Part shown: one piece after another, positions 1 through 64,000 of the stretch
How the letters are laid out: every line of letters begins with the position of its first letter
How positions within the stretch are numbered: position 1 is the stretch's first letter
From: Sunxiuqinia indica
Lineage (GTDB): Bacteria; Bacteroidota; Bacteroidia; Bacteroidales; Prolixibacteraceae
Assembly: GCF_009847015.1 (NCBI RefSeq)
Contig: NZ_WVEM01000006.1
Span: 248,001 to 312,000 of the forward strand
Direction of reading: 5' to 3'
Length of the DNA: 64,000 nucleotides
Notes under the pieces: model-generated
What the model saw: only the letters and a program-made list of their open reading frames with translations
Databases searched by the model: none
Told to the model about the DNA's origin: nothing
Position numbers and translations under genes: made by a program

Positions 1-1753
1 TTGAAGAATCAAAGTAGGTCTCAGCACGATAAGACTTATTGTAATCTGAATGATATGTTATCCCTGACTTACCGCTTAGCGATAAACCATTTACAGGTGT
101 TTCCCACTCCAGTTGCATTGTTCCTGTAACTTTTACGTTGTTACTCTCGTTGAATGATTCGCTTGCCAACCATGCCTCAGGACTGTAATTATCCTGGTAA
201 CCAAATGATCCATCTGTTTTTTTACCTGCATAAATAGGACCTTCTCTTACAGCATACCCAATCATTCCTTCTATACTTTGTGGTTCGCCGTTTGGCGACT
301 GATAAGCATTGGTATAGGCGTTCAAATGGGTACTTAAAGTCAGCGACTCCAAAAGATTGCTTTGAGCATTCCACAGAACATTATATCGCTCATTAAATGT
401 TTCAGCAGTCATTCCATCCTGCTTCCAGTAACCAACAGAAAAATTTTGCGTTATCCTTTCATTTCCTCCTTTAATGCTTACATTATGCCGATGCTGAAAT
501 CCAGAACCTGAATTCAACAACCACTCTAAATGATTTACATTGGGATAGTTATCAGGATCAGAACCGTTTTTGTACTTCTGAATTTCTTCAGCACTGTAAG
601 CTTCTGCATTGCCCATATTTAGCATTGCTTCATTGTAATAGGTCGCGTATTCCCACGATGGTAAGAATTCGGGAAGCTCAGTTGGTTTTTGCCATCCAAA
701 AGAATTATTGTACGAGACGGAAAATTTACCCTCTTTTCCCTTTTTCGTCTGAATTAATATAACACCATTTGCTGCTCGGTTACCATAGATTGAGGCAGAT
801 GCTGCATCCTTCAAAAAGGAGATACTTTCAATATCATCGGGATTTACATCATCAATACTACCTGCCATTCCATCGATTAAAACCAATGGGTTATTTCCTG
901 CACTTGAGAAGGTACCTGTTCCCCTTATCTTAACAGTAGCTCCCGCGCCTGGCCGCCCCGAAGACTGCACGACGCTTAAGCCGGGAACCAGTCCGGCAAT
1001 TGCTTGCGACGTTGTAGCAACAGGCTTATTGGCAAGCTCGGTTGCCTCTATAGCTCCCACTGATCCAGTCAAATTGACTTTTTTCTGCACACCATAGCCT
1101 ACTGCCACAACCTCTTCCAAGCCAATAGCATCCTCTTCCATGGTAACATCAACAACTTCTTGCCCCTGAACAGGAATTTCTTGCATGGACATACCAACAA
1201 AAGAAAAAACCAAATATGCATCCGAAGGAACATCTGGCAATCGATAGTCTCCATCCATGTCCGTTATTGTTCCTTTTGTGGTTCCTTTAACGATCACTGT
1301 CACTCCGGGCAAAGGTGCCCCTGATGAGTCTGTGACATTCCCACTTACGGTTAATCGTTGTTCATTTAGCCCCTGGTATTCTTGTTTCGATGATATAATG
1401 ATATTGCGATCAATGATCTTATAATCAATATTTTCTCCTTCGAAAACTTTTTCCAAAATTTGTTGAACCGAACTGTTCTCTATGGTTAGATCAATTTCTT
1501 TGTATACATTCACCCTACTGGCATTATACATAAACGAAAACTCCGACTGATCCTCAATTTGTTTCAACACATCCTTGATTGTCTTATTCTTAACATTCAT
1601 ACTTATTTTCGAATGCTGACTATAAACATTTGCATAGGCTCCTAACAGGCCAGTTGCACAGATAAGGAATATCAACAATTTCATTTTCATCAATAATTTT
1701 CTCCAAGAGAATTGAATAGACAATAAAACTCCTGGACTACATTTTTTTTTCAT
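1..1753 (-). CDS. SusC/RagA-family TonB-linked outer membrane receptor with STN domain (C-terminus cut by window edge)
   Basis: This is the N-terminal 584 codons of a SusC-like receptor; its 3' end lies beyond base 1. It starts at the ATG at 1753 (MKKKCSPGVLL) and a second ATG 21 codons later precedes the hydrophobic signal sequence. In order it shows a signal peptide, an STN domain (about residues 50-120) that normally contacts a FecR partner, a carboxypeptidase-like Ig fold with the typical GVTVIVKGTTKGTITDMDG stretch, and a TonB plug containing VKIRGTGTF and LVLIDGM. SusC proteins import glycans or peptides through the outer membrane using TonB energy. The ECF sigma factor and FecR immediately upstream make it a likely transducer for its own induction. 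The substrate is unknown because the SusD partner, if any, is outside the window. Confidence 0.95.
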   Translation of the reverse strand, partial: MKKKCSPGVLLSIQFSWRKLLMKMKLLIFLICATGLLGAYANVYSQHSKISMNVKNKTIKDVLKQIEDQSEFSFMYNASRVNVYKEIDLTIENSSVQQILEKVFEGENIDYKIIDRNIIISSKQEYQGLNEQRLTVSGNVTDSSGAPLPGVTVIVKGTTKGTITDMDGDYRLPDVPSDAYLVFSFVGMSMQEIPVQGQEVVDVTMEEDAIGLEEVVAVGYGVQKKVNLTGSVGAIEATELANKPVATTSQAIAGLVPGLSVVQSSGRPGAGATVKIRGTGTFSSAGNNPLVLIDGMAGSIDDVNPDDIESISFLKDAASASIYGNRAANGVILIQTKKGKEGKFSVSYNNSFGWQKPTELPEFLPSWEYATYYNEAMLNMGNAEAYSAEEIQKYKNGSDPDNYPNVNHLEWLLNSGSGFQHRHNVSIKGGNERITQNFSVGYWKQDGMTAETFNERYNVLWNAQSNLLESLTLSTHLNAYTNAYQSPNGEPQSIEGMIGYAVREGPIYAGKKTDGSFGYQDNYSPEAWLASESFNESNNVKVTGTMQLEWETPVNGLSLSGKSGITYHSDYNKSYRAETYFDSS

Positions 1754-1910
1754 AGTTTTGTAATGTTTATTCAGCTCATAAAGAACCTGGTTATGGCTGT
1801 AACCTGTTTCTTATTTACTGAGTTAATAAATTTCTCGAATTAAAAGGTTTGCCTCTGGCAAGCCTTTTTTGTTTAATTTTAAGGTTTTACAGTTTTATTC
1901 ATTTAAGTTT

Positions 1911-2885
1911 TTAATTAGGTTTTATTACTGTTACTCTTTCTCCATTTATTTGGTATTCCATCGGTTTCAAAAGCTTCAGCAGAGATAAAGCTTCATTCAG
2001 GGATTCCGTCTTAATTTTAAAAGTCAAAAGTTCCCCATCCAATACTTCCTGATCAACCGAAAAGTGAACCCCATACCAATGCTCGAAATAATCAAATACT
2101 TCTTTGATCGTCTGCTCCTCAAATACCAATTCGTTTTTCGTCCAAGCCAAAACCAAGTCAACGGCTTTTTTTTCAAGCTCGATTTCTTTAGATTCTTTGT
2201 CATAAGTCAAAAAATCGCCTGGATTAAGCTTGATCAATGTCCGGCCATCACTCTCAATTCCTATGCTCCCAGTTTTCAAACCAACCTCCACCTTCTTTCC
2301 GTCGTCGTATGCTTTGACATTGAATTGCGTTCCAAACACCTTAACATCAATTGCATTTACTTTCACGACAAACTGGCTGGAAAAATTTTTTCTGACGTCA
2401 AAATAGCCTTCCCCAACAAGCTCAACATTTCGGTTAGCCTGATTGAAATTTTGAGCGTACTTTATTTTAGAGCCACCATTCAACCATACTGTAGAACTGT
2501 CAGGTAATAGTATTTGGGTTTTTTGTCCCGGGGGAGAAGTAATTTCAGTGAATTCCAGAGGCCTCCAACTATCGACTTTCGCTCCAATCCAAATGCTCAC
2601 AAATATGATAATCACGGCAGCTGCAACCTGGGAAGCTAAACGATAAATGTTCATCCGTCGTTGGGATACTTTTATAGTTGAACGAACTCTTTCCCATGCC
2701 TTAGCCCTATTCGGAGAAAACGAGGGCGGTAATTCTCCTGTTAATTGCCAAACCGCCAGGAGATCCTGATAGATATTTCTATTCTCCTTACATTCATTAA
2801 ACCAAGCATCTATCTCTTTCGAATATTCGCGTCCGTTAGAAACAATATGCCGGACGATTTTCATTTGAGAAATGGTGTTTCCCAT
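1911..2885 (-). CDS. FecR-family anti-sigma factor
   Basis: A single-pass inner-membrane regulator of 324 residues. The cytoplasmic N-terminal part (about 1-80) ends in a hydrophobic segment near residues 85-103 (VAAAVIIIFVSIWIGA), followed by the periplasmic FecR domain with the family-typical TSPPGQKTQILLPDSSTVWLN stretch split around residues 117-137 and a C-terminal DUF4974-like region (LVFEEQTIKEVFDYFEHWYGV). FecR proteins hold an ECF sigma factor until the STN domain of a loaded TonB receptor signals through the periplasm. It lies between the sigma gene (63 bp upstream) and the STN-bearing receptor, so the three probably form one cell-surface signalling cassette. Confidence 0.95.
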   Translation of the reverse strand: MGNTISQMKIVRHIVSNGREYSKEIDAWFNECKENRNIYQDLLAVWQLTGELPPSFSPNRAKAWERVRSTIKVSQRRMNIYRLASQVAAAVIIIFVSIWIGAKVDSWRPLEFTEITSPPGQKTQILLPDSSTVWLNGGSKIKYAQNFNQANRNVELVGEGYFDVRKNFSSQFVVKVNAIDVKVFGTQFNVKAYDDGKKVEVGLKTGSIGIESDGRTLIKLNPGDFLTYDKESKEIELEKKAVDLVLAWTKNELVFEEQTIKEVFDYFEHWYGVHFSVDQEVLDGELLTFKIKTESLNEALSLLKLLKPMEYQINGERVTVIKPN

Positions 2886-2948
2886 AATTGCTAATAATGC
2901 GTTTTATCACTATAGCACTTAAGTTACCGTCATCCCCCAAAAAAAAAA

Positions 2949-3545
2949 TTAAAAAAAATGAGCAAGAAGGAAAAAAAACAAAATTTGATTATAATATGGC
3001 TTTAAAAAAGCTTTGATTTTATGAATTGCAATTGTAATTTGGTTTTCTACTGTCTTCGTTGACAAATCCAGCTTGGCGGCTATTTCCTTGTTCGTTAATC
3101 CCTGGTCCCTGCTCAACTGGTATATTTCTTTGCACTTTCCGGGCAATTGATCGATCGCGCTTCTTATCAGATTTTTCAAATCCTTGTATTCCAGATAATC
3201 ATTCGTTATCTGGTTGACCTGCAAAGAATCGTTAATCGCGAATTTTAAGCGGTTTTGAGTTTTAAAATTTCGAATATGGTTTAAACTTTTATTTTTTGAA
3301 GCAGCATATAGATAAGATTTAATCGAACTGTCCTGATTTAAATTCTTTCTGTTCTCCCACAGATATATGAAGGTATTTTGGACAATATCTTCCGATAAAC
3401 TTTCATCACGTACATAGGCATTCACGAAATTGCATAAATCATCATAATAAGTGTCAAAGAAAAATTTGAATGCTTCTTCATCACCTTCTATTAGTCGGTG
3501 AATGATAAAAATTTCTTCACTTGATGCTTGTCCCTTTTTCATCAT
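2949..3545 (-). CDS. ECF-type RNA polymerase sigma-70 factor
   Basis: A 198-residue extracytoplasmic-function sigma factor of the Bacteroidota FecI-like group. Region 2 is visible around residues 24-95 (FFDTYYDDLCNFVNAYV, then SEDIVQNTFIYLWENR) and region 4 around 130-180 (QLPGKCKEIYQLSRDQGLTN and the helix-turn-helix EIAAKLDLSTKTVENQI). The C-terminus ends in a short hydrophobic tail (ILFFFLLAHFF), often seen in these proteins. MMK offers two adjacent starts. It presumably drives the downstream FecR and SusC genes after signal release; no target promoter could be assigned by eye. Confidence 0.95.
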   Translation of the reverse strand: MMKKGQASSEEIFIIHRLIEGDEEAFKFFFDTYYDDLCNFVNAYVRDESLSEDIVQNTFIYLWENRKNLNQDSSIKSYLYAASKNKSLNHIRNFKTQNRLKFAINDSLQVNQITNDYLEYKDLKNLIRSAIDQLPGKCKEIYQLSRDQGLTNKEIAAKLDLSTKTVENQITIAIHKIKAFLKPYYNQILFFFLLAHFF

Positions 3546-3929
<384 letters not shown>

Positions 3930-4030
3930 TAAATATTTTGAATAAATATTCTTATTTTTCGGTTTGCAAGTTTACAACATTAGCTTAAAATACACAAGCA
4001 AAATCCGATATTTTCTACCATCAGTCATTC

Positions 4031-4687
4031 TCAATAAGAACTCGGTTCAGCCGCTTCTTTGGTATCGTCATTTTCGTTCTCAAGCTTGTTAAATGCCTGA
4101 CGATAAAATAATAGTATGCTAAATATTCCAATCGTAATAGCAGAATCAGCAATATTAAAAACCGGCCTGAAAAACAAGAAACTGTCGCCTCCTTTCAGCG
4201 GCAACCATGTGGGGTATCGTCCTGAAAAGATCGGGAAGTAAAGCATATCGACCACTCTCCCGTGTAAAAAAGAGGAATAGCCTCCTTCTGCGGGAAACAG
4301 GCTGGCAACCTTCCCATAGCTTTCTGTAAAAATAAGACCGTAAAAAGCACTGTCGATGATGTTGCCAATGGCTCCCGCAAAAATGAGAGCAACACAGGCG
4401 ATGAAACCCATGGGCACTTCTTTATTTTTAACAAGCTTAAGCAAATACCATCCGATGCCAGTTACCGCAACAACCCGGAATAAGCTTAATGCAATTTTAC
4501 CATACTCTCCGGCAAATTCAATCCCAAAAGCCATTCCATTGTTTTCAACAAAATGAATTAAAAACCAATCGCCCAAAACAGAAAACTCCTGTCCCAAAAA
4601 CATGTTGGTCTTCACCAATATTTTCACAAATTGATCGACAAAAAGAACAGAAAAAATAATGAGTAGGGATTTTGCTAATCTAGACAT
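4031..4687 (-). CDS. lspA: Lipoprotein signal peptidase (signal peptidase II)
   Basis: LspA is the inner-membrane aspartic protease that cleaves the signal peptide of diacylglyceryl-modified prolipoproteins. The 218 residues hold four hydrophobic segments. The family signatures are FVENNGMAFG (47-55), GNIIDSAFYG with catalytic Asp112, and NIADSAITIG with catalytic Asp181. The loop between the two Asp motifs carries a long insert (FPAEGGYSSF and PTWLPLKGGD region), common in Bacteroidota homologues. It follows the DksA-like gene and ileS in the same orientation, a conserved arrangement in this phylum, although a terminator-like hairpin at 4871-4910 separates it from the DksA-like gene. Confidence 0.97.
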   Translation of the reverse strand: MSRLAKSLLIIFSVLFVDQFVKILVKTNMFLGQEFSVLGDWFLIHFVENNGMAFGIEFAGEYGKIALSLFRVVAVTGIGWYLLKLVKNKEVPMGFIACVALIFAGAIGNIIDSAFYGLIFTESYGKVASLFPAEGGYSSFLHGRVVDMLYFPIFSGRYPTWLPLKGGDSFLFFRPVFNIADSAITIGIFSILLFYRQAFNKLENENDDTKEAAEPSSY

Positions 4688-4870
4688 GATTGTAATTTCA
4701 TCCGTTTATAATATATATTTTTCAAATGCAACGTGTGGAACTCTCAACAAATTTAATCAGGCTTATTTATGAGATATCGCTAATAAATTTCTTGTTCGTT
4801 CTCTCTATAATTGTTTGTCTTCAAAAGATACCACATGTCGAAGCGCTAACTCTAACGACTCATTTCAACA

Positions 4871-4910
4871 CAAAAAAAATGATTGAAAGAGAATCTACAC
4901 TTTCAATCAT
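4871..4910 (-). terminator. Rho-independent terminator after the DksA-like gene
   Basis: On the minus strand an 11-bp perfect stem ATGATTGAAAG / CTTTCAATCAT (arms 4900-4910 and 4879-4889) is followed directly by a run of eight T. It lies 27 bases past the stop of the DksA-like gene, so lspA probably has its own promoter or depends on read-through. Confidence 0.8.
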
Positions 4911-4936
4911 CAAACTATGTTTGCCGACCATCAATC

Positions 4937-5314
4937 TTATTTTTGGCTGTTTTTAGCTTCAATACTCAAAGTAGCATGAGGAACAGCACGCAAACGCTCC
5001 TTCGCGATTAGTTTACCTGTTTCGCGGCAAATACCGAATGTTTTGTTTTCGATACGTACCAAGGCTGCCTGCAAGTGTTGAATGAACTTTAGCTGTCGCT
5101 GAGCCAGTTTTCCGGCCTCTTCCTTTGAAAGAGTAGCAGCACCTTCTTCTAAAACTTTAAAAGTCGGTGAAGTGTCCTGCGTATCATTCCCATCACTTAG
5201 CGTGATCGAATTCCGATAGAGTTCGTAATCTTCCTGCGCTTTTTCAAGCTTACCAAGAATCAGCTCTTTAAATTCAGCTAACTCAGCATCTGTATATCTC
5301 GTTTTCTCTGTCAT
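4937..5314 (-). CDS. TraR/DksA-family protein with a degenerate zinc finger
   Basis: A 125-residue member of the DksA/TraR group. These proteins enter the secondary channel of RNA polymerase and can change promoter response to ppGpp. The N-terminal half is helical and probably coiled coil (ELKELILGKLEKAQEDYEL, and AGKLAQRQLKFIQHLQAAL). The C-terminal finger reads GICRETGKLIAKERLRAVPHATL, in which only one of the four zinc-ligand cysteines remains (Cys in GIC). This degenerate form is usual in Bacteroidota homologues. It lies 115 bp downstream of ileS in the same direction. The function is inferred from family only. Confidence 0.9.
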   Translation of the reverse strand: MTEKTRYTDAELAEFKELILGKLEKAQEDYELYRNSITLSDGNDTQDTSPTFKVLEEGAATLSKEEAGKLAQRQLKFIQHLQAALVRIENKTFGICRETGKLIAKERLRAVPHATLSIEAKNSQK

Positions 5315-5429
5315 AACCGTAAAATTTAGTTATCCCTGTGGGTATATCGTTATTTTTTATATCGGACCCTAAATTATAAAAATATTTTGAATTGTTTAAG
5401 GTCATAAAACATACTAAACGATCGTAAGT

Positions 5430-8400
5430 TTAACTTATTTTATTTAAATGAATAAGAGCTTCTGTATCCTGATCAATTTCAACTTTTGCAACGCCCTTTT
5501 CATCAAGCTTATCGGTCAATTCAAGGCTTTCTGCAAGCGTTTGATTACTAATATATTCTTTGAAGTTCTCAATCGCTTCATTAAACGAATCATTTTTCTC
5601 AATTCGTATATTAATACGATCAGTCACCTCAAAGTTGCTTTCTTTCCTCAGGTTCTGAATTTTGTTGATGAACTCACGCGCAATACCTTCCTGCTTCAGT
5701 TCTTCCGTTAAATTGATGTCCAAGGCAATCGTCATGTCGCCTTCGGTTGAAACCAACCATCCGGGAATATCTTCCGTCGTGATTTCAACATCGTCGATGC
5801 TAATAGTTATTTGTTGGTCGCCAACCGCCAATTCATAAGTACCAATTTTCTCAAGGCTTGAAATTTCATCCTGCCCAAACTGTGCAATTGCTCCTGCAAT
5901 TTGCTTCATCATTTTACCATACTTTGGCCCTAAAGCTTTAAAATTCGCCTTTATTTTCTTTTTAATGACTCCGGCAGTATCGGTCAGGTACTCAACCTCT
6001 TTCACATTCACTTCCGACAAAATGATGTTTTCCACAGCTTCGAACTGCGTCTTGAAACGATCATTCAAAATAGGAACCATAATTTTTGCCAGTGGCTGAC
6101 GTACTTTCAGTTTTTCTTTCCGGCGCAATCCCAGGATCATGGATGACGCTTTTTGAGCAATGGCCATTTTTTCTTCCAAATCCCGATCGATTAAACTTTC
6201 ATTCGCGGTTGGAAATTCCGCCAAGTGAACACTTTGATCAGGTTCCATTCCCGTCATCTTATTCAAATCAGAGTACAACTGATCGGCATAAAAAGGCGCA
6301 ATAGGTGCCGCTAATTTAGCTACAGTTACCAAGCACGTGTACAAGGTTTGGTAAGCCGAAATTTTATCCTGATCGTACTCACCACCCCAGTAGCGTTTGC
6401 GGCTTAAACGCACAAACCAGTTACTCAGGTTCTCGCTCACAAATTCAGAAATGGCTCGTCCGGCACGTGTTGGCTCATAGTTTTCAAGGCTTTCACCAAC
6501 TTCTTTCACCAACGAATTCAGCAAGGAAATAACCCACTGATCAATCTCAGGGCGGTCACTTACCGGGATCTCTTCCTCTTTGAACCGAAAACCATCCACA
6601 TTGGCATACAAAGCAAAAAATCCGTACGTATTATAAAGTGTTCCGAAGAATTTACGGCGTACTTCATCCACACCTCCAACATCAAACTTGAGGTTGTCCC
6701 AAGGTTGTGAGTTCGTTAGCATGTACCACCGTAGCGGATCGGAACCGTACATTTCAATTGTTTCGAAAGGATCAACGGCATTCCCCAGGCGTTTCGACAT
6801 TTTGTTTCCAGCCTTATCCAGCACCAATCCGTTGGAAATAATATTTTTAAATGCAACCGACTCATCAATCATGGTTGCAATAGCATGTAGCGTAAAAAAC
6901 CATCCACGTGTTTGGTCAACTCCCTCAGCAATAAAATCAGCAGGAAACACATCCTTAAAGATGTCATCATTCTCGAAAGGGAAGTGACGTTGCGCATACG
7001 GCATGGCGCCAGAATCAAACCAAACATCAATCAAATCAGGCTCGCGAAACATCTTCTGTCCATCATCACTTACCAAAAAGATGTCATCCACAAATGGACG
7101 GTGCAAATCAATTTTATCGTAATTTTCCTGGCTGTATTCACCTGAAGTAAATCCCTCGTACGGATTTTTATCCATCACTCCGGCAGCCACGGCCTTTTCA
7201 ATTTCTGTCATCAAATCTTTAACCGAACCGATACACTTGGCCTGCAAGCCATCTTCAGTACGCCAAATTGGAAGGGGTGTTCCCCAAAAACGAGAACGGC
7301 TCAGATTCCAGTCTACCAGGTTTTCTAACCAGTTGCCAAAGCGTCCGGTTCCGGTCGATGCCGGCTTCCAGTTGATCGTGTTATTCAACTCAATCAGCTT
7401 GTCTTTTACGGCAGTGGTTTTAATGAACCAACTATCCAGCGGATAATACAGTATTGGCTTATCAGTTCGCCAGCAATGCGGATAACTGTGCTCGTGTTTT
7501 TCTATTTTGAAGGCTTTGTTTTCCTTCTTCAACATAACCGAAATATCGACATCCACTGTTGAATATGACTCATCCAACAGTTCGTCGTACTCATTTTTCA
7601 CATAGCGGCCATTAAATTCGCCATAGGTTTCAGTATTCACATTCGACTGCACAAATTCCGATGCCATATCTTCGATGCGGAAGAAACGACCTTTACGATC
7701 AACCATTGGCTGATTTTTACCTTCTTTATCCAGAACGAATAAAGGAACAATGCCATTTTGCTTAGCCACACGATCATCGTCAGCACCAAAAGTAGGTGCT
7801 ATGTGCACGATTCCAGTACCATCTTCGGTTGTTACAAAATCGCCGGTTATCACCCGGAAAGCATCTCCATTTGGTCTTACCCAGTTGATCAGTTGCTGGT
7901 AGTTCACCCCGGCAATTTCCTCTCCGGTATATTCTGTAATTACTTCAAAAGGTATTTTTTTATCTCCCGGCTTGTACTCGTCAAGCGAAAGTTCAGCATG
8001 CTTCGGATTGAAATGTGAACTCAACAAATCCTTAGCCAAAATAACCGTCATCGGCTCTCCAGTGTATGGATTGAACGACCGCACTTTCACATACTTAATC
8101 TTCGGACCAACACACAATGCCGTATTCGAAGGCAAAGTCCATGGCGTAGTTGTCCATGCCATGAAGTATAGCGGAGTATCGACTTCTTCGTATAAAAATT
8201 CTGATTTATCATCTCGAATGACCGCAAACTGAGCAACCGCTGTCGTGTCTTTTACATCACGATAAGTTCCCGGTTGATTGAGTTCGTGAGAACTCAACCC
8301 GGTTCCTGCTGCCGGCGAATAGGGCTGAATGGTGTATCCTTTATAAATCAGGTCTTTGTCGTACAGCTTTTTCAGCAGCCACCAAACCGACTCAATGTAA

Positions 8401-8867
8401 CGGTTGTCGTAAGTGATGTACGGATCATCCATATTCACCCAATAGCCCATTTGGCGGGTTAACTCTTCCCACTCTTTGGTGTATTTCATCACCTCGCGGC
8501 GACAGGCTGCATTATACTCTTTAACCGAGATTTTGCCACCAATATCTTCTTTTGTAATTCCCAATGATTTTTCCACACTCAGCTCCACCGGTAACCCATG
8601 GGTATCCCAACCGGCCTTACGATGAACCCGAAAACCTTTCATGGTTTTGTAGCGGCAAAAGGTATCTTTTATGGCGCGTGCCATGACGTGGTGAATTCCC
8701 GGCATCCCGTTCGCAGAGGGTGGGCCTTCATAAAAAACAAAGGTTTCATTCCCCTCGCGGGTGCTTATACTTTTATGAAATGTATCATCGTCTTCCCATT
8801 TTTTCAGAACATCCTTGTTCACCTGAGAAAGGTCTAATTGCTTGTATACAGGGAATTTATCGCTCAT
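5430..8867 (-). CDS. ileS: Isoleucyl-tRNA synthetase, type 2 (IleRS2) with GXHH signature
   Basis: This class I aminoacyl-tRNA synthetase charges tRNA-Ile with isoleucine. The start is set at the ATG at 8867 (MSDKFPVYKQ), giving 1145 residues; the open frame continues 29 codons upstream, but a -7 promoter box at 8904-8911 lies inside that extension. The ATP-binding signature is PPSANGMPGIHH, with GIHH at residues 57-60 in place of a classical HIGH. The second signature KMSKR is at 689-693. The editing domain contains AWTTTPWTLPSNTALCVGP, and the long eukaryote-like C-terminal region lacks a zinc-ribbon Cys cluster. Length and GXHH place it in the IleRS2 group, many members of which tolerate mupirocin. 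Confidence 0.98.
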   Translation of the reverse strand: MSDKFPVYKQLDLSQVNKDVLKKWEDDDTFHKSISTREGNETFVFYEGPPSANGMPGIHHVMARAIKDTFCRYKTMKGFRVHRKAGWDTHGLPVELSVEKSLGITKEDIGGKISVKEYNAACRREVMKYTKEWEELTRQMGYWVNMDDPYITYDNRYIESVWWLLKKLYDKDLIYKGYTIQPYSPAAGTGLSSHELNQPGTYRDVKDTTAVAQFAVIRDDKSEFLYEEVDTPLYFMAWTTTPWTLPSNTALCVGPKIKYVKVRSFNPYTGEPMTVILAKDLLSSHFNPKHAELSLDEYKPGDKKIPFEVITEYTGEEIAGVNYQQLINWVRPNGDAFRVITGDFVTTEDGTGIVHIAPTFGADDDRVAKQNGIVPLFVLDKEGKNQPMVDRKGRFFRIEDMASEFVQSNVNTETYGEFNGRYVKNEYDELLDESYSTVDVDISVMLKKENKAFKIEKHEHSYPHCWRTDKPILYYPLDSWFIKTTAVKDKLIELNNTINWKPASTGTGRFGNWLENLVDWNLSRSRFWGTPLPIWRTEDGLQAKCIGSVKDLMTEIEKAVAAGVMDKNPYEGFTSGEYSQENYDKIDLHRPFVDDIFLVSDDGQKMFREPDLIDVWFDSGAMPYAQRHFPFENDDIFKDVFPADFIAEGVDQTRGWFFTLHAIATMIDESVAFKNIISNGLVLDKAGNKMSKRLGNAVDPFETIEMYGSDPLRWYMLTNSQPWDNLKFDVGGVDEVRRKFFGTLYNTYGFFALYANVDGFRFKEEEIPVSDRPEIDQWVISLLNSLVKEVGESLENYEPTRAGRAISEFVSENLSNWFVRLSRKRYWGGEYDQDKISAYQTLYTCLVTVAKLAAPIAPFYADQLYSDLNKMTGMEPDQSVHLAEFPTANESLIDRDLEEKMAIAQKASSMILGLRRKEKLKVRQPLAKIMVPILNDRFKTQFEAVENIILSEVNVKEVEYLTDTAGVIKKKIKANFKALGPKYGKMMKQIAGAIAQFGQDEISSLEKIGTYELAVGDQQITISIDDVEITTEDIPGWLVSTEGDMTIALDINLTEELKQEGIAREFINKIQNLRKESNFEVTDRINIRIEKNDSFNEAIENFKEYISNQTLAESLELTDKLDEKGVAKVEIDQDTEALIHLNKIS

Positions 8868-8903
8868 TGGATTCCTATTTTGTCGTTCTTTTTTTAAGAG
8901 GTA

Positions 8904-8911
8904 CAAATATA
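8904..8911 (-). promoter_or_regulatory. Candidate Bacteroidota -7 box for ileS
   Basis: On the minus strand TATATTTG matches the Bacteroidota -7 consensus TAnnTTTG. It lies 37 bases before the chosen ileS ATG, giving a leader of about 30 nt. No convincing -33 TTTG was found at the ideal distance. Confidence 0.6.
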
Positions 8912-9027
8912 GAAATTTTTTGGGTTCGGGCAGGCCTTTCAACAGGAAAGGCAAAAGGAGATTATTGCATTGGAAATCATCGGAAAAATGAAGATTGTGA
9001 ATTGGTAAAAAAGCCTCGGCACAAACG

Positions 9028-9684
9028 CTAAAGTTTTAGAATAAATGAAACACGAACCATATGCTCTGAATTAAAATTTGATTGATCCGGTTCAGTCCGC
9101 AAATAGCTCACACCAATACCTGCCGAAAGGCTTTCCTCCTCCGGTTCATTAATCAAACGCAAGCTTAATCCATAATAGGGATTATTGAAGTAATTTCGGT
9201 TGAATTCAGCTATTTTAGCTTCCTTAGAAACCCACGATTCATTTAATCCGTCCCACTGTCGGCTTCCTCCATGATACTTTAAATTTTCGTACCCTAAAAG
9301 TATTGTCTCAAAACGTGGCCCAAATTGAAGAAAATAGGATTTCCCAAATCGCTGTTGAGCCATCAATGACAAATTAAAAGTTGAATACACATAGCCTCCG
9401 GAATAGTAACTCTCGCCCCCCGGTGATGCCAAATTAGTGGATAAAGAATGATAATTCAGCCCGATCCCAAATGCTTTTACAACAGAAAAAGACTGCTCAT
9501 GTTTTCGATTCCAACATTCGCTAAAATCAACAAAAAACGAACTCGGGCTTAGCCCTCTCGCCTTATAGCTTTCATCAATTTGTGCTGAAGTAAACCCAAG
9601 TGTAAGCTCCGGAAACCAAGCATCTTGAGCCAAAGCGCTCAAATGGAAAGCAAAAATTGACAGTAAAATCAGAAAAGATTTCAT
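9028..9684 (-). CDS. Exported hypothetical protein, possible outer-membrane beta-barrel
   Basis: I do not recognise the family. The 218 residues start with a clear signal peptide (MKSFLILLSIFAFHLSALAQ). The mature part has alternating patterns rich in Tyr, Phe and Gly (VKAFGIGLNYHSLS, YSTFNLSLMAQQRFGKSYFL, YYGLSLRLINE) and ends MVRVSFILKL, a short amphipathic strand with a terminal hydrophobic residue. This resembles small Bacteroidota outer-membrane beta-barrel proteins of the PorT/OMP type, which is inference. It is transcribed alone, divergent from the SGNH hydrolase gene; the 237-bp gap between them holds no obvious element. Confidence 0.7.
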   Translation of the reverse strand: MKSFLILLSIFAFHLSALAQDAWFPELTLGFTSAQIDESYKARGLSPSSFFVDFSECWNRKHEQSFSVVKAFGIGLNYHSLSTNLASPGGESYYSGGYVYSTFNLSLMAQQRFGKSYFLQFGPRFETILLGYENLKYHGGSRQWDGLNESWVSKEAKIAEFNRNYFNNPYYGLSLRLINEPEEESLSAGIGVSYLRTEPDQSNFNSEHMVRVSFILKL

Positions 9685-9921
9685 GATTGATTTTTCTTTT
9701 AAAGGTAGAAAATTAATCTTAGGAACATAATCATTCGTATCGAAAACAAAGTAACCTTTTCAATTTATCTGCTACGGTTCAGCGATTCATTAAAAAGATG
9801 TTTAAATTTGTGATTCTACTATACGGTCTTGAATTCGATCAAGCCTGAAAATGGGTTGAAAACAAACCACTATGTAAATAAATTGGTATCGTTTAATTTG
9901 AACTAACGTAAACAAATAATT

Positions 9922-10761
9922 ATGAAAAAACTGATAGGGATTTCTATTTTAATTCTTGTATTAATCGTGCCCGGATATGGTCAGGTTTTAAACAAAGCAA
10001 CAAAAGCCAAAGATGTCCAGCTGTCTCAGTGGAATGGAAAAAAAGTTGCCTTTTTAGGAGATTCGATGACGCAGAAATGGAAAAAGGATTCGACCCGAAT
10101 TGTTTACTGGGAGTACCTGGCAGAAATGATGGGAATTAAACCTTATGTTTATGGCATTAGCGGACATCAATGGACCGGTATTTACGGACAGGCATTGAAA
10201 TTGAAAGAAGAGCACGGAACAGATGTTGATGCGATTTTGATTTTTGCCGGAACAAATGATTATATGCATAATACGCCAATGGGCAGCTTTTATCATGAAA
10301 CCGCCAAAGAAACCAACTTCAACGGAACAAATGTTGTTCGAAAATACCGGGTCATGGAAGCGAGCGACATCACCTTTTGCGGAAGAATCAATAAAGTAAT
10401 GGCTTTTTTGAAGAGCAATTATCCCAACCAGCAAATTATTATCATGACTCCCATTCATCGCGGTTTTGCTACATTTAATGCTACGAATGTTCAGCCCGAA
10501 GAAAGCTTTGCCAACGCGCTTGGCTTATACATTGACGACTATGTAAATACACTAAAACAAGCCGCCTCAGTTTGGGCTGTGCCTTTAATCGACTTGCACT
10601 CGATAAGTGGACTTTACCCGATGGAAGATTCGCAGGTAAAGTATTTTATGAATGAAAAAACCGATCGTTTGCACCCGGGGTCACTTGGTAATTATCGATT
10701 GGCAAAAACAATTCAATATCAATTATTAAGCTTCCCGTCAACCTTTGTTGAAAAGCAGTAA
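9922..10761 (+). CDS. Secreted SGNH/GDSL-family hydrolase
   Basis: A 279-residue protein with an N-terminal signal peptide (MKKLIGISILILVLIVPGYGQ). SGNH hydrolase blocks are visible: block I FLGDSMTQ with the nucleophile Ser (about residue 48), the Gly of block II probably in YGISGHQWTG, block III GTNDYMHN, and block V DRLHPGSLGN holding the catalytic Asp-x-x-His. Such enzymes are esterases, often deacetylating carbohydrates or cell-wall polymers in the periplasm. No carbohydrate-utilisation partners flank it, so the substrate cannot be named. It appears monocistronic. Confidence 0.88.
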   Translation: MKKLIGISILILVLIVPGYGQVLNKATKAKDVQLSQWNGKKVAFLGDSMTQKWKKDSTRIVYWEYLAEMMGIKPYVYGISGHQWTGIYGQALKLKEEHGTDVDAILIFAGTNDYMHNTPMGSFYHETAKETNFNGTNVVRKYRVMEASDITFCGRINKVMAFLKSNYPNQQIIIMTPIHRGFATFNATNVQPEESFANALGLYIDDYVNTLKQAASVWAVPLIDLHSISGLYPMEDSQVKYFMNEKTDRLHPGSLGNYRLAKTIQYQLLSFPSTFVEKQ

Positions 10762-11153
10762 CTTTTATACGTTCATCTTTTATTCGATGCATTTATACTT
10801 TAAAATCGAAACACATGGAGCTCTCTATGGAATTTAATCATGCTTGTTTGTGTAACAAACAGGTATGGTCGTTTCATAATTGTTAACAAGCGTGTCCGGT
10901 AAATAGGCAACAGCAATATTTGTAACACGATATTCCTACATTTGTAGCCGATTTATATCTAATTTCTACGTTGATGTATTTCTTAAAACACATCTCTTCA
11001 TAATCACAGAAAAAACGGACAATTAGATACTGAGACATGATACGTTAATAACGGTTGTCTTTAAATCAACAGATTTTACCGATCTGGAAATTGTAGATCC
11101 CAAAGAATTGAGAGGAGGTAAAATTTACGCGAAGCAATCAACAAAACACACAT
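10762..11153 (+). promoter_or_regulatory. Long leader region upstream of pyruvate kinase
   Basis: This 392-base gap holds a TACATTTG sequence at 10937-10944 that fits the -7 consensus, with a TTTG at 10919-10922 only 14 bases before it, shorter than usual. If used, the pyk transcript would have a leader of about 200 nt. A Shine-Dalgarno-like AGGAGG at 11113-11118 sits about 36 bases from the pyk ATG, too far to serve it. The frame just after the TAG at 11024 stays open into pyk but lacks a usable ATG start. Confidence 0.4.
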
Positions 11154-12623
11154 ATGATAAATTACAACACAAAGACAAAAATTATTGCAACCATAGGGCC
11201 TGCAAGCTCATCGAAAGAACAGCTAAAGAAGCTATTCGAAGCCGGAGTGAATGTATGCCGTCTGAACTTTAGTCATGGTTCACATGCCGATCATCTGGAA
11301 GTTATTGATCGCATACTGGAACTCAATGACGAATTACGCACGCATGTTGCATTGCTGGCCGACTTACAAGGACCAAAACTACGGATCGGGGAAGTTGAAA
11401 ACAATGGCGTTGAATTAGTTGAAGGAGCCGAAATTAAATTTGTAAATACACCGTGCGTGGGAAATCTCGAGCGTGTGTACATGAGTTACTCCCGATTTGC
11501 GAAAGACGTTCAAATTGGTGATACCATTTTGATTGACGACGGAAAACTTAAGCTTGAAGTAACAGCGACAAACGGAAACGACTCGGTAAGCGCCAAAGTG
11601 ATATACGGTGGAATTTTGTCATCGAAAAAAGGCGTTAACCTGCCCAAAACAAAAATATCACTCCCGAGTTTAACCGAAAAAGATATTGCCGATGCAGAGT
11701 TCGCATTAGAACACAACGTGGATTGGATTGCATTATCGTTTGTTCGAAAAGCTCAGGATATTCTTGATTTACGCAAGCTTGTTGAAGCCAAAGAGAAACA
11801 TACGGGCATTATTGCAAAAATTGAAAAACCAGAAGCTCTTGAAGTTATTGACGATATTATTAGCGTTAGTGATGGAATAATGGTAGCACGTGGAGATCTG
11901 GGTGTTGAATTGCATTTTTCGGAAGTTCCGATCAAGCAAAAAATGATTGTTGATAAATGTGTTAAGCATGCAAAACCAGTTATTATTGCAACGCAAATGA
12001 TGGAAAGCATGATCAACAACTTTAGCCCCACGCGCGCCGAGGCCAACGATGTTGCAAATGCTGTTATTGATGGAGCTTCGGCTGTAATGCTAAGTGGTGA
12101 AACCAGTATTGGTAAATTCCCCATTGAGGTCATAAAGGCAATGGTCACCATTATTCACGACTCGGAGGAATATGGTTATAAATATTACCGAACCCAGGAG
12201 CCAAAGATTGAACAAGAATCATTTATTCTGGATTCGACCTGCCACACAGCATCTTTTATGGCTATTCAGTCAAATGTAAATAACATTATCGTATTGACTT
12301 ATTCGGGTGACAGTGTAAGAAAAATAGCGAGCTACCGCCCCAAAGCCGACATCTATGGATTTACACCCAATAAACTCCTGTTGCGTCAAATGTCTTTGTA
12401 CTGGGGAGTGCAATCCTATCCCTGTCAGGACTTTATGTTTACCAACGATGCCGTAGAATACACCCTTACGACCTTATTTTACCAGAAAAAGATTGAAGCT
12501 GGTGAATTAGTTGTGAGCGTTGGAACATTGCCATTGAATAAAAAAGGAAGCACAAATATGGTTAAGTTTTCTTATTATAAATCTGATGCAATAGTTCGGG
12601 ATCAGGATGACCATCAAGAATAA
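11154..12623 (+). CDS. pyk: Pyruvate kinase
   Basis: Converts phosphoenolpyruvate and ADP to pyruvate and ATP at the end of glycolysis. The 489 residues follow the family closely. The N-terminal signature is TKIIATIGPASSSKEQLKKL and NVCRLNFSHGS, then a B-domain (about 70-170), the active-site Lys in GIIAKIEKPEALE, the metal-binding GDLGVEL, and the substrate loop IATQMMESM followed by PTRAEANDVANAV. The C-terminal regulatory domain (about 355-480) is present. It stands alone between a long leader and a strong terminator. Confidence 0.98.
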   Translation: MINYNTKTKIIATIGPASSSKEQLKKLFEAGVNVCRLNFSHGSHADHLEVIDRILELNDELRTHVALLADLQGPKLRIGEVENNGVELVEGAEIKFVNTPCVGNLERVYMSYSRFAKDVQIGDTILIDDGKLKLEVTATNGNDSVSAKVIYGGILSSKKGVNLPKTKISLPSLTEKDIADAEFALEHNVDWIALSFVRKAQDILDLRKLVEAKEKHTGIIAKIEKPEALEVIDDIISVSDGIMVARGDLGVELHFSEVPIKQKMIVDKCVKHAKPVIIATQMMESMINNFSPTRAEANDVANAVIDGASAVMLSGETSIGKFPIEVIKAMVTIIHDSEEYGYKYYRTQEPKIEQESFILDSTCHTASFMAIQSNVNNIIVLTYSGDSVRKIASYRPKADIYGFTPNKLLLRQMSLYWGVQSYPCQDFMFTNDAVEYTLTTLFYQKKIEAGELVVSVGTLPLNKKGSTNMVKFSYYKSDAIVRDQDDHQE

Positions 12624-12645
12624 AAACTCAGGAAAAAAGATAGTT

Positions 12646-12692
12646 AATAAAGAAGAGACCAGCTAAGCGTGTTAGCTGGTCTCTTCTTTATT
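12646..12692. terminator. Strong bidirectional terminator between pyk and the permease array
   Basis: A perfect 20-bp inverted repeat (12646-12665 with 12673-12692) encloses a 7-nt loop. The arm AATAAAGAAGAGACCAGCTA is GC-rich near the loop and AT-rich at the base, so a T-run follows the hairpin on either strand. It separates two convergent units, pyk on plus and the permease at 12732 on minus. Confidence 0.92.
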
Positions 12693-12731
12693 TATTACCA
12701 CAATTGCTTTCAATAAAAAAGAATGAATTTA

Positions 12732-15197
12732 TCACTCATACCTCAACGCTTCCACCGGATTCCAGGTTGCCGCCCTCCAGCTTTGCCAACTCACCGTTAA
12801 TAGTGCAATACCAAGCGCCAACAATCCGGCCAAGGCAAAGATCCACCAGCTTAAGTTGGTTTTGTACGCAAAGTTTTCGAGCCACTTACTCATGGCGTAG
12901 TAAGCGATGGGCGTGGCAATTACAAAAGCGACGATCACCCATTTCACAAAGTCTTTATTGAGCAGGGCAAGTATTTCTGAGATTTTGGCTCCATTTACTT
13001 TCCGGATGCCAATTTCTTTTACACGTGCTTTTGAAGCGAATTTTGCAAGGGCAAACAGTCCCATTGCTGCAATAAAAATAGTTAGCAACGCCAAGGCCAG
13101 GTAAACCCGCCCAAAATTATTATCAGCCTGATAAGCTTCATTGAAACAGTCGTCTAAAAAGCGGAAATGATACTCTTCCTGAGGATAAAGTTGATTCCAG
13201 AGTTTTGTAACAGAGGCAATGGTTGCCTGCATATCTTGCGGCGAAATTTTCACAAAGTAATAGCCAACTGTTCGGTACCACCACAAACTGTTATAATAAA
13301 TTACGGGCTTTATTTCGTCTTTCAGCGAAAGGTGGTGGTAATCCTTTATTACTCCCAAAATTCGACAGGTATTGTCGCCAACAACCAGCAGGCTATTGAC
13401 TGCCTTAGCGGGATCGATACCCAATTGTTTGCAGGCCGATTGATTGATTAAAACTTCATTGGCATCTTTTCTTGATGTTGGACTAAACAATGAACCGGCC
13501 AGCAAATCGATGGAAAAGAGATCGAAATAATCATAGTCTACCCGAGCAATAGAGAATGGCTTTTTATTTTCCTCCTGTCCGTGTATCCAAACCTGATCGC
13601 TTGATCGGTGATAATCTTCACCGGCAACAATTTCAGCTGTTGTGAACCCTTTTACGCCGGGAATTTTCTGAACTTCGCTTCGAAATGTTTCCAGCTTCGA
13701 TAGCTGATCCGGTTTTTTAATCATCGTCATCGGGCTGAAAGAAACCATCGTATGATCCATTTCTATCCCGGTATCGGTGTTTTGCATAAATTGTAACTGC
13801 CTAAAAACTGTCATTGTTCCAATAATAAGAAAGATGGCAATGCCAAACTGAAATACGACCAATGCTTTTACCGAAGCCAAAGATCCCCTGTTTAATTGAG
13901 ACCTGAAACTGCGGGCAGATTTCAGCATTTTACTCACCACATACAGAAATGGATAAACCGAACTTACGAACGTTCCAACCAAAACCAGTAGGCAGCAAAC
14001 CAAGATTAACATCCCCCAGCTCAACGAGAAGATTTCAAATCCACCAATCGTGATAGCACTTTTCAGGAAAGCAGCCCCCAGCAAAAAGCTGATTAGACCG
14101 GCAATCAAATTGAATAGGAAAGCTTCTCCAAAAAACTCAAACAGCAAATGACCACGATTTGCCCCTAAAATCCGATGAACTCCCCGGTTCGTTGTTTGAC
14201 TGATGGATGACGCCACCGAAATGTTAATGAAATTCAACAACGAGGTAACAATCAACAATAAGCCAATCAAGGCAAAAGCCCACACTTTTACGTTACTTCC
14301 GTTTGCAAACATTTCGCCATCCTTCTTTGAAAACAGGTGAATCCGACTCACAGGCATGAATTCAAACTGAACGCTTTCATTATTTTGCCTGATATGTTGA
14401 ATACAAGGTTCAATAGCCGCCGTATATTTGGCTTCTACATCTTGGATATGAGCTCCTGGCTTTAAACGAATATAGGTGTAGCCGCGGGTTCCTTTCCACT
14501 GTCCCTGCGAGTAGGGGTCGCGATCGACCCACGAAGAAAGCTGACTGTTATCCAACTCTCCTGTTGCATAGTCAAAGTTGCGCATGTAATACAAAAGCGC
14601 TTTTCGCTGAAGGATCAAGTCGAAGCGGATATGGCTGTTTGCCGGCACATCATCAAACACACCAACTACATTAAACTCCCAGCCCTCATTTAACTTAAAC
14701 GATTGGTTAACAGGAAATGCTTTCCCAAAAAGCTTTTGAGCCAACGACCGGCTAATAATGGCATTGTGGATATCATCAAACAACTGATTTTTGTTTTCAC
14801 TGGCAATTTTCCGCGGGAATACCTTAAAAAACGAAGAATCGGTAAAAAACATATTCACGTCCTGCACGCTGGCATCGGGTGTAAAAACGGTAATAATATC
14901 TTTGTCTAAGTGCGTGGCTGCTTCAATTTCGGGGAGCTCATTTTGCAAAACAGCCCCCACCCCATTGTAATTTTTTGCCGTATTGACCAGCTCGTTACTT
15001 TGATCACTACGTTTTAGTTCTACCCGGTACATTTGACTGGCCTCTTGCCAAAAACGGTCGTAGCTTTTCTCCGAAATGATCCAAGCTGTAATAAACAGAA
15101 AGGCAGTCATGCCAATGGTTAATCCCAGCAAATTAATGAGCAGATTGGTTTTACTATTCAGTATTCTTCTTAGTAATGAGTTGATCAGTATCTTCAT
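12732..15197 (-). CDS. FtsX/MacB-type ABC transporter permease (copy 1)
   Basis: An inner-membrane permease of about 821 residues with the two-module layout: TM segment near the N-terminus (LLGLTIGMTAFLFITAWII), MacB-like periplasmic domain, three TM helices (about 325-430), a second TM and periplasmic domain, and a C-terminal FtsX domain with three TM helices ending WNPVEALRYE. Start 15197 (MKILINSLL) was chosen over an ATG at 15245, which would overlap the upstream gene. The last 100 residues, from VKEIGIRKVNGAKISEIL onward, are almost identical to those of the permeases at 16644, 19384 and 21783, while the rest is divergent. Family members couple ATP use to export or envelope signalling; the substrate is unknown. 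Confidence 0.92.
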   Translation of the reverse strand: MKILINSLLRRILNSKTNLLINLLGLTIGMTAFLFITAWIISEKSYDRFWQEASQMYRVELKRSDQSNELVNTAKNYNGVGAVLQNELPEIEAATHLDKDIITVFTPDASVQDVNMFFTDSSFFKVFPRKIASENKNQLFDDIHNAIISRSLAQKLFGKAFPVNQSFKLNEGWEFNVVGVFDDVPANSHIRFDLILQRKALLYYMRNFDYATGELDNSQLSSWVDRDPYSQGQWKGTRGYTYIRLKPGAHIQDVEAKYTAAIEPCIQHIRQNNESVQFEFMPVSRIHLFSKKDGEMFANGSNVKVWAFALIGLLLIVTSLLNFINISVASSISQTTNRGVHRILGANRGHLLFEFFGEAFLFNLIAGLISFLLGAAFLKSAITIGGFEIFSLSWGMLILVCCLLVLVGTFVSSVYPFLYVVSKMLKSARSFRSQLNRGSLASVKALVVFQFGIAIFLIIGTMTVFRQLQFMQNTDTGIEMDHTMVSFSPMTMIKKPDQLSKLETFRSEVQKIPGVKGFTTAEIVAGEDYHRSSDQVWIHGQEENKKPFSIARVDYDYFDLFSIDLLAGSLFSPTSRKDANEVLINQSACKQLGIDPAKAVNSLLVVGDNTCRILGVIKDYHHLSLKDEIKPVIYYNSLWWYRTVGYYFVKISPQDMQATIASVTKLWNQLYPQEEYHFRFLDDCFNEAYQADNNFGRVYLALALLTIFIAAMGLFALAKFASKARVKEIGIRKVNGAKISEILALLNKDFVKWVIVAFVIATPIAYYAMSKWLENFAYKTNLSWWIFALAGLLALGIALLTVSWQSWRAATWNPVEALRYE

Positions 15198-15229
15198 CGG
15201 TTGGTTAATATTCGTTGTTGTATTTTGGT

Positions 15230-16072
15230 TTATTGTTCTCCCCATCGATACGCTCTCAAGGTCTTATTCAAGGTTGGTACTAATAGCAGGTTTTCTTCAG
15301 GTATAAACTCAATATCGGCAGCAATAACCTTTTCAGGTCCAAGGTCGAGAGCCAGCGATTTCACTCCCGAGCTATCAAGATGCCAGATTTCACCTTGCCA
15401 GGCTCCCGAAACAAAAAAGCCATTCCGGCCATCAGAAACTATTCCGTCGCAATTCTCTATTCCAGAACAAAACTCGGTCAACGACCTTGTCGTTTTATTT
15501 ACTGAATAAATAGTTGCGTTCCCCATATTCAATACCAATAAGCTTGGCTCAACGCATAACAGCCCGTTCGCTCCTTTAAGCAACGGATCATCGCACCAAA
15601 CCGAAACGCTGTCGTTTGCCAGCCTATAAATCTTGTTTCCTTTGCAGTCGGAAATGAAAACATTGCCTGATTTATCGGCAACTGCATCGTTGAGAAAAAT
15701 AGCATTATCAATTTTTAACTGCTTGAGGATTTCTCCTGTTGTAATGTTTATTTCCACCACTTCGTCAACATCGGCCACGAAAAGCTTATTGCCATCAAGA
15801 GCCAACCCTTGCGGGCTGTTCAACCCGCCAATCCACTTCAGTTCTACAATTTTCCCATCCAACCCCACCTTTGAGATAAAGCCGTTCCCGTCTTTAGTGC
15901 AGTAGTTGCCATTGACGTTCGAAACGTAAATCAGTTGGTTCTCGCGGTCGAAAATAGCCGATTCAGGTTTTGCCATTACGATGTCGGTTTCCCAAACCAG
16001 GGAAAGGTTCTGACTGTTTGCCTGCAACATTGTTGTCAGAAGAATACTTAAAAGCGTCGTTTTTAAATGCAT
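15230..16072 (-). CDS. SMP-30/NHL-like beta-propeller protein, exported
   Basis: A protein of about 280 residues from the ATG at 16072 (MHLKTTLLSILLTTMLQANSQ, a signal peptide); an ATG at 16111 would add 13 hydrophilic residues and overlap the permease-tail remnant. The mature part shows propeller-like repeats: LIYVSNVNGNYCTKDGNGFIS, LNSPQGLALDGNKLFVADVDEV, DAVADKSGNVFISDCKGNKIYRL, and DGIVSDGRNGFFVSGA. The pattern fits SMP-30/gluconolactonase-type or NHL-like six-bladed propellers. Enzyme activity cannot be deduced. It sits inside the permease array in the same direction, so it may be co-transcribed and bind a ligand or envelope component. Confidence 0.8.
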   Translation of the reverse strand: MHLKTTLLSILLTTMLQANSQNLSLVWETDIVMAKPESAIFDRENQLIYVSNVNGNYCTKDGNGFISKVGLDGKIVELKWIGGLNSPQGLALDGNKLFVADVDEVVEINITTGEILKQLKIDNAIFLNDAVADKSGNVFISDCKGNKIYRLANDSVSVWCDDPLLKGANGLLCVEPSLLVLNMGNATIYSVNKTTRSLTEFCSGIENCDGIVSDGRNGFFVSGAWQGEIWHLDSSGVKSLALDLGPEKVIAADIEFIPEENLLLVPTLNKTLRAYRWGEQ

Positions 16073-16103
16073 TTGATAATTATTAAACTGTCGATTTATA
16101 TAG

Positions 16104-16163
16104 CTATTCATACCTCAGTGCCTCATCCGGATTTCTTGTGGCTGCCCTCCAACTTTGCCAATA
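16104..16163 (-). pseudogene. Orphan C-terminal tail of an FtsX permease
   Basis: Read on minus, this stretch encodes WQSWRAATRNPDEALRYE followed by TAG, matching the terminal residues of the array permeases (SWQSWRAATRNPVEALRYE) with one change, P-V to P-D. Nothing upstream of it encodes the rest of a permease; the match breaks at about 16163, just before the GxxExxY cassette. It is a remnant of a lost permease or a by-product of recombination at the shared tail. Confidence 0.8.
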
Positions 16164-16172
16164 CAATTATCT

Positions 16173-16636
16173 GAATCAGGATTTTAGGATTTTCAGGATT
16201 AATGTTTCCTGAATAATCGCTTTACTTCTAAACTCGTTGATCCAAAATTGATGAGCCGGCCTTTCTCTATTTGATAGGCCGTCAAATAATTTAAAGCTTG
16301 AGCAAGATGGACATCTTCCAATTTGACCAAAGTCTTTAATTCAACCATCACTGTCCCTTCAACGATAAAATCCGCTGCGGGTTCCCACCTGAATGTTTTC
16401 GTAATAGATTGGCATTTCTTGTTCTCTCAAGAATTTGAGACCTGCTTTGTCCATCTCAATCGCTAAACATCGTTGATAGATTAGCTCTTGAAATCCATTC
16501 CCCAACGTATTGTGCACTTTCATGGCACAACCAATAATTCGGTACGTCAATTCATCATCTATTTTCTTATCCATCATTTTAAATTCTTGTCAATCTTCTA
16601 ATCCTGTTCATCCTTTCATCCTGCAAATCCTGATTC
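16173..16636 (-). mobile_element. Cassette-like element with inverted ends carrying a GxxExxY gene
   Basis: The GxxExxY gene is bounded by related sequences in opposite orientation. The left end (16173-16200) reads as repeats of AATCCTGAAAATCCTAAAAT on the minus strand; the right end (16600-16636) has the same ATCCTG/ATCCTGATTC units on plus. Beyond the left end lies the orphan permease tail, beyond the right end the intact tail of the permease at 16644. Boundaries are approximate, and no transposase is present. Confidence 0.5.
16199..16577 (-). pseudogene. GxxExxY-family protein gene, frameshifted
   Basis: The first frame gives MMDKKIDDELTYRIIGCAMK, then VHNTLGNGFQELIYQRCLAIE, matching the GxxExxY family (the motif is GNGFQELIY), and stops after GTRSGFYR. 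The family sequence continues in another frame from about 16375: ADFIVEGTVMVELKTL, then HLAQALNYLTAYQ, and FGSTSLEVKRLFRKH ending at TAA 16199-16201. A single indel near 16373-16378 explains the break. Joined, the two parts give about 125 residues, the usual family length. The family is thought to have a PD-(D/E)XK-like fold and no established role. It sits in a cassette-like element within the permease array. Confidence 0.85.
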
Positions 16637-16643
16637 CGACATT

Positions 16644-19049
16644 TTATTCATACCTCAACGCTTCCACCGGATTTCTCGTTGCAGCCCGCCAGGTCTGCCA
16701 ACTAACGGTAAGCAATGCAATTCCCAAAGCCAACACCCCAGCAAGGGCAAAGATCCACCAGCTTAAGTTGGTTTTGTACGCAAAGTTTTCGAGCCACTTA
16801 CTCATGGCGTAGTATGCAATGGGGGTGGCAATTACAAAAGCGACGATCACCCATTTCACAAAGTCTTTATTGAGCAGGGTAAGTATTTCTGAGATTTTGG
16901 CTCCATTTACTTTCCGGATGCCAATTTCTTTTACCCTTTTATTTACGGTATGCGACACCAACGCATAAAGTCCCAAACAGGCAATCATAATTGCCAACAG
17001 AGAACTTACTCCGGCAAGTTGCCCAAGTTGTTTATATGAAACATATTGTTTGTCAAAAAAACTGTCAAGAAAAAAGAAATCGGCCTGAGCCTGCGGGTAG
17101 TGTTTTTCCCAAACCTGCTTTGCTGTTTTCATTAATTCCGGAATATTTGCCGTACTAACCAGCGCCGGGTAATAGCCAAATTCATGCGGGTGTTTGAACT
17201 GATAAATATAAGGTTCCAACTCCTTTTGTAACGATTCATGATGAAAGTTTTTAACAACACCAACAATTTCAACTTCCCGTTTTCCGATATTTATTTCTTC
17301 GCCAATTGCCTCACCTGATGATTCAAACCCCATAACCTCAGCAGCTTTTTCGTTGATAATTACATTTTTATTTTCGCTGGTTATTATGGGATAGAAATTT
17401 CGACCCGCAATAATTGGAACCTGGTAGGTCTCAAAATAACTTTCATCAGAAAATGAAATATTAAATGTTGTATTTAACTGTTTTCCTCTCCGGCCAACCG
17501 TTACATTACTATATCTGTTTGTTTGCCCGGGAATATTCATCGTTGCAGTAACTTTTTTAACATATGGAGATTGCAAGAGTTCCTCCCGGAAAGCACGGTA
17601 CTCATGGTATCGTCTTTCTCCGGTCGTATTATTGGTAGCCGGTGCCCGCATAACCAAAACCTGGGTCGGATTCATTCCCAGGTTACTTTTTTCCAGAAAA
17701 TTGATTTGTTTGAATATTAAAGTCGTCGAAACGATAAGAACAATCGCCAGCATAAATTGAAAAACAGTCAGACCATAACGAATGGAACCTAAACCACTGG
17801 AATTATTGACTTTGTTGTTTATAACCTGCAAAGGTGCAAATGAAGATTGGAGCAAGGCTGAAATGGACCCGGTAAAAATTATACCTGACAGAAGTAAACC
17901 TCCCAACATGAGCCAAAACCACAATTGCAAAAAAGTAGTAGCTGAAATGTTACTGTTAACAAAGGACCTGAACAGTGGTAAAGCCATAAAAATAAGCAGC
18001 AATGAAAAAAGTACGGCGACAAAATTGATAACGAACAATTCGACGAAATGATATTTAACTAAAGACCGGTTATTAGCGCCGTTTATTTTTCTGATGGCCG
18101 ATGCCTTAACACGCTCAAATGACAAAGCAGTTGATATATTGATATTGTTGGTCCAGGCGATGAATATGATAAAAATGGCGATAATAAATAACAACTTCAC
18201 TTTTGTAAAATTTCCCTGAGGAACGAATTCACCTTCCAAATCCGATTTTAAATAAATATCTTTTACCGGTATAATAGAATACCCCACTTCCAAACCATCT
18301 TTTCCATTATTTGTGAGGTATTTTTCAGATATGTTTGTTAGCAAATTTGTTATCTCCTTTTCGGTGGAGGAAGGCGTTTTTCTGAAATAACTTGAAACAA
18401 AAATCCCTCTCCAACTTCCCCGAACATTCATACCGTAATCGGCGAGGGTATTAAAACTCACCACAAAGTCGTAGTGCAAATGTGTATTGGGAGGCAAGGT
18501 TTTGAACACAGCGGTTACAGTAAAAACGATACCTTCATTGAGTTTTATAATTTTTCCGATCGGCTCGTCATTGCCAAAATAAATACGCGCCATCTTATCA
18601 GAAATTGCAACCGTGTATTTATTTGACAACGCTGTTGAAATGTCTCCCAATACCATTTTATTTTGAAAAACGTTAAAGAAAGCACTGTCTGCCCACACTA
18701 CATCCTGATTATACATCTGAACATTATCGGTATACATATAACACGATTCATAAAACGCCCTGCAACTTGCTGCAATCAATTCTGATTCACCCTTCAGGGC
18801 CTGACTTAGCGCCGATTGCGTTCGGCAACTGTTGGTCAATTGTTTCCCATCTTTTGAAGCGTGGTAACTAACGCGATACAAATTTTCCGTTTGCGGATAA
18901 AAGCTGTCATAACTTTTTTCATACTGAATCTGCATCCAGAGCATGGCTGAGGCTGCTATTCCGATGGATAGGCCAATTACGTTTATTACAAAAAAACGCC
19001 GGTGTCTTAAGAAGTTTCTAAAGATTTGTTTCAAATAGTGTTGAAGCAT
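16644..19049 (-). CDS. FtsX/MacB-type ABC transporter permease (copy 2)
   Basis: An 801-residue inner-membrane permease with TM segment FFVINVIGLSIGIAASAML at the N-terminus, a periplasmic MacB-like domain, a first FtsX block (LLFIIAIFIIFIAWTNNINIS, then VVLFSLLLIF-like helices near 345-430), a second periplasmic domain and a C-terminal FtsX block. The 3' end, up to EALRYE, is nearly identical at DNA level to copy 1 over roughly 190 bases, whereas the N-terminal 680 residues differ strongly. It has no dedicated ATPase next to it; the nearest is at 24325. It probably forms part of a heteromeric or alternative permease set sharing that ATPase. Confidence 0.92.
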   Translation of the reverse strand: MLQHYLKQIFRNFLRHRRFFVINVIGLSIGIAASAMLWMQIQYEKSYDSFYPQTENLYRVSYHASKDGKQLTNSCRTQSALSQALKGESELIAASCRAFYESCYMYTDNVQMYNQDVVWADSAFFNVFQNKMVLGDISTALSNKYTVAISDKMARIYFGNDEPIGKIIKLNEGIVFTVTAVFKTLPPNTHLHYDFVVSFNTLADYGMNVRGSWRGIFVSSYFRKTPSSTEKEITNLLTNISEKYLTNNGKDGLEVGYSIIPVKDIYLKSDLEGEFVPQGNFTKVKLLFIIAIFIIFIAWTNNINISTALSFERVKASAIRKINGANNRSLVKYHFVELFVINFVAVLFSLLLIFMALPLFRSFVNSNISATTFLQLWFWLMLGGLLLSGIIFTGSISALLQSSFAPLQVINNKVNNSSGLGSIRYGLTVFQFMLAIVLIVSTTLIFKQINFLEKSNLGMNPTQVLVMRAPATNNTTGERRYHEYRAFREELLQSPYVKKVTATMNIPGQTNRYSNVTVGRRGKQLNTTFNISFSDESYFETYQVPIIAGRNFYPIITSENKNVIINEKAAEVMGFESSGEAIGEEINIGKREVEIVGVVKNFHHESLQKELEPYIYQFKHPHEFGYYPALVSTANIPELMKTAKQVWEKHYPQAQADFFFLDSFFDKQYVSYKQLGQLAGVSSLLAIMIACLGLYALVSHTVNKRVKEIGIRKVNGAKISEILTLLNKDFVKWVIVAFVIATPIAYYAMSKWLENFAYKTNLSWWIFALAGVLALGIALLTVSWQTWRAATRNPVEALRYE

Positions 19050-19383
19050 ATTTACATGTATTTCGGCAATGGTCTTTTTTTTGATGACTATATAGTTGAT
19101 ACTTACAGTTAGGATAATTTTAGCTTATCCTAACCCATACTTCAATTATTTTGATCAACCAACCATCTAAAATCAAATAGGATACCTAAATTTCAAAACA
19201 CTAAATATCAAACAATTACATTTTGAACAAACTATTAAATGTTAAAATTATAGACACACTGTGTTAAAATTTTATACGAATAAATATACAAATCAAACAT
19301 TAATGTAGCTATCTCAACGCTTCAGTTGAAACCTCCATCTTACTCATGCATTAAAGCCTCCATCCCAAACAATCGGGATTTCA
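19050..19383. other. AT-rich spacer with hairpin and a possible permease-tail relic
   Basis: This 334-base gap separates permease copies 2 and 3. It contains a perfect 10-bp inverted repeat GTTAGGATAA / TTATCCTAAC (19108-19117 and 19125-19134, 7-nt loop), without a T-run on either side, so its role is unclear. At 19309-19341 the minus strand encodes KMEVSTEALR followed by TAG, faintly like the NPVEALRYE permease ending; this may be a third decayed tail. Confidence 0.45.
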
Positions 19384-21762
19384 TTACTCATACCTCAGCG
19401 CTTCAACCGGATTTCGCGTAGCCGCCCGCCAACTCTGCCAACTCACCGTTAATAGTGCAATACCAAGCGCCAGCAATCCGGCCAAGGCAAAGATCCACCA
19501 GCTTAAGGTTGTTTTGTAGGCAAAGTTTTCGAGCCACTTATTCATGGCGTAGTAAGCAATGGGTGTAGCTATTACAAAGGCTATGGCTACCCATTTTATA
19601 AAGTCTTTGTTGAGCATTATTAATACTTCGGAGATTTTTGCGCCGTTTACTTTGCGGATGCCGATTTCTTTTGTTTTCATTAAAATGGTATTATATGTCA
19701 TCCCTAGAAGTCCCATAACTGATAGAATAACAGCTAATATTGAAAATGCACTCACCAGCTTAGACTGGTTCTTCTCATGTTCATAGAACTGATTGATTTG
19801 ATCTGTCAGGTAATACGTATTGACAATTTTATCAGGTGATATCTCTTTAAAAAGCTGATGAATACTTTCCCGAACTTCACCATCGTTGATCCCCGAAGTT
19901 TTAATGGCAAACAGACGCATGTGGTCCGGATGTTGCTGAATGATTACCATGGGTTGAATCAAATCGCGCAATGAATGAGCGCTAAAATCTTTGACAATTC
20001 CCCGAACATGAAAGCCATTAAAGATATCGCCAGCTTTCAGATTATATTTTAATGCTGCCGATTCGTTAAAAATGACATCGCGCCGCTCTTCGTTAAAATC
20101 ATTGAATCCTTCGCCATCTATCAACTGCATTTGCAAAAGATCAACCATTCCCTTGCCCATGATTAAGCCATCGAAAGCGACCTTTTCACCTTCATACTGC
20201 AATTTTACAGGAAGAAAATTATTGAACGGTGGAATAAATGAAGAACCCGCACTAGTGATAACCCCTGGTAGTTTTTCCACCTCATTTTTAATAACGTGAA
20301 ACTGGCTGGTTAATTCTTCAGAATTAAGTTCGCAAACCAATACATGCTCGGGATTGATCGCAGTGAAATTTGTAAGGGCATAATTGATTTGTTTTTTGAG
20401 CGTGAGCACGCCAGTAATCAAAACGATAAAAATTATAAAATGAAGACTCAAAAATGAATTCCGCCACTGTTTTGAACCTGGACTGTTTGTTGACTTCCCG
20501 GAAAGAAGCAAAACTGCAGAGACTCCTGAAACTGTTGATCCAATAAGAATACCCGATAAAGACCCTGTGACAAGAATAATTGCAATTAAAACCAGCCAGG
20601 TTCGCCACATCAAAAACACATCCAGATCAAGTGTTAGGCTTAGTGTGTTGTTAATAAATGGAATGCCAGCCACAATAACGGCAATCGCGGGTAGAAGGCT
20701 TAACAATGTGCTGAAATTAGATTCAAAAAGGATTTGCTTTCTGATGGAATTTTGCGACGCTCCCAACGCCTTTTTAGCCCCAAGTTCTTTTAATCTGGAA
20801 TTGATCTTTGCTTTTGTCAGAAACACATAGTTAACCATGGCAATAAGCAGAATTAACAAGGCAATGGCGATATAATAGATCAACTCTACAGCATTGCCCT
20901 CACGAACAAAGTGATTGGCAGTAAGTGTATTCGACTGCAAATAAATATCAGTAACCGATTGGAGACGAAAATCTATTTTTTGCCGTTTTTCATCGTCTGA
21001 AAATTTCTTATATTTTTGCATTCTTTCGGCAACCTTATCAGGATTGATTGAAGGAGACAACTGAAGATATGTGTAAAAAGCATTACGATCCCAATTTTTA
21101 AATTCTACATAACCACTGTTATATTGTCCGAACATTTTCTTTTCAAACCCAAATATTTCCCCGCTCAAATTGAGGCTTGCAATGAATTTAGGATTAAGTG
21201 TTGAAGTGGAAGGGAAATCGGCATAAACACCAGTGATTACCAACGAAATAAACTGCTGGTTAAGACGAACCTCAAGTGTTTTCCCGAGCGCACTTTCGTT
21301 TTTGAAATATTTCTGTGCCATCTTATCTGAGATGGTTACCTCACCCCGTGATTGAGCAGGAACACCAAGTTTCAAATTAATTCCTAAACATTGAAAGATA
21401 GAAGCGTCTGCAAAAGCAAATAGCTCGTCCTGGAGAATTTCATTGTTTTGGTTTTTTACCTCGACATCAGATGTTTGGTAATATCTAAAAAAGTCATCGA
21501 CAAATGACAAGTCCGATTTTATAGCTTCCCCCAGCGGATAGGAAGTCCGGCAATCATCACCCTGAACCACTCGATATAAGTTTTGATGATTGGGAATAAA
21601 AAGGTCGAACGAATTTTCATGAATATATAGCAGCGCCAGTAACATAATACAGCCAAGCCCAATCCCGAGCCCCAAAATGCTGATAGCAGATTGAATTTTG
21701 TTTTTCAAGATTCCACGGATAGTGATTTTAAAATTGGTGTTCATATAGTAGTTCTTTATCAT
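19384..21762 (-). CDS. FtsX/MacB-type ABC transporter permease (copy 3)
   Basis: A 792-residue permease with N-terminal TM segment (SILGLGIGLGCIMLLALLYI), periplasmic MacB-like domain, a central FtsX block including AIALLILLIAMVNYVFLT and KINSRLKELGAKKALGAS, a second periplasmic region, and a C-terminal FtsX block ending RNPVEALRYE. A start at 21744 (MNTNFKITIRG) is also possible. The gene lies 20 bp after the stop of the permease at 21783, which indicates co-transcription. Its last 100 residues match copies 1, 2 and 4 with only a few changes (for example SEVLIMLNKDFIKWVAIAFV). The substrate is unknown. Confidence 0.92.
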   Translation of the reverse strand: MIKNYYMNTNFKITIRGILKNKIQSAISILGLGIGLGCIMLLALLYIHENSFDLFIPNHQNLYRVVQGDDCRTSYPLGEAIKSDLSFVDDFFRYYQTSDVEVKNQNNEILQDELFAFADASIFQCLGINLKLGVPAQSRGEVTISDKMAQKYFKNESALGKTLEVRLNQQFISLVITGVYADFPSTSTLNPKFIASLNLSGEIFGFEKKMFGQYNSGYVEFKNWDRNAFYTYLQLSPSINPDKVAERMQKYKKFSDDEKRQKIDFRLQSVTDIYLQSNTLTANHFVREGNAVELIYYIAIALLILLIAMVNYVFLTKAKINSRLKELGAKKALGASQNSIRKQILFESNFSTLLSLLPAIAVIVAGIPFINNTLSLTLDLDVFLMWRTWLVLIAIILVTGSLSGILIGSTVSGVSAVLLLSGKSTNSPGSKQWRNSFLSLHFIIFIVLITGVLTLKKQINYALTNFTAINPEHVLVCELNSEELTSQFHVIKNEVEKLPGVITSAGSSFIPPFNNFLPVKLQYEGEKVAFDGLIMGKGMVDLLQMQLIDGEGFNDFNEERRDVIFNESAALKYNLKAGDIFNGFHVRGIVKDFSAHSLRDLIQPMVIIQQHPDHMRLFAIKTSGINDGEVRESIHQLFKEISPDKIVNTYYLTDQINQFYEHEKNQSKLVSAFSILAVILSVMGLLGMTYNTILMKTKEIGIRKVNGAKISEVLIMLNKDFIKWVAIAFVIATPIAYYAMNKWLENFAYKTTLSWWIFALAGLLALGIALLTVSWQSWRAATRNPVEALRYE

Positions 21763-21782
21763 TAATAGATTTAGGCGTTTAA

Positions 21783-24230
21783 TTACTCATACCTCAACGC
21801 CTCAACCGGGTTCCGCGTAGCGGCTCTCCAGCTTTGCCAACTAACCGTTAATAAAGCAATTCCCAAAGCCAGCAAACCTGCAAGTGCAAAAATCCACCAG
21901 CTCAAACTGGTTTTATAAGCAAAGTTTTCGAGCCATTTATTCATCGCATACCAAGCAATGGGGGTCGCGATCACAAAAGCAATCGCCACCCACTTTACAA
22001 AGTCTTTATTGAGCATAGCCATAACTTCAGATATTTTGGCGCCATTTACCTTACGGATGCCGATTTCTTTTGCCCGCCGCCGGGAAATGTGCAGAGTAAT
22101 GGCAAACAGCCCCATCATAGCAATGAAGATAGCAATTCCGGTGAACAGCAAAATGAACGTTTTTAAACTGGCTTCCCGATTGTATTGAACCTCAAATTTC
22201 TTATCTAAAAAGGAATAGCTAAATGGTGCATCAGGATATGCACTATTCCATTTATTTTTAATAAAATCGATGGTTGTGCCCATGTTTCCAGGTTTTACGC
22301 GGACCGACACATAATTATGAAAACGATCAAATAAAATGGCAAACGGACGAATGTTTTTATAGTAGCTCTCGAAATGAATATCCTGTACAACACCTATGAT
22401 ATTCAGTCTCGTTAGTTGTTCCTGATTCGCACGAATCTCGCTGTCGTAAATAAATGAACCCACTGGGTCTTTCAAGCCAAGACTTTTGACGGCCGATTCA
22501 CTTAGAATAATACTGTGGCTATCATCGTAATTTTTTGCAAAGTCACGGCCTTCAATTAAATGTAGTCCTATCGTCTGGATAAAATCGTAATTTCCCCGAT
22601 ATGGGATCACCATGTGATTGGCCGGATCACCTTGCTTTTTCATGTAAAGTGGTGTGTTATAATCGCCATCACCGGGAACAGTGCTTGAAGTAGTAATTGA
22701 AACAATGGAAGGATCATCCAGCAATTCCGATTTAAAATTGTCAAAGTTCTGGCGCAATCCCCAAACCGGAGCATCTAAAACCACCACATGTTCCTGATCG
22801 TAACCAGGATTTTTATGCATAAAAAAACTCAATTGGCGGCTTACCAATATTGAAACAGAAATCAGGATGATGGCTATAACAAATTGGCCGGTTACCATCA
22901 ACTGGCGAGCTGTACTCTTACTGCTATAAGCTGTTTGGTTTTTAATAAGAAAAACACTGTTATCTGCTGCCAACCTAATGGCCGAAAACATTCCACCTCC
23001 ACTACCTATCAGGACAATCAATCCTACAATCAAGAGGTATGTAAGTGGTGTAGAAAAAAGAGCAAGATTACCAATTCCGGGAGAAAGCGGTTCAAGATTC
23101 TTATAACTTATCCAGCTAAGAATAACCGCCAATACCATAGCAACCGATGCAATTCCGAGCGATTCCAGCATGAAACCTGAAAAGATGTCTTTTCGTCCGG
23201 CACCGGATATTTTTCTCAAGGCGATTTCTTTAGCCCGTCCCATATTATTGACGGTGAGCAAATTCACGTAATTCAAAAACGCAACAACCAATACAAGTAG
23301 AGCTGTTCCAATAGCAATATAAACATTGTTAACCCGACTGTTTGGTTTCAGCTCGCTTTCAAAATCGGAATGCAAATGGATATCAGTCACGGGTTGGAGC
23401 AGAAAATGCCAGTAATCATGTCCCGGGGTCTCGGTCGTGGAAAACTCCTTATTGAATCCGCCGTTGATATACGTTTCAACCAATTGCCCCAGTTTCTTTT
23501 CAACCTGTTTCGGGTTGGCTCCTGATGAGAGCATCGCATAAGTATAGTAAGTGCTGTTAAGCCAATGATCGGTGTTGCTATCAGGATCGCCACTACTGGC
23601 AAACAGAATATCAAAGTCAAAATGGGTCTGTTGCTTCGGTTTTTGACAGATTCCTGTAACCTGATAGGGACGATATCGCCCCCAAATTTTTAGACTGAGC
23701 GATTTACCGGGAATTATGCCCTGATCATAAGCTTCCTTCCCAAAGTACTTGATGGCTGTTTCTTTGGTCAACACAATCGTCTTTGGGTTCTTTAAAACTG
23801 TTTCGGCATCCCCCTGAATTAACTCCAACTGAAAGACTTCAAAAAAATTAGAGTCAGCCTCCACGACCTGTCTTTCATTAAAGGCCAGAATATGATCTGG
23901 ATCCGAATCATTTTTAACTGAAATATTGGGCCACTTCCAAAGTCGGGTGGCCTTTTCCACTTCGGGGATTTCGCGAACGAGTGTTTTTGCTAATGGCGGA
24001 GCAGCCATTGCCGAACTAAAATCAATGCCACTCATTTCAATTTTTGCTGCCACCCGGTACAAACGCTCATGCGACGGATACCAACGATCGTAGCTTGTTT
24101 CGTTGACCACGTAGGCATAAACCAACAGAGAACAAACAAAAGCAATGGTCAATCCGAGTAGATTGATACCCGAAATGAATTTGTTCTTCAAAAAGCCCCT
24201 GCTCGCAAATTTCAAAAATAGTTTTAGCAT
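21783..24230 (-). CDS. FtsX/MacB-type ABC transporter permease (copy 4)
   Basis: An 815-residue inner-membrane permease. The first TM segment is INLLGLTIAFVCSLLVYAYV, followed by a periplasmic MacB-like domain, a central FtsX block (YIAIGTALLVLVVAFLNYVN, then MGRAKEIALRKISGAGRKD), a second TM and periplasmic domain, and the shared C-terminal module from AKEIGIRKVNGAKISEVM to EALRYE. It is the first of the four related permeases after the ATPase at 24325 and so the likeliest direct partner of that ATPase. The intervening 95 bases contain a permease-tail remnant (24262-24324). Confidence 0.92.
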   Translation of the reverse strand: MLKLFLKFASRGFLKNKFISGINLLGLTIAFVCSLLVYAYVVNETSYDRWYPSHERLYRVAAKIEMSGIDFSSAMAAPPLAKTLVREIPEVEKATRLWKWPNISVKNDSDPDHILAFNERQVVEADSNFFEVFQLELIQGDAETVLKNPKTIVLTKETAIKYFGKEAYDQGIIPGKSLSLKIWGRYRPYQVTGICQKPKQQTHFDFDILFASSGDPDSNTDHWLNSTYYTYAMLSSGANPKQVEKKLGQLVETYINGGFNKEFSTTETPGHDYWHFLLQPVTDIHLHSDFESELKPNSRVNNVYIAIGTALLVLVVAFLNYVNLLTVNNMGRAKEIALRKISGAGRKDIFSGFMLESLGIASVAMVLAVILSWISYKNLEPLSPGIGNLALFSTPLTYLLIVGLIVLIGSGGGMFSAIRLAADNSVFLIKNQTAYSSKSTARQLMVTGQFVIAIILISVSILVSRQLSFFMHKNPGYDQEHVVVLDAPVWGLRQNFDNFKSELLDDPSIVSITTSSTVPGDGDYNTPLYMKKQGDPANHMVIPYRGNYDFIQTIGLHLIEGRDFAKNYDDSHSIILSESAVKSLGLKDPVGSFIYDSEIRANQEQLTRLNIIGVVQDIHFESYYKNIRPFAILFDRFHNYVSVRVKPGNMGTTIDFIKNKWNSAYPDAPFSYSFLDKKFEVQYNREASLKTFILLFTGIAIFIAMMGLFAITLHISRRRAKEIGIRKVNGAKISEVMAMLNKDFVKWVAIAFVIATPIAWYAMNKWLENFAYKTSLSWWIFALAGLLALGIALLTVSWQSWRAATRNPVEALRYE

Positions 24231-24261
24231 CGTTTATTAGGTTTTGATTTTTAGTTTAATT

Positions 24262-24324
24262 CTACCGCAGCGCCTCTACCGGGTTCCTCGTCTCAGATCT
24301 CCGCCAATTTTGCGCCTTATAGTT
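24262..24324 (-). pseudogene. Orphan FtsX permease tail directly behind the ATPase stop codon
   Basis: Immediately after the TAG that ends the ATPase, and in the same frame, the minus strand encodes NYKAQNWRRSETRNPVEALR and then TAG. The segment RNPVEALR is identical to the permease tails and the preceding residues are weakly similar to SWQSWRAAT. It is most simply the last trace of a permease once located behind the ATPase. Frame agreement with the ATPase may be chance. Confidence 0.75.
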
Positions 24325-25020
24325 CTATTCTGTTAACAATTCGGCCTTGTTTATTTTGTCTGCCCTAATAAGTCCATCTTCCAATCGAATGATGCGTTTT
24401 CCGTATCCTGCAAATTTTTCGTTGTGGGTAACCTGAATGATGGTCATTCCCTCGTTGTTCAATTCACGAAGCACCTCCATAATCATTTCGCCCTGTGTTG
24501 AATGAAGATTTCCCGTAGGTTCGTCGGCCAGCAGAAGTTTTGGTTTGCCCACAATGGCACGGGCTATTCCAACCAGCTGCTGTTGACCGCCCGAAAGTTG
24601 TGGCGGGAAAAGGTCTTTTTTGGCCACCATATTAAACCGGTCGAGCAGATCGGCAACCATCGCTTTACGCTCTTTGCTTTTTACACCTTTGTAAATAAGC
24701 GGTGTTTCAATATTTTCATACACTGTCATTTCTTCAATGAGATGATAGGCCTGAAAAATAAATCCCATAAAATTACGGTGGTATTCCACTTTGGCCTTTT
24801 CCTTCAGGTCGAGTACTGATTTATCGTATAGCAAATAACCTCCGGCTGATGGAGCATCGAGCAATCCTATAATATTCAGCAAAGTTGACTTGCCCGAACC
24901 GCTAGGCCCCATTATACTTAGAAATTCGCCTTCCTGTACTTCCATGCTAACAGACTTAAGAACAAAAGTCCGCTGAAACTTTGAATCGTAATACTTGTCA
25001 ATGTTGGATAGTTGTATCAT
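24325..25020 (-). CDS. ABC transporter ATP-binding protein, MacB/LolD type, with unusual signature residues
   Basis: A 231-residue nucleotide-binding subunit. Walker A is GPSGSGKST (about 40-48), the Q-loop lies in FMGFIFQAYHLI, the signature is LSGGQQQLVGIARA, Walker B is [13 protein letters not shown], and the H-loop is QVTHNEKFA. Two positions depart from the usual LolD/MacB pattern: the signature-helix Arg is Leu (QQQLVG against QQQRVA) and the D-loop Asp is His (GNLHS against GNLDS). All catalytic residues proper remain. It precedes four related permeases and probably energises them. Confidence 0.93.
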   Translation of the reverse strand: MIQLSNIDKYYDSKFQRTFVLKSVSMEVQEGEFLSIMGPSGSGKSTLLNIIGLLDAPSAGGYLLYDKSVLDLKEKAKVEYHRNFMGFIFQAYHLIEEMTVYENIETPLIYKGVKSKERKAMVADLLDRFNMVAKKDLFPPQLSGGQQQLVGIARAIVGKPKLLLADEPTGNLHSTQGEMIMEVLRELNNEGMTIIQVTHNEKFAGYGKRIIRLEDGLIRADKINKAELLTE

Positions 25021-25094
25021 AATATTTAAACGTTAGTTATAGATTGATTTATTCTTTAGTCTGTATTTCAATTTCATTCTGTTCGTTTTAGTAA

Positions 25095-25140
25095 TTGTCA
25101 TTAGCTTTTGCTGGTTCTCCCTTCAGGGAGCTAGAGGGTG
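25095..25140. repeat. Short stem-like repeat between ATPase and permease
   Basis: The stretch CTCCCTTCAGGGAGCTAGAG (25117-25136) can fold on itself (CTCCCT with AGGGAG) and resembles short interspersed palindromes of Bacteroidota genomes. It lies in the 130-base gap before the ATPase at 24325. The call rests on pattern only. Confidence 0.35.
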
Positions 25141-25150
25141 CAAAAGCAGA

Positions 25151-27499
25151 CTATTCATACCGCAATGCTTCCACCGGATTCCGCGTTGCCGCTTTCCAGC
25201 TTTGCCAGCTCACTGCCATAAAGGCTATAAACAATGCAAAAGCCGCACTGATCAGAAAATATAAAGGAGTAATAGATACCCGGTTTACAAAATGTTGTAA
25301 CCATTGATGCATGGTAAAATAACTGCCAACAAAAGCGATAACAATGGCAATAAGAACCAGGATAAACGTTTCTTTTAACAGCTCTCGCACAACCTGTGTT
25401 TCAGTACTGCCAATTACCCTCCGTATTCCGATCTCTTTTCTGCGTCGGTTTACATTCATCACCGAAAGTGCCATTAATCCAATAAAACTGATTATGATCG
25501 CCAGTCCGGCACCGGTAGTCACCAGTTTTATCATACGCTCTTCGTTGGTGTACTTATTGGCGTAAACATCGGTCAACTGAAACTTGCTGATAATGAGTTC
25601 CGGCGAATAACTTTTAATTACTTCATCAATTTGGGCCAGCTGCGCAGACGTAGTTCCTGCTTTTGTACGCACATAAAGGTTATTTACATTGTTGCGGTAA
25701 TTTGTAATAACAAGTGGCGCAATTGGTGCTCCGGGATGATCGATGTAGTAAAAATCCTTTGCAATCGCAATCACTGTTAAAGGTTCATCAAACATATCAA
25801 CAAGGCTGCCAACTTTCACATCAGGCCCCAGCATTTTTGCCGCTGCCTGGTTAAGAATTACTGCCTTTTTATCTGATTCAGACTTATTAAAATACCGGCC
25901 GTCAACCAATTCAAGTTGCATGGTTTTTGCAAATCCGGGATGTACACGATATTCGTCGATACCTTTTAAATTACCGGGATCGCCGTATTTTTTTATTCCC
26001 TGTCCGCTTGAGCCTTGTCCCATCGCATGATCGGAAACAGCCACATCTTCAACAAATGCCAGTTGCGACAATTCATCAGCAATAGACGACGCACTTCTTC
26101 GCACCTCGTTATTCAGGTTGGTAATTCCGATTACATTCTCGGGATTAAAACCAAGTGGCACTTCCTTTAAATAGTTCACCTGGGCAAAAACAATTACCAG
26201 CGCACTAATGAGAAAAACAGAAATGGAAAACTGCGAAATAACGGCAATGCGCGACAAAGTGCTTTTGCGCTTTACTTTAGACGACTTTCCTTTAAGCGCA
26301 TTTACCAGGTTTAATTTCGACAGATAATAACTTGGATAAGCCCCCGAAACCAGTATTAAAACGGTAAGGATTGCCATAACCAGTAAAATACCGGAGAAGG
26401 AAAACATGTCTGAAAGTTCGATCTGGCTTTTCATTAGCCTCGCAAACGCGGGTTGAACAAGCGCTGTTAGTCCCAATGCTAACACAAACGACAAAAGACT
26501 GATTACCGATGTTTCGGTGAAGAACAACCGCGACAACGTGCTTTGCGTTGCTCCCAACGATTTTCGTGAAGCAATTTCTGCAATCCGTTTTTCGCCATGC
26601 AAAACATACAAGTTGATGTAATTTACCATGGCAATAAGCAGCATCAAAAAGGCAATGCCTGCAATAATAAACACGTGTGTCAAATTGGCTTTTGGCGAAA
26701 GATCGAAATCAACAACGGTATGTAAATGTAGATCTGCCAGCAGCTCAGTCCCAGTTTCCACCGTAAGATTGAATGGTTCTCCCCACGGTTTCATCAGCTC
26801 GTTGTTTGCAGCGGCTATTTTTTCGCCTACCGAAGCTAAATCGGCATTTTCATCAATTCTGAAATAAGTGTAAAGCTCCAGTCCTCCCCAGTTCTCGGGA
26901 TGAACCGTTTGCATCGACACCAGCAAATCGAAATTAAAGTGTGTGTTATTGGGTAAATCATTTATTACACCGGTTACGGTAGCCTGCTGCTCCGAAACAT
27001 TCAGCACCTTACCAACACAATCTACGGTGTTGAATACTTTTAATGCCGTTGACCGGGTAATTACCGCATTGTTTTCACCCTGCAAAGCATCGTTGCTGTT
27101 TCCCTGAATGAGCTCCAGTCCGAAAACATCAAAAAACTCTTTATCGGCATACAACAGCTGCAAATTGGAGAATTTTTGCTTCTCAAATTCTGCTGTAGTA
27201 TTCCAGCCGTTATAAATCTGAGTGGCCGATCTTATTCCCGGAACCCGCGATGTGATTTCGGTATAAGCTTTGCGCAAACAAATGGCGTAATTGGTGGTGT
27301 TTCCATTTTCGGTAACTGCATTGTAAAGACGAAGAACATTGTTTTTTGTTTGAAAATGCTGGTCGTAACTTAACTCGTGTTTCAGGTAAACCGACAATAA
27401 CAATACGGCACTTAATCCAATGGCCAATCCGGGCAGGTTTACAAAAACCAGCAAGGGATTTCGCCTAAACATTCTGAATATAAATCGTAAATTTTTCAT
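25151..27499 (-). CDS. FtsX/MacB-type ABC transporter permease (copy 5, distinct subfamily)
   Basis: A 782-residue permease with TM segment LPGLAIGLSAVLLLSVYL at the N-terminus, periplasmic MacB-like domain, central FtsX block (AGIAFLMLLIAMVNYINLYV, then KRIAEIASRKSLGATQSTLS), second periplasmic region, and a C-terminal FtsX block (EIGIRRVIGSTETQVVRELL). Unlike copies 1-4 its last 100 residues are not homogenised; only the final tail SWQSWKAATRNPVEALRYE is shared. It follows the canonical ATPase at 27584 by 84 bp, so these two most likely form one complete transporter. Confidence 0.93.
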   Translation of the reverse strand: MKNLRFIFRMFRRNPLLVFVNLPGLAIGLSAVLLLSVYLKHELSYDQHFQTKNNVLRLYNAVTENGNTTNYAICLRKAYTEITSRVPGIRSATQIYNGWNTTAEFEKQKFSNLQLLYADKEFFDVFGLELIQGNSNDALQGENNAVITRSTALKVFNTVDCVGKVLNVSEQQATVTGVINDLPNNTHFNFDLLVSMQTVHPENWGGLELYTYFRIDENADLASVGEKIAAANNELMKPWGEPFNLTVETGTELLADLHLHTVVDFDLSPKANLTHVFIIAGIAFLMLLIAMVNYINLYVLHGEKRIAEIASRKSLGATQSTLSRLFFTETSVISLLSFVLALGLTALVQPAFARLMKSQIELSDMFSFSGILLVMAILTVLILVSGAYPSYYLSKLNLVNALKGKSSKVKRKSTLSRIAVISQFSISVFLISALVIVFAQVNYLKEVPLGFNPENVIGITNLNNEVRRSASSIADELSQLAFVEDVAVSDHAMGQGSSGQGIKKYGDPGNLKGIDEYRVHPGFAKTMQLELVDGRYFNKSESDKKAVILNQAAAKMLGPDVKVGSLVDMFDEPLTVIAIAKDFYYIDHPGAPIAPLVITNYRNNVNNLYVRTKAGTTSAQLAQIDEVIKSYSPELIISKFQLTDVYANKYTNEERMIKLVTTGAGLAIIISFIGLMALSVMNVNRRRKEIGIRRVIGSTETQVVRELLKETFILVLIAIVIAFVGSYFTMHQWLQHFVNRVSITPLYFLISAAFALFIAFMAVSWQSWKAATRNPVEALRYE

Positions 27500-27583
27500 G
27501 GCTTTCGATTTAATGAAGGGTACGGAACAGAGAGCATGGCGTTAACTTCTCTCTGCCCATTGCACTTTGCGCACCGCTCATTG

Positions 27584-28282
27584 TTACAGCAGCATCTCCC
27601 CAATTTCCTTTTTCACTTCTTCGGTTAAAATCTGTCCATCAAATAAATTCACAACCCGGTGTGCAAATTCAGAATCGTGCAAAGAGTGCGTTACCATTAC
27701 AATGGTGGTGCCTTCCTGGTTTAGCTCGGTAAGCAGGTTCATGACTTCCAGTCCGTTTTTCGAGTCGAGGTTACCAGTTGGCTCATCGGCAAGAATTAAC
27801 TTCGGATTGGCAACTACAGCACGAGCAATGGCTACACGTTGCTGCTGACCACCTGAAAGTTGCTGCGGAAAGTGTTTCCGGCGATGACTAATTTTCATCC
27901 GTTCCAGCACTTTTTCGACCATGGCTTTTCGCTCGCTGGCTTTTAGTTTCAGATAGATGAGTGGCAGCTCCACATTTTCATACACATTTAGTTCATCAAT
28001 CAGGTTGAAGCTTTGGAACACAAACCCAATGTTCCCTTTTCGGAGCTGGGTGCGGTTTCGCTCTTTCAACTGGCCCACTTCTTTCTGATCGAAGAAATAC
28101 TCGCCCCCAGAGGGATTATCGAGCAGACCAATGATATTGAGCAACGTTGACTTACCACAACCCGATGGTCCCATAATGGCAACAAACTCGCCTTTCTGCA
28201 CATGCAGACTGACTTGATTCAACGCACTGGTTTCAATATCTTCCGTGCGAAATACTTTGGTTAAGTTTACTGTTCGTATCAT
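27584..28282 (-). CDS. ABC transporter ATP-binding protein, MacB/LolD type
   Basis: A 232-residue nucleotide-binding subunit with all canonical motifs: Walker [10 protein letters not shown] (about 40-48), Q-loop in [11 protein letters not shown], signature [14 protein letters not shown], Walker [14 protein letters not shown] and the H-loop in MVTHSLHD. It probably drives the FtsX permease at 25151. With the membrane-fusion protein at 28825 and the TolC-like protein at 30235 it would make a tripartite MacAB-TolC-like pump that spans the envelope and takes substrate from the periplasm. That assembly is inferred from gene order. Confidence 0.96.
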
Positions 28283-28364
28283 ATTTTCTCTTTACTGGTT
28301 GAATGGTTACAAGGTCACAGGTTAAATGGTATGAGGTTTGCCGGGCATTTCCTTGTCTTAAAAT

Positions 28365-28745
28365 CTACCCTTTCACCTTACCACCTTTTTCCCTGATACG
28401 CTCTCTATATGTTATCATTTTTTGAATCATCGCTGAAAGAATTATAGTCCTATCAATAAGCGATTCATTATTCTCTATCAAATAAATCTTGTTGGCAATA
28501 ATTAATTGAGTTCTTAGCTCAACACATGATCCTTTTGCCATTTTCAAAAATCGAATGAACTCGTTATTCGACTGACAATCAGACCCCTCAGAGATATTTG
28601 AAGGAATAGAGACCGCAGATCTTTGAATTTGATCTCTAAGTCCAAAATCATTACATGACTTAAGCAAAGAATAAACCTCAACTGCCATGTTCACTCCTTC
28701 TTTCCAAATCTTTAAATCTTCGAATTTCTCTATTCTATTTTCCAT
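28365..28745 (-). CDS. Four-helix bundle protein (S23/23S rRNA intervening-sequence family)
   Basis: A 126-residue protein of the four-helix bundle family (TIGR02436-like). It starts MENRIEKFEDLKIWKEG and carries the family-typical GLRDQIQRSAVSIPSNISEG and then FLKMAKGSCVELRTQL. Members occur within 23S rRNA intervening sequences or as orphan genes scattered in Bacteroidota genomes; a biochemical role is not established. It interrupts the efflux operon between the membrane-fusion gene and the ATPase and is flanked by similar CTACCCTTTCACC / CTACCCTGTCACCC stretches. Nothing suggests it takes part in transport. Confidence 0.9.
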   Translation of the reverse strand: MENRIEKFEDLKIWKEGVNMAVEVYSLLKSCNDFGLRDQIQRSAVSIPSNISEGSDCQSNNEFIRFLKMAKGSCVELRTQLIIANKIYLIENNESLIDRTIILSAMIQKMITYRERIREKGGKVKG

Positions 28746-28824
28746 TATTACATAGTATTAGGATGAAGAAATAAAAGATACAAAGTTTTCACCGTTTTAC
28801 CTTTTACCATTCTACCCTGTCACC

Positions 28825-30081
28825 CTACTTAAATGCAATCTTATCATTATCTCCAAATAAATCGTAGCTGGAGGTGATGACCTGTTCACCCGGCTGAAGT
28901 CCTTCTATTACCTCGTAATATTGCGGATTTTGCTTACCAATACGAATGGAACGTTTTACAGCTTCGGTGCCATCGTCATTTAACACAAATACCCATTGCC
29001 CCCCGGTGCTTTGGAAAAATCCGCCACGTGGTAACAGCACTGCTTTCTCGGGCTGCCCCAGTTCTAACTTGGTATGATAAGTTTGTCCGGTGCGAATGTT
29101 GTCCGGCTTCTCGCCTTCAAAAATCAGATCAATTTCAAACTGTCCTTCGCGAACTTCAGGGTATACTTTTTTTACCACTAGCTGATACTCTACACCTCCC
29201 CGATCGAAAGAAGAACTCAGTCCACGACGCACCCGGTCGATGTAATGTTCGTCTATCAGTGCATTGATTTTGAAATTAGTTAGAATATGGAGCATTCCCA
29301 GCCGTTGCCCCCTCGAAATGGACTCTCCAATTTCGGCATCTAACAGCCCTAACTGACCATCAGCAGGTGCTTTTACATTTAGATTTTCTAGTCGATGGCG
29401 AGCCATTGACAGATTTAGTCGCATATTCTCCAAGCTCTCATCCATGTTCTTCTTTTGATTGGTACGAAAAATTGAATCCTGCGTAAATTTCTGATAGGTC
29501 AATGCCTTCTCTTTTAAAGAGAGTTCGAAATCTTCCTTTACCTGCAAGTATTCTTCTTTCGCAATTAAATCCTCTTTGTACAAAGCATCGTACTGCTTAT
29601 ATTTCCGTTCAGCCTGAATAATCTTAAGATCGACCTGCATTTTCGAACGCTGATTTTCAATTTGCTGCTGCTCAATGCTAATCTGCGTATTACGTAATTC
29701 GTTTGCCTGGTAAGCCAGTTGCGATTCGCTGTTCATTATTGTTGTATTCAAATCGCTATTTTTCAACCGAAGAATAACATCTCCTTTTTTCACCATCTCC
29801 CCTTCTTCAATCAAAATTTCCTCTACTTTTCCTCCTTCTTCAACATCAAGATAAATGGTTGTAATCGGTTCTACCTGGCCTATAATGGTAATGTAATCGT
29901 TAAACTGACCATCCTCAACAGTGCTAACCGTAAGCTTATCCTTTTCTGCCCGAAATACCGACTGATGATCACCAAATCCAATCTGATAGATTAGAAATAC
30001 CAACAACAGAACTCCTGCTGCTATGTAAAAGTGCTTCATTTTGAGCCCTTTTTTCTTTTCTATAACCTTGTCCATCGACAT
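28825..30081 (-). CDS. Membrane-fusion (periplasmic adaptor) protein, HlyD/MacA type
   Basis: A 418-residue adaptor anchored by one N-terminal TM helix (FYIAAGVLLLVFLIYQIGF). It shows the first half of a lipoyl domain (EEGGKVEEILIEEGEMVKKG), a long coiled-coil hairpin (about 115-235, rich in Q, E, K), the second lipoyl half (NVKAPADGQLGLLDAEIGE), a beta-barrel domain and the membrane-proximal ending (GLQPGEQVITSSYDLFGD). Such adaptors link the inner-membrane ABC permease to the TolC channel. It lies between the TolC-like gene and the ATPase at 27584, so it likely serves that pump and perhaps also the other permeases. Confidence 0.95.
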   Translation of the reverse strand: MSMDKVIEKKKGLKMKHFYIAAGVLLLVFLIYQIGFGDHQSVFRAEKDKLTVSTVEDGQFNDYITIIGQVEPITTIYLDVEEGGKVEEILIEEGEMVKKGDVILRLKNSDLNTTIMNSESQLAYQANELRNTQISIEQQQIENQRSKMQVDLKIIQAERKYKQYDALYKEDLIAKEEYLQVKEDFELSLKEKALTYQKFTQDSIFRTNQKKNMDESLENMRLNLSMARHRLENLNVKAPADGQLGLLDAEIGESISRGQRLGMLHILTNFKINALIDEHYIDRVRRGLSSSFDRGGVEYQLVVKKVYPEVREGQFEIDLIFEGEKPDNIRTGQTYHTKLELGQPEKAVLLPRGGFFQSTGGQWVFVLNDDGTEAVKRSIRIGKQNPQYYEVIEGLQPGEQVITSSYDLFGDNDKIAFK

Positions 30082-30120
30082 AACTAGTAATTTTAAATTC
30101 CTGTTTTAAATCTGTTAACC

Positions 30121-30183
30121 ATCATCCCGAACTTGTTTCGGAAGGCTGAAGCGCAGACCGACCCTGAAATAAATTCAGGATGG
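30121..30183. repeat. Interspersed palindromic repeat (copy A)
   Basis: The stretch contains CCCGAACTTGTTTCGG and CCCTGAAATAAATTCAGG, two short imperfect hairpins of the CATCCTGAACTTGTTTCAGG type that is scattered in Bacteroidota genomes. A related copy occurs at 57029-57095. It lies in the gap between the TolC-like and membrane-fusion genes. Confidence 0.55.
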
Positions 30184-30234
30184 CTTCTTCATTTGAGATT
30201 GTTCTTTGCTCCATCCTCTTTGCTCTCTGCCCCA

Positions 30235-31575
30235 CTACTCCCAAAACCGAATACCTTTGTAGAAATCAAGTGTTTTATTTTTGATCTCCCATTGAAGTTT
30301 CGCAAATAACAATTGCCCCTTTGCTTCAGCCATCCGGTTTTTTACGGTCAACAGTTCGATCACATTAATCAGTCCTTCATCATATTTTCGTTGCGCTACT
30401 TTAAAAGCCAAACGCTCGGCATCCACTTGCTTTTCGGTTTGAATATACTCACGAAACAACGCTCTCAGTTCGCGCACGTTGTTATGCAGTTCGTAATAAA
30501 CTTTTTGTATGTAGCTATCCAATTCTACCTGTGCTTGTTCCTTGGCCAGCTTAGCCTGCCGAAACTGATTGCGTCGTTGGTTTTTCTGAAAAACAGGAAT
30601 GGAAAGTGAGGCCCCGAGATATTGTCCCATGTTGTTCTCAATCTGATCAGCAAACGGAATAACCACTCCCTGATCATTCTTGTACGTTTCATAGTAACCG
30701 GTACTTACGGAGCCATTCAAATAGATTGATGGCAAGAATTGTCCTCTGGCAATAGCCACCTCTTTAGCCGCAGCCTGTAGTTCGGCCTCCGCAATTTTTA
30801 CATAAGGAGAATTCTCAACATAAAAAGAAAAAAGAGAGTCAGAATCAACCGATAAATCACCGGCAATAACAGACTCTCCCGTATCGACTTCAAACCGATC
30901 TAATCTGTTGGCCGGCAAATTCATCGCCTGCCCGAGTACCAACCTTGTTTCTTCCTGTTTGTTTTCTGATTGTATCAGGTTAAGCTTTTCTTTCTCGTAA
31001 TTGGCTTGCATCTCAGCCAAATCCGATTTGGCTTTCAGACCTGTTTTTACCAACATTTGTGTTTTCTCCAGATTGTATTCGGACAAATTCAGTTGCTCCC
31101 TCGAAATTTCAACCACCCCCTGATAATAAATCATGTTGAAATAAGCCATCAATATATTGAAGGCAAGATCATCTTCATGATTAACTTTCTTCCATTCTGC
31201 AACCTCGCGCCTGTATTTTGCATAGGCGATCTGGTTTTTTAGGATAAAACCTCTAAACAGGGTAAAGGAAGCACTCAGACTGTTTGAATTACTGAAATTT
31301 TGGGTATTGGTTACTGTGCTCGAATAATCATCCACGGTACGCCCAAAGTTAACTCCGGCTGAAGAGGATGCCGAAATTGAAGGCAATAAATTAAACTTAG
31401 ACTGCTGGGCATCAATTCGGGCCGATTGTTCAACTAATTCAAGCCCCTGATGCGTTAAATTATGCTCCAGCGCATAATTGATGCACTCATTCAAACTCCA
31501 TTTGTCCTGGGCTTTTAAATTACCAAACAGGGAAACAAGTCCGAACATCAGTAAATATATTCTAATCAATCTCAT
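30235..31575 (-). CDS. TolC-family outer membrane efflux protein
   Basis: A protein of about 446 residues starting at the ATG at 31575 (MRLIRIYLLMFGLVSLFGNL, signal peptide, then KAQDKWSLNECINYALEHN). An ATG at 31602 would add nine residues but lies within the proposed sigma-54 promoter leader. Two TolC repeats are visible, each with long helices: the first includes MAYFNMIYYQGVVEISREQL, the second VYYELHNNVRELRALFREYI and KYDEGLINVIELLTVKNRM. TolC proteins form trimeric channels through the outer membrane and periplasm. It is the first gene of the minus-strand efflux array and would be the exit duct for it. Confidence 0.95.
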   Translation of the reverse strand: MRLIRIYLLMFGLVSLFGNLKAQDKWSLNECINYALEHNLTHQGLELVEQSARIDAQQSKFNLLPSISASSSAGVNFGRTVDDYSSTVTNTQNFSNSNSLSASFTLFRGFILKNQIAYAKYRREVAEWKKVNHEDDLAFNILMAYFNMIYYQGVVEISREQLNLSEYNLEKTQMLVKTGLKAKSDLAEMQANYEKEKLNLIQSENKQEETRLVLGQAMNLPANRLDRFEVDTGESVIAGDLSVDSDSLFSFYVENSPYVKIAEAELQAAAKEVAIARGQFLPSIYLNGSVSTGYYETYKNDQGVVIPFADQIENNMGQYLGASLSIPVFQKNQRRNQFRQAKLAKEQAQVELDSYIQKVYYELHNNVRELRALFREYIQTEKQVDAERLAFKVAQRKYDEGLINVIELLTVKNRMAEAKGQLLFAKLQWEIKNKTLDFYKGIRFWE

Positions 31576-31602
31576 ATTTTCTGTTTTCAACACAGTCATC
31601 AT

Positions 31603-31620
31603 AGCGATTACAATGCCAAA
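31603..31620 (-). promoter_or_regulatory. Candidate sigma-54 promoter of the efflux array
   Basis: On the minus strand TTTGGCATTGTAATCGCT has GG and GC separated by exactly 10 bases, as in the -24/-12 consensus TGGCAC-N5-TTGC. The -24 half TTGGCAT matches well, the -12 half TCGCT less so. Transcription would start about 18 bases before the TolC ATG at 31575. The neighbouring sigma-54 activator gene supports the call. Confidence 0.6.
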
Positions 31621-31669
31621 GTACTAAATAGCTAACAATCAACATGCTGAAACAACAAGGACTTTAAAA

Positions 31670-31711
31670 TTGTAAAATATATTGACAAGAGATTGTAAAA
31701 TTATTTGACAG
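31670..31711. promoter_or_regulatory. Paired palindromes, candidate activator (enhancer) sites
   Basis: Two 19-base imperfect palindromes of form TTGTAAAAT-N-TATTTGACA lie at 31670-31688 and 31693-31711, 23 bases apart, about two helical turns. They sit roughly 75-120 bases upstream of the predicted start from the sigma-54 promoter at 31603-31620, a normal enhancer distance, and just in front of the response-regulator gene. Confidence 0.55.
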
Positions 31712-31754
31712 GCTATTGCGATTCATTTACAGGTCATCTAATTTTGAAATAAAA

Positions 31755-33122
31755 ATGTCCACGGGAAACATCCTCATTGTTGACGATAACAAAAGTGTAT
31801 TGAGCGCACTCGAAATTTTACTTTCGAATGAATTTGATCTGGTTAATTGTCTATCAAATCCTAATCTGATTACCACAGAATTACGAAAAAATCAGTATCA
31901 CTTGGTCTTGCTCGATATGAATTTCAAAGCTGGCGTTAACACTGGAAACGAAGGTATTTTCTGGCTGAACCAAATCAAGGGAAATCACCCGGAAATTTCA
32001 GTTGTTCTGATTACCGCTTATGGTGATGTAGAACTGGCCGTTAAAGCGTTGAAATCGGGAGCTACTGATTTCATCCTGAAACCCTGGGACAATACCAAAC
32101 TGTTGGCAACCATCCGCTCGGCCATTCAGTTGAGCATGTCGCGCGAGGAAGTCAAACACCTGAAATTAAAAGAAAAAGAACTAAAGAAAGTCATCAACCG
32201 CGAAGAAAAGTTCATTATTGGTTCGTCCCCCGAATTGATGCATGTTTTGAAGATTGTACGAAAAGTAGCCAAAACTGACACCAACGTGCTGATTACCGGT
32301 GAAAATGGAACCGGAAAAGAATTAATTGCCCGGGAGATTCATCGCCTGTCGAACCGAAAAAATGAGATGCTGGTTGATGTGGACATGGGGGCTGTAAGCG
32401 AATCGCTGTTTGAAAGCGAACTGTTTGGCCACGTAAAAGGAGCCTTTACCGATGCTCGCGAGAACCGATCAGGGAAATTTGAGGTCGCCAACAAAGGGTC
32501 ACTTTTTCTGGATGAAATTGGGAACCTCTCCTTTCATTTGCAGGCCAAACTGCTGGCAGCCATCCAAAATCGCGAGATCACCCGAATTGGATCCAACCAA
32601 ACGATCGCGATTGATATCAGGCTGATTTGTGCCACCAATAAAAACCTCCCGGAACTGGTTGAAAAAGGGCTCTTTCGCGAAGACCTGCTTTACCGCATTA
32701 ACACCATTCAGATTGAAGTTCCTCCCTTGCGAGATCGCGGAAACGACATTCTGATTTTAGCCGATTTCTTTCTGAAAAAATACGCTTATAAATACGACAA
32801 GGCATCATTAAAACTGAACAACCAAGCGCAGGATAAATTACTGAAATACCACTGGCCCGGAAACATTCGGGAGCTGGAGCACAGCATTGAAAAAGCCGTC
32901 ATTCTGAGTGAAAACAACATCCTGAAAGCCGACGACTTTTTCCTTCGTCCGGTAACCGGAGTAAAAAGCGAAACCGACACGCTGAGGCTCGAAGAAATGG
33001 AGAAGCGCATGATTATCCTTGCACTGGAGAAAACCCCCGGCAATGTGACTGCCGCCGCTGAACAACTTGGCATTACCCGACAAACGCTCTACAATAAAAT
33101 GAAAAAATTCCGTATCGGATGA
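31755..33122 (+). CDS. Sigma-54-dependent response regulator (NtrC family)
   Basis: About 455 residues from the ATG at 31755 (MSTGNILIVDDNKSVL); an ATG at 31716 would extend it by 13 residues across the second palindrome. The receiver domain has the phospho-acceptor Asp54 in VLLDMNF. The AAA+ domain has Walker A GENGTGKE, the sigma-54 contact loop as GAFTDA (GAFTGA in most NtrC proteins), Walker B in SLFLDEIGN, and the arginine-finger region LFREDLLYRINTI. A Fis-type helix-turn-helix ends the protein (NVTAAAEQLGITRQTLYNKM). The gene overlaps the kinase gene by 4 bp and probably activates the divergent efflux array. Confidence 0.96.
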   Translation: MSTGNILIVDDNKSVLSALEILLSNEFDLVNCLSNPNLITTELRKNQYHLVLLDMNFKAGVNTGNEGIFWLNQIKGNHPEISVVLITAYGDVELAVKALKSGATDFILKPWDNTKLLATIRSAIQLSMSREEVKHLKLKEKELKKVINREEKFIIGSSPELMHVLKIVRKVAKTDTNVLITGENGTGKELIAREIHRLSNRKNEMLVDVDMGAVSESLFESELFGHVKGAFTDARENRSGKFEVANKGSLFLDEIGNLSFHLQAKLLAAIQNREITRIGSNQTIAIDIRLICATNKNLPELVEKGLFREDLLYRINTIQIEVPPLRDRGNDILILADFFLKKYAYKYDKASLKLNNQAQDKLLKYHWPGNIRELEHSIEKAVILSENNILKADDFFLRPVTGVKSETDTLRLEEMEKRMIILALEKTPGNVTAAAEQLGITRQTLYNKMKKFRIG

Positions 33123-34471
33123 AACACTCATTTTTAATTAATATTCTGAGTCGACTGCTACTAATTATTGCCGTAGCCATAGGAATTGGCTGGGCCTTTT
33201 TTGGCGCCAATCAGCTAATAGTCGGAAGTGTGCTGTCGCTATTTTTGGTTATACTTCTCTTCAACGTTCTTCACTATCAGAATCGGGTAAACGAGCGAAT
33301 CAATTATTTCTTTGAGGCCGTTAAAAATGAAGATTTCAGTCTGGCATTTCCTGCCCACAAAAACGACAAAATCATTCGGGAGCTGAATACGCACCTGGCC
33401 GATGTAAATAAGCAAATCCAGCTGATTCAAATGAAGAATCACCAACAGGAGCAATATTTCCGGGCCTTGATTGAACATGTAGGAATCGGCATTTTATCGT
33501 ATGACGAAAACGGCTTCGTAGTCCACGCCAACAGTGCCTTGAAAAAATTGCTGGGGTTAGAACAGTTCACCCATCTCAAACAGCTGGAAAAAGTGGACAA
33601 CAAGCTCGCACAATTATTACCGCAGATTCTGCAAAACGGACAACGACTGATCTCGTTCAACAACAAGCAGGGAAAGGTCAATGTATCGATTAAAGCCAGC
33701 ACTTTTCAGAATAAAAATAAGACCATGACCTTGCTTTCGGTGCAGGACATTAACAAAGAGCTGGATGAAAAAGAGCTGGATTCCTGGATGCGACTGATTC
33801 GGGTGCTCACTCACGAAATTATGAACTCTATCGCCCCGGTTACTTCCCTCTCTGAAAGCTTGAGCAATTTTTTCACCAAAGAGGGTCAGCCAATTTCGCC
33901 TGCCGAAATCAATCAGAAAATGATTAACACAACGATTCGTGGACTGGAAGTGATCAAAGAGCAAGGCAACGGCTTGATTACGTTTGTTGAATCGTACCGA
34001 AAACTAACGCGTTTGCCCAAACCGGAGAAGAAGCTCATTTCAATTGGCGATTTGCTGGAAAAAACGGCTTTGCTGCGCCGCTCAAATTTGACCGGCAACA
34101 AGATCCGCATCAACGTTACCATCCCGAACGACAGACTTTTACTATTAGCTGACGAAAAGCTGATTTCACAAGTACTGATCAATTTGGTGAAGAATGCGGT
34201 TGAAGCTCTTGAAGGACAAGAAAAGGGTGTCATCGAACTGTCGGGCAGAGAAAATCAAAACGGAGAGGTTGAAATTTGGGTTCGTGATAATGGCCCGGGA
34301 ATTTCACCGGAGTTAATCGACGAAATTTTCGTGCCGTTCTTTACCACGCGTGAAAGTGGTTCGGGCATTGGACTCAGCCTATCACGCCAAATCATGCGCA
34401 TGCACGGCGGAAGCTTAAAAGTAAACTCCATACCCCAAAAAGAAACTTGCTTTATTTTGCAGTTTAGCTGA
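33119..34471 (+). CDS. Membrane-bound sensor histidine kinase with PAS domain
   Basis: A 450-residue kinase starting inside the end of the response-regulator gene (ATGA overlap). Two adjacent TM helices occupy about residues 7-55 with almost no periplasmic loop, then a HAMP-like linker, a PAS domain (about 118-215; ALIEHVGIGILSYDENGFVV), the phospho-acceptor His232 in LTHEIMNSIAPV, and a HATPase_c domain with N-box NLVKNAVEAL, G1 VRDNGPGI and G2 GSGIGLSLS. It should phosphorylate the adjacent regulator. The short TM hairpin suggests it senses a membrane or cytoplasmic signal. Confidence 0.96.
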   Translation: MKHSFLINILSRLLLIIAVAIGIGWAFFGANQLIVGSVLSLFLVILLFNVLHYQNRVNERINYFFEAVKNEDFSLAFPAHKNDKIIRELNTHLADVNKQIQLIQMKNHQQEQYFRALIEHVGIGILSYDENGFVVHANSALKKLLGLEQFTHLKQLEKVDNKLAQLLPQILQNGQRLISFNNKQGKVNVSIKASTFQNKNKTMTLLSVQDINKELDEKELDSWMRLIRVLTHEIMNSIAPVTSLSESLSNFFTKEGQPISPAEINQKMINTTIRGLEVIKEQGNGLITFVESYRKLTRLPKPEKKLISIGDLLEKTALLRRSNLTGNKIRINVTIPNDRLLLLADEKLISQVLINLVKNAVEALEGQEKGVIELSGRENQNGEVEIWVRDNGPGISPELIDEIFVPFFTTRESGSGIGLSLSRQIMRMHGGSLKVNSIPQKETCFILQFS

Positions 34472-34504
34472 TTATACTCATTGTTGTAATTTTAGAATAA
34501 ACAC

Positions 34505-34512
34505 TATCTTTG
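34505..34512 (+). promoter_or_regulatory. Candidate -7 box for the M3 peptidase gene
   Basis: TATCTTTG matches TAnnTTTG. A TTGT at 34481-34484 lies 20 bases upstream, close to the normal -33 spacing. Transcription from here would give a leader of about 125 nt that includes the hairpin at 34555-34590. Confidence 0.55.
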
Positions 34513-34554
34513 TTTTCGCCTGACTATTAACCTAATATCCGGCTCAACATCCAC

Positions 34555-34590
34555 CTCTCCGAAAAGTAATGGGGGTTACTTTTCAGAGAG
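34555..34590 (+). promoter_or_regulatory. Hairpin in the leader of the M3 peptidase gene
   Basis: GAAAAGTAA (34561-34569) pairs with TTACTTTTC (34576-34584) around a TGGGGG loop, with flanking CTCT and AGAG able to extend the stem after two mismatched pairs. No T-run follows, so it is not a standard terminator. It may stabilise or regulate the leader, or mark the 3' end of the kinase transcript. Confidence 0.45.
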
Positions 34591-34643
34591 CATTGAAGTC
34601 AACCTACTTATGTCGATTTACTGAAACTTTACAACTTTAATAC

Positions 34644-36779
34644 ATGACAATGAAAAAGAGAATTTATTTACCGGCTGTGCTGCTTGTTTTAATAACAACG
34701 GCATGCGGAACCGGACAACAAAAACAAAACAACGAATCAATGGGAAATAATCCATTACTATCTGAAAGCAGCTTGCCATACGGAGCTCCAGATTTTGCAG
34801 CAATTAAGACCGAACATTTTCAACCAGCCATCGAGGCCGGAATGGAGGAACAGTTAGAAGAAATCGAAGGAATCGCCAACAATCCGGAAGCACCTACTTT
34901 TGAAAACACCTTGGTTGCCATGGAAAAAAGCGGCCAAACATTGAGCCGCGCCTATAGCGTTTTTGGACTACTCGCAGGTGCTAATACCAGTCCTGAAATT
35001 CAGCGCATCGAGGAAGAAGAAGCTCCAAAATTAGCTGCTCACTCGGACGCAATTTTCATGAACGACAAACTATTTCAACGGGTAAAAACAATTTACGAAC
35101 AGCGTGAAAGTCTTGATTTAGATGCTGAGTCAGTTAAATTGATTGAATACTATTATCAACGATTTGAAATAGCCGGAGCCAATCTTTCAGACGAAGCGAA
35201 AGAAAAGATGAAAGCGCTAAACGCCGAGGAAGCAACCTTGAGCACAAAATTCAGCAACATCATGGTTGCGGCAGCCAAAGCCAGTGCACTGGTGGTTGAC
35301 TCCAAAGAGGAGCTAGACGGACTTTCGGAAGGCGAAATTACGGCAGCTGCCCAAAAAGCTGAAGCCGCAGGCCTGGCTGGGAAATACATGATTCCGATTC
35401 TGAATACCACGCAACAACCGGCATTGCAATCGCTAAAAAACCGCGACACTCGCCAAAAATTGTTCGAAGCATCGTGGAAACGTGCTGAAAAAGGTGACGA
35501 AAACGACACCCGCGAACTGATTGAGCGACTGGCCGAACTCCGTATAGAAAAAGCGCAACTGATGGGATTCAAAAATTACGCCGAATGGAAATTGCAAAAC
35601 CAAATGGCTAAAACCCCTGAAGCTGCTGAAGAACTTCTAGGCAAACTAACAAGTGATGCAATCGCCAAAGCCAGAAAGGAAGCTGCAGATATTCAAAAGC
35701 TGATTGACAAACAAAACGGTGGTTTCAAGCTAGAAGCGTGGGATTGGAACTTCTATTCGGAACAAGTTCGAAAAGAAAAATACGATCTGAATCAAAGTCA
35801 GATTAAACCTTATTTTGAGCTGAATAACGTGGTGGAAAACGGTGCGTTTTACGCAGCAACTCAATTGTACGGTATTACGTTTAAAGAACGCAACGACATT
35901 CCGGTTTATCAGGATGATGTGCGTGTATTTGAAGTCTTCAACGAAGATGGTTCATCAATCGCTTTGTTTTACACCGACTACTATAAACGCGACAACAAAT
36001 CGGGTGGAGCCTGGATGGGCAACCTGATTGAACAGTCAAAATTGCTGGGCAACAAACCGGTTATTTATAATGTGTGCAACTTTGCAAAACCAGCTCCGGG
36101 CGAACCAGCCTTAATCAGCTACGATGATGTAACAACCCTGTTCCACGAGTTTGGTCATGGTTTGCATGGCCTGTTTGCCGACCAACAATACCCAAGCTTG
36201 TCGGGAACAAACGTATCGCGCGACTTTGTTGAGCTACCTTCGCAATTTAACGAACATTGGGCTTTGTACCCAACCGTATTTGCCAATTACGCTAAGCACT
36301 ACGAAACCGGCGAACCAATGCCAAAAGAACTGGTTGAAAAAATTAAAAAGTCGGCTACCTTCAACCAAGGTTATGCTTTTTCCGAGTTTTTAGCAGCTGC
36401 CGTGCTCGATTTACAATGGCACACTCTTAATGCAGGCGACAAGGTGGAAGACGCCGATGCTTTTGAACTGGCTGCTTTGAAAAAAACCGGTATGTACCTC
36501 AAGCAAGTTCCTCCACGTTACCGTTCGAGCTATTTTAACCACATTTGGGGCGGCGGCTATTCTGCAGGCTACTACGCATACTGCTGGGCCGAAGTGCTGG
36601 ACAATGATGCTTTTGCCTGGTTTCAGGAGAACGGCGGTCTGACTCGTGAAAATGGCCAACGTTTTCGTGATATGATCCTTTCCAGAGGAAATACTGAAGA
36701 CCTTGGAAAAATGTTCCGCGACTTTCGTGGAAGTGACCCTGACATCAAACCACTATTAAAGAAACGTGGCTTGATATAG
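34644..36779 (+). CDS. dcp: M3-family metallopeptidase (peptidyl-dipeptidase Dcp-like), lipoprotein
   Basis: A 711-residue zinc peptidase of the oligopeptidase A / Dcp group that trims short peptides. The zinc motif is HEFGHGLH with the HExxH at residues 501-505; the third-ligand Glu should lie in the FVELPSQFNEHWAL stretch. The N-terminus is a lipoprotein signal with lipobox LITTAC, so the enzyme is probably tethered in the periplasm, unlike the cytoplasmic E. coli Dcp. It has its own promoter and terminator. Confidence 0.95.
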   Translation: MTMKKRIYLPAVLLVLITTACGTGQQKQNNESMGNNPLLSESSLPYGAPDFAAIKTEHFQPAIEAGMEEQLEEIEGIANNPEAPTFENTLVAMEKSGQTLSRAYSVFGLLAGANTSPEIQRIEEEEAPKLAAHSDAIFMNDKLFQRVKTIYEQRESLDLDAESVKLIEYYYQRFEIAGANLSDEAKEKMKALNAEEATLSTKFSNIMVAAAKASALVVDSKEELDGLSEGEITAAAQKAEAAGLAGKYMIPILNTTQQPALQSLKNRDTRQKLFEASWKRAEKGDENDTRELIERLAELRIEKAQLMGFKNYAEWKLQNQMAKTPEAAEELLGKLTSDAIAKARKEAADIQKLIDKQNGGFKLEAWDWNFYSEQVRKEKYDLNQSQIKPYFELNNVVENGAFYAATQLYGITFKERNDIPVYQDDVRVFEVFNEDGSSIALFYTDYYKRDNKSGGAWMGNLIEQSKLLGNKPVIYNVCNFAKPAPGEPALISYDDVTTLFHEFGHGLHGLFADQQYPSLSGTNVSRDFVELPSQFNEHWALYPTVFANYAKHYETGEPMPKELVEKIKKSATFNQGYAFSEFLAAAVLDLQWHTLNAGDKVEDADAFELAALKKTGMYLKQVPPRYRSSYFNHIWGGGYSAGYYAYCWAEVLDNDAFAWFQENGGLTRENGQRFRDMILSRGNTEDLGKMFRDFRGSDPDIKPLLKKRGLI

Positions 36780-36900
36780 TAAATAGTGCAAATAATTTTG
36801 TGTCATGTTTCGAGTCTTTAACAATTTGTGATAGAAGCGAAACCGAAAATATCAAATAGGTCCGTGACCTTAGTCATCGGTTCAATAAAATGAAAACATA

Positions 36901-36938
36901 AAAAATCCGGTCTTTTCAGAAAAGGTCGGATTTTATTT
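36901..36938. terminator. Terminator hairpin between dcp and the PspC gene
   Basis: AAAATCCGGTCTTTT (36902-36916) and AAAAGGTCGGATTTT (36920-36934) form a stem with G-T pairs around a 3-nt loop, followed by TATTTGT. The A-rich 5' flank makes it usable from both strands; it lies just beyond the stops of two convergent genes. Confidence 0.75.
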
Positions 36939-36955
36939 GTCCTATATGGATGTGT

Positions 36956-37150
36956 TTATCGAGCTACGTCCGGGTCCGGTAAGGCAATAGCCAACACCAG
37001 GTAAGCCACAATCAAAAGTGGATTCATAAATGCCAATACGGCAAATATTATTCGAACAATAACCGGATCTAACTCCGGATTAATATACTCTGAAAATCCG
37101 CCACAAACTCCGGCTATTCTTTTGTCGTATGATTTTGTTAATCGTTTCAT
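36956..37150 (-). CDS. Small PspC-domain membrane protein
   Basis: A 64-residue protein made almost only of a PspC domain: LTKSYDKRIAGVCGGFSEYI followed by a TM pair around IVRIIFAVLAFMNPLLIVAYLVLAIALP. In enterobacteria PspC is an envelope-stress sensor partner of PspB; stand-alone PspC domains are widespread in Bacteroidota with undefined roles. It lies 12 bp after the DUF4252 gene and shares its direction with a larger PspC protein (37835) and a PadR regulator, so it belongs to one envelope-related cluster. Confidence 0.9.
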   Translation of the reverse strand: MKRLTKSYDKRIAGVCGGFSEYINPELDPVIVRIIFAVLAFMNPLLIVAYLVLAIALPDPDVAR

Positions 37151-37162
37151 GGTATTCTTTTT

Positions 37163-37660
37163 TTAATCTCCAATCGTCATATTCAAACCAATTTCCTGAA
37201 TTCCTTCAACATCATCAATATCAAATTTGCCAAAAAACGAAATCAGAAATTGCATATCATCATCGGCTTCGTTCTTAATAAATACGTGAAACTCTTTTGC
37301 TTTTCTTTTATTGCCCAGCATCCAGATTTCAGCATTATTATCGTCGTCAACCTCAACAATCCGATTGTAAGCTGAGGACAGTAGTTTCGAGGCCTTTTTC
37401 ATAAAATCGGTTCCTGTCAAACTTCCTTTTTCCGGATTGTACGACAAAAAGCGAATCTCATTCAAATCACCTTTGATGGTCTTTCCTTCGTCGTCCAAAT
37501 CGATATTGAAAGCGTCGGTCATGCTTTTGGTAAAAGCAAAGTAGGTAACACCCGGTTTATTTCTGAATGAGTCGAATATCTTGTCTGACTTACTTTGTCC
37601 GAATACCGCAGCTGTCGATACAAGAAAAAGTAGTCCTAATATGATTTTAAATTGTTTCAT
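37163..37660 (-). CDS. DUF4252 protein, exported
   Basis: A 165-residue secreted protein with signal peptide MKQFKIILGLLFLVSTAAVFGQ. The body (DKIFDSFRNKPGVTYFAFTK, then RFLSYN, and FHVFIKNEADDDMQFLISFFG) matches the DUF4252 family of Bacteroidota, which has no assigned function. DUF4252 genes commonly neighbour sigma factors, PspC or PadR genes, as here. It is directly upstream of the small PspC gene and probably co-transcribed with it. Confidence 0.85.
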   Translation of the reverse strand: MKQFKIILGLLFLVSTAAVFGQSKSDKIFDSFRNKPGVTYFAFTKSMTDAFNIDLDDEGKTIKGDLNEIRFLSYNPEKGSLTGTDFMKKASKLLSSAYNRIVEVDDDNNAEIWMLGNKRKAKEFHVFIKNEADDDMQFLISFFGKFDIDDVEGIQEIGLNMTIGD

Positions 37661-37834
37661 ATGATTGAAATTGTTTATTTATAAAGTATCATATGGAACT
37701 CGCACTTTAATCATTACCAGTTGTGTTTTGACTAAACATGCTTGTTTCATCATTTTATATTTTGCTGGTGTCCCTTCCGGAGATCGCCCCGAAAGTCAAT
37801 CTCCGAAAATAAAAACACAAGGACACACCATGTG

Positions 37835-39475
37835 CTAATTGTTTGTTGAATATTCTTGCAGTTCGCCTGAATCTTCCTGTAACCCGAGCTCAGTCATTTT
37901 CCAGTATTTACCCGCCATGTCGCCATCCCAGGTATTCGAAGTATTTTCAATATCGTAGATTATTTTAACCAGTTCATCTCCCAGATATACTCTCTTATTT
38001 TCAGGAACTTTCACCGTAATATCTACTTCTTGCTGTAACCATCGGCTACCGTCAGCCAACCGGTAATAAGGGTCAAAATAGATGGTTGAATCGTTTAACT
38101 GATACTGATAAACGATTTCCTGAACATTATCTTTTGCCTCTTCAGAACTCGCTCCACGCGACTTTTTACGCACCAGAATCACGAAATCATCGGTATTGCT
38201 TCGTTCCACATCCAAGCGAGGTCTGCCAAGTAATGTCGTTTCTCCATTTTCAGTAATCACTTTCATCCGATCAAGATCCATATAGTAATTATGACGTCCA
38301 CTGTAGTTATCATCAGCCAAGTTCAAATACAAAGTTTGGCAACTATCACACTCTACCTTATTGCTTTCGGTTACGGTTGTTTGCTTACTGTAGTTATCGA
38401 CCTGAGCAAGCGAAACAACAATCACGGTAACCAGCGCAACCAACCAAACACCCAGTGTTCCTAAAAAGATTACCTTATTATTTGTGTTATAGCGAAACAC
38501 CATTTTAGTTCCAATAAATAATATCCCGAGTAATGGAATACCAACTAAAAAGCCAATGGCAATCAGCAAAATGGTTAACGAACCGGGGCTAATAAAGTAA
38601 TTAGCGATTCCGGGAACATAAAATTCTGGTCCTATTCCGGCAATCCATGGAGCAGCCTCCATAAAGGAATGACCGACAATCATAGAAGTCAGAAAAGTGA
38701 TTAAAGAGATAAAACCGAATAAAATCATCAATACTCCAAAAATGATGATGAGTACTTTCAAGCTTACCCGAAGAATGCTGTAAAGAACATCGCCAAAACG
38801 GCCGGCATTCTCTCTTCCTTTATTATAAGAATCAGAGCTTTTAAATTTTTTGTAGCTGGCTTTTACTTCATCTACTTCTTCTTTGATCGATTTTTCAATG
38901 TTTGAAACAGTAGCTTCCTGTCCCCTCATTTCTAACTTTTGAGCCGTTGTGCGAGCCTTTGGTACTGCAATCCACAGCAATAAGTATACTGGAATAATGA
39001 CCCCACTTGTCACAAATATTAATATAAAAGTGATAATTCGAAGTATGACTGGATCAATCCCAAAGTATGCACCCATTCCACCACAAACACCTCCAAAAAC
39101 ACGGCTGTCCGGGTCACGATACATACGTCGTTTGGTTTTTCCGGTTGTGGTATGGGTTTTACTTTCAGCCTTCGTACCTGTCTCTTCTGTTTCATCTTCG
39201 TCAATTTCACCTTCCATGAAGTCTTCTGGCTTGCCCATTCTTGCCATCACTTCATCAACCCATGACTCCTGGATCACATTTTTGTCACCCTTTTCCATCT
39301 TTTCGTTGAAAAGTTCAGCGATTCGGGTTTCAATGTCCTGTAATATCTCACGACCTTCTTCGTTTGGACCAAAATGCTGATTGAGCATTTGCAAATAGTT
39401 CTGCAGTTTTTGGTAAGCATCTTCGTCAATGTGAAAAACGCTGCCGCTAATATTAATTGTAAATGTCTTTTTCAT
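37835..39475 (-). CDS. Large PspC-domain membrane protein
   Basis: A 546-residue membrane protein. The first about 90 residues are a conserved cytoplasmic region (TFTINISGSVFHIDEDAYQK). A PspC domain follows near 118-175 (YRDPDSRVFGGVCGGMGAYF and a TM pair). Further TM segments occur around 230-275, 290-325 and 340-365. The C-terminal periplasmic region (about 370-546) is beta-rich (LYLNLADDNYSGRHNYYMDL) and resembles the DUF4097-like parts found in such proteins. Its position 47 bp after the PadR gene suggests that PadR controls it. Confidence 0.9.
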   Translation of the reverse strand: MKKTFTINISGSVFHIDEDAYQKLQNYLQMLNQHFGPNEEGREILQDIETRIAELFNEKMEKGDKNVIQESWVDEVMARMGKPEDFMEGEIDEDETEETGTKAESKTHTTTGKTKRRMYRDPDSRVFGGVCGGMGAYFGIDPVILRIITFILIFVTSGVIIPVYLLLWIAVPKARTTAQKLEMRGQEATVSNIEKSIKEEVDEVKASYKKFKSSDSYNKGRENAGRFGDVLYSILRVSLKVLIIIFGVLMILFGFISLITFLTSMIVGHSFMEAAPWIAGIGPEFYVPGIANYFISPGSLTILLIAIGFLVGIPLLGILFIGTKMVFRYNTNNKVIFLGTLGVWLVALVTVIVVSLAQVDNYSKQTTVTESNKVECDSCQTLYLNLADDNYSGRHNYYMDLDRMKVITENGETTLLGRPRLDVERSNTDDFVILVRKKSRGASSEEAKDNVQEIVYQYQLNDSTIYFDPYYRLADGSRWLQQEVDITVKVPENKRVYLGDELVKIIYDIENTSNTWDGDMAGKYWKMTELGLQEDSGELQEYSTNN

Positions 39476-39522
39476 CTCTGTGTGTTTTTGTGCGTTTGTG
39501 CTTTTGTTTTCCGTATTGATTG

Positions 39523-39855
39523 TTACGATTTGCTTTTCTTAATGGTACCAACAGCTTCAACCAATTCGCTCCACGATTTTCCCAGTTCTACAACGAACTC
39601 ATTTCCTACTTCTGTCAATTCATAGTACTTCCGTGGTGGTCCCTGGGTCGATTCTTCCCATTTGTAAGCCAGCAATCCGGCGTTTTTCAAACGGGTGAGC
39701 AAGGGGTAAAGGGTTCCTTCAACAACGATCATTTTCGAATTTTTCAACTCGTCAATAATATCGCTGGCGTAAAGAGGTTTCCCATCGAGTACTAATAAGA
39801 TACAGTACTCCAAAACCCCTTTTCGCATTTGTGCTTTTGTATTCTCGATCTTCAT
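39523..39855 (-). CDS. PadR-family transcriptional regulator
   Basis: A 110-residue winged-helix regulator. The N-terminus MKIENTKAQMRKGVLEYCIL and the wing VEGTLYPLLTRLKNAGLLAY are typical of the short PadR subgroup, followed by KYYELTEVG and a C-terminal dimerisation helix. PadR proteins repress genes for membrane stress or efflux in response to small molecules. Here it precedes two PspC genes and the DUF4252 gene and is likely their regulator, possibly including its own operon. Confidence 0.93.
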   Translation of the reverse strand: MKIENTKAQMRKGVLEYCILLVLDGKPLYASDIIDELKNSKMIVVEGTLYPLLTRLKNAGLLAYKWEESTQGPPRKYYELTEVGNEFVVELGKSWSELVEAVGTIKKSKS

Positions 39856-39908
39856 AATTCTTCCCTTTCATGTCTGTTTAAAATTGGATCTGTCCGCCGC
39901 CCGATAAA

Positions 39909-40382
39909 CTACATTCTCCAGTATTTATCATTAGTCATCCATGCTTCCAATTTCAACTCTTTGTCTTGATCTGTTGCCAGTGGACTATTGAAGTGACTAT
40001 CATCTTCCATCCAATCTTCAATCTCAAGATTTTTCTCAGCTTCCGGTGTTGCCATGTTGATAAAAGAACCAAAGTAAACGTCATCGGTCATCCATGTTTC
40101 TACGTTCAACTCCGGATCAACTGCTTGCTCGAAATAAAAAGTTGAGCTTGATGCTTCTGTTGGCAAAGTACTTTCACCCGCGTTTACATCGGCTGCCGAT
40201 TCTTCAACCATCAACAAGGCGACTTGTCCAAAACTGTTATTGGTCAACAACTGTTTCCAAAATCCTTGTGCACTGACTGTAAAACTAATTAATACAAAAC
40301 TAATAATTACTGCTGCACTTCTTAACAATACTTTTTCAACTTGATTGTTTCTGTTTTCTGTTTCGCTGTTTTGTGTTTTCAT
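39909..40382 (-). CDS. Membrane-anchored hypothetical protein with a WMTDD-type repeat
   Basis: I do not recognise the family. The 157 residues have a hydrophilic N-terminus, one hydrophobic segment (about 18-38, VLLRSAAVIISFVLISFTV) and an acidic C-terminal half with three copies of a short motif: VETWMTDDVYFGS, IEDWMEDDSHFNS and LEAWMTNDKYWRM, spaced 20-30 residues apart. Translation is supported by a strong Shine-Dalgarno AGGAGG 7 bases before ATG, rare in Bacteroidota. It heads the PadR/PspC cluster, so it may be the first cistron of that operon. Confidence 0.8.
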   Translation of the reverse strand: MKTQNSETENRNNQVEKVLLRSAAVIISFVLISFTVSAQGFWKQLLTNNSFGQVALLMVEESAADVNAGESTLPTEASSSTFYFEQAVDPELNVETWMTDDVYFGSFINMATPEAEKNLEIEDWMEDDSHFNSPLATDQDKELKLEAWMTNDKYWRM

Positions 40383-41053
40383 GATTTGTCCTCCTGTGCT
40401 TTTGTTTCTGTTTTCTGTTTTCTGATGCTTTTGTTTAACTGCTTTTGCTTTGAGAGCTTATTGTTTTCTGTTTCTGTCTTTAAGACGATTGTTTTTCGTT
40501 TTCGTTACACTGTGTATAGAACTTTTTTAAAACTATTTCTATTCTTTACCTCGAATTCGGTATTACAAATATATGTACTTTAAATGGTTCTATGCAATAC
40601 AAAGTACTATAAATTTTCCATTAATTTTCACACGCGCTCTTATACATCTGTATTACAACATATTACATCGCTATGTTTTTTGGCATCTTTTTAAAATTAT
40701 TTGAATAATATGACTTTTATCATTATTTACTGCTAGTCACAATAGCAAAAAAGGAGGAACAACATCTCAAATAAGTGGCTATTTAAGTCGAAATGCATTC
40801 CATTTTGTCAATTTCTGAAATCATTTTCAAACTCCGCATCCAAAAAACCTTTACACTTAACTTAAAGTTTACGTTCTTTTAAGATGTATACTATTACTTT
40901 GGAGTGCTATAAATAATTTAACAGTGATTAACATTTTCAACTGTGGGGGTTAATAAAGTGTTGAAATCCGGTTCATATCTTATCACAGAATGTCATTTAT
41001 TATGCACTTGAATTTTAATACATTAAACGACTTATTTTCCAAAATTATATTCT
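40383..41053. promoter_or_regulatory. Intergenic control region with low-complexity leader
   Basis: This 671-base gap lies between two divergent units. On the minus strand a -7 box TATATTTG (40566-40573) would start a leader of about 180 nt made of AAACAGAAAACAGAAAC-like repeats (40383-40500) and ending in the AGGAGG of the downstream gene. The TonB-receptor side (40900-41053) is AT-rich, with ATTACTTTGG at 40894-40903, one base short of the -7 consensus. No gene is seen. Confidence 0.5.
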
Positions 41054-43672
41054 ATGAAAACACAACTACTAAAGATTACTTTTCTGGCCATATTCGGCCT
41101 TAGTTCACTAGTGGCCCTATCAAAGGGAACACTGCGAGGAACAGTTGTAGATGCCGACACCAATGAGACATTGATTGGTGCATCGATTGTTCTGGAAGGA
41201 ACCACACGAGGAACAGTCACCGATTTCGACGGGACTTTCAAGATTGAGGTTGATGCCGGCGAAACTCAACTTGTAATTAGCTATCTCGGTTTTCTCGATA
41301 AAAAGATGGCTGTTTCGGTTGTCGACGGGCAAACCAAAGATCTTGGAACAATTGCTTTAGACCCTGACGCTGTTGGAATCAATGAAGTTATGGTTTTAGC
41401 ATCTGTCGGTATTCAGCGTAAAACGCCCGTTGCTATCTCAACCATTGATGCGGAATTGGTCACTGAAAAAATCGGGACACAGGAGTTTCCTGAAATTCTC
41501 CAAACAACACCGGGTGTTTATGCAACGAAAGAAGGTGGGGGCTGGGGAGACGGTCGCTTTAACCTTCGCGGGTTCGACTCTCCAAACGTAGCAGTCATGA
41601 TCAATGGTATTCCGGTTAACGATATGGAATGGGGAGGTATTTACTGGTCTAACTGGATGGGAATGACGGATGTACTTCGCTCCATGCAAGTACAGCGTGG
41701 ACTGGGAGCTTCGAAAGTTGCCGCGCCATCAGTAGGAGGATCGGTAAACATTGTAACTAAAACCACTGATGCAGAAGAAGGTGGATCATTCTCTACCGCT
41801 TATGGAAACGACGGTTATCGTAAAGTTCTATTTTCTGTTTCTTCAGGGTTGACTGAAAGCGGCTGGGCGTTTTCATTATTAGGATCAAAAACCTGGGGTG
41901 ATGGTTACATCCAGGGAACTGAGTTTGAAGGTTACTCATACTTTTTCAACCTTTCAAAACGATTCAATGATAAACACACCTTGTCGTTTACAGGGTTTGG
42001 AGCTCCACAATGGCACAACCAGCGTAGCTCGTTTGACAAGTACACCATTAGAGAATGGCAGCAATTTAAAGAAGAATACCGATTTAACGCAACTTACGGA
42101 TTTGGAATTGACGGACAGCGAGTTGTAGCTGCCAAAAACTATTACCATAAACCCCAGTTTTCATTAAACCACTTTTGGACAATTAATAATATTTCCAGCC
42201 TTTCCACCTCACTTTATTATTCTATTGGCGAAGGAGGTGGACGTACCCAACGAGGAAATGAACGTTCAAGATTATACGGGTCAAATGACGATGATAGAAC
42301 CATTAACGGCTACCTTGACTACGCTGCAATTCAACGAGACAATGCCGCCAACATGGAAGGCTCTCAGGCTATTTTAGGAAGTTCTAATAACGGTCATCAA
42401 TGGATGGGAGCAATATCGACTTATACTGCTGAACTTACGCCAGACATCGATTTTTACGGAGGTGTTGATTTACGCTACTACATTGGAAAACACAACCGCA
42501 CAATTACTGATCTGCTAGGAGGTGAATTTTTTATTGATCCTGATCGTGAAAATGTTGCTTACCAAGACGGAAACGAGGATTATCTCTATGAAAAACTCTC
42601 AACGGGAGATAAGATTTCAAGAGATTATGACGGTCACGTACTTTGGGAAGGGCTTTTTGGACAGTTAGAGTATAATTATAACGACTGGAGTGTATTTTAC
42701 TCAGGTGCTATTTCAAATACGACTTACTGGAGATATGACAATATGTACTATGCTCCCGGCGAAGAAAAGTCAGATAATATTAGCTTTCTGGGCTGGAGCT
42801 CAAAAGGTGGAGCCAACTATAATATCGATGCGAAAAACAATGTATTTACAAACATTGGCTACTTCTCCAGAGCTCCATTTTATTCCAATGTTTTTCTTGC
42901 TGATGATGTAAGTAACGAAATTAACGATGGAGCTAAAAACGAAAAAGTGTTCTCAGCCGAACTTGGATACGGATATAAGTCGCGAATTCTTTCGGCCAAC
43001 TTAAACGTTTATTATACAGAGTGGCAAGACAAATCGCTGGCAGGAGCTCTTGACTCAAGAGATCCAGATGCAGGACGCTATAATGCTGAAGGTGTAAATG
43101 CAATTCACAAAGGAGTTGAGCTTGAAGCAAAGGCTAAAATCACCAAAGACCTTACATTAAAAGGAATGCTTTCAATTGGTGATTGGAAATGGGATAAAGA
43201 CGTTGAAGCCTATGTTTTTAACCGTGACGGACAACTGGTAAATAGCGATGGAGATATTGTAAATACAGTTGACGAAGCCGACAAAATTGAATTGAATATT
43301 GGAGGAGTACATGTGGGCGATGCCGCGCAAACGAATGCTTATCTTGGTTTAGATTACAAAATAATTAAAGACCTAAAAATTGGAGTTGATTACAAGTACA
43401 ATGCACGCTTGTATGCCGATCCGGGTAGTATTCGGGATCTTGAGGGAGAAGATACCTGGAAGGTACCCGGAGCCGGAACTGTTGATGCCAACGCCCTTTA
43501 TTATTTTACAATTGGCGGATTGAATGCTTCAATTAGAGGAAACGTTCACAACCTGCTTGACAAAGAATATATTTCCGATGCCGACAGTGGCTCATCAGGA
43601 ACTTGGGAAGACGCACTTGTTTTCTATGGATTTGGAAGAACAGGTTCCGTGTCACTTAAAATTAATTTTTAA
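41054..43672 (+). CDS. TonB-dependent outer membrane receptor with carboxypeptidase-like domain
   Basis: An 872-residue outer-membrane receptor: signal peptide (MKTQLLKITFLAIFGLSSLV), a carboxypeptidase-regulatory-like Ig fold (about 27-110, LRGTVVDADTNETLIGASIV and GTVTDFDGTF), a plug domain (about 125-230, FNLRGFDSPNVAVMINGIPV and VGGSVNIVT) and a 22-strand type barrel ending in a terminal Phe (SVSLKINF). It has no STN domain and no SusD partner, so it is not a classical SusC. A repeat lipoprotein and a secreted nuclease follow on the same strand, suggesting uptake of products of that nuclease. Confidence 0.95.
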   Translation: MKTQLLKITFLAIFGLSSLVALSKGTLRGTVVDADTNETLIGASIVLEGTTRGTVTDFDGTFKIEVDAGETQLVISYLGFLDKKMAVSVVDGQTKDLGTIALDPDAVGINEVMVLASVGIQRKTPVAISTIDAELVTEKIGTQEFPEILQTTPGVYATKEGGGWGDGRFNLRGFDSPNVAVMINGIPVNDMEWGGIYWSNWMGMTDVLRSMQVQRGLGASKVAAPSVGGSVNIVTKTTDAEEGGSFSTAYGNDGYRKVLFSVSSGLTESGWAFSLLGSKTWGDGYIQGTEFEGYSYFFNLSKRFNDKHTLSFTGFGAPQWHNQRSSFDKYTIREWQQFKEEYRFNATYGFGIDGQRVVAAKNYYHKPQFSLNHFWTINNISSLSTSLYYSIGEGGGRTQRGNERSRLYGSNDDDRTINGYLDYAAIQRDNAANMEGSQAILGSSNNGHQWMGAISTYTAELTPDIDFYGGVDLRYYIGKHNRTITDLLGGEFFIDPDRENVAYQDGNEDYLYEKLSTGDKISRDYDGHVLWEGLFGQLEYNYNDWSVFYSGAISNTTYWRYDNMYYAPGEEKSDNISFLGWSSKGGANYNIDAKNNVFTNIGYFSRAPFYSNVFLADDVSNEINDGAKNEKVFSAELGYGYKSRILSANLNVYYTEWQDKSLAGALDSRDPDAGRYNAEGVNAIHKGVELEAKAKITKDLTLKGMLSIGDWKWDKDVEAYVFNRDGQLVNSDGDIVNTVDEADKIELNIGGVHVGDAAQTNAYLGLDYKIIKDLKIGVDYKYNARLYADPGSIRDLEGEDTWKVPGAGTVDANALYYFTIGGLNASIRGNVHNLLDKEYISDADSGSSGTWEDALVFYGFGRTGSVSLKINF

Positions 43673-43784
43673 TCGTCTAGAATTGTACAATCATGAAACA
43701 AGCACGATAATAAACTATCAATCAGAAATATAATTATCAGGCAAGTTGCACAGAGTACCTTTTAGAATAAACAATTATAAACAT

Positions 43785-45056
43785 ATGAAAAAGTTATTAT
43801 ACCTATTTTTGATGGCACTGGTCGTATTCGGATGCGAAGAATATAATGATCAGTTTGAAGGCTACGATGACAATCCGATTGATTTAGTAGAGAACCTGAA
43901 CTATACGCTAACAGACGAAGATTATGAATCAATTGGAGGAGACCCTGGCGACTACTATAACTTTAGCAGCTATGCTCCGGCCGCAGACTACATCCCAGAC
44001 TTTCTTGCTGAAAAATATCCAACGCTTGATGTAAATTCGGCAGTAAATGTTACTTACAATTATTATAGAGGTGGACTGAACTATCTGGATTATTTAACCG
44101 AAGCATCAAGCTATGAGCTGACTACTGCCGATTATGACTCGATGGGCGAAGACTCAGGACAACCGGGGAAATACAATAACTTCGATTCATCGACACCTCC
44201 TGAAGACTACCTGCCAGCTTTCTTTTCATCCAAGTATCCTGATGCACAAAACGGTGACTTAGTATTTGTGACCTACAAATTTTACAGCGGAGGAGTCAGC
44301 GATGTAAGCGAGTATTATGAATTTGATGGATCAACGTGGGCAGCTATTGAAGTTGACTTGCCGGAAGGTGTTACCAGCTATAGATTAAGCTCAGACGATT
44401 ATGATTCTATGGGTGAAAATTCAGGACAACCCGGAAAATACAACAACTTCGACTCATCAATGTCTCCAGGCAGTTACCTGCCAACATTTCTGTCGTTGAA
44501 ATTTCCATATGCCATGGAAGAAAGCACTGTTGCCGTGGTTTACAAATACTATTCCAGTGGATCAACATCGAGCAGAGCGAAACAGTACACAAAAACTGCC
44601 GAAGGTTGGAAGGAATACCAAAGCACAATTGAAAAAACAGATCAATTCCTGAAAACAAGTTCCGGTTGGATTTTTGACCCTTCTGTCCTGTTTACGATGT
44701 CATCAGATGACTATCAGATTATTGTTGACTACGTAAAAAGTGAATATGGAAGTGAATACATCGATAGCTATGGAACTCAGGAATTCTATTTTGGAGCCGG
44801 AGCCTATTACGAAAACTTTGACTTTCGGGATGGTAAATTCGACTCCAGCTTTTCTTCTGGCTTAGAAGCTGCAAAAGCCGGGATCGCCGAAGCATTGTTG
44901 CCTATCAAATATCCGAATGCGGTTACTCAGGTTAGCGGAGTTGATGTGATGTACCTTGTGACTATTGCTGCTTACGATGGCACTGATGCAGAGTACACCC
45001 TAAAATTTCAGTGCACGAAAGCGGGCCCGAACCCCCAATTTACTTTTATTGAATAA
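43785..45056 (+). CDS. Surface lipoprotein with internal repeats
   Basis: I do not recognise a named family with certainty. From the ATG at 43785 it has 423 residues with lipobox VVFGC at about 13-17. The mature part holds three related units of about 70-90 residues, each opening with a Asp-Tyr-Asp/Glu-Ser pattern: DEDYESIGGDPGDYYNF, TADYDSMGEDSGQPGKYNNF and SDDYDSMGENSGQPGKYNNF, then YLP and an [EFS]KYP-type turn and a VTYKFY strand. A fourth divergent unit starts at SSDDYQIIVDYVKSEYG. It follows the TonB receptor by 113 bp and is probably its surface partner, replacing SusD. Confidence 0.85.
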   Translation: MKKLLYLFLMALVVFGCEEYNDQFEGYDDNPIDLVENLNYTLTDEDYESIGGDPGDYYNFSSYAPAADYIPDFLAEKYPTLDVNSAVNVTYNYYRGGLNYLDYLTEASSYELTTADYDSMGEDSGQPGKYNNFDSSTPPEDYLPAFFSSKYPDAQNGDLVFVTYKFYSGGVSDVSEYYEFDGSTWAAIEVDLPEGVTSYRLSSDDYDSMGENSGQPGKYNNFDSSMSPGSYLPTFLSLKFPYAMEESTVAVVYKYYSSGSTSSRAKQYTKTAEGWKEYQSTIEKTDQFLKTSSGWIFDPSVLFTMSSDDYQIIVDYVKSEYGSEYIDSYGTQEFYFGAGAYYENFDFRDGKFDSSFSSGLEAAKAGIAEALLPIKYPNAVTQVSGVDVMYLVTIAAYDGTDAEYTLKFQCTKAGPNPQFTFIE

Positions 45057-45079
45057 AATACTCTAATATTTTCAAAGCT

Positions 45080-45115
45080 AAGACCACCTCATCTTTTTCA
45101 GAGGTGGTCTTTTTC
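45080..45115 (+). terminator. Rho-independent terminator after the repeat lipoprotein gene
   Basis: AAGACCACCTC (45080-45090) pairs perfectly with GAGGTGGTCTT (45101-45111) around a 10-nt loop, followed by TTTTCTT. It closes the receptor-lipoprotein unit. Confidence 0.9.
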
Positions 45116-45174
45116 TTGATAAAGAATTCAATCGTCATTTAAAAGTTGATCCACTTCCTTTAATTTTACCGAAT

Positions 45175-45182
45175 TAATTTTG
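45175..45182 (+). promoter_or_regulatory. Candidate -7 box for the endonuclease gene
   Basis: TAATTTTG matches TAnnTTTG and lies 27 bases before the ATG at 45209. With the terminator just upstream, it indicates that the nuclease is transcribed on its own. Confidence 0.6.
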
Positions 45183-45208
45183 CACGCCACAACTAAACAG
45201 GATGAAAT

Positions 45209-47116
45209 ATGAGATTAAAAATTACAAAACCATCCATCGCTATTCTTGCCATCCTCATCTTCTTCAAATTATCCATTGCTCAACCAGTTGGATACTACAA
45301 TGGCACTGAAGGCAAAAGCGGAGAAGAACTAAAAACAAGCTTAAATGAGATCATCAGCAACCATGTTGATTTCTCGTACAGCTTTGCAAAAAACATAATC
45401 AATTATGCTGATGCTGATCCTGAGAATCCAGACAATGTTATTCTGTTTTATTTGCAGGAATCCCGCGCAGCCAGTAACTATGGAAGTGGTGGCGACTTCG
45501 TTAACCGGGAGCATGTGTGGGCAAAGTCGCATGGAAACTTTAAAGGAATCTGGCCCATGGATGGAGATGCACACAACCTTCACCCAGCAGATGCTTCAGT
45601 AAATGAAGACCGGGGAAATAAAGATTTTGACAACATTCAACCGCAAGGATCGCAGCACCCGGAAGCACTATATTGCTACTATACCGATTCGACCTGGGAA
45701 CCGGGACCTAAAACCAAAGGGCAAGTAGCCCGAACCTTATTTTATATGGCTACCCGATATGAAGGAGAAGGAGATGAACTGGATCTCGAACTTGTCGACC
45801 ACAATCACACCTACCCATCGGCACTGCACGGCAATTTGGATGCCTTGCTTCAATGGAATCGCGACTATCCTCCATCGGACTTGGAACGACGCAGAAATGA
45901 ACGGGTTTTCGAGTCACAACAAAACCGAAATCCCTTTATCGACCATCCTGAATTTGCTGATTTTATTTGGGACAACAAATCTCCATCGGGCATTGAGTTT
46001 TCTGAATTTCAAATGGCTCCGGAGTTTCCTTCAATAAACGATGAATTGACAGTCACCATAAAAATTGAAGGCGAGCAAGCACTACAGGCAATCACCCTTT
46101 TTTGGGGTAATAAATATGCTTCGGAAGATAACCAAGCCAACATGGAAGCCAATGGATCGAGCTACTCGGCCACAATCACGCCAACCGGATTCTCTCCCAA
46201 CGAGCTTTTACATTTGAAGGTTAGTGCCACCAGCACGGATTCAGTTTACACCTGCCATGCCAGCTATCGCTTTCCGGAAAAAATCAATCCCGAATCAATC
46301 ACATCCATCAGCGAAGTTCAGGGAACACAACAAGCCAGTCCTCTCCTTGGGCAAGAAGTAACCATTGCCGGACGGATTACAGCCAACTATGATTACTCCT
46401 TCTACCTTGAAACCAATGACGAGAAGTATAGTGGAATCAATATTTACAATACAGTAACACGCGGCAAAGTTGGCGACAGTTTAATTGTGCGTGGTACTGT
46501 TGAAGAATACAACAACCTGACCGAGATTGGCAATATCAGCTACATATACAATTACAAAACCAACAAGCCAATGGCGCCAAAAGTCATTACAACCGCTGAC
46601 TTTAGCGAAGAATATGAAGGAATGTTAGTCACTGTTAACAAAGTAAGCTTTCAAAATGGGGGGCAAACAATTCCTGAGGCAAACACCTCGTTTACCTTTT
46701 CAGACCAAGCAGGAGCCGGGGTTTTCTTCGTTTCCAGCAGCTCGCGACTAGTTGGCGAAACCCTACCAACCGGGTACATGAACATAACAGGCGTTTTGAG
46801 CCAGTATAATCAAACCTACCAGCTACTGCCACGCGATAAGAATGATTTCCAATTACTAACTGACTATCGGGAAATACCGCGAGCCGCTGAATTTGCTTCA
46901 ATTTATCCGAATCCAGCATCCGATATTCTATACATTAAAAGCTCTGAAGAAATTAAGCACATCAAAATTTTTAATTTAAGCGGGCAATTGATAAAAAATA
47001 TAGCTGATCAAGCCGATCAAATTAGCGTTTCCAATCTTAGTCCGGGCCTTTACTTAATTCATTTAATATCATCCGATGGCCACTCTGACTATGAAAAGTT
47101 TCTTAAATCACGCTAA
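45209..47116 (+). CDS. Secreted endonuclease I family protein with T9SS sorting domain
   Basis: A 635-residue secreted nuclease. After a signal peptide (IAILAILIFFKLSIAQ) lies an EndA/NucM-type endonuclease I domain (about 25-255) with the catalytic His102 in NREHVWAKSH, the adjoining GDAHNLHPADASVNEDRGN and a further RNPFIDHPEF region. An Ig-like stretch and an OB-fold-like domain follow (about 370-545; GQEVTIAGRITANYDYSFYL). The end is a type A T9SS sorting domain (about 560-635; SIYPNPASDILYI and ISVSNLSPGLYLIHL). It should cut DNA or RNA outside the cell or at the surface. Confidence 0.95.
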   Translation: MRLKITKPSIAILAILIFFKLSIAQPVGYYNGTEGKSGEELKTSLNEIISNHVDFSYSFAKNIINYADADPENPDNVILFYLQESRAASNYGSGGDFVNREHVWAKSHGNFKGIWPMDGDAHNLHPADASVNEDRGNKDFDNIQPQGSQHPEALYCYYTDSTWEPGPKTKGQVARTLFYMATRYEGEGDELDLELVDHNHTYPSALHGNLDALLQWNRDYPPSDLERRRNERVFESQQNRNPFIDHPEFADFIWDNKSPSGIEFSEFQMAPEFPSINDELTVTIKIEGEQALQAITLFWGNKYASEDNQANMEANGSSYSATITPTGFSPNELLHLKVSATSTDSVYTCHASYRFPEKINPESITSISEVQGTQQASPLLGQEVTIAGRITANYDYSFYLETNDEKYSGINIYNTVTRGKVGDSLIVRGTVEEYNNLTEIGNISYIYNYKTNKPMAPKVITTADFSEEYEGMLVTVNKVSFQNGGQTIPEANTSFTFSDQAGAGVFFVSSSSRLVGETLPTGYMNITGVLSQYNQTYQLLPRDKNDFQLLTDYREIPRAAEFASIYPNPASDILYIKSSEEIKHIKIFNLSGQLIKNIADQADQISVSNLSPGLYLIHLISSDGHSDYEKFLKSR

Positions 47117-47130
47117 AATTTAAAAACACA

Positions 47131-47166
47131 TAAAAAGGGAGTTGTAGCTACAGCTCCCTTTTTTAT
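47131..47166 (+). terminator. Rho-independent terminator after the endonuclease gene
   Basis: AAAAAGGGAGTTGTAG (47132-47147) is followed directly by its near-complement CTACAGCTCCCTTTTT (47148-47163) and more T. The hairpin tip would open as a small loop. Confidence 0.9.
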
Positions 47167-47229
47167 CTCATCATAATTTGAAATCTTCAACGATCCTTTC
47201 TTCATTCTACCGTTTACCATAAAAGTGCT

Positions 47230-47257
47230 CACTAAAACGAGCATGCTCATTTTAGTG
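47230..47257. promoter_or_regulatory. 28-bp near-perfect palindrome, candidate operator
   Basis: CACTAAAACGAGCA is followed at once by TGCTCATTTTAGTG; 13 of 14 pairs match. A related GCATGCTC occurs again at about 47300. With no spacer it suits a dimeric DNA-binding protein better than an RNA hairpin. It lies 160 bases before the -7 box of the beta-galactosidase gene. Confidence 0.5.
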
Positions 47258-47390
47258 AAACTCGCATATACTAATTCTCGCGTACCGACAGACTGTTGCA
47301 TGCTCGCTTTATATCTACAAACTCCTCACAGCCTGTTTTTAAAAAGATTCTTTATACTTTCCGGTAAATAATTTTCCTTGCTTTTAAAAA

Positions 47391-47398
47391 ATATTTTT
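47391..47398 (+). promoter_or_regulatory. Candidate -7 box for the beta-galactosidase gene
   Basis: TATTTTTG matches TAnnTTTG and stands 58 bases before the ATG at 47456. No good -33 TTTG was found at the usual distance. Confidence 0.4.
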
Positions 47399-47419
47399 GA
47401 GAATTTTGCTACCTACTAG

Positions 47420-50665
<3,246 letters not shown>

Positions 50666-50690
50666 TACTGATTACCCTTAATAACAAAGC

Positions 50691-50730
50691 AAATCCCTGG
50701 CAGATACTTGTTCTGTCAGGGATTCTCGTT
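50691..50730 (+). terminator. Hairpin after the beta-galactosidase gene
   Basis: AATCCCTGGCAGA (50692-50704) pairs with TCTGTCAGGGATT (50712-50724), one mismatch, 7-nt loop. The following CTCGTTCT is only weakly T-rich. Confidence 0.65.
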
Positions 50731-50813
50731 CTATATAAACAGATAAAATAGAGTCTGATCGCTTCAAAATCAAAACATTTAAAGATTGTTATCTGTTTTT
50801 TTAGAGGAATTCT

Positions 50814-50821
50814 TAATTTTG
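50814..50821 (+). promoter_or_regulatory. Candidate -7 box for nadA
   Basis: TAATTTTG matches TAnnTTTG. A GATTGT at 50784-50789 lies about 25 bases upstream. The leader to the ATG at 50855 would be near 27 nt. Confidence 0.55.
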
Positions 50822-50854
50822 CGCCCACTATTCTGAAAAAAGGAGTATTTCAAG

Positions 50855-51847
50855 ATGGAAAAGTTATTGATACAGGAGATGTTGGAAGAGAAAGGTTATA
50901 TTGATGAGAAAATCGATCCGAAGTTAAAACTGGTCGAGGAAATCAATCGCCTGAAAAAGGAAAAGAACGCCGTCATTTTAAGTCATTATTACGTTGATGG
51001 CGAACTGCAAGATATAGCCGACTTTGTGGGAGATAGCCTTCAGCTGGCTCAGGCTGCTGCAAAAACTGAAGCTGACATCATCGTATTTGTTGGTGTTCAT
51101 TTTATGGCTGAAACAGCAAAGATTATCAATCCATCTAAAAAAGTTATTTTGCCCGATTTAAAAGCGGGGTGCTCACTAGCCGAATCGGCTCCTGCTGAAA
51201 AGTTTGCTGAGTTTAAAGCGAAATATCCCGATCATAAAGTCATTTCGTATATCAATTGTACTGCCGACTTAAAAACGATGACTGACATTGTTTGTACTTC
51301 ATCCAATGCGAAAAAAATCGTGGAGAGTTTCCCAAAAGATACTAAATTGATTTTTGCACCGGATAAAAACCTGGGTAACTACATCAACAGCATTACCGGT
51401 CGCGATATGGTACTTTGGGATGGTGCCTGCATGGTGCACGAAAAATTCTCGATTGAACGAATCATCAACCTGATGGACGAACATCCGGATGCTGAATTTA
51501 TCGCACACCCCGAATGTGAAAAACCGGTTTTACTGCTGGCCAAACACATTGGATCCACCAGCTCCTTGCTTAATTTCGTTCAGGAAAGCGATGCGAGAAA
51601 GTTTATTGTGGCAACTGAAAGTGGAATCCTCCACCAAATGCAAAAAGCCTGCCCCGATAAACTATTCATCCCAGCTCCCTCAACAGATGAAACTTGTGCG
51701 TGCAGCGACTGCTCCTACATGAAACTGAATAGCTTACAAAAGCTATACATCTGCATGAAGTATGAACAGCCTGAAATACAGCTTTCTGCGGAAGTTATCG
51801 AGAAAGCGAAAGTGCCTATTATTCGGATGCTTGAAGTGTCGAAATAG
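50855..51847 (+). CDS. nadA: Quinolinate synthase A
   Basis: NadA condenses iminoaspartate with dihydroxyacetone phosphate to quinolinate, the second step of de novo NAD synthesis, using a [4Fe-4S] cluster. The 330 residues show [20 protein letters not shown] at the start, [20 protein letters not shown], and the cluster Cys positions in [10 protein letters not shown], in the AHPECEKPV region and in [13 protein letters not shown] near the end. Each motif lies in one of three repeated sub-domains. NadB and NadC are not adjacent, so the pathway is dispersed. Confidence 0.97.
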
Positions 51848-52029
51848 CTGTTCAAAACTTTCAACCACATCACTATTTATTACATATTGCGAGTTGATAT
51901 CGGGAAAATATAGCCGAACAGCCCACTACTATTGACTTTTAAACAACTACCTGTTGATTAGTTTTAGTGCGAAGACACCAATCTGCACTTGCTGATTTCA
52001 TATCTTCGTACTAAGCAAAAAAATATCTT

Positions 52030-52764
52030 ATGCCATACCGAAGATTGCCAAACACAGACCAAGCGAGGATGAAAGCCATTGAAATGGCGCTGGAGAAAGG
52101 AAAACGCACTGCGTTTAGTGAGCTGGCATTTGATGCCTTAACACTCGAAAAAATTCAAACCCTCTATCCTCGACTATCAAACTCCATTCGTCAGCTACAA
52201 GCAAGCAAGCAAATACAGTTTGACCGGTCTAACGAGTATGGCACCATCTTCAAAAAGGCTAAGCTTTACCTTTCGCACTTTGTACAGGTACTAAACTTCG
52301 CCATTCTTCGTGAAGAGATGAAACCTGAAGTCCGCGAATTTTATGGCATGCCATCTCATTCGGCTAAAGTTCCTCCACTAAACTTAGAAAATGATGTGTT
52401 GGCCTGGGGCGAGCGTATTATTGCTGGTGAGCAAAAACGTTGCATGCAGGGCGGAAGCGCCATTTATAGTCCATCTATCGCGCTGGTAAAAGTTCATTAC
52501 GAAAATTTTAAAGACGCTTTTCATCACCAAAAAATACTGCAAAATAATGTAGATCGTGCCACTTTAAAAGTGAAAGAAATGCGCGAAGATGCAGATGCCC
52601 TCATTCAGGATTTATGGAATCAGGTAGAAGAAAAATTTTCCGATTTCCCTTCTGACCAGCGTCGTGAAAAAGCACAGGAGTATGGGCTCGTTTATGTTTT
52701 TCGACAATCTGAATTGAAAAAAATGGAAGCTGAAAAGCTTCAAACAAACCTAAGCTTTAACTAG
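52030..52764 (+). CDS. Conserved hypothetical protein, no recognised domain
   Basis: I do not recognise this 244-residue protein. It has no signal peptide or TM segment and is largely helical, with Lys/Glu/Gln-rich stretches (IQTLYPRLSNSIRQLQASK, RATLKVKEMREDADALIQDL and QVEEKFSDFPSDQRREKAQE). A central patch REFYGMPSHSAKVPPLNLEN followed by CMQGGSAIYSPSIALVKVHY is the most specific region. The reading frame is well preserved and runs head-on into the protease gene, overlapping its 3' end by 8 bp. The function is unknown. Confidence 0.75.
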   Translation: MPYRRLPNTDQARMKAIEMALEKGKRTAFSELAFDALTLEKIQTLYPRLSNSIRQLQASKQIQFDRSNEYGTIFKKAKLYLSHFVQVLNFAILREEMKPEVREFYGMPSHSAKVPPLNLENDVLAWGERIIAGEQKRCMQGGSAIYSPSIALVKVHYENFKDAFHHQKILQNNVDRATLKVKEMREDADALIQDLWNQVEEKFSDFPSDQRREKAQEYGLVYVFRQSELKKMEAEKLQTNLSFN

Positions 52765-53680
52765 CAAAAGACTTCTTTTTCAGAAAGTACAACAACAAAA
52801 CAGACAGGACTAAACCGACAATGGCCAAGCCGGGTGAACTGCCGTACGAATCGGAATACTGATTAATTGCTTCAACCGTTTCGCTTCCCTGCTGCTCGCT
52901 ATGCAAAGCCAACACACCAATCGCATTATTTAAGAAATGAGCCAGTATTGGCAGCCAGAGAGAGCCCGAGTAAACCAGCAAATAGCCAAATAATCCACCA
53001 AGTAGCATGCGTGGTAAAAAGCCGTAAAACTGCATGTGTAAGGCACTAAACACAAAAGCTGAAATCCAGATTCCCCAATGATAGTTCTTGGTCATTTGAG
53101 TAAAAATCTTCTGAATCACTCCACGAAATAATAACTCTTCACCAATAGCAGGAATTACAGCAATCATAAAAAGGTTGAATAACAATCCCCAAACGGTTTC
53201 GACCTGAATAAACCGATCAATCATTTCAGTTGCGCTATCTTCCATGGTGCGCATCCAGCTTTCAAATCCGGCCATCGACTCCGGAAAGGTCATTTGCTGA
53301 TTCAACTCACCTAAAAAGCCCACCAAAGGCCCGGCAGCTAAAACAGCCAGCAATCCCAAAATAATGCTCTGGGTATCGATTTTCTGCCGTAAATTCAAAT
53401 ACGAAACAATATTTCCGTCGTACAAATAAGCGATAACTAGCGGCGGCAACACAAAAAGCCCAACAGACTGTACCACCTGAAAGTATTTTAACAATGCGAT
53501 TGTTGACGGATCGGAGAGATTCCCGCCGGATAGTCCATTCGTAATACCAGAAACTCCAATAACCGGAATAACCGCTAAAATTGAAAGAACAAACACCAGC
53601 AGAAAAGAAACCAGAATAATAAAAGCAGCAAAAATAAATTGAGACCAGGGATTCATCCCCCGAAATGCTGTAATCGCCAT
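52757..53680 (-). CDS. CPBP-family intramembrane metalloprotease
   Basis: A 307-residue integral membrane protein with about eight hydrophobic segments. The CPBP (Abi) family motifs are EELLFRGVIQ (motif 1, Glu-Glu plus Arg), SALHMQFYG (motif 2, catalytic-site His) and PILAHFLNN (motif 3 with His). Family members act as CAAX-prenyl endopeptidase-like or bacteriocin-immunity proteases; the substrate here is unknown. It converges on the hypothetical gene at 52030 and stands alone. Confidence 0.93.
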   Translation of the reverse strand: MAITAFRGMNPWSQFIFAAFIILVSFLLVFVLSILAVIPVIGVSGITNGLSGGNLSDPSTIALLKYFQVVQSVGLFVLPPLVIAYLYDGNIVSYLNLRQKIDTQSIILGLLAVLAAGPLVGFLGELNQQMTFPESMAGFESWMRTMEDSATEMIDRFIQVETVWGLLFNLFMIAVIPAIGEELLFRGVIQKIFTQMTKNYHWGIWISAFVFSALHMQFYGFLPRMLLGGLFGYLLVYSGSLWLPILAHFLNNAIGVLALHSEQQGSETVEAINQYSDSYGSSPGLAIVGLVLSVLLLYFLKKKSFAS

Positions 53681-53953
53681 AATTATATTTTTAGAGGCCT
53701 AAAGATAACTCCTCCAAAGCGAAAAAAAAACCGGAAAGATACTTTCCCAGGCAAGCGCCCATTCGTGCTAAAATTGAGCTATTTTCTCTCTTTCAAATTA
53801 CCCCTATTTCTGCCTTCTGATGTTTTTCCATCGTCTCCTGAGCCTTTTCAACTTGCTCGCCAATTTACTGGCGATTTTCTTCGCTCATTTCTAAATTACT
53901 CACGTCCTTCATATTAAACCGATAATTGGAATAGTTTTCCAACCTACAGCTTT

Positions 53954-54694
53954 TCATTTATTAGTTCGTTGGCTCCGAAACTCTATACCCGACTGAACAC
54001 AGATTAACTTCCAAAAGACCACACTGATAATTCGTTGAACTTCAGGGTTTGACAATTCATCTTTAGCATTGCCTTCAATATACAGTGCGGCCAAATTCAA
54101 GAAGCCAACCTCACCAGTGTAATCCATCTGCTCATTAATTACTTTTGAAGTACGAGTATTTACCGGATCCAGTTTTTTGAAACAAGATCCTTCCTTAATA
54201 AAAGACAGGCTGCGTCTTTTATTAAGTTTTTCATAATAATCCTCTTCGGATGAATACGCTGAAGAATAAACATAGACAACTCCAGAGCTTCGGGGGGAAC
54301 TTCTTAATTCTTCGAGCTTATCTTCAGATTCAACATATCTGAAATCGGGGAATAAACAGTAGCCGTTTTCTTGATTAAAAGTCATCAATTCGTTCGTTAT
54401 TTCTTTCACCCTACCGTCTGCTTTCAGATTTAGATAAAAATTGCTTATACTGTCAGAACTGGTGCAAGTGCTGAAATAAGAACTCATAAAACGAATATAA
54501 GCCTCTTCGGCAACATCAGTAGAGTAAGTTGACTTTAAAGTTTCGGTAAAGTACGCCTCTATTGAATCAATGATTTTTTCGAATCGTTCCTCCTCATTCG
54601 TGCGAACATCAGAAGCTAGTACCAGACCATTTGAAAAGCATACAATAAACACTAACATTGAGTATCTTTTTAAACACAAGTTTACTTGTTCCAT
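53954..54694 (-). CDS. Exported hypothetical protein
   Basis: I do not recognise this 246-residue protein. The N-terminus holds one hydrophobic segment (YSMLVFIVCFSNGLVLASD), a plausible signal peptide or anchor. The rest is acidic and mixed helix/strand, with EERFEKIIDSIEAYFTETLK, STDVAEEAYIRFMSSYFSTC and VYVYSSAYSSEEDYYEKLNK. Several Cys residues are present. It lies alone between the CPBP protease and a structured repeat, with no clear neighbours in function. The terminal part RIISVVFWKLICVQSGIEF is hydrophobic. The gene could be specific to this lineage. Confidence 0.7.
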   Translation of the reverse strand: MEQVNLCLKRYSMLVFIVCFSNGLVLASDVRTNEEERFEKIIDSIEAYFTETLKSTYSTDVAEEAYIRFMSSYFSTCTSSDSISNFYLNLKADGRVKEITNELMTFNQENGYCLFPDFRYVESEDKLEELRSSPRSSGVVYVYSSAYSSEEDYYEKLNKRRSLSFIKEGSCFKKLDPVNTRTSKVINEQMDYTGEVGFLNLAALYIEGNAKDELSNPEVQRIISVVFWKLICVQSGIEFRSQRTNK

Positions 54695-54996
54695 ATCGTG
54701 AAAATTAAAAATTAAACGTACTAATCAACTACAACCACGTATAGTTATGAAGATAAGAGCTCCAATTCACCAAGCTACGCACATTTATACCATATAAAGG
54801 TAAGTTATAAGTATGACACAATATGTCATATCGTAATTTATACTTATTTTAAATCACTGTTGCCCGGGAAAAATGGAGTTATGGGCTAAAGCCCCGACGC
54901 TCTGGTGCGATCACTAACCCCGGGATTAATCCCGGGGTTGGTGAATGCCAGATATGATGCGGGCTTTAGCCCATCATTTGAAATTTTAACCGGACA
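54695..54996. other. Intergenic region holding a structured repeat
   Basis: The first 185 bases are AT-rich with the promoter region of the gene at 53954. The rest is mostly the hairpin element at 54881-54974. No other gene is seen. Confidence 0.6.
54881..54974. repeat. Complex palindromic element (REP/MITE-like, 94 bp)
   Basis: The outer arms ATGGGCTAAAGCCC (54881-54894) and GGGCTTTAGCCCAT (54961-54974) are perfect complements. Inside, TCTGG (54901-54905) pairs with CCAGA (54948-54952). At the core AACCCCGGGATT / AATCCCGGGGTT (54916-54927, 54928-54939) form a perfect stem, extended by TCAC/GTGA. The whole element can form one long cruciform or RNA hairpin. It resembles the GGGCTAAAGCCC-type interspersed repeats of Bacteroidota. 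Confidence 0.8.
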
Positions 54997-55203
54997 CTAA
55001 TGACTTAAATAGTAAAAATCTTGATTTTTGTTGTACTTAATTTGAACTCCTTCGATCTCGTAATAATATTTGACAAGCCTGTAAAAGGTCCGAGTACTGA
55101 TATTCAATTTTCGGGAGAAATACTTGGCATTACCTTTTTCCCTATTCGCCAGCATTTCTTTCAATCTTTTGTAATTCTCAAGACACTTAATATCTCCCAT
55201 CAA
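54997..55203 (-). CDS. Small helix-turn-helix protein
   Basis: A 68-residue protein made of one HTH domain. LENYKRLKEMLANREKGN is the first helix, then YFSRKLNISTRTFYRLVKYY is the helix-turn-helix, and GVQIKYNKNQDFYYL is a short wing, close to the HTH_11/DeoR-like or Bacteroidota orphan HTH type (pattern: group, long helix, RTFYR, IKYN). Such small proteins lie widely scattered and are probably DNA-binding regulators. It borders the repeat at 54881-54974, 22 bases downstream of its stop. No target is evident. Confidence 0.8.
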   Translation of the reverse strand: MMGDIKCLENYKRLKEMLANREKGNAKYFSRKLNISTRTFYRLVKYYYEIEGVQIKYNKNQDFYYLSH

Positions 55204-55618
55204 TATTTCCCTTAATAAAAAACGATATCATGTTACGTTCAACTTAAAACACAAGCAGCATAATTATCGATATGCAAATTAAAAATTAACATATCGATTG
55301 ACCCGGACTTTTGTTCACTATTTCCCCGACAAACTGTTTCTCACCGTCCTATATTCAAGTAGTTCAGGGATGTATCGATACAGAAAGTTCCATCTAAAGA
55401 AGATAGCATGCCATGATGGTAAACTCACTCGTTTGTAATTAAATAACTACGAACGAGTTGATTTTAAAAAGATAAATCCTCAAAGGTGGCAAATATTCAT
55501 TCCTGAAGAAATTGACAAACAATTAAATGAAACCCCAACACTTCCGATTAACAACTCGAAACCTTGAAATGCTAAACGTCTACGTTTTTATATCTTTGCA
55601 ACCTAAATTTTTGATAAG
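55204..55618. other. Intergenic region upstream of the dus gene
   Basis: This 415-base gap holds the dus promoter box (55591-55598). A frame after the stop near 55440 encodes ERVDFKKINPQRWQIFIPEE, KQLNETPTLP, then TGA, without an ATG start; it could be a decayed gene end. I see no other feature. Confidence 0.4.
55591..55598 (+). promoter_or_regulatory. Candidate -7 box for the dus gene
   Basis: TATCTTTG matches TAnnTTTG, with a CTTG at 55563-55566 close to the -33 position. The leader would be about 14 nt to the GTG start at 55619. Confidence 0.6.
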
Positions 55619-56632
55619 GTGAAGATTGGATCAATTGAACTAGGCGAAACACCATTGTTTTTATCGCCGATGGAAGAGGTTACTTACAAGTCGTTTCGAA
55701 ATATTTGCAAGAGATATGGCGCGGATGTGGTATGCACGGAATTTGTTTCGTCGGAAGCACTAATTCGTGATGTGGAGAAGACCAAACAGAAGATGAGACT
55801 GTATCCAGAAGACCGGCCGGTGGCCATCCAGGTTTATGGCTCCAATATCGATTCGATGGTGAGTGCTGCCAAAGCTGCCGAAGAATTTCAGCCCGACTAT
55901 ATCGACATCAATTATGGCTGCCCGATGAAAAAGATTGTAACCAAAGGAGCAGGATCGGGTATGTTGCAGGATTTGGACAAAATGCAGAAGATGACTGCCG
56001 AGATCGTAAAAGCGGTTTCGCTGCCCGTAACAGCCAAAACACGCATCGGCTGGGATCAGGACAGCATTTCGATACAGGAAGTGGCCGAACGCCTGCAGGA
56101 TGTGGGTATTCAGGCACTGGCCATTCATGGTCGCACGCGCAAGCAATTGTATACCGGCGAAGCCGACTGGAGCAAAATTGCCGAGGTGAAAAACAACCCG
56201 CGCATCCACATTCCAATTATCGGAAACGGTGACATCAATGGTGCCGAAAAAGCCAAGCAATGCCTGGATGAAAGCGGTGTTGATGGCTTGATGATTGGCC
56301 GGGGAGCCATTGGTCGCCCGTGGATTTTCAATGAAATTAAGCACTATCTGCAAACCGGAGAGCTACTCCCGCCACCAACGGTTACCGAAATTATTCAGCG
56401 TACCCGCGAGTTTATGCAAATGACTCTCGACTGGAAAGGCCACGAGCGCCCAACTATTTTGATGATGCGCCGCCATTTTGCCAAAGCTTTTCCCGGCCTG
56501 GCAGATTTTCGTCCACTCCGGATCAGGTTATTACAAGCTGCAGAAATGGACGCTGTTCAGCAAGTATTGGACGAAATAATTGAACACTATGGCGAGGTAC
56601 GGGTTGATTATACAAACGTCAGTTTGAAATGA
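55619..56632 (+). CDS. dusB: tRNA-dihydrouridine synthase (DusB-like)
   Basis: An FMN-dependent enzyme of 337 residues that reduces uridines in the D-loop of tRNA. It starts at GTG 55619. The N-terminal TIM barrel shows LFLSPMEEVTYKSFR, VCTEFVSSEAL, the catalytic Cys101 in DINYGCPMKK and the FMN-phosphate stretch GNGDI followed by DGLMIGRGAIGRPWIF. The C-terminal helical domain has MRRHFAKAFPGL. The bacterial DusB subtype is inferred from overall similarity. The next gene (56629) overlaps its stop by 4 bp, so the two are translated together. Confidence 0.95.
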   Translation: MKIGSIELGETPLFLSPMEEVTYKSFRNICKRYGADVVCTEFVSSEALIRDVEKTKQKMRLYPEDRPVAIQVYGSNIDSMVSAAKAAEEFQPDYIDINYGCPMKKIVTKGAGSGMLQDLDKMQKMTAEIVKAVSLPVTAKTRIGWDQDSISIQEVAERLQDVGIQALAIHGRTRKQLYTGEADWSKIAEVKNNPRIHIPIIGNGDINGAEKAKQCLDESGVDGLMIGRGAIGRPWIFNEIKHYLQTGELLPPPTVTEIIQRTREFMQMTLDWKGHERPTILMMRRHFAKAFPGLADFRPLRIRLLQAAEMDAVQQVLDEIIEHYGEVRVDYTNVSLK

Positions 56633-57012
56633 ACAAGGAAGAATACAAAGATTTTTACAACGAGCAATCTTTTAAAACGAAACTTCAAAAGTTTGCTAAA
56701 ACCGCCGGAATACAAGTGGTTTACTCAGCCTTGCTTTTGTATTACATGATGAAAGACCCATCGGTTCCTCTCCGGTCCAAAGTGATCATTGCTGCCGCCC
56801 TGGGCTACTTCATTTTTCCAACCGATGCCATCCCCGATTTAGCTCCGTTGGTTGGTTATTCTGATGATCTGGGCGTGCTGATTTTTGCCCTTTCGCAAAT
56901 CAGCGACAGCATTACTACCGAGCTTCAGGAAAAAGCGAAATCGCAACTTCGTTCGTGGTTTAATGATTTTGATGAAGAAAAACTGGACGAAATCCACGCT
57001 AAAATTTTCTAG
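56629..57012 (+). CDS. YkvA-like DUF1232 membrane protein
   Basis: A 127-residue protein with a DUF1232 domain: VVYSALLLYYMMKDPSVPLR, then KVIIAAALGYFIFPTDAIPDLAPLVGYSDDLGVL in which YFIFPTDAIPDL is the family signature. Two TM-like segments surround it. The start overlaps the dus stop (ATGA), giving translational coupling. Family function is unknown; the tail is helical and charged. It may be a small inner-membrane protein. Confidence 0.9.
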   Translation: MNKEEYKDFYNEQSFKTKLQKFAKTAGIQVVYSALLLYYMMKDPSVPLRSKVIIAAALGYFIFPTDAIPDLAPLVGYSDDLGVLIFALSQISDSITTELQEKAKSQLRSWFNDFDEEKLDEIHAKIF

Positions 57013-57028
57013 AAACGATATCCGTGTG

Positions 57029-57095
57029 GTCGTCATCCTAAAGTCGTTTCAGGATCGGCATTACTTGACAAACAGCCTCTGAAACAGGCCCAGAG
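57029..57095. repeat. Interspersed palindromic repeat (copy B)
   Basis: CGTCATCCTAAAGTCGTTTC then AGGATCGGC, and CTGAAACAGG near 57079-57090, match the type of the copy at 30121-30183 (CATCC-GAACTTGTTTC-GG). It sits in the gap after the DUF1232 gene. Confidence 0.5.
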
Positions 57096-57235
57096 CGACC
57101 TGTTAGAGTTCTTCTTTTGTACGTTCAACACCCCTTTCAACTCATCACTCCATTCTCCTTAAAAACATCTGATTCTATTCTTGGCATTGTTTTTGATTTT
57201 TGAGCAGCAGCAAGCATTTAAAAAGTCTCAAAGCC

Positions 57236-57571
57236 ATGAAACGAACACTACTTATACTTGCAATTGTGATTGTTGCCTTCTTATTGAATCAGGAAACAGC
57301 ATCGGCACAGGTCACTGTCGCCCAAAAACCAACTCCACCGGAGTACAAACTTTCGCTAGCCGAAAAACCCGGAGCAAACTACCAGCTGATACCGGGACAC
57401 TGGATCTGGCACAGGCCCTCAAAAATGTACGTTTGGGTTGGCCCCCGGTGGGTTGAAAAGAAGGAAAACAAAAAATGGAGACCGGGACATTGGCAGAAAC
57501 AGTCAAAAGGCTGGAAATGGATTCCCGGTAAGTGGGAGAAAATTAAAAAGAAGAGATACTTTTTCAAGTAA
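57236..57571 (+). CDS. YXWGXW-repeat exported protein
   Basis: A protein of 111 residues from the ATG at 57236 (MKRTLLILAIVIVAFLLNQE, signal peptide). The mature part has Trp-rich repeats: PGHWIWHRPSKMYVWVGPRW, then RPGHWQKQSKGWKWIPGKWE, which fit the YXWGXW repeat family of short exported proteins with unknown function. The strongly basic C-terminus (KIKKKRYFFK) could bind anionic surface polymers. A terminator hairpin follows at 57621-57647. Confidence 0.85.
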   Translation: MKRTLLILAIVIVAFLLNQETASAQVTVAQKPTPPEYKLSLAEKPGANYQLIPGHWIWHRPSKMYVWVGPRWVEKKENKKWRPGHWQKQSKGWKWIPGKWEKIKKKRYFFK

Positions 57572-57620
57572 TTGAGCCGTGTTTTTGTTTGCTTGTTTAT
57601 GATGTGTTTTTTTGAGTTAT

Positions 57621-57647
57621 AAGGCCGGAGTGATCCGGCCTTTTTTT
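57621..57647 (+). terminator. Rho-independent terminator after the YXWGXW gene
   Basis: AAGGCCGGA (57621-57629) pairs with TCCGGCCTT (57634-57642) around a 4-nt loop, followed by a run of T to 57647. Confidence 0.95.
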
Positions 57648-57680
57648 AGTTCCTACACGCTCTGGTCTACCCATCTTTAT

Positions 57681-57688
57681 TACTTTTG
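57681..57688 (+). promoter_or_regulatory. Candidate -7 box for the TauE/SafE gene
   Basis: TACTTTTG matches TAnnTTTG and lies 19 bases before the ATG at 57707. Confidence 0.55.
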
Positions 57689-57706
57689 TATTTCTAAACA
57701 CACAAG

Positions 57707-58461
57707 ATGGAACTTCTTTCTCCTTTCGATTTAACAGCTTTACAATGGTTTTTCATGGCGGTTTGCGGCATGCTCATTGGCATGTCTAAAGTTGGGGTTC
57801 CGGGAGTCTCTCTCATCGTGGTTCCTATTCTGGCTTTTATATTCGGCGGAAAACAATCAACCGGTGTTTTGCTGCCCATTTTGATGATGGCCGACTTGTT
57901 TGGTGTGGGCTACTACCGCCGTCATGCCGAATGGAAATACCTGCTTAAAATATTGCCCTGGGCTTTTGTTGGAGTAGGCATTGCCCTGTGGGTTGGCGAG
58001 GTGGTAAACGATGAACAGTTTAAGGACATTATTGCCATTGTGGTTTTCATTTGCATTGGCCTGATGCTTTGGAAAGACCGCACAAAAAACGGTAGCCTTT
58101 TCCCCGACAGCTGGTGGTTTGCTGCACTCATGGGGGTTTTGGGCGGATTTGCCACCATGATTGGCAATGTGGCCGGCCCCATTTTGCCATTTATTTACTG
58201 GCTATGCATCTGCCCAAAAACAACTTTATTGGTACAAAAGCCTGGTTTTTTCTGATCATCAATTTCTGTAAGTTTCCCCTGCATTTATTCGTATGGAATA
58301 CCATTAGCTGGCAGAGTTTAAAACTTGATCTGGTTACTCTCCCGGCCATTGCGTTGGGTGCTTTTCTGGGAATTTTGCTGGTGAAACGGATACCCGAAAA
58401 AGTTTACCGGGTAGTAGTCATCGCAGTTACGGCAGTTTCTGCCTTTCTATTATTAATTTGA
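57707..58461 (+). pseudogene. Sulfite exporter TauE/SafE-family permease gene, frameshifted
   Basis: The first frame starts MELLSPFDLTALQWFFMAVC, with further TM segments, and runs through GNVAGPIL before going astray at 58186, ending at 58255. The family sequence continues in the next frame (AIYLLAMHLPKNNFIGTKAW, and PEKVYRVVVIAVTAVSAFLL) to the TGA at 58459. At 58181-58188 the DNA reads ATTTTGCC where ATTTTGGCC would restore GPILAIYLL, so one G is missing. Restored, the protein would have about 251 residues and eight TM segments, normal for the family, which exports sulfite or other organosulfur anions. A sequencing error is possible. Confidence 0.9.
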
Positions 58462-58520
58462 ACAACAATAAAACCGACGATACAAACAACTCCAGTTCGA
58501 CAGAAATAACGACAAACGAT

Positions 58521-59243
58521 ATGAAACGCTTACAACAATTTTTCAACAAACACACAATCAAACAGGTATTGGATATTGGCACTGGCTCGGGTGACTTTGT
58601 AAAAATACTAAACGATACTTTTCAAGGCGAGGCTTCCATCATTGGGGTCGATCCCGGCGAGCAGTGGCTCAAGGAAGCCCGCAACAATTTCCCGCAGAAC
58701 AACATCCGGTTTCAGTGCATGAGTGGCGAAAAGCTGGCGTTCGACGATCATACATTCGATGTGGTGAGCATTGCCAACGCCCTGCACCATTTGCAAGATA
58801 CGACCACAACATTGAGCGAAATGAAACGGGTAATCAAGCCGGGTGGTTGGCTTATTATCTGTGAAATTTCGGACGGTGAGTTGAACGAGGCTCAGAAAAA
58901 TCAGCAGCTGTTGCATCATTTCAAATCGTTTGTCGACCGCCTGCATGGCATCACCCACCGCGAAACCTATACCCCGGATGAGATCGATGCCATCATCGCC
59001 CAAAACCGGATTGACATACAGGAGTCGTTTACTCATTTAAAGATGAAGCAGCCCAAGTTTGAAGAGCAAATTCTGGATGAAAAATACGAGCAAATGAAAA
59101 GCCTGCTGGAAGAACTCCAAGGCCGTCCGGAGTATGAAGCAAAAAAGGATCAACTCCCGCTATTCAAAGAACGACTGCAAAAATACGGCTTTCAAATGGC
59201 GCCTCAGCACGTGGTGATTGGACAGGTTGAAAACGAAGATTAA
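58521..59243 (+). CDS. Class I SAM-dependent methyltransferase
   Basis: A protein of about 240 residues from the ATG at 58521 (MKRLQQFFNKH); a TTG at 58458, overlapping the TauE stop, would add an Asn/Ser/Thr-rich stretch of 21 residues. The SAM-binding motif I is VLDIGTGSGDFVKIL, motif II IGVDPG, and the acidic loop FDVVSIANALHHLQD followed by KRVIKPGGWLII belongs to the Methyltransf_11 type. The C-terminal 90 residues are helical. The substrate is unknown. It directly follows the broken TauE gene and ends at a strong terminator. Confidence 0.92.
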   Translation: MKRLQQFFNKHTIKQVLDIGTGSGDFVKILNDTFQGEASIIGVDPGEQWLKEARNNFPQNNIRFQCMSGEKLAFDDHTFDVVSIANALHHLQDTTTTLSEMKRVIKPGGWLIICEISDGELNEAQKNQQLLHHFKSFVDRLHGITHRETYTPDEIDAIIAQNRIDIQESFTHLKMKQPKFEEQILDEKYEQMKSLLEELQGRPEYEAKKDQLPLFKERLQKYGFQMAPQHVVIGQVENED

Positions 59244-59247
59244 TAAG

Positions 59248-59292
59248 TTAAACCCGACCTTTTCAATGGGTCAAAAAGGTCGGGTTTAATTT
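59248..59292 (+). terminator. Rho-independent terminator after the methyltransferase gene
   Basis: TTAAACCCGACCTTTT (59248-59263) and AAAAGGTCGGGTTTAA (59274-59289) are perfect complements around a 10-nt loop, with TTT following. Confidence 0.95.
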
Positions 59293-59761
59293 AGCTTACA
59301 AATCGTGACTCTCGTTCTCCCTGCGTCAGCCCTCTGTTAGCCGAAAAGCTGACAGCTCTCCTGATTTTCAGAAAAAACAATATCCATCAACAACACTTGA
59401 GCCACTTGCAACGCCTGCACTGGTTTGTAAAATGCAATCATTCTGCCCGTCCGCAACAGAAAAAACCAGCGATATAATAACGACGAATAAACATTTTCTT
59501 TTCAGATTCCAGGTGCTTTCTGTTGATCCCGCTTTTGTATATAAGATTGAGCTGACTCCCGATGGTTTCCATCAAAAACGGTCACCAGTCAATCAATTCA
59601 ACAGAATAACTGCTTTTAATAGCTTCTATTTAGTTTCATTAAAAATTGAAAAATTACAATTTATTGTGGTATTGTCGATTATAGCAAACGGATAAATCAC
59701 GAAGCATCCAGCCTGTTTTATCGCTAGCAACTAATCATCAGCAGTTCAATTCCGGTTCTCA

Positions 59762-59978
59762 TAAACTGAGTTTCCACCGCACATTTTTTAGGTGCCGGAA
59801 ACTCAGTTTCCAGCTTGTTTTAAATTCAGTTCTTGAAATCGACCCGGTTTTTAGAGCAAAATGAATTGATTTACAGCTACCGACCCGGTATTCGGTCTCA
59901 ACTGCTTTTGTTTATCCGATCGACCGGGTAGCTGAGCTAAACAAGTTTTGTTGGGAACGGAAACTCAGTTTCCAGCTT
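59762..59978. repeat. Three GGAAACTCAGTTTCC-type palindromic sites
   Basis: GGAAACTCAGTTTCC occurs at 59797-59811 and 59959-59973, each followed by AGCTT, so that 21 bases repeat exactly (59796-59816, 59958-59978). A shorter mirror version AAACTGAGTTTCC lies at 59763-59775. The sites lie 160-370 bases upstream of the DUF6261 gene. Confidence 0.75.
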
Positions 59979-60131
59979 CAGCTATTTTTTTTCTCTTCAC
60001 CAACCGGGTTTCCGGGAGCACTTAAGCTGGTTGCGTACAATTTATTTCAAATTACCGGCAGTTTATTATGATTATTTCAACATATTGTGTTAAATTAGAC
60101 AACACCTATTAATCAAAAATCAATTTAATTT

Positions 60132-60872
60132 ATGAGTTTAACACTTCAACCTTTACGATTTGCCAGCCTCACCAATATGGAAGCAGGGCAGCTCATCAAC
60201 CGACATCTTACCGATGTAGGAAGTATTGATCCTGGTTTACGAACCGACGAGCCTTTTAACACTTACATTCAACAGCTAACGGCTCAAAGCACCACTTACG
60301 AGAAGGCCTTGGCGCAAGTACAAACACACGAAGAAACGTTGAGAATCAGCCGGGCCGATGATGACCGCGACAAAGCCGGCCGGGCCCTTGAACTGTGTGT
60401 AAAGCTGCATTTAATGTCGGACGATGAGGCTGAAGCAGAAGCTGCCCGCGGATTGAAAATTATTTTGCAGAACTTTAAAGGCTTATCCTCGCTCAACTAC
60501 GAAGCAGAAACGATGGCCATTGACAAGTTGGCGGATGAACTAGGAAAACCGGCCAATAGTTCAAAGGTAGAATTGCTGAACATGGAGAGTTACATTACCC
60601 GCCTGACAACTAAAAACGAGGCGTTTAAAGCACACTTCGATAGCCGCATACAGTCGGAAGCACACGCCGAGGCTTATGACATGAAAGTGGTGCGCAAGGA
60701 AACATACCAGATCTATAAAGAATTTTGCAACTACGTGCTGGCCATGGCAAAAGCGCTTAAGACACCCTTGTTTATTCAGGCGTTAGACTTGTTGAATGCC
60801 GGCCGAAGCTATTATGCGAACATGCTGGCGCGGCAAGGCTCGGGCGGACACGAACCCCAGCAGCCAACGTAA
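60132..60872 (+). CDS. DUF6261-family protein
   Basis: A 246-residue, largely helical protein recognised as DUF6261 from Bacteroidota, without signal peptide. The start LTLQPLRFASLTNMEAGQLI, and SRADDDRDKAGRALELCVKL, KGLSSLNYEAETMAIDKLAD and YKEFCNYVLAMAKALKTPLF are typical. The function is unknown; family members commonly occur in many copies per genome. The C-terminal RQGSGGHEPQQPT is low-complexity. It lies downstream of a repeat-rich region and before a terminator. Confidence 0.85.
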   Translation: MSLTLQPLRFASLTNMEAGQLINRHLTDVGSIDPGLRTDEPFNTYIQQLTAQSTTYEKALAQVQTHEETLRISRADDDRDKAGRALELCVKLHLMSDDEAEAEAARGLKIILQNFKGLSSLNYEAETMAIDKLADELGKPANSSKVELLNMESYITRLTTKNEAFKAHFDSRIQSEAHAEAYDMKVVRKETYQIYKEFCNYVLAMAKALKTPLFIQALDLLNAGRSYYANMLARQGSGGHEPQQPT

Positions 60873-60900
60873 AGTTATTTTCATTGGTTTTACTTACCCG

Positions 60901-60946
60901 AACCCGCTGAACTTGCATAAGAGTAGCGGGTTTTTTAGGCGTGAAA
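60901..60946 (+). terminator. Terminator after the DUF6261 gene
   Basis: AACCCGCT (60901-60908) pairs with AGCGGGTT (60935-60942) around a loop, followed by T to 60946. Confidence 0.85.
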
Positions 60947-61286
60947 AAACAAGAATTTATTTCTTATCTGAAACAGCTCCATTATATCAGAATATCACCA
61001 ATTAATCAACAAAACAAGCTTATTGAAATAAAAACAACTGCTTTTTACGAATAGACCTAATTTTACACCTCGTCTATTAATATGAAGCGAGCAGGCAAAC
61101 GTTCTTCCGGCCCCGGAAGACAATTATAAGCGAGTTTCATCGGATACCTCACGAAAAACAAACGATTATAATTGCATAAACGAATTCAAACTTACAGAAT
61201 GTAGTTCGTTCAACCAGTTTTAACCAAGGGATTATGCCATCGGACTGATCGTTTTCCGGAACCAGTCATCGATAGGCGAATCAATT
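60947..61286. other. Intergenic region, no gene seen
   Basis: These 340 bases lie between the ends of two convergent genes. The sequence is AT-rich to 61070 and mixed after that. I found no gene, tRNA or clear hairpin beyond a partial CCGGCCCCGG at 61108-61117. Confidence 0.5.
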
Positions 61287-63944
61287 TTAATTATCCAACT
61301 CTGATCCCCGCCTCAACTTACCAACATACCTGCAAATATCACCCCTGTTAGTAAGCCCCTCAAGCACATACGTGTAATTTGTTTTCGGGTCGGCCGCATA
61401 GAATTTAACGGTTGCTGTTCCCGATTCATCAATTTTTACATGTGGATTCCAATAAACAGTCGACCGCACGTCCGGATCGGTAGAAAATCGGATTGAATCG
61501 ACCTCATATTTAGGCACATAAAATTCGCTTGGTTTCTGATAACCAAGCGGCATATACTTAACCACGCCTGCCAATTTACGAGCGCCAAAACTTCCACCCT
61601 CCTTCATTTCTATCAGAATAACGCCACCCATTCCACCGCCACCCTGGCTGTACATGGCGGCATTGGCACCATTCATGACAACAAGTTTGTCAATCTCGGA
61701 TGAGTTAATTGTTGAAAGAAAAGACATTTCTGCTATCATTCCATCTACAAAAATTTCGGCCGGAGCACTTCCTCCTCTTATAAAAATCTGGTCGTTCGAA
61801 TATGATACACCAGGTAAGGTTTTCACAATAAAATCAGCCGTTTGTCCAACCGGATACTTTCTGGCCAACGCCTCTTCATCAAGCACTGTGCTCGAAATTC
61901 CATATTCAACCATGTCCTTCGTCCGTTTGTCCGTTCCTTTTACCACAAATTCGTCCAACAGTATCATTCTTCCTTCACCTTCGAAAAAGATCCTTTCCTG
62001 AGCATTCTGAAGCAAACTCGCTGACAGTGGACTGACTCTCGCAGACAACCGGTTTTGGTTCGAGAATGGGGGAAATGAATCTTTATCAAGCTCAATAAAT
62101 CCCGATGGCTCCTGCCGTATTTTGGTATATTTTTGCGATTGAATAGTAAAGACCGTGCTATCCGGAAAATCCAGTTCATTAAATAAAAAGTTCCCCGCTT
62201 CATCAGCTTTTGTCGAAACAGAGATTAAGGGATCAACGGCCAAAGCTGTAATTGGTACCCCTTCTCGTTTTCCTAAAAGGGCCGCTTCATAAGTACCAGA
62301 AAGTGTTTGTCCCACTTCCAGAAAATAACGAGGCCTGTCAAGTCTGTTATTAATGATATCACCAACGTCAAATCGCTGCCATCCTTGCGTCAACATCAGT
62401 AAGTCCAGGCAATAATTTGTCCTGTAATCATCCTTCATAAAGTAAAATGCCGGATCTTCCACATGCCCCTTTAAGTCCGAAGTCAATAGTAAATTCGAAT
62501 AAATATTATCGGCTAACGAATCAGTCTCAACAACCAAATCGTCAGTCACCGACAAAGAGAAATTTCCGGTTCGCACGAGTGTGTCCTTACTTTGAAGATC
62601 TACCGCAAGCGTTACTGCTTCGCGCTTGGCATAATTGGCCTTATCAGACTGAACAGAAACGGTGACGGGATGATCCTTTTTTACAAAAACCAACCGACTG
62701 GAAACCGGATTCTTATTTCCGTCAACCAATACAAAATGAATAATTCCTTCGGGTAAGTTTTCGCCCGGAATGTTGTATTGCAACTTATCTACAAGCTGAG
62801 TGAAAAGCAAACTCTCGCCTGAATGGGCCAGGATGTAAAAAGGTTTGGGCAGATCGTCGCCCCTTCCCCGTATTTCAAGTTGCACAAAACTGCCAAGCCT
62901 TTTAACCGAGAAAGCCGCTCCCTGCAAAACTACCGGTGGCAAGCTAAAGCGCTTTGTTTGCCCTTTTGAGTTGGTCGCAAAAAACGCATACTCAGCGTCA
63001 ATAAGCGGTTTAATTTTAAAGGCGCCCATTCCACGATGTTCACTTTTTACAAACGAAATAGTATCCGTTCCATTTTTAAGAATATACCCCGATACTTCAG
63101 TTGAATAACCGTCTTGTGCAATGGCTTTAAAAGCTACGTTGGTTTCTTTTCCTGCAAGAAACAAGCCCCCTTCCGGGAAAAACTGCAAATCAAAATCTTC
63201 TTTCGCGAATGCCGGAATAAAAAATTTGTTGGTATACGCTGTCGAACTGTTATCAAAAGCCACTTCAACAAACTGATTTTTCAGATCTGTACTTTCACGA
63301 ACAAAATCAAATCTGATTTTTCCATCAGACCCTGTTTTCCTTTTGAATGTCTCTGTTTCATTGTCATCCAACTTCACTTTGCAGATGATCGCCATTTCTT
63401 CAATCGCTTCTCCCTCCTGATCAGAGAAACTTACAATTGCAGTGGTTTCCCCATCTTCATCTGTTTCGTAATCAATTTGTGAAACGATATCGCTTGGTTG
63501 AAGATTTACAATTTGGATTGTCTTGTGAAAAAAGAAATCGGAATCGTTGTTTAACATCCAGGTTGTATAAGCCCGAATGGTATATTCTCCTTCTTGAATC
63601 CCGGATTCCAATTTTATATTTCCAGCAAATGTTCCCTCTTGCTGCTTAATCTTCCTGCGTGCAATTAACTTCTCCGATTTATCAAAAAGTTCAACATAAA
63701 TAAATCTACTCCAGGCAAGCGGTTCATGTCCTGATGCAGTTACCAGGTAACCTTTAAACCAAACTGTTGAGCCAGAACTATAGGTTGCCTTATCCAAATG
63801 CAGGTATAACTTTTCCATAGGAGGACGTTCCTTCATCTTTAAAAACCCGGAGTTTATAACACTTCCTATATCCTGACTATACGTTTTTGAACTAAAAGAT
63901 ACAAACAAAAAGACGATGATAAATTCGAAAAATACTTGCTTCAT
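61287..63944 (-). CDS. MG2-like/TonB plug-domain envelope protein without barrel
   Basis: A protein of about 885 residues from the ATG at 63944 (MKQVFFEFIIVFLFVSFSSK, signal peptide). The N-terminal region has an alpha-2-macroglobulin-like MG2 motif (MEKLYLHLDKATYSSGSTVW, FKGYLV), followed by several Ig-like beta domains. Near 655-780 it holds a TonB-plug-like segment (LPGVSYSNDQIFIRGGSAPA, EIFVDGM, GGGGMGGVILIEMKE). It ends in a DPKTNYTYVLEGLTNRGDI stretch after a YAADPKT turn, with no room for an outer-membrane barrel. Such proteins occur in Bacteroidota; their role is unknown, perhaps protein-protein docking at the outer membrane. Confidence 0.88.
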   Translation of the reverse strand: MKQVFFEFIIVFLFVSFSSKTYSQDIGSVINSGFLKMKERPPMEKLYLHLDKATYSSGSTVWFKGYLVTASGHEPLAWSRFIYVELFDKSEKLIARRKIKQQEGTFAGNIKLESGIQEGEYTIRAYTTWMLNNDSDFFFHKTIQIVNLQPSDIVSQIDYETDEDGETTAIVSFSDQEGEAIEEMAIICKVKLDDNETETFKRKTGSDGKIRFDFVRESTDLKNQFVEVAFDNSSTAYTNKFFIPAFAKEDFDLQFFPEGGLFLAGKETNVAFKAIAQDGYSTEVSGYILKNGTDTISFVKSEHRGMGAFKIKPLIDAEYAFFATNSKGQTKRFSLPPVVLQGAAFSVKRLGSFVQLEIRGRGDDLPKPFYILAHSGESLLFTQLVDKLQYNIPGENLPEGIIHFVLVDGNKNPVSSRLVFVKKDHPVTVSVQSDKANYAKREAVTLAVDLQSKDTLVRTGNFSLSVTDDLVVETDSLADNIYSNLLLTSDLKGHVEDPAFYFMKDDYRTNYCLDLLMLTQGWQRFDVGDIINNRLDRPRYFLEVGQTLSGTYEAALLGKREGVPITALAVDPLISVSTKADEAGNFLFNELDFPDSTVFTIQSQKYTKIRQEPSGFIELDKDSFPPFSNQNRLSARVSPLSASLLQNAQERIFFEGEGRMILLDEFVVKGTDKRTKDMVEYGISSTVLDEEALARKYPVGQTADFIVKTLPGVSYSNDQIFIRGGSAPAEIFVDGMIAEMSFLSTINSSEIDKLVVMNGANAAMYSQGGGGMGGVILIEMKEGGSFGARKLAGVVKYMPLGYQKPSEFYVPKYEVDSIRFSTDPDVRSTVYWNPHVKIDESGTATVKFYAADPKTNYTYVLEGLTNRGDICRYVGKLRRGSELDN

Positions 63945-64000
63945 GGTTATGGTTAAAGGTTTTTCAATTTTAGCATAATATTTAATCAAATCAAATATTT

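Follow-up and report, generated by a model that had tools for sequence, protein, structure and literature searches.

Gene conversion limited to a 3′ module probably keeps permease tails alike in tandem arrays of type VII ABC permeases

Module-limited concerted evolution, by gene conversion between tails, best explains a permease array in a 64,000-nt window of Sunxiuqinia indica (the whole stretch of DNA that was analysed), and we give this reading a probability of about 0.88. Over the tail segment of these genes, and over this segment only, paralogues are more alike than orthologues, which is the mark of concerted evolution; in addition, the tail of one gene carries a mosaic tract with an internal breakpoint, which is the mark of conversion. 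Below, 'own genome' means the genome holding the window (5.25 Mb, 39 contigs), and papers are cited by PMC number.

Results

Four diverged permeases share one tail module

Five MacB_PCD and FtsX permeases, p1 to p5, were recognised from ORFs and by profile search, all on the minus strand of the window (as are all other features located below) and all above the cut-off for both PF12704 (MacB_PCD) and PF02687 (FtsX). Four of them, p1 (12732..15245, 837 aa), p2 (16644..19049, 801 aa), p3 (19384..21762, 792 aa) and p4 (21783..24230, 815 aa), share a tail module of 95 codons, which covers coupling helix 2, TM7, TM8 and a C-terminal helix. The module was delimited by the repeat and the breakpoints, and in p1 also by the structure model of p2, and it occupies 12735..13019 in p1, 16647..16931 in p2, 19387..19671 in p3 and 21786..22070 in p4. 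The fifth permease, p5 (25151..27499), is of the same family and lies outside this pool of tails.

A preliminary description of this DNA had placed the four ORFs here and had claimed that their last ~100 residues are nearly the same on strongly different bodies. This was borne out: over the six pairs, identity is 0.20–0.27 in the body and 0.88–0.96 in the last 95 codons, with a sharp boundary at the second coupling helix. At the DNA level, an ungapped direct repeat of 287 nt (12736–13022) has copies at 16648 (91%), 19388 (85%) and 21787 (80%). The near-identity of p1 and p2 over ~190 bases, also pointed out before, was found by base comparison to be 176 of 180 bases between 12840..13019 in p1 and 16752..16931 in p2, and only 68 of the next 90 bases agree. 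This tract starts at the start of homology and ends inside the tail, and its extent is as expected of a conversion tract limited by homology.

At sites where p1 and p2 have the same residue, the fraction of identical codons was 0.78 in the tail, against 0.37 expected from codon usage, and 0.33 in the body, against 0.39 expected. Codon identity is far above expectation in the tail only, so the uniform synonymous divergence along the genes that had been named in advance as contrary to conversion is absent. A DNA search of the whole own genome with the p1 tail returned only the four tails and the last 59 bases of the tail region of p5; a protein search further gave p5 (45% across the tail) and a single orphan end (match 16107–16175). 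Thus, neither search found a full tail outside p1–p4 elsewhere in the own genome. The preliminary description had not included p5 with its own tail, the orphan end (16104–16163) or a second, decayed one (24265–24312).

Tails group by genome and bodies do not

The p1 tail was searched against the own genome and 40 relatives and gave a match in 20 of the 41, of which 17 (own included) had E < 1e-30. From the other 16 genomes, 31 stretches were taken, and together with the window these gave 125 permeases, chosen by length (at least 450 residues) and C-terminal motif; at least four permease-like genes in which the motif was missed were left out (G004 1298, G018 24765, G018 30898 and G009 10006). 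Resemblance to the p1 tail and the C-terminal motif thus governed the choice of the set, and 'orthologue' here refers to body identity only. The longest array has 16 permeases in a row (G016). In blocks of 20 columns, mean identity was 0.09–0.38 in the body and 0.56–0.95 from KEIGIRKVNGA to the end.

Trees were built from 109 tails of the 17 genomes (at least 65% of consensus, ungapped). Changes of genome label numbered 44 in the nucleotide tree, 46 at third codon positions and 46 in the protein tree of the tails, compared with ~82 after shuffling (minimum of 200 shuffles 74–76), and in the body tree 81 compared with 82.3. Among 103 tails at 70% of consensus or more, the nearest tail by synonymous identity was in the same genome for 56 (7.8 expected), and the nearest body for 8. 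A body relative of at least 50% in another genome was available for 46 of the 103, and that relative was the nearest tail in 0 of the 46. In 60 of 66 between-genome orthologue pairs (body at least 50%), synonymous identity of the tails was below the mean that each gene has with paralogues of its own genome. The comparison with related genomes that had been suggested as a check thus came out in favour of exchange, with tails grouping by genome, third positions included, and bodies not.

Synonymous identity of tails was 0.51 within genomes and 0.44 between genomes, and the identities expected from codon usage, 0.38 and 0.36, lie below both, so codon usage does not produce the clustering. Most pairs of tails differ widely at synonymous sites, which means that the majority of exchanges must be old. 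Moreover, tails of neighbouring genes were more alike (0.552) than in shuffled array order (0.526), a value reached by 0 of 2000 shuffles.

One pair of permeases in a single genome (L058 of G023, at 5726 and 15258) has bodies 81% identical, and for three such high-body-identity pairs, this one included, mean synonymous identity of the tails was only 0.44; these pairs look as if the tail had been replaced after duplication.

In a wider scan, 76 loci of named genomes were taken from among the best 80 matches, and 172 permeases were read from 70 of them; 19 loci were picked by eye, and 18 of these gave 53 pairs. In Labilibaculum, bodies at 0.25–0.27 go with identical tail codons at 58–65 of 75–77 sites, and in Confluentibacter citreus a body identity of 0.28 goes with 47–49 of 79. 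Spirosoma was mixed (26–47 of 74–81), and little or no tail effect was seen at L169, L176, L144, L161, in two of the three pairs of L147 and in two of the three pairs of L101.

A mosaic tail and further recombination tests

The tail of p1 is composed of a p2-like part and a p3-like part. Sites were taken as informative if p1 shares its base with either p2 or p3 but not with both; along these, p1 is p2-like at 27 of 28 and then p3-like at 18 of 23; maxchi was 30.1, which 0 of 5000 shuffles reached. Gene conversion, which the preliminary description had proposed, is therefore supported by this mosaic as well as by the clustering of tails by genome at third positions, the preference for own paralogues in orthologue pairs and the adjacency effect.

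Inside tails, the PHI test for recombination was low in 6 of 12 genomes, with 3 of 500 permutations in the own genome, 0 in G001, G014 and G023, and 1 in G009 and G022. It was not low in the other six (388 of 500 in G016, 143 in G018, 126 in G004, 73 in G006, 478 in G002 and 499 in G012); in large pools, many old exchanges could blur this signal. When the best breakpoint of each pair was located, it fell 95–99 codons upstream of the stop for 320 of 396 pairs within a genome and for 343 of 400 pairs sampled across genomes. A breakpoint common to different genomes would also be expected from a constrained module, and this counts against the conversion account.

Orphan tail ends and inverted-repeat elements

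Between p1 and p2 lies an orphan tail end at 16104..16163 (WQSWRAATRNPDEALRYE plus stop), found by repeat, protein and motif searches and lacking a permease body. It is separated from p1 by an ORF for an NHL/beta-propeller-like protein (15230..16111; NHL 21.2 bits, cut-off 20), and between it and the p2 stop lies an inverted-repeat element (16165..16640, ends approximate, from the sequence and PF13366). The orphan thus follows a GxxExxY (PDDEXK_3) element, whose gene is broken by a frame change, with PF13366 in two pieces. A decayed orphan tail end, recognised by motif, lies at 24265..24312, downstream of the gene for the odd ATPase described below.

A 21-base pattern for EALRYE plus stop had 109 matches in 8 genomes and 0 in the reversed control, and 107 of the 109 share their contig with a match of the p1 tail search. 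A slightly looser pattern, run on the fetched stretches, gave 140 matches, of which 109 close a frame of at least 400 codons, 2 touch an edge and 29 are without a gene. These 29 orphan tail ends are spread over 10 of the 17 genomes, and by a crude motif rule the end of an inverted-repeat or hairpin element stands just before 20 of them, at least one of which is false (G002a 12639, where the motif is inside the tail itself). Because orphan tail ends occur, often beside inverted-repeat elements, tails are also sites of insertion or deletion.

Cassette exchange, in which a tail stays in place and receives a complete new permease body, would suit these orphans, as signs that genes were lost or inserted at tails, and would suit arrays that differ in body content and size. 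By itself, however, it gives no p2/p3 mosaic of the p1 tail, the second junction of which lies inside the tail, and we consider it unlikely, if the strongest of the alternatives to gene conversion between tails.

We also considered whether orphans are long target-site duplications made by GxxExxY elements. As a general mechanism this was not supported. Of 28 GxxExxY loci examined, 8 were within permease arrays, and outside arrays several had flanking direct repeats that, judged by eye, were the elements' own and not copies of neighbouring gene ends. A GTCTGAA-type element end precedes 5 of the 29 orphans by a simple motif rule, and by eye the own genome, G002 and G015 have the junction of element and orphan at almost the same point of the tail. 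A hairpin-plus-EALRYE unit was also considered as a repeat spread over the whole genome, but in G009 every match with E < 0.02 falls on the permease contig C94 and the remaining matches have E > 0.9, so there the unit is bound to the array.

Several single observations belong here. The element of the window stands directly after the p2 stop, and similar elements follow permease stops in G002. At L052 of G014 (15250–15551), a permease start was seen by eye directly before an orphan tail end, which fits a permease deleted internally down to its tail end. On contig C94 of G009 (L053 and L054), tandem units of a hairpin and EALRYE-stop follow permease genes, some of them palindromic around the stop codon. 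Past the p3 stop in the window (19320–19384), a small hairpin (AAATCCCGATTGTTTGGGAT) and, by eye, two degenerate mini copies of the last codons of the tail are present.

The tail module in the permease structure

A model of p2 from 52 sequences (mean pLDDT 87) has two like halves, and its top fold matches were YbbP and MacB. The tail comprises residues 707–801; it begins near the end of a long helix (670–714) and continues with TM7 (719–756), TM8 (764–791) and a short last helix (794–800), although model confidence in the tail is low (block means 51–79). MacB has its major coupling helix between TM2 and TM3, and its ATPase is also contacted by a minor helix at the C-terminus (PMC5985334); in YbbP, two coupling helices reach two ATPases (PMC12646458). 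Since the coupling helices are so placed in MacB and YbbP, the module would by homology hold the second major coupling region together with the minor helix EALRYE. The corresponding region of the first half lacks such conservation: its coupling helix has an identity of 0.35 compared with 0.82 in the second half, and the next two helices 0.20 compared with 0.79.

The best Foldseek match of the model was Escherichia coli YbbAP, a type VII ABC system (PDB 9ge6; E 1.9e-20, TM 0.47), which likewise has a pseudosymmetric permease with two coupling helices. However, YbbP is only 13% identical to p2 and has two extra linker helices (PMC12646458), whereas the helix list of the p2 model reads as eight TM helices. 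By the domains of p1–p5 and by the fold of the p2 model, these proteins belong to the type VII ABC (MacB) permeases. ADOP (TIGR03434) is the best NCBIfam match of p1–p5, but their scores of 192–274 are below its cut-off of 622.3; they also score only 82–131 against the darobactin exporter DarB (NF038008; curated score 700). ADOP genes are annotated 28 and 33 times in two Dyadobacter genomes, and in the available excerpts of that paper no mention of a homogenised tail was found (PMC11573002). Here, different from ADOP, an ATPase gene lies inside the array.

This position of the module gives some appeal to protein constraint alone, in which selection with no exchange at all preserves the tail as the part that contacts the ATPase: the MacB counterparts of its second coupling helix region and C-terminal helix contact the ATPase (PMC5985334), and even permeases with unrelated bodies from different genomes share 0.80 of their tail residues (5321 pairs). 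In-pool body relatives (at least 40%) have a tail identity of 0.82, barely above this value, and a body identity of 0.57 (94 pairs). Constraint alone is nevertheless very unlikely. It accounts neither for the clustering by genome at third codon positions, nor for the p1/p2 codon identity and the mosaic tract, nor for a first-half coupling helix that is so little conserved. Moreover, in five orthologue pairs outside the pool the tail segment diverges about like the body (means 0.64 and 0.63; tail minus body −0.04 to +0.09), so constraint is not enough by itself, with the weight of these pairs lessened by their having been chosen for tails unlike the consensus. Hence the constrained 3′ module of the preliminary description falls as a sole cause; because unrelated bodies of different genomes still share so much of the tail, constraint probably acts alongside conversion.

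An unusual ATPase as candidate shared motor

Next to p4, at 24325..25020, profile search and motifs identify an ABC ATPase of odd type (LSGGQQQLVGIA), a candidate shared motor. It reads LSGGQQQLV where canonical proteins have LSGGQQQRV, and NLHS where they have NLDS; we take these stretches to be the ABC signature and the D-loop. A canonical ABC ATPase, identified in the same way, is the upstream neighbour of p5 (27584..28282). Beyond the two ATPases, a membrane-fusion-type and a TolC-type protein were named by reading of the ORFs, and between a membrane-fusion-type gene and an ATPase a four-helix-bundle gene (TIGR02436) with repeat-like flanks was observed at 28365–28745.

At 71% identity or more, 15 of the 41 genomes, own included, have the odd ATPase, one copy each, and the next best match anywhere is 52%. 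All 15 have Leu in the signature, and in the D-loop His (14) or Gln (1). By motif reading, neither change was found in the other ATPases (14 readable of 15 loci, plus the canonical one of the own genome). It is present in 15 of the 17 tail-bearing genomes and absent from all 24 others, among them three with weak tail matches (1e-4 to 1e-3); this concerns the odd type only. As G001 (99% complete) and G013 have tails and lack it, the tail cannot depend on the odd ATPase alone. Contact with one shared ATPase, which the preliminary description had suggested as the cause of constraint, is thus plausible from this co-occurrence and still unproved; that one odd ATPase serves many permeases is a fair, likewise unproved, inference from sequence.

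We also asked of p5, with its canonical ATPase, whether tail type follows the ATPase, and this is not strict across genomes. By coordinates, the permease beside a canonical ATPase has a tail at 0.91–0.96 of consensus in G001, G006, G014, G008 and G024 and at 0.47–0.69 in the own genome, G004, G009 and G016; tails neighbouring a canonical ATPase in G018 and G023 look diverged by eye.

A tentative picture, which we regard as possible but on the doubtful side, is an array of one motor and many permeases, in which an ATPase with altered signature and D-loop would drive a changing set of permeases, and tail conversion would standardise their compatibility with it; the 95-codon tail would hold both ATPase-contacting helices of the second half. 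In ECF transporters, a single ATPase module serves several membrane parts, which compete for it. They are a different class of importers, and the sharing there was shown by reconstitution (PMC7755397), whereas here it is a hypothesis.

Discussion

In the mechanism that we propose, p1–p4 would be old, strongly diverged type VII (MacB/YbbP-like) paralogues in a tandem array, whose last 95 codons retain enough DNA identity for recombination. Non-reciprocal homologous exchange, i.e. gene conversion, would keep the tails alike within a genome while the bodies diverge freely. We infer that the exchange is ordinary homologous conversion, and its direction is presumed likewise; purifying selection on the module (second coupling helix, TM7, TM8 and C-terminal helix) would maintain the homology, and the reason for that selection may be docking to one shared ATPase.

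Besides constraint alone, two further explanations were tested and, like it, set aside. One is that the genes are young copies whose bodies diverged fast, which would leave the tails alike; this would suit genes in tandem on one strand, but it is hardly credible when the bodies of p1–p4 are so unlike each other, the body tree is not grouped by genome, and relatives in other genomes reach 0.47, 0.57 and 0.49 for the bodies of p1, p2 and p3 (p4 has none above 0.31). Equally far-fetched is the rewriting of gene ends by a reverse-transcription device (a diversity-generating retroelement or similar): gene ends are the place affected, the four-helix-bundle gene lies nearby and RVT_1 matches occur in three of six genomes searched (own 1, G006 2, G023 9), but the sole own match is on contig C35 and the window on C36, G001, G014 and G016 have shared tails and no RVT_1 match, and the RVT_1 search found no reverse transcriptase beside the variable genes of the own genome.

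Among the matches listed, the open literature gave no account of the tail or of conversion in permeases of this kind. The nearest case is mtrA-1 and mtrA-2 of methanogens, prokaryotic paralogues of one operon with long-lasting, domain-limited conversion and other parts that differ. That case concerns two genes, whereas here up to 16 permeases stand in a row, the module is at the 3′ end, many genera are involved and an odd ATPase accompanies the arrays (PMC4632066).

Domain-limited gene conversion between prokaryotic paralogues is thus already known; what is seen here is one 95-codon module held common to many very different permeases in arrays of many genera. The case for module-limited concerted evolution by gene conversion is strong, and the link to the motor is a fair, unproved hypothesis. 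Caution is due where trees and orthology calls for these proteins use their C-terminal FtsX domain. Should the module be where the odd ATPase docks, how paralogous transporters stay compatible with a shared motor would become a testable question.
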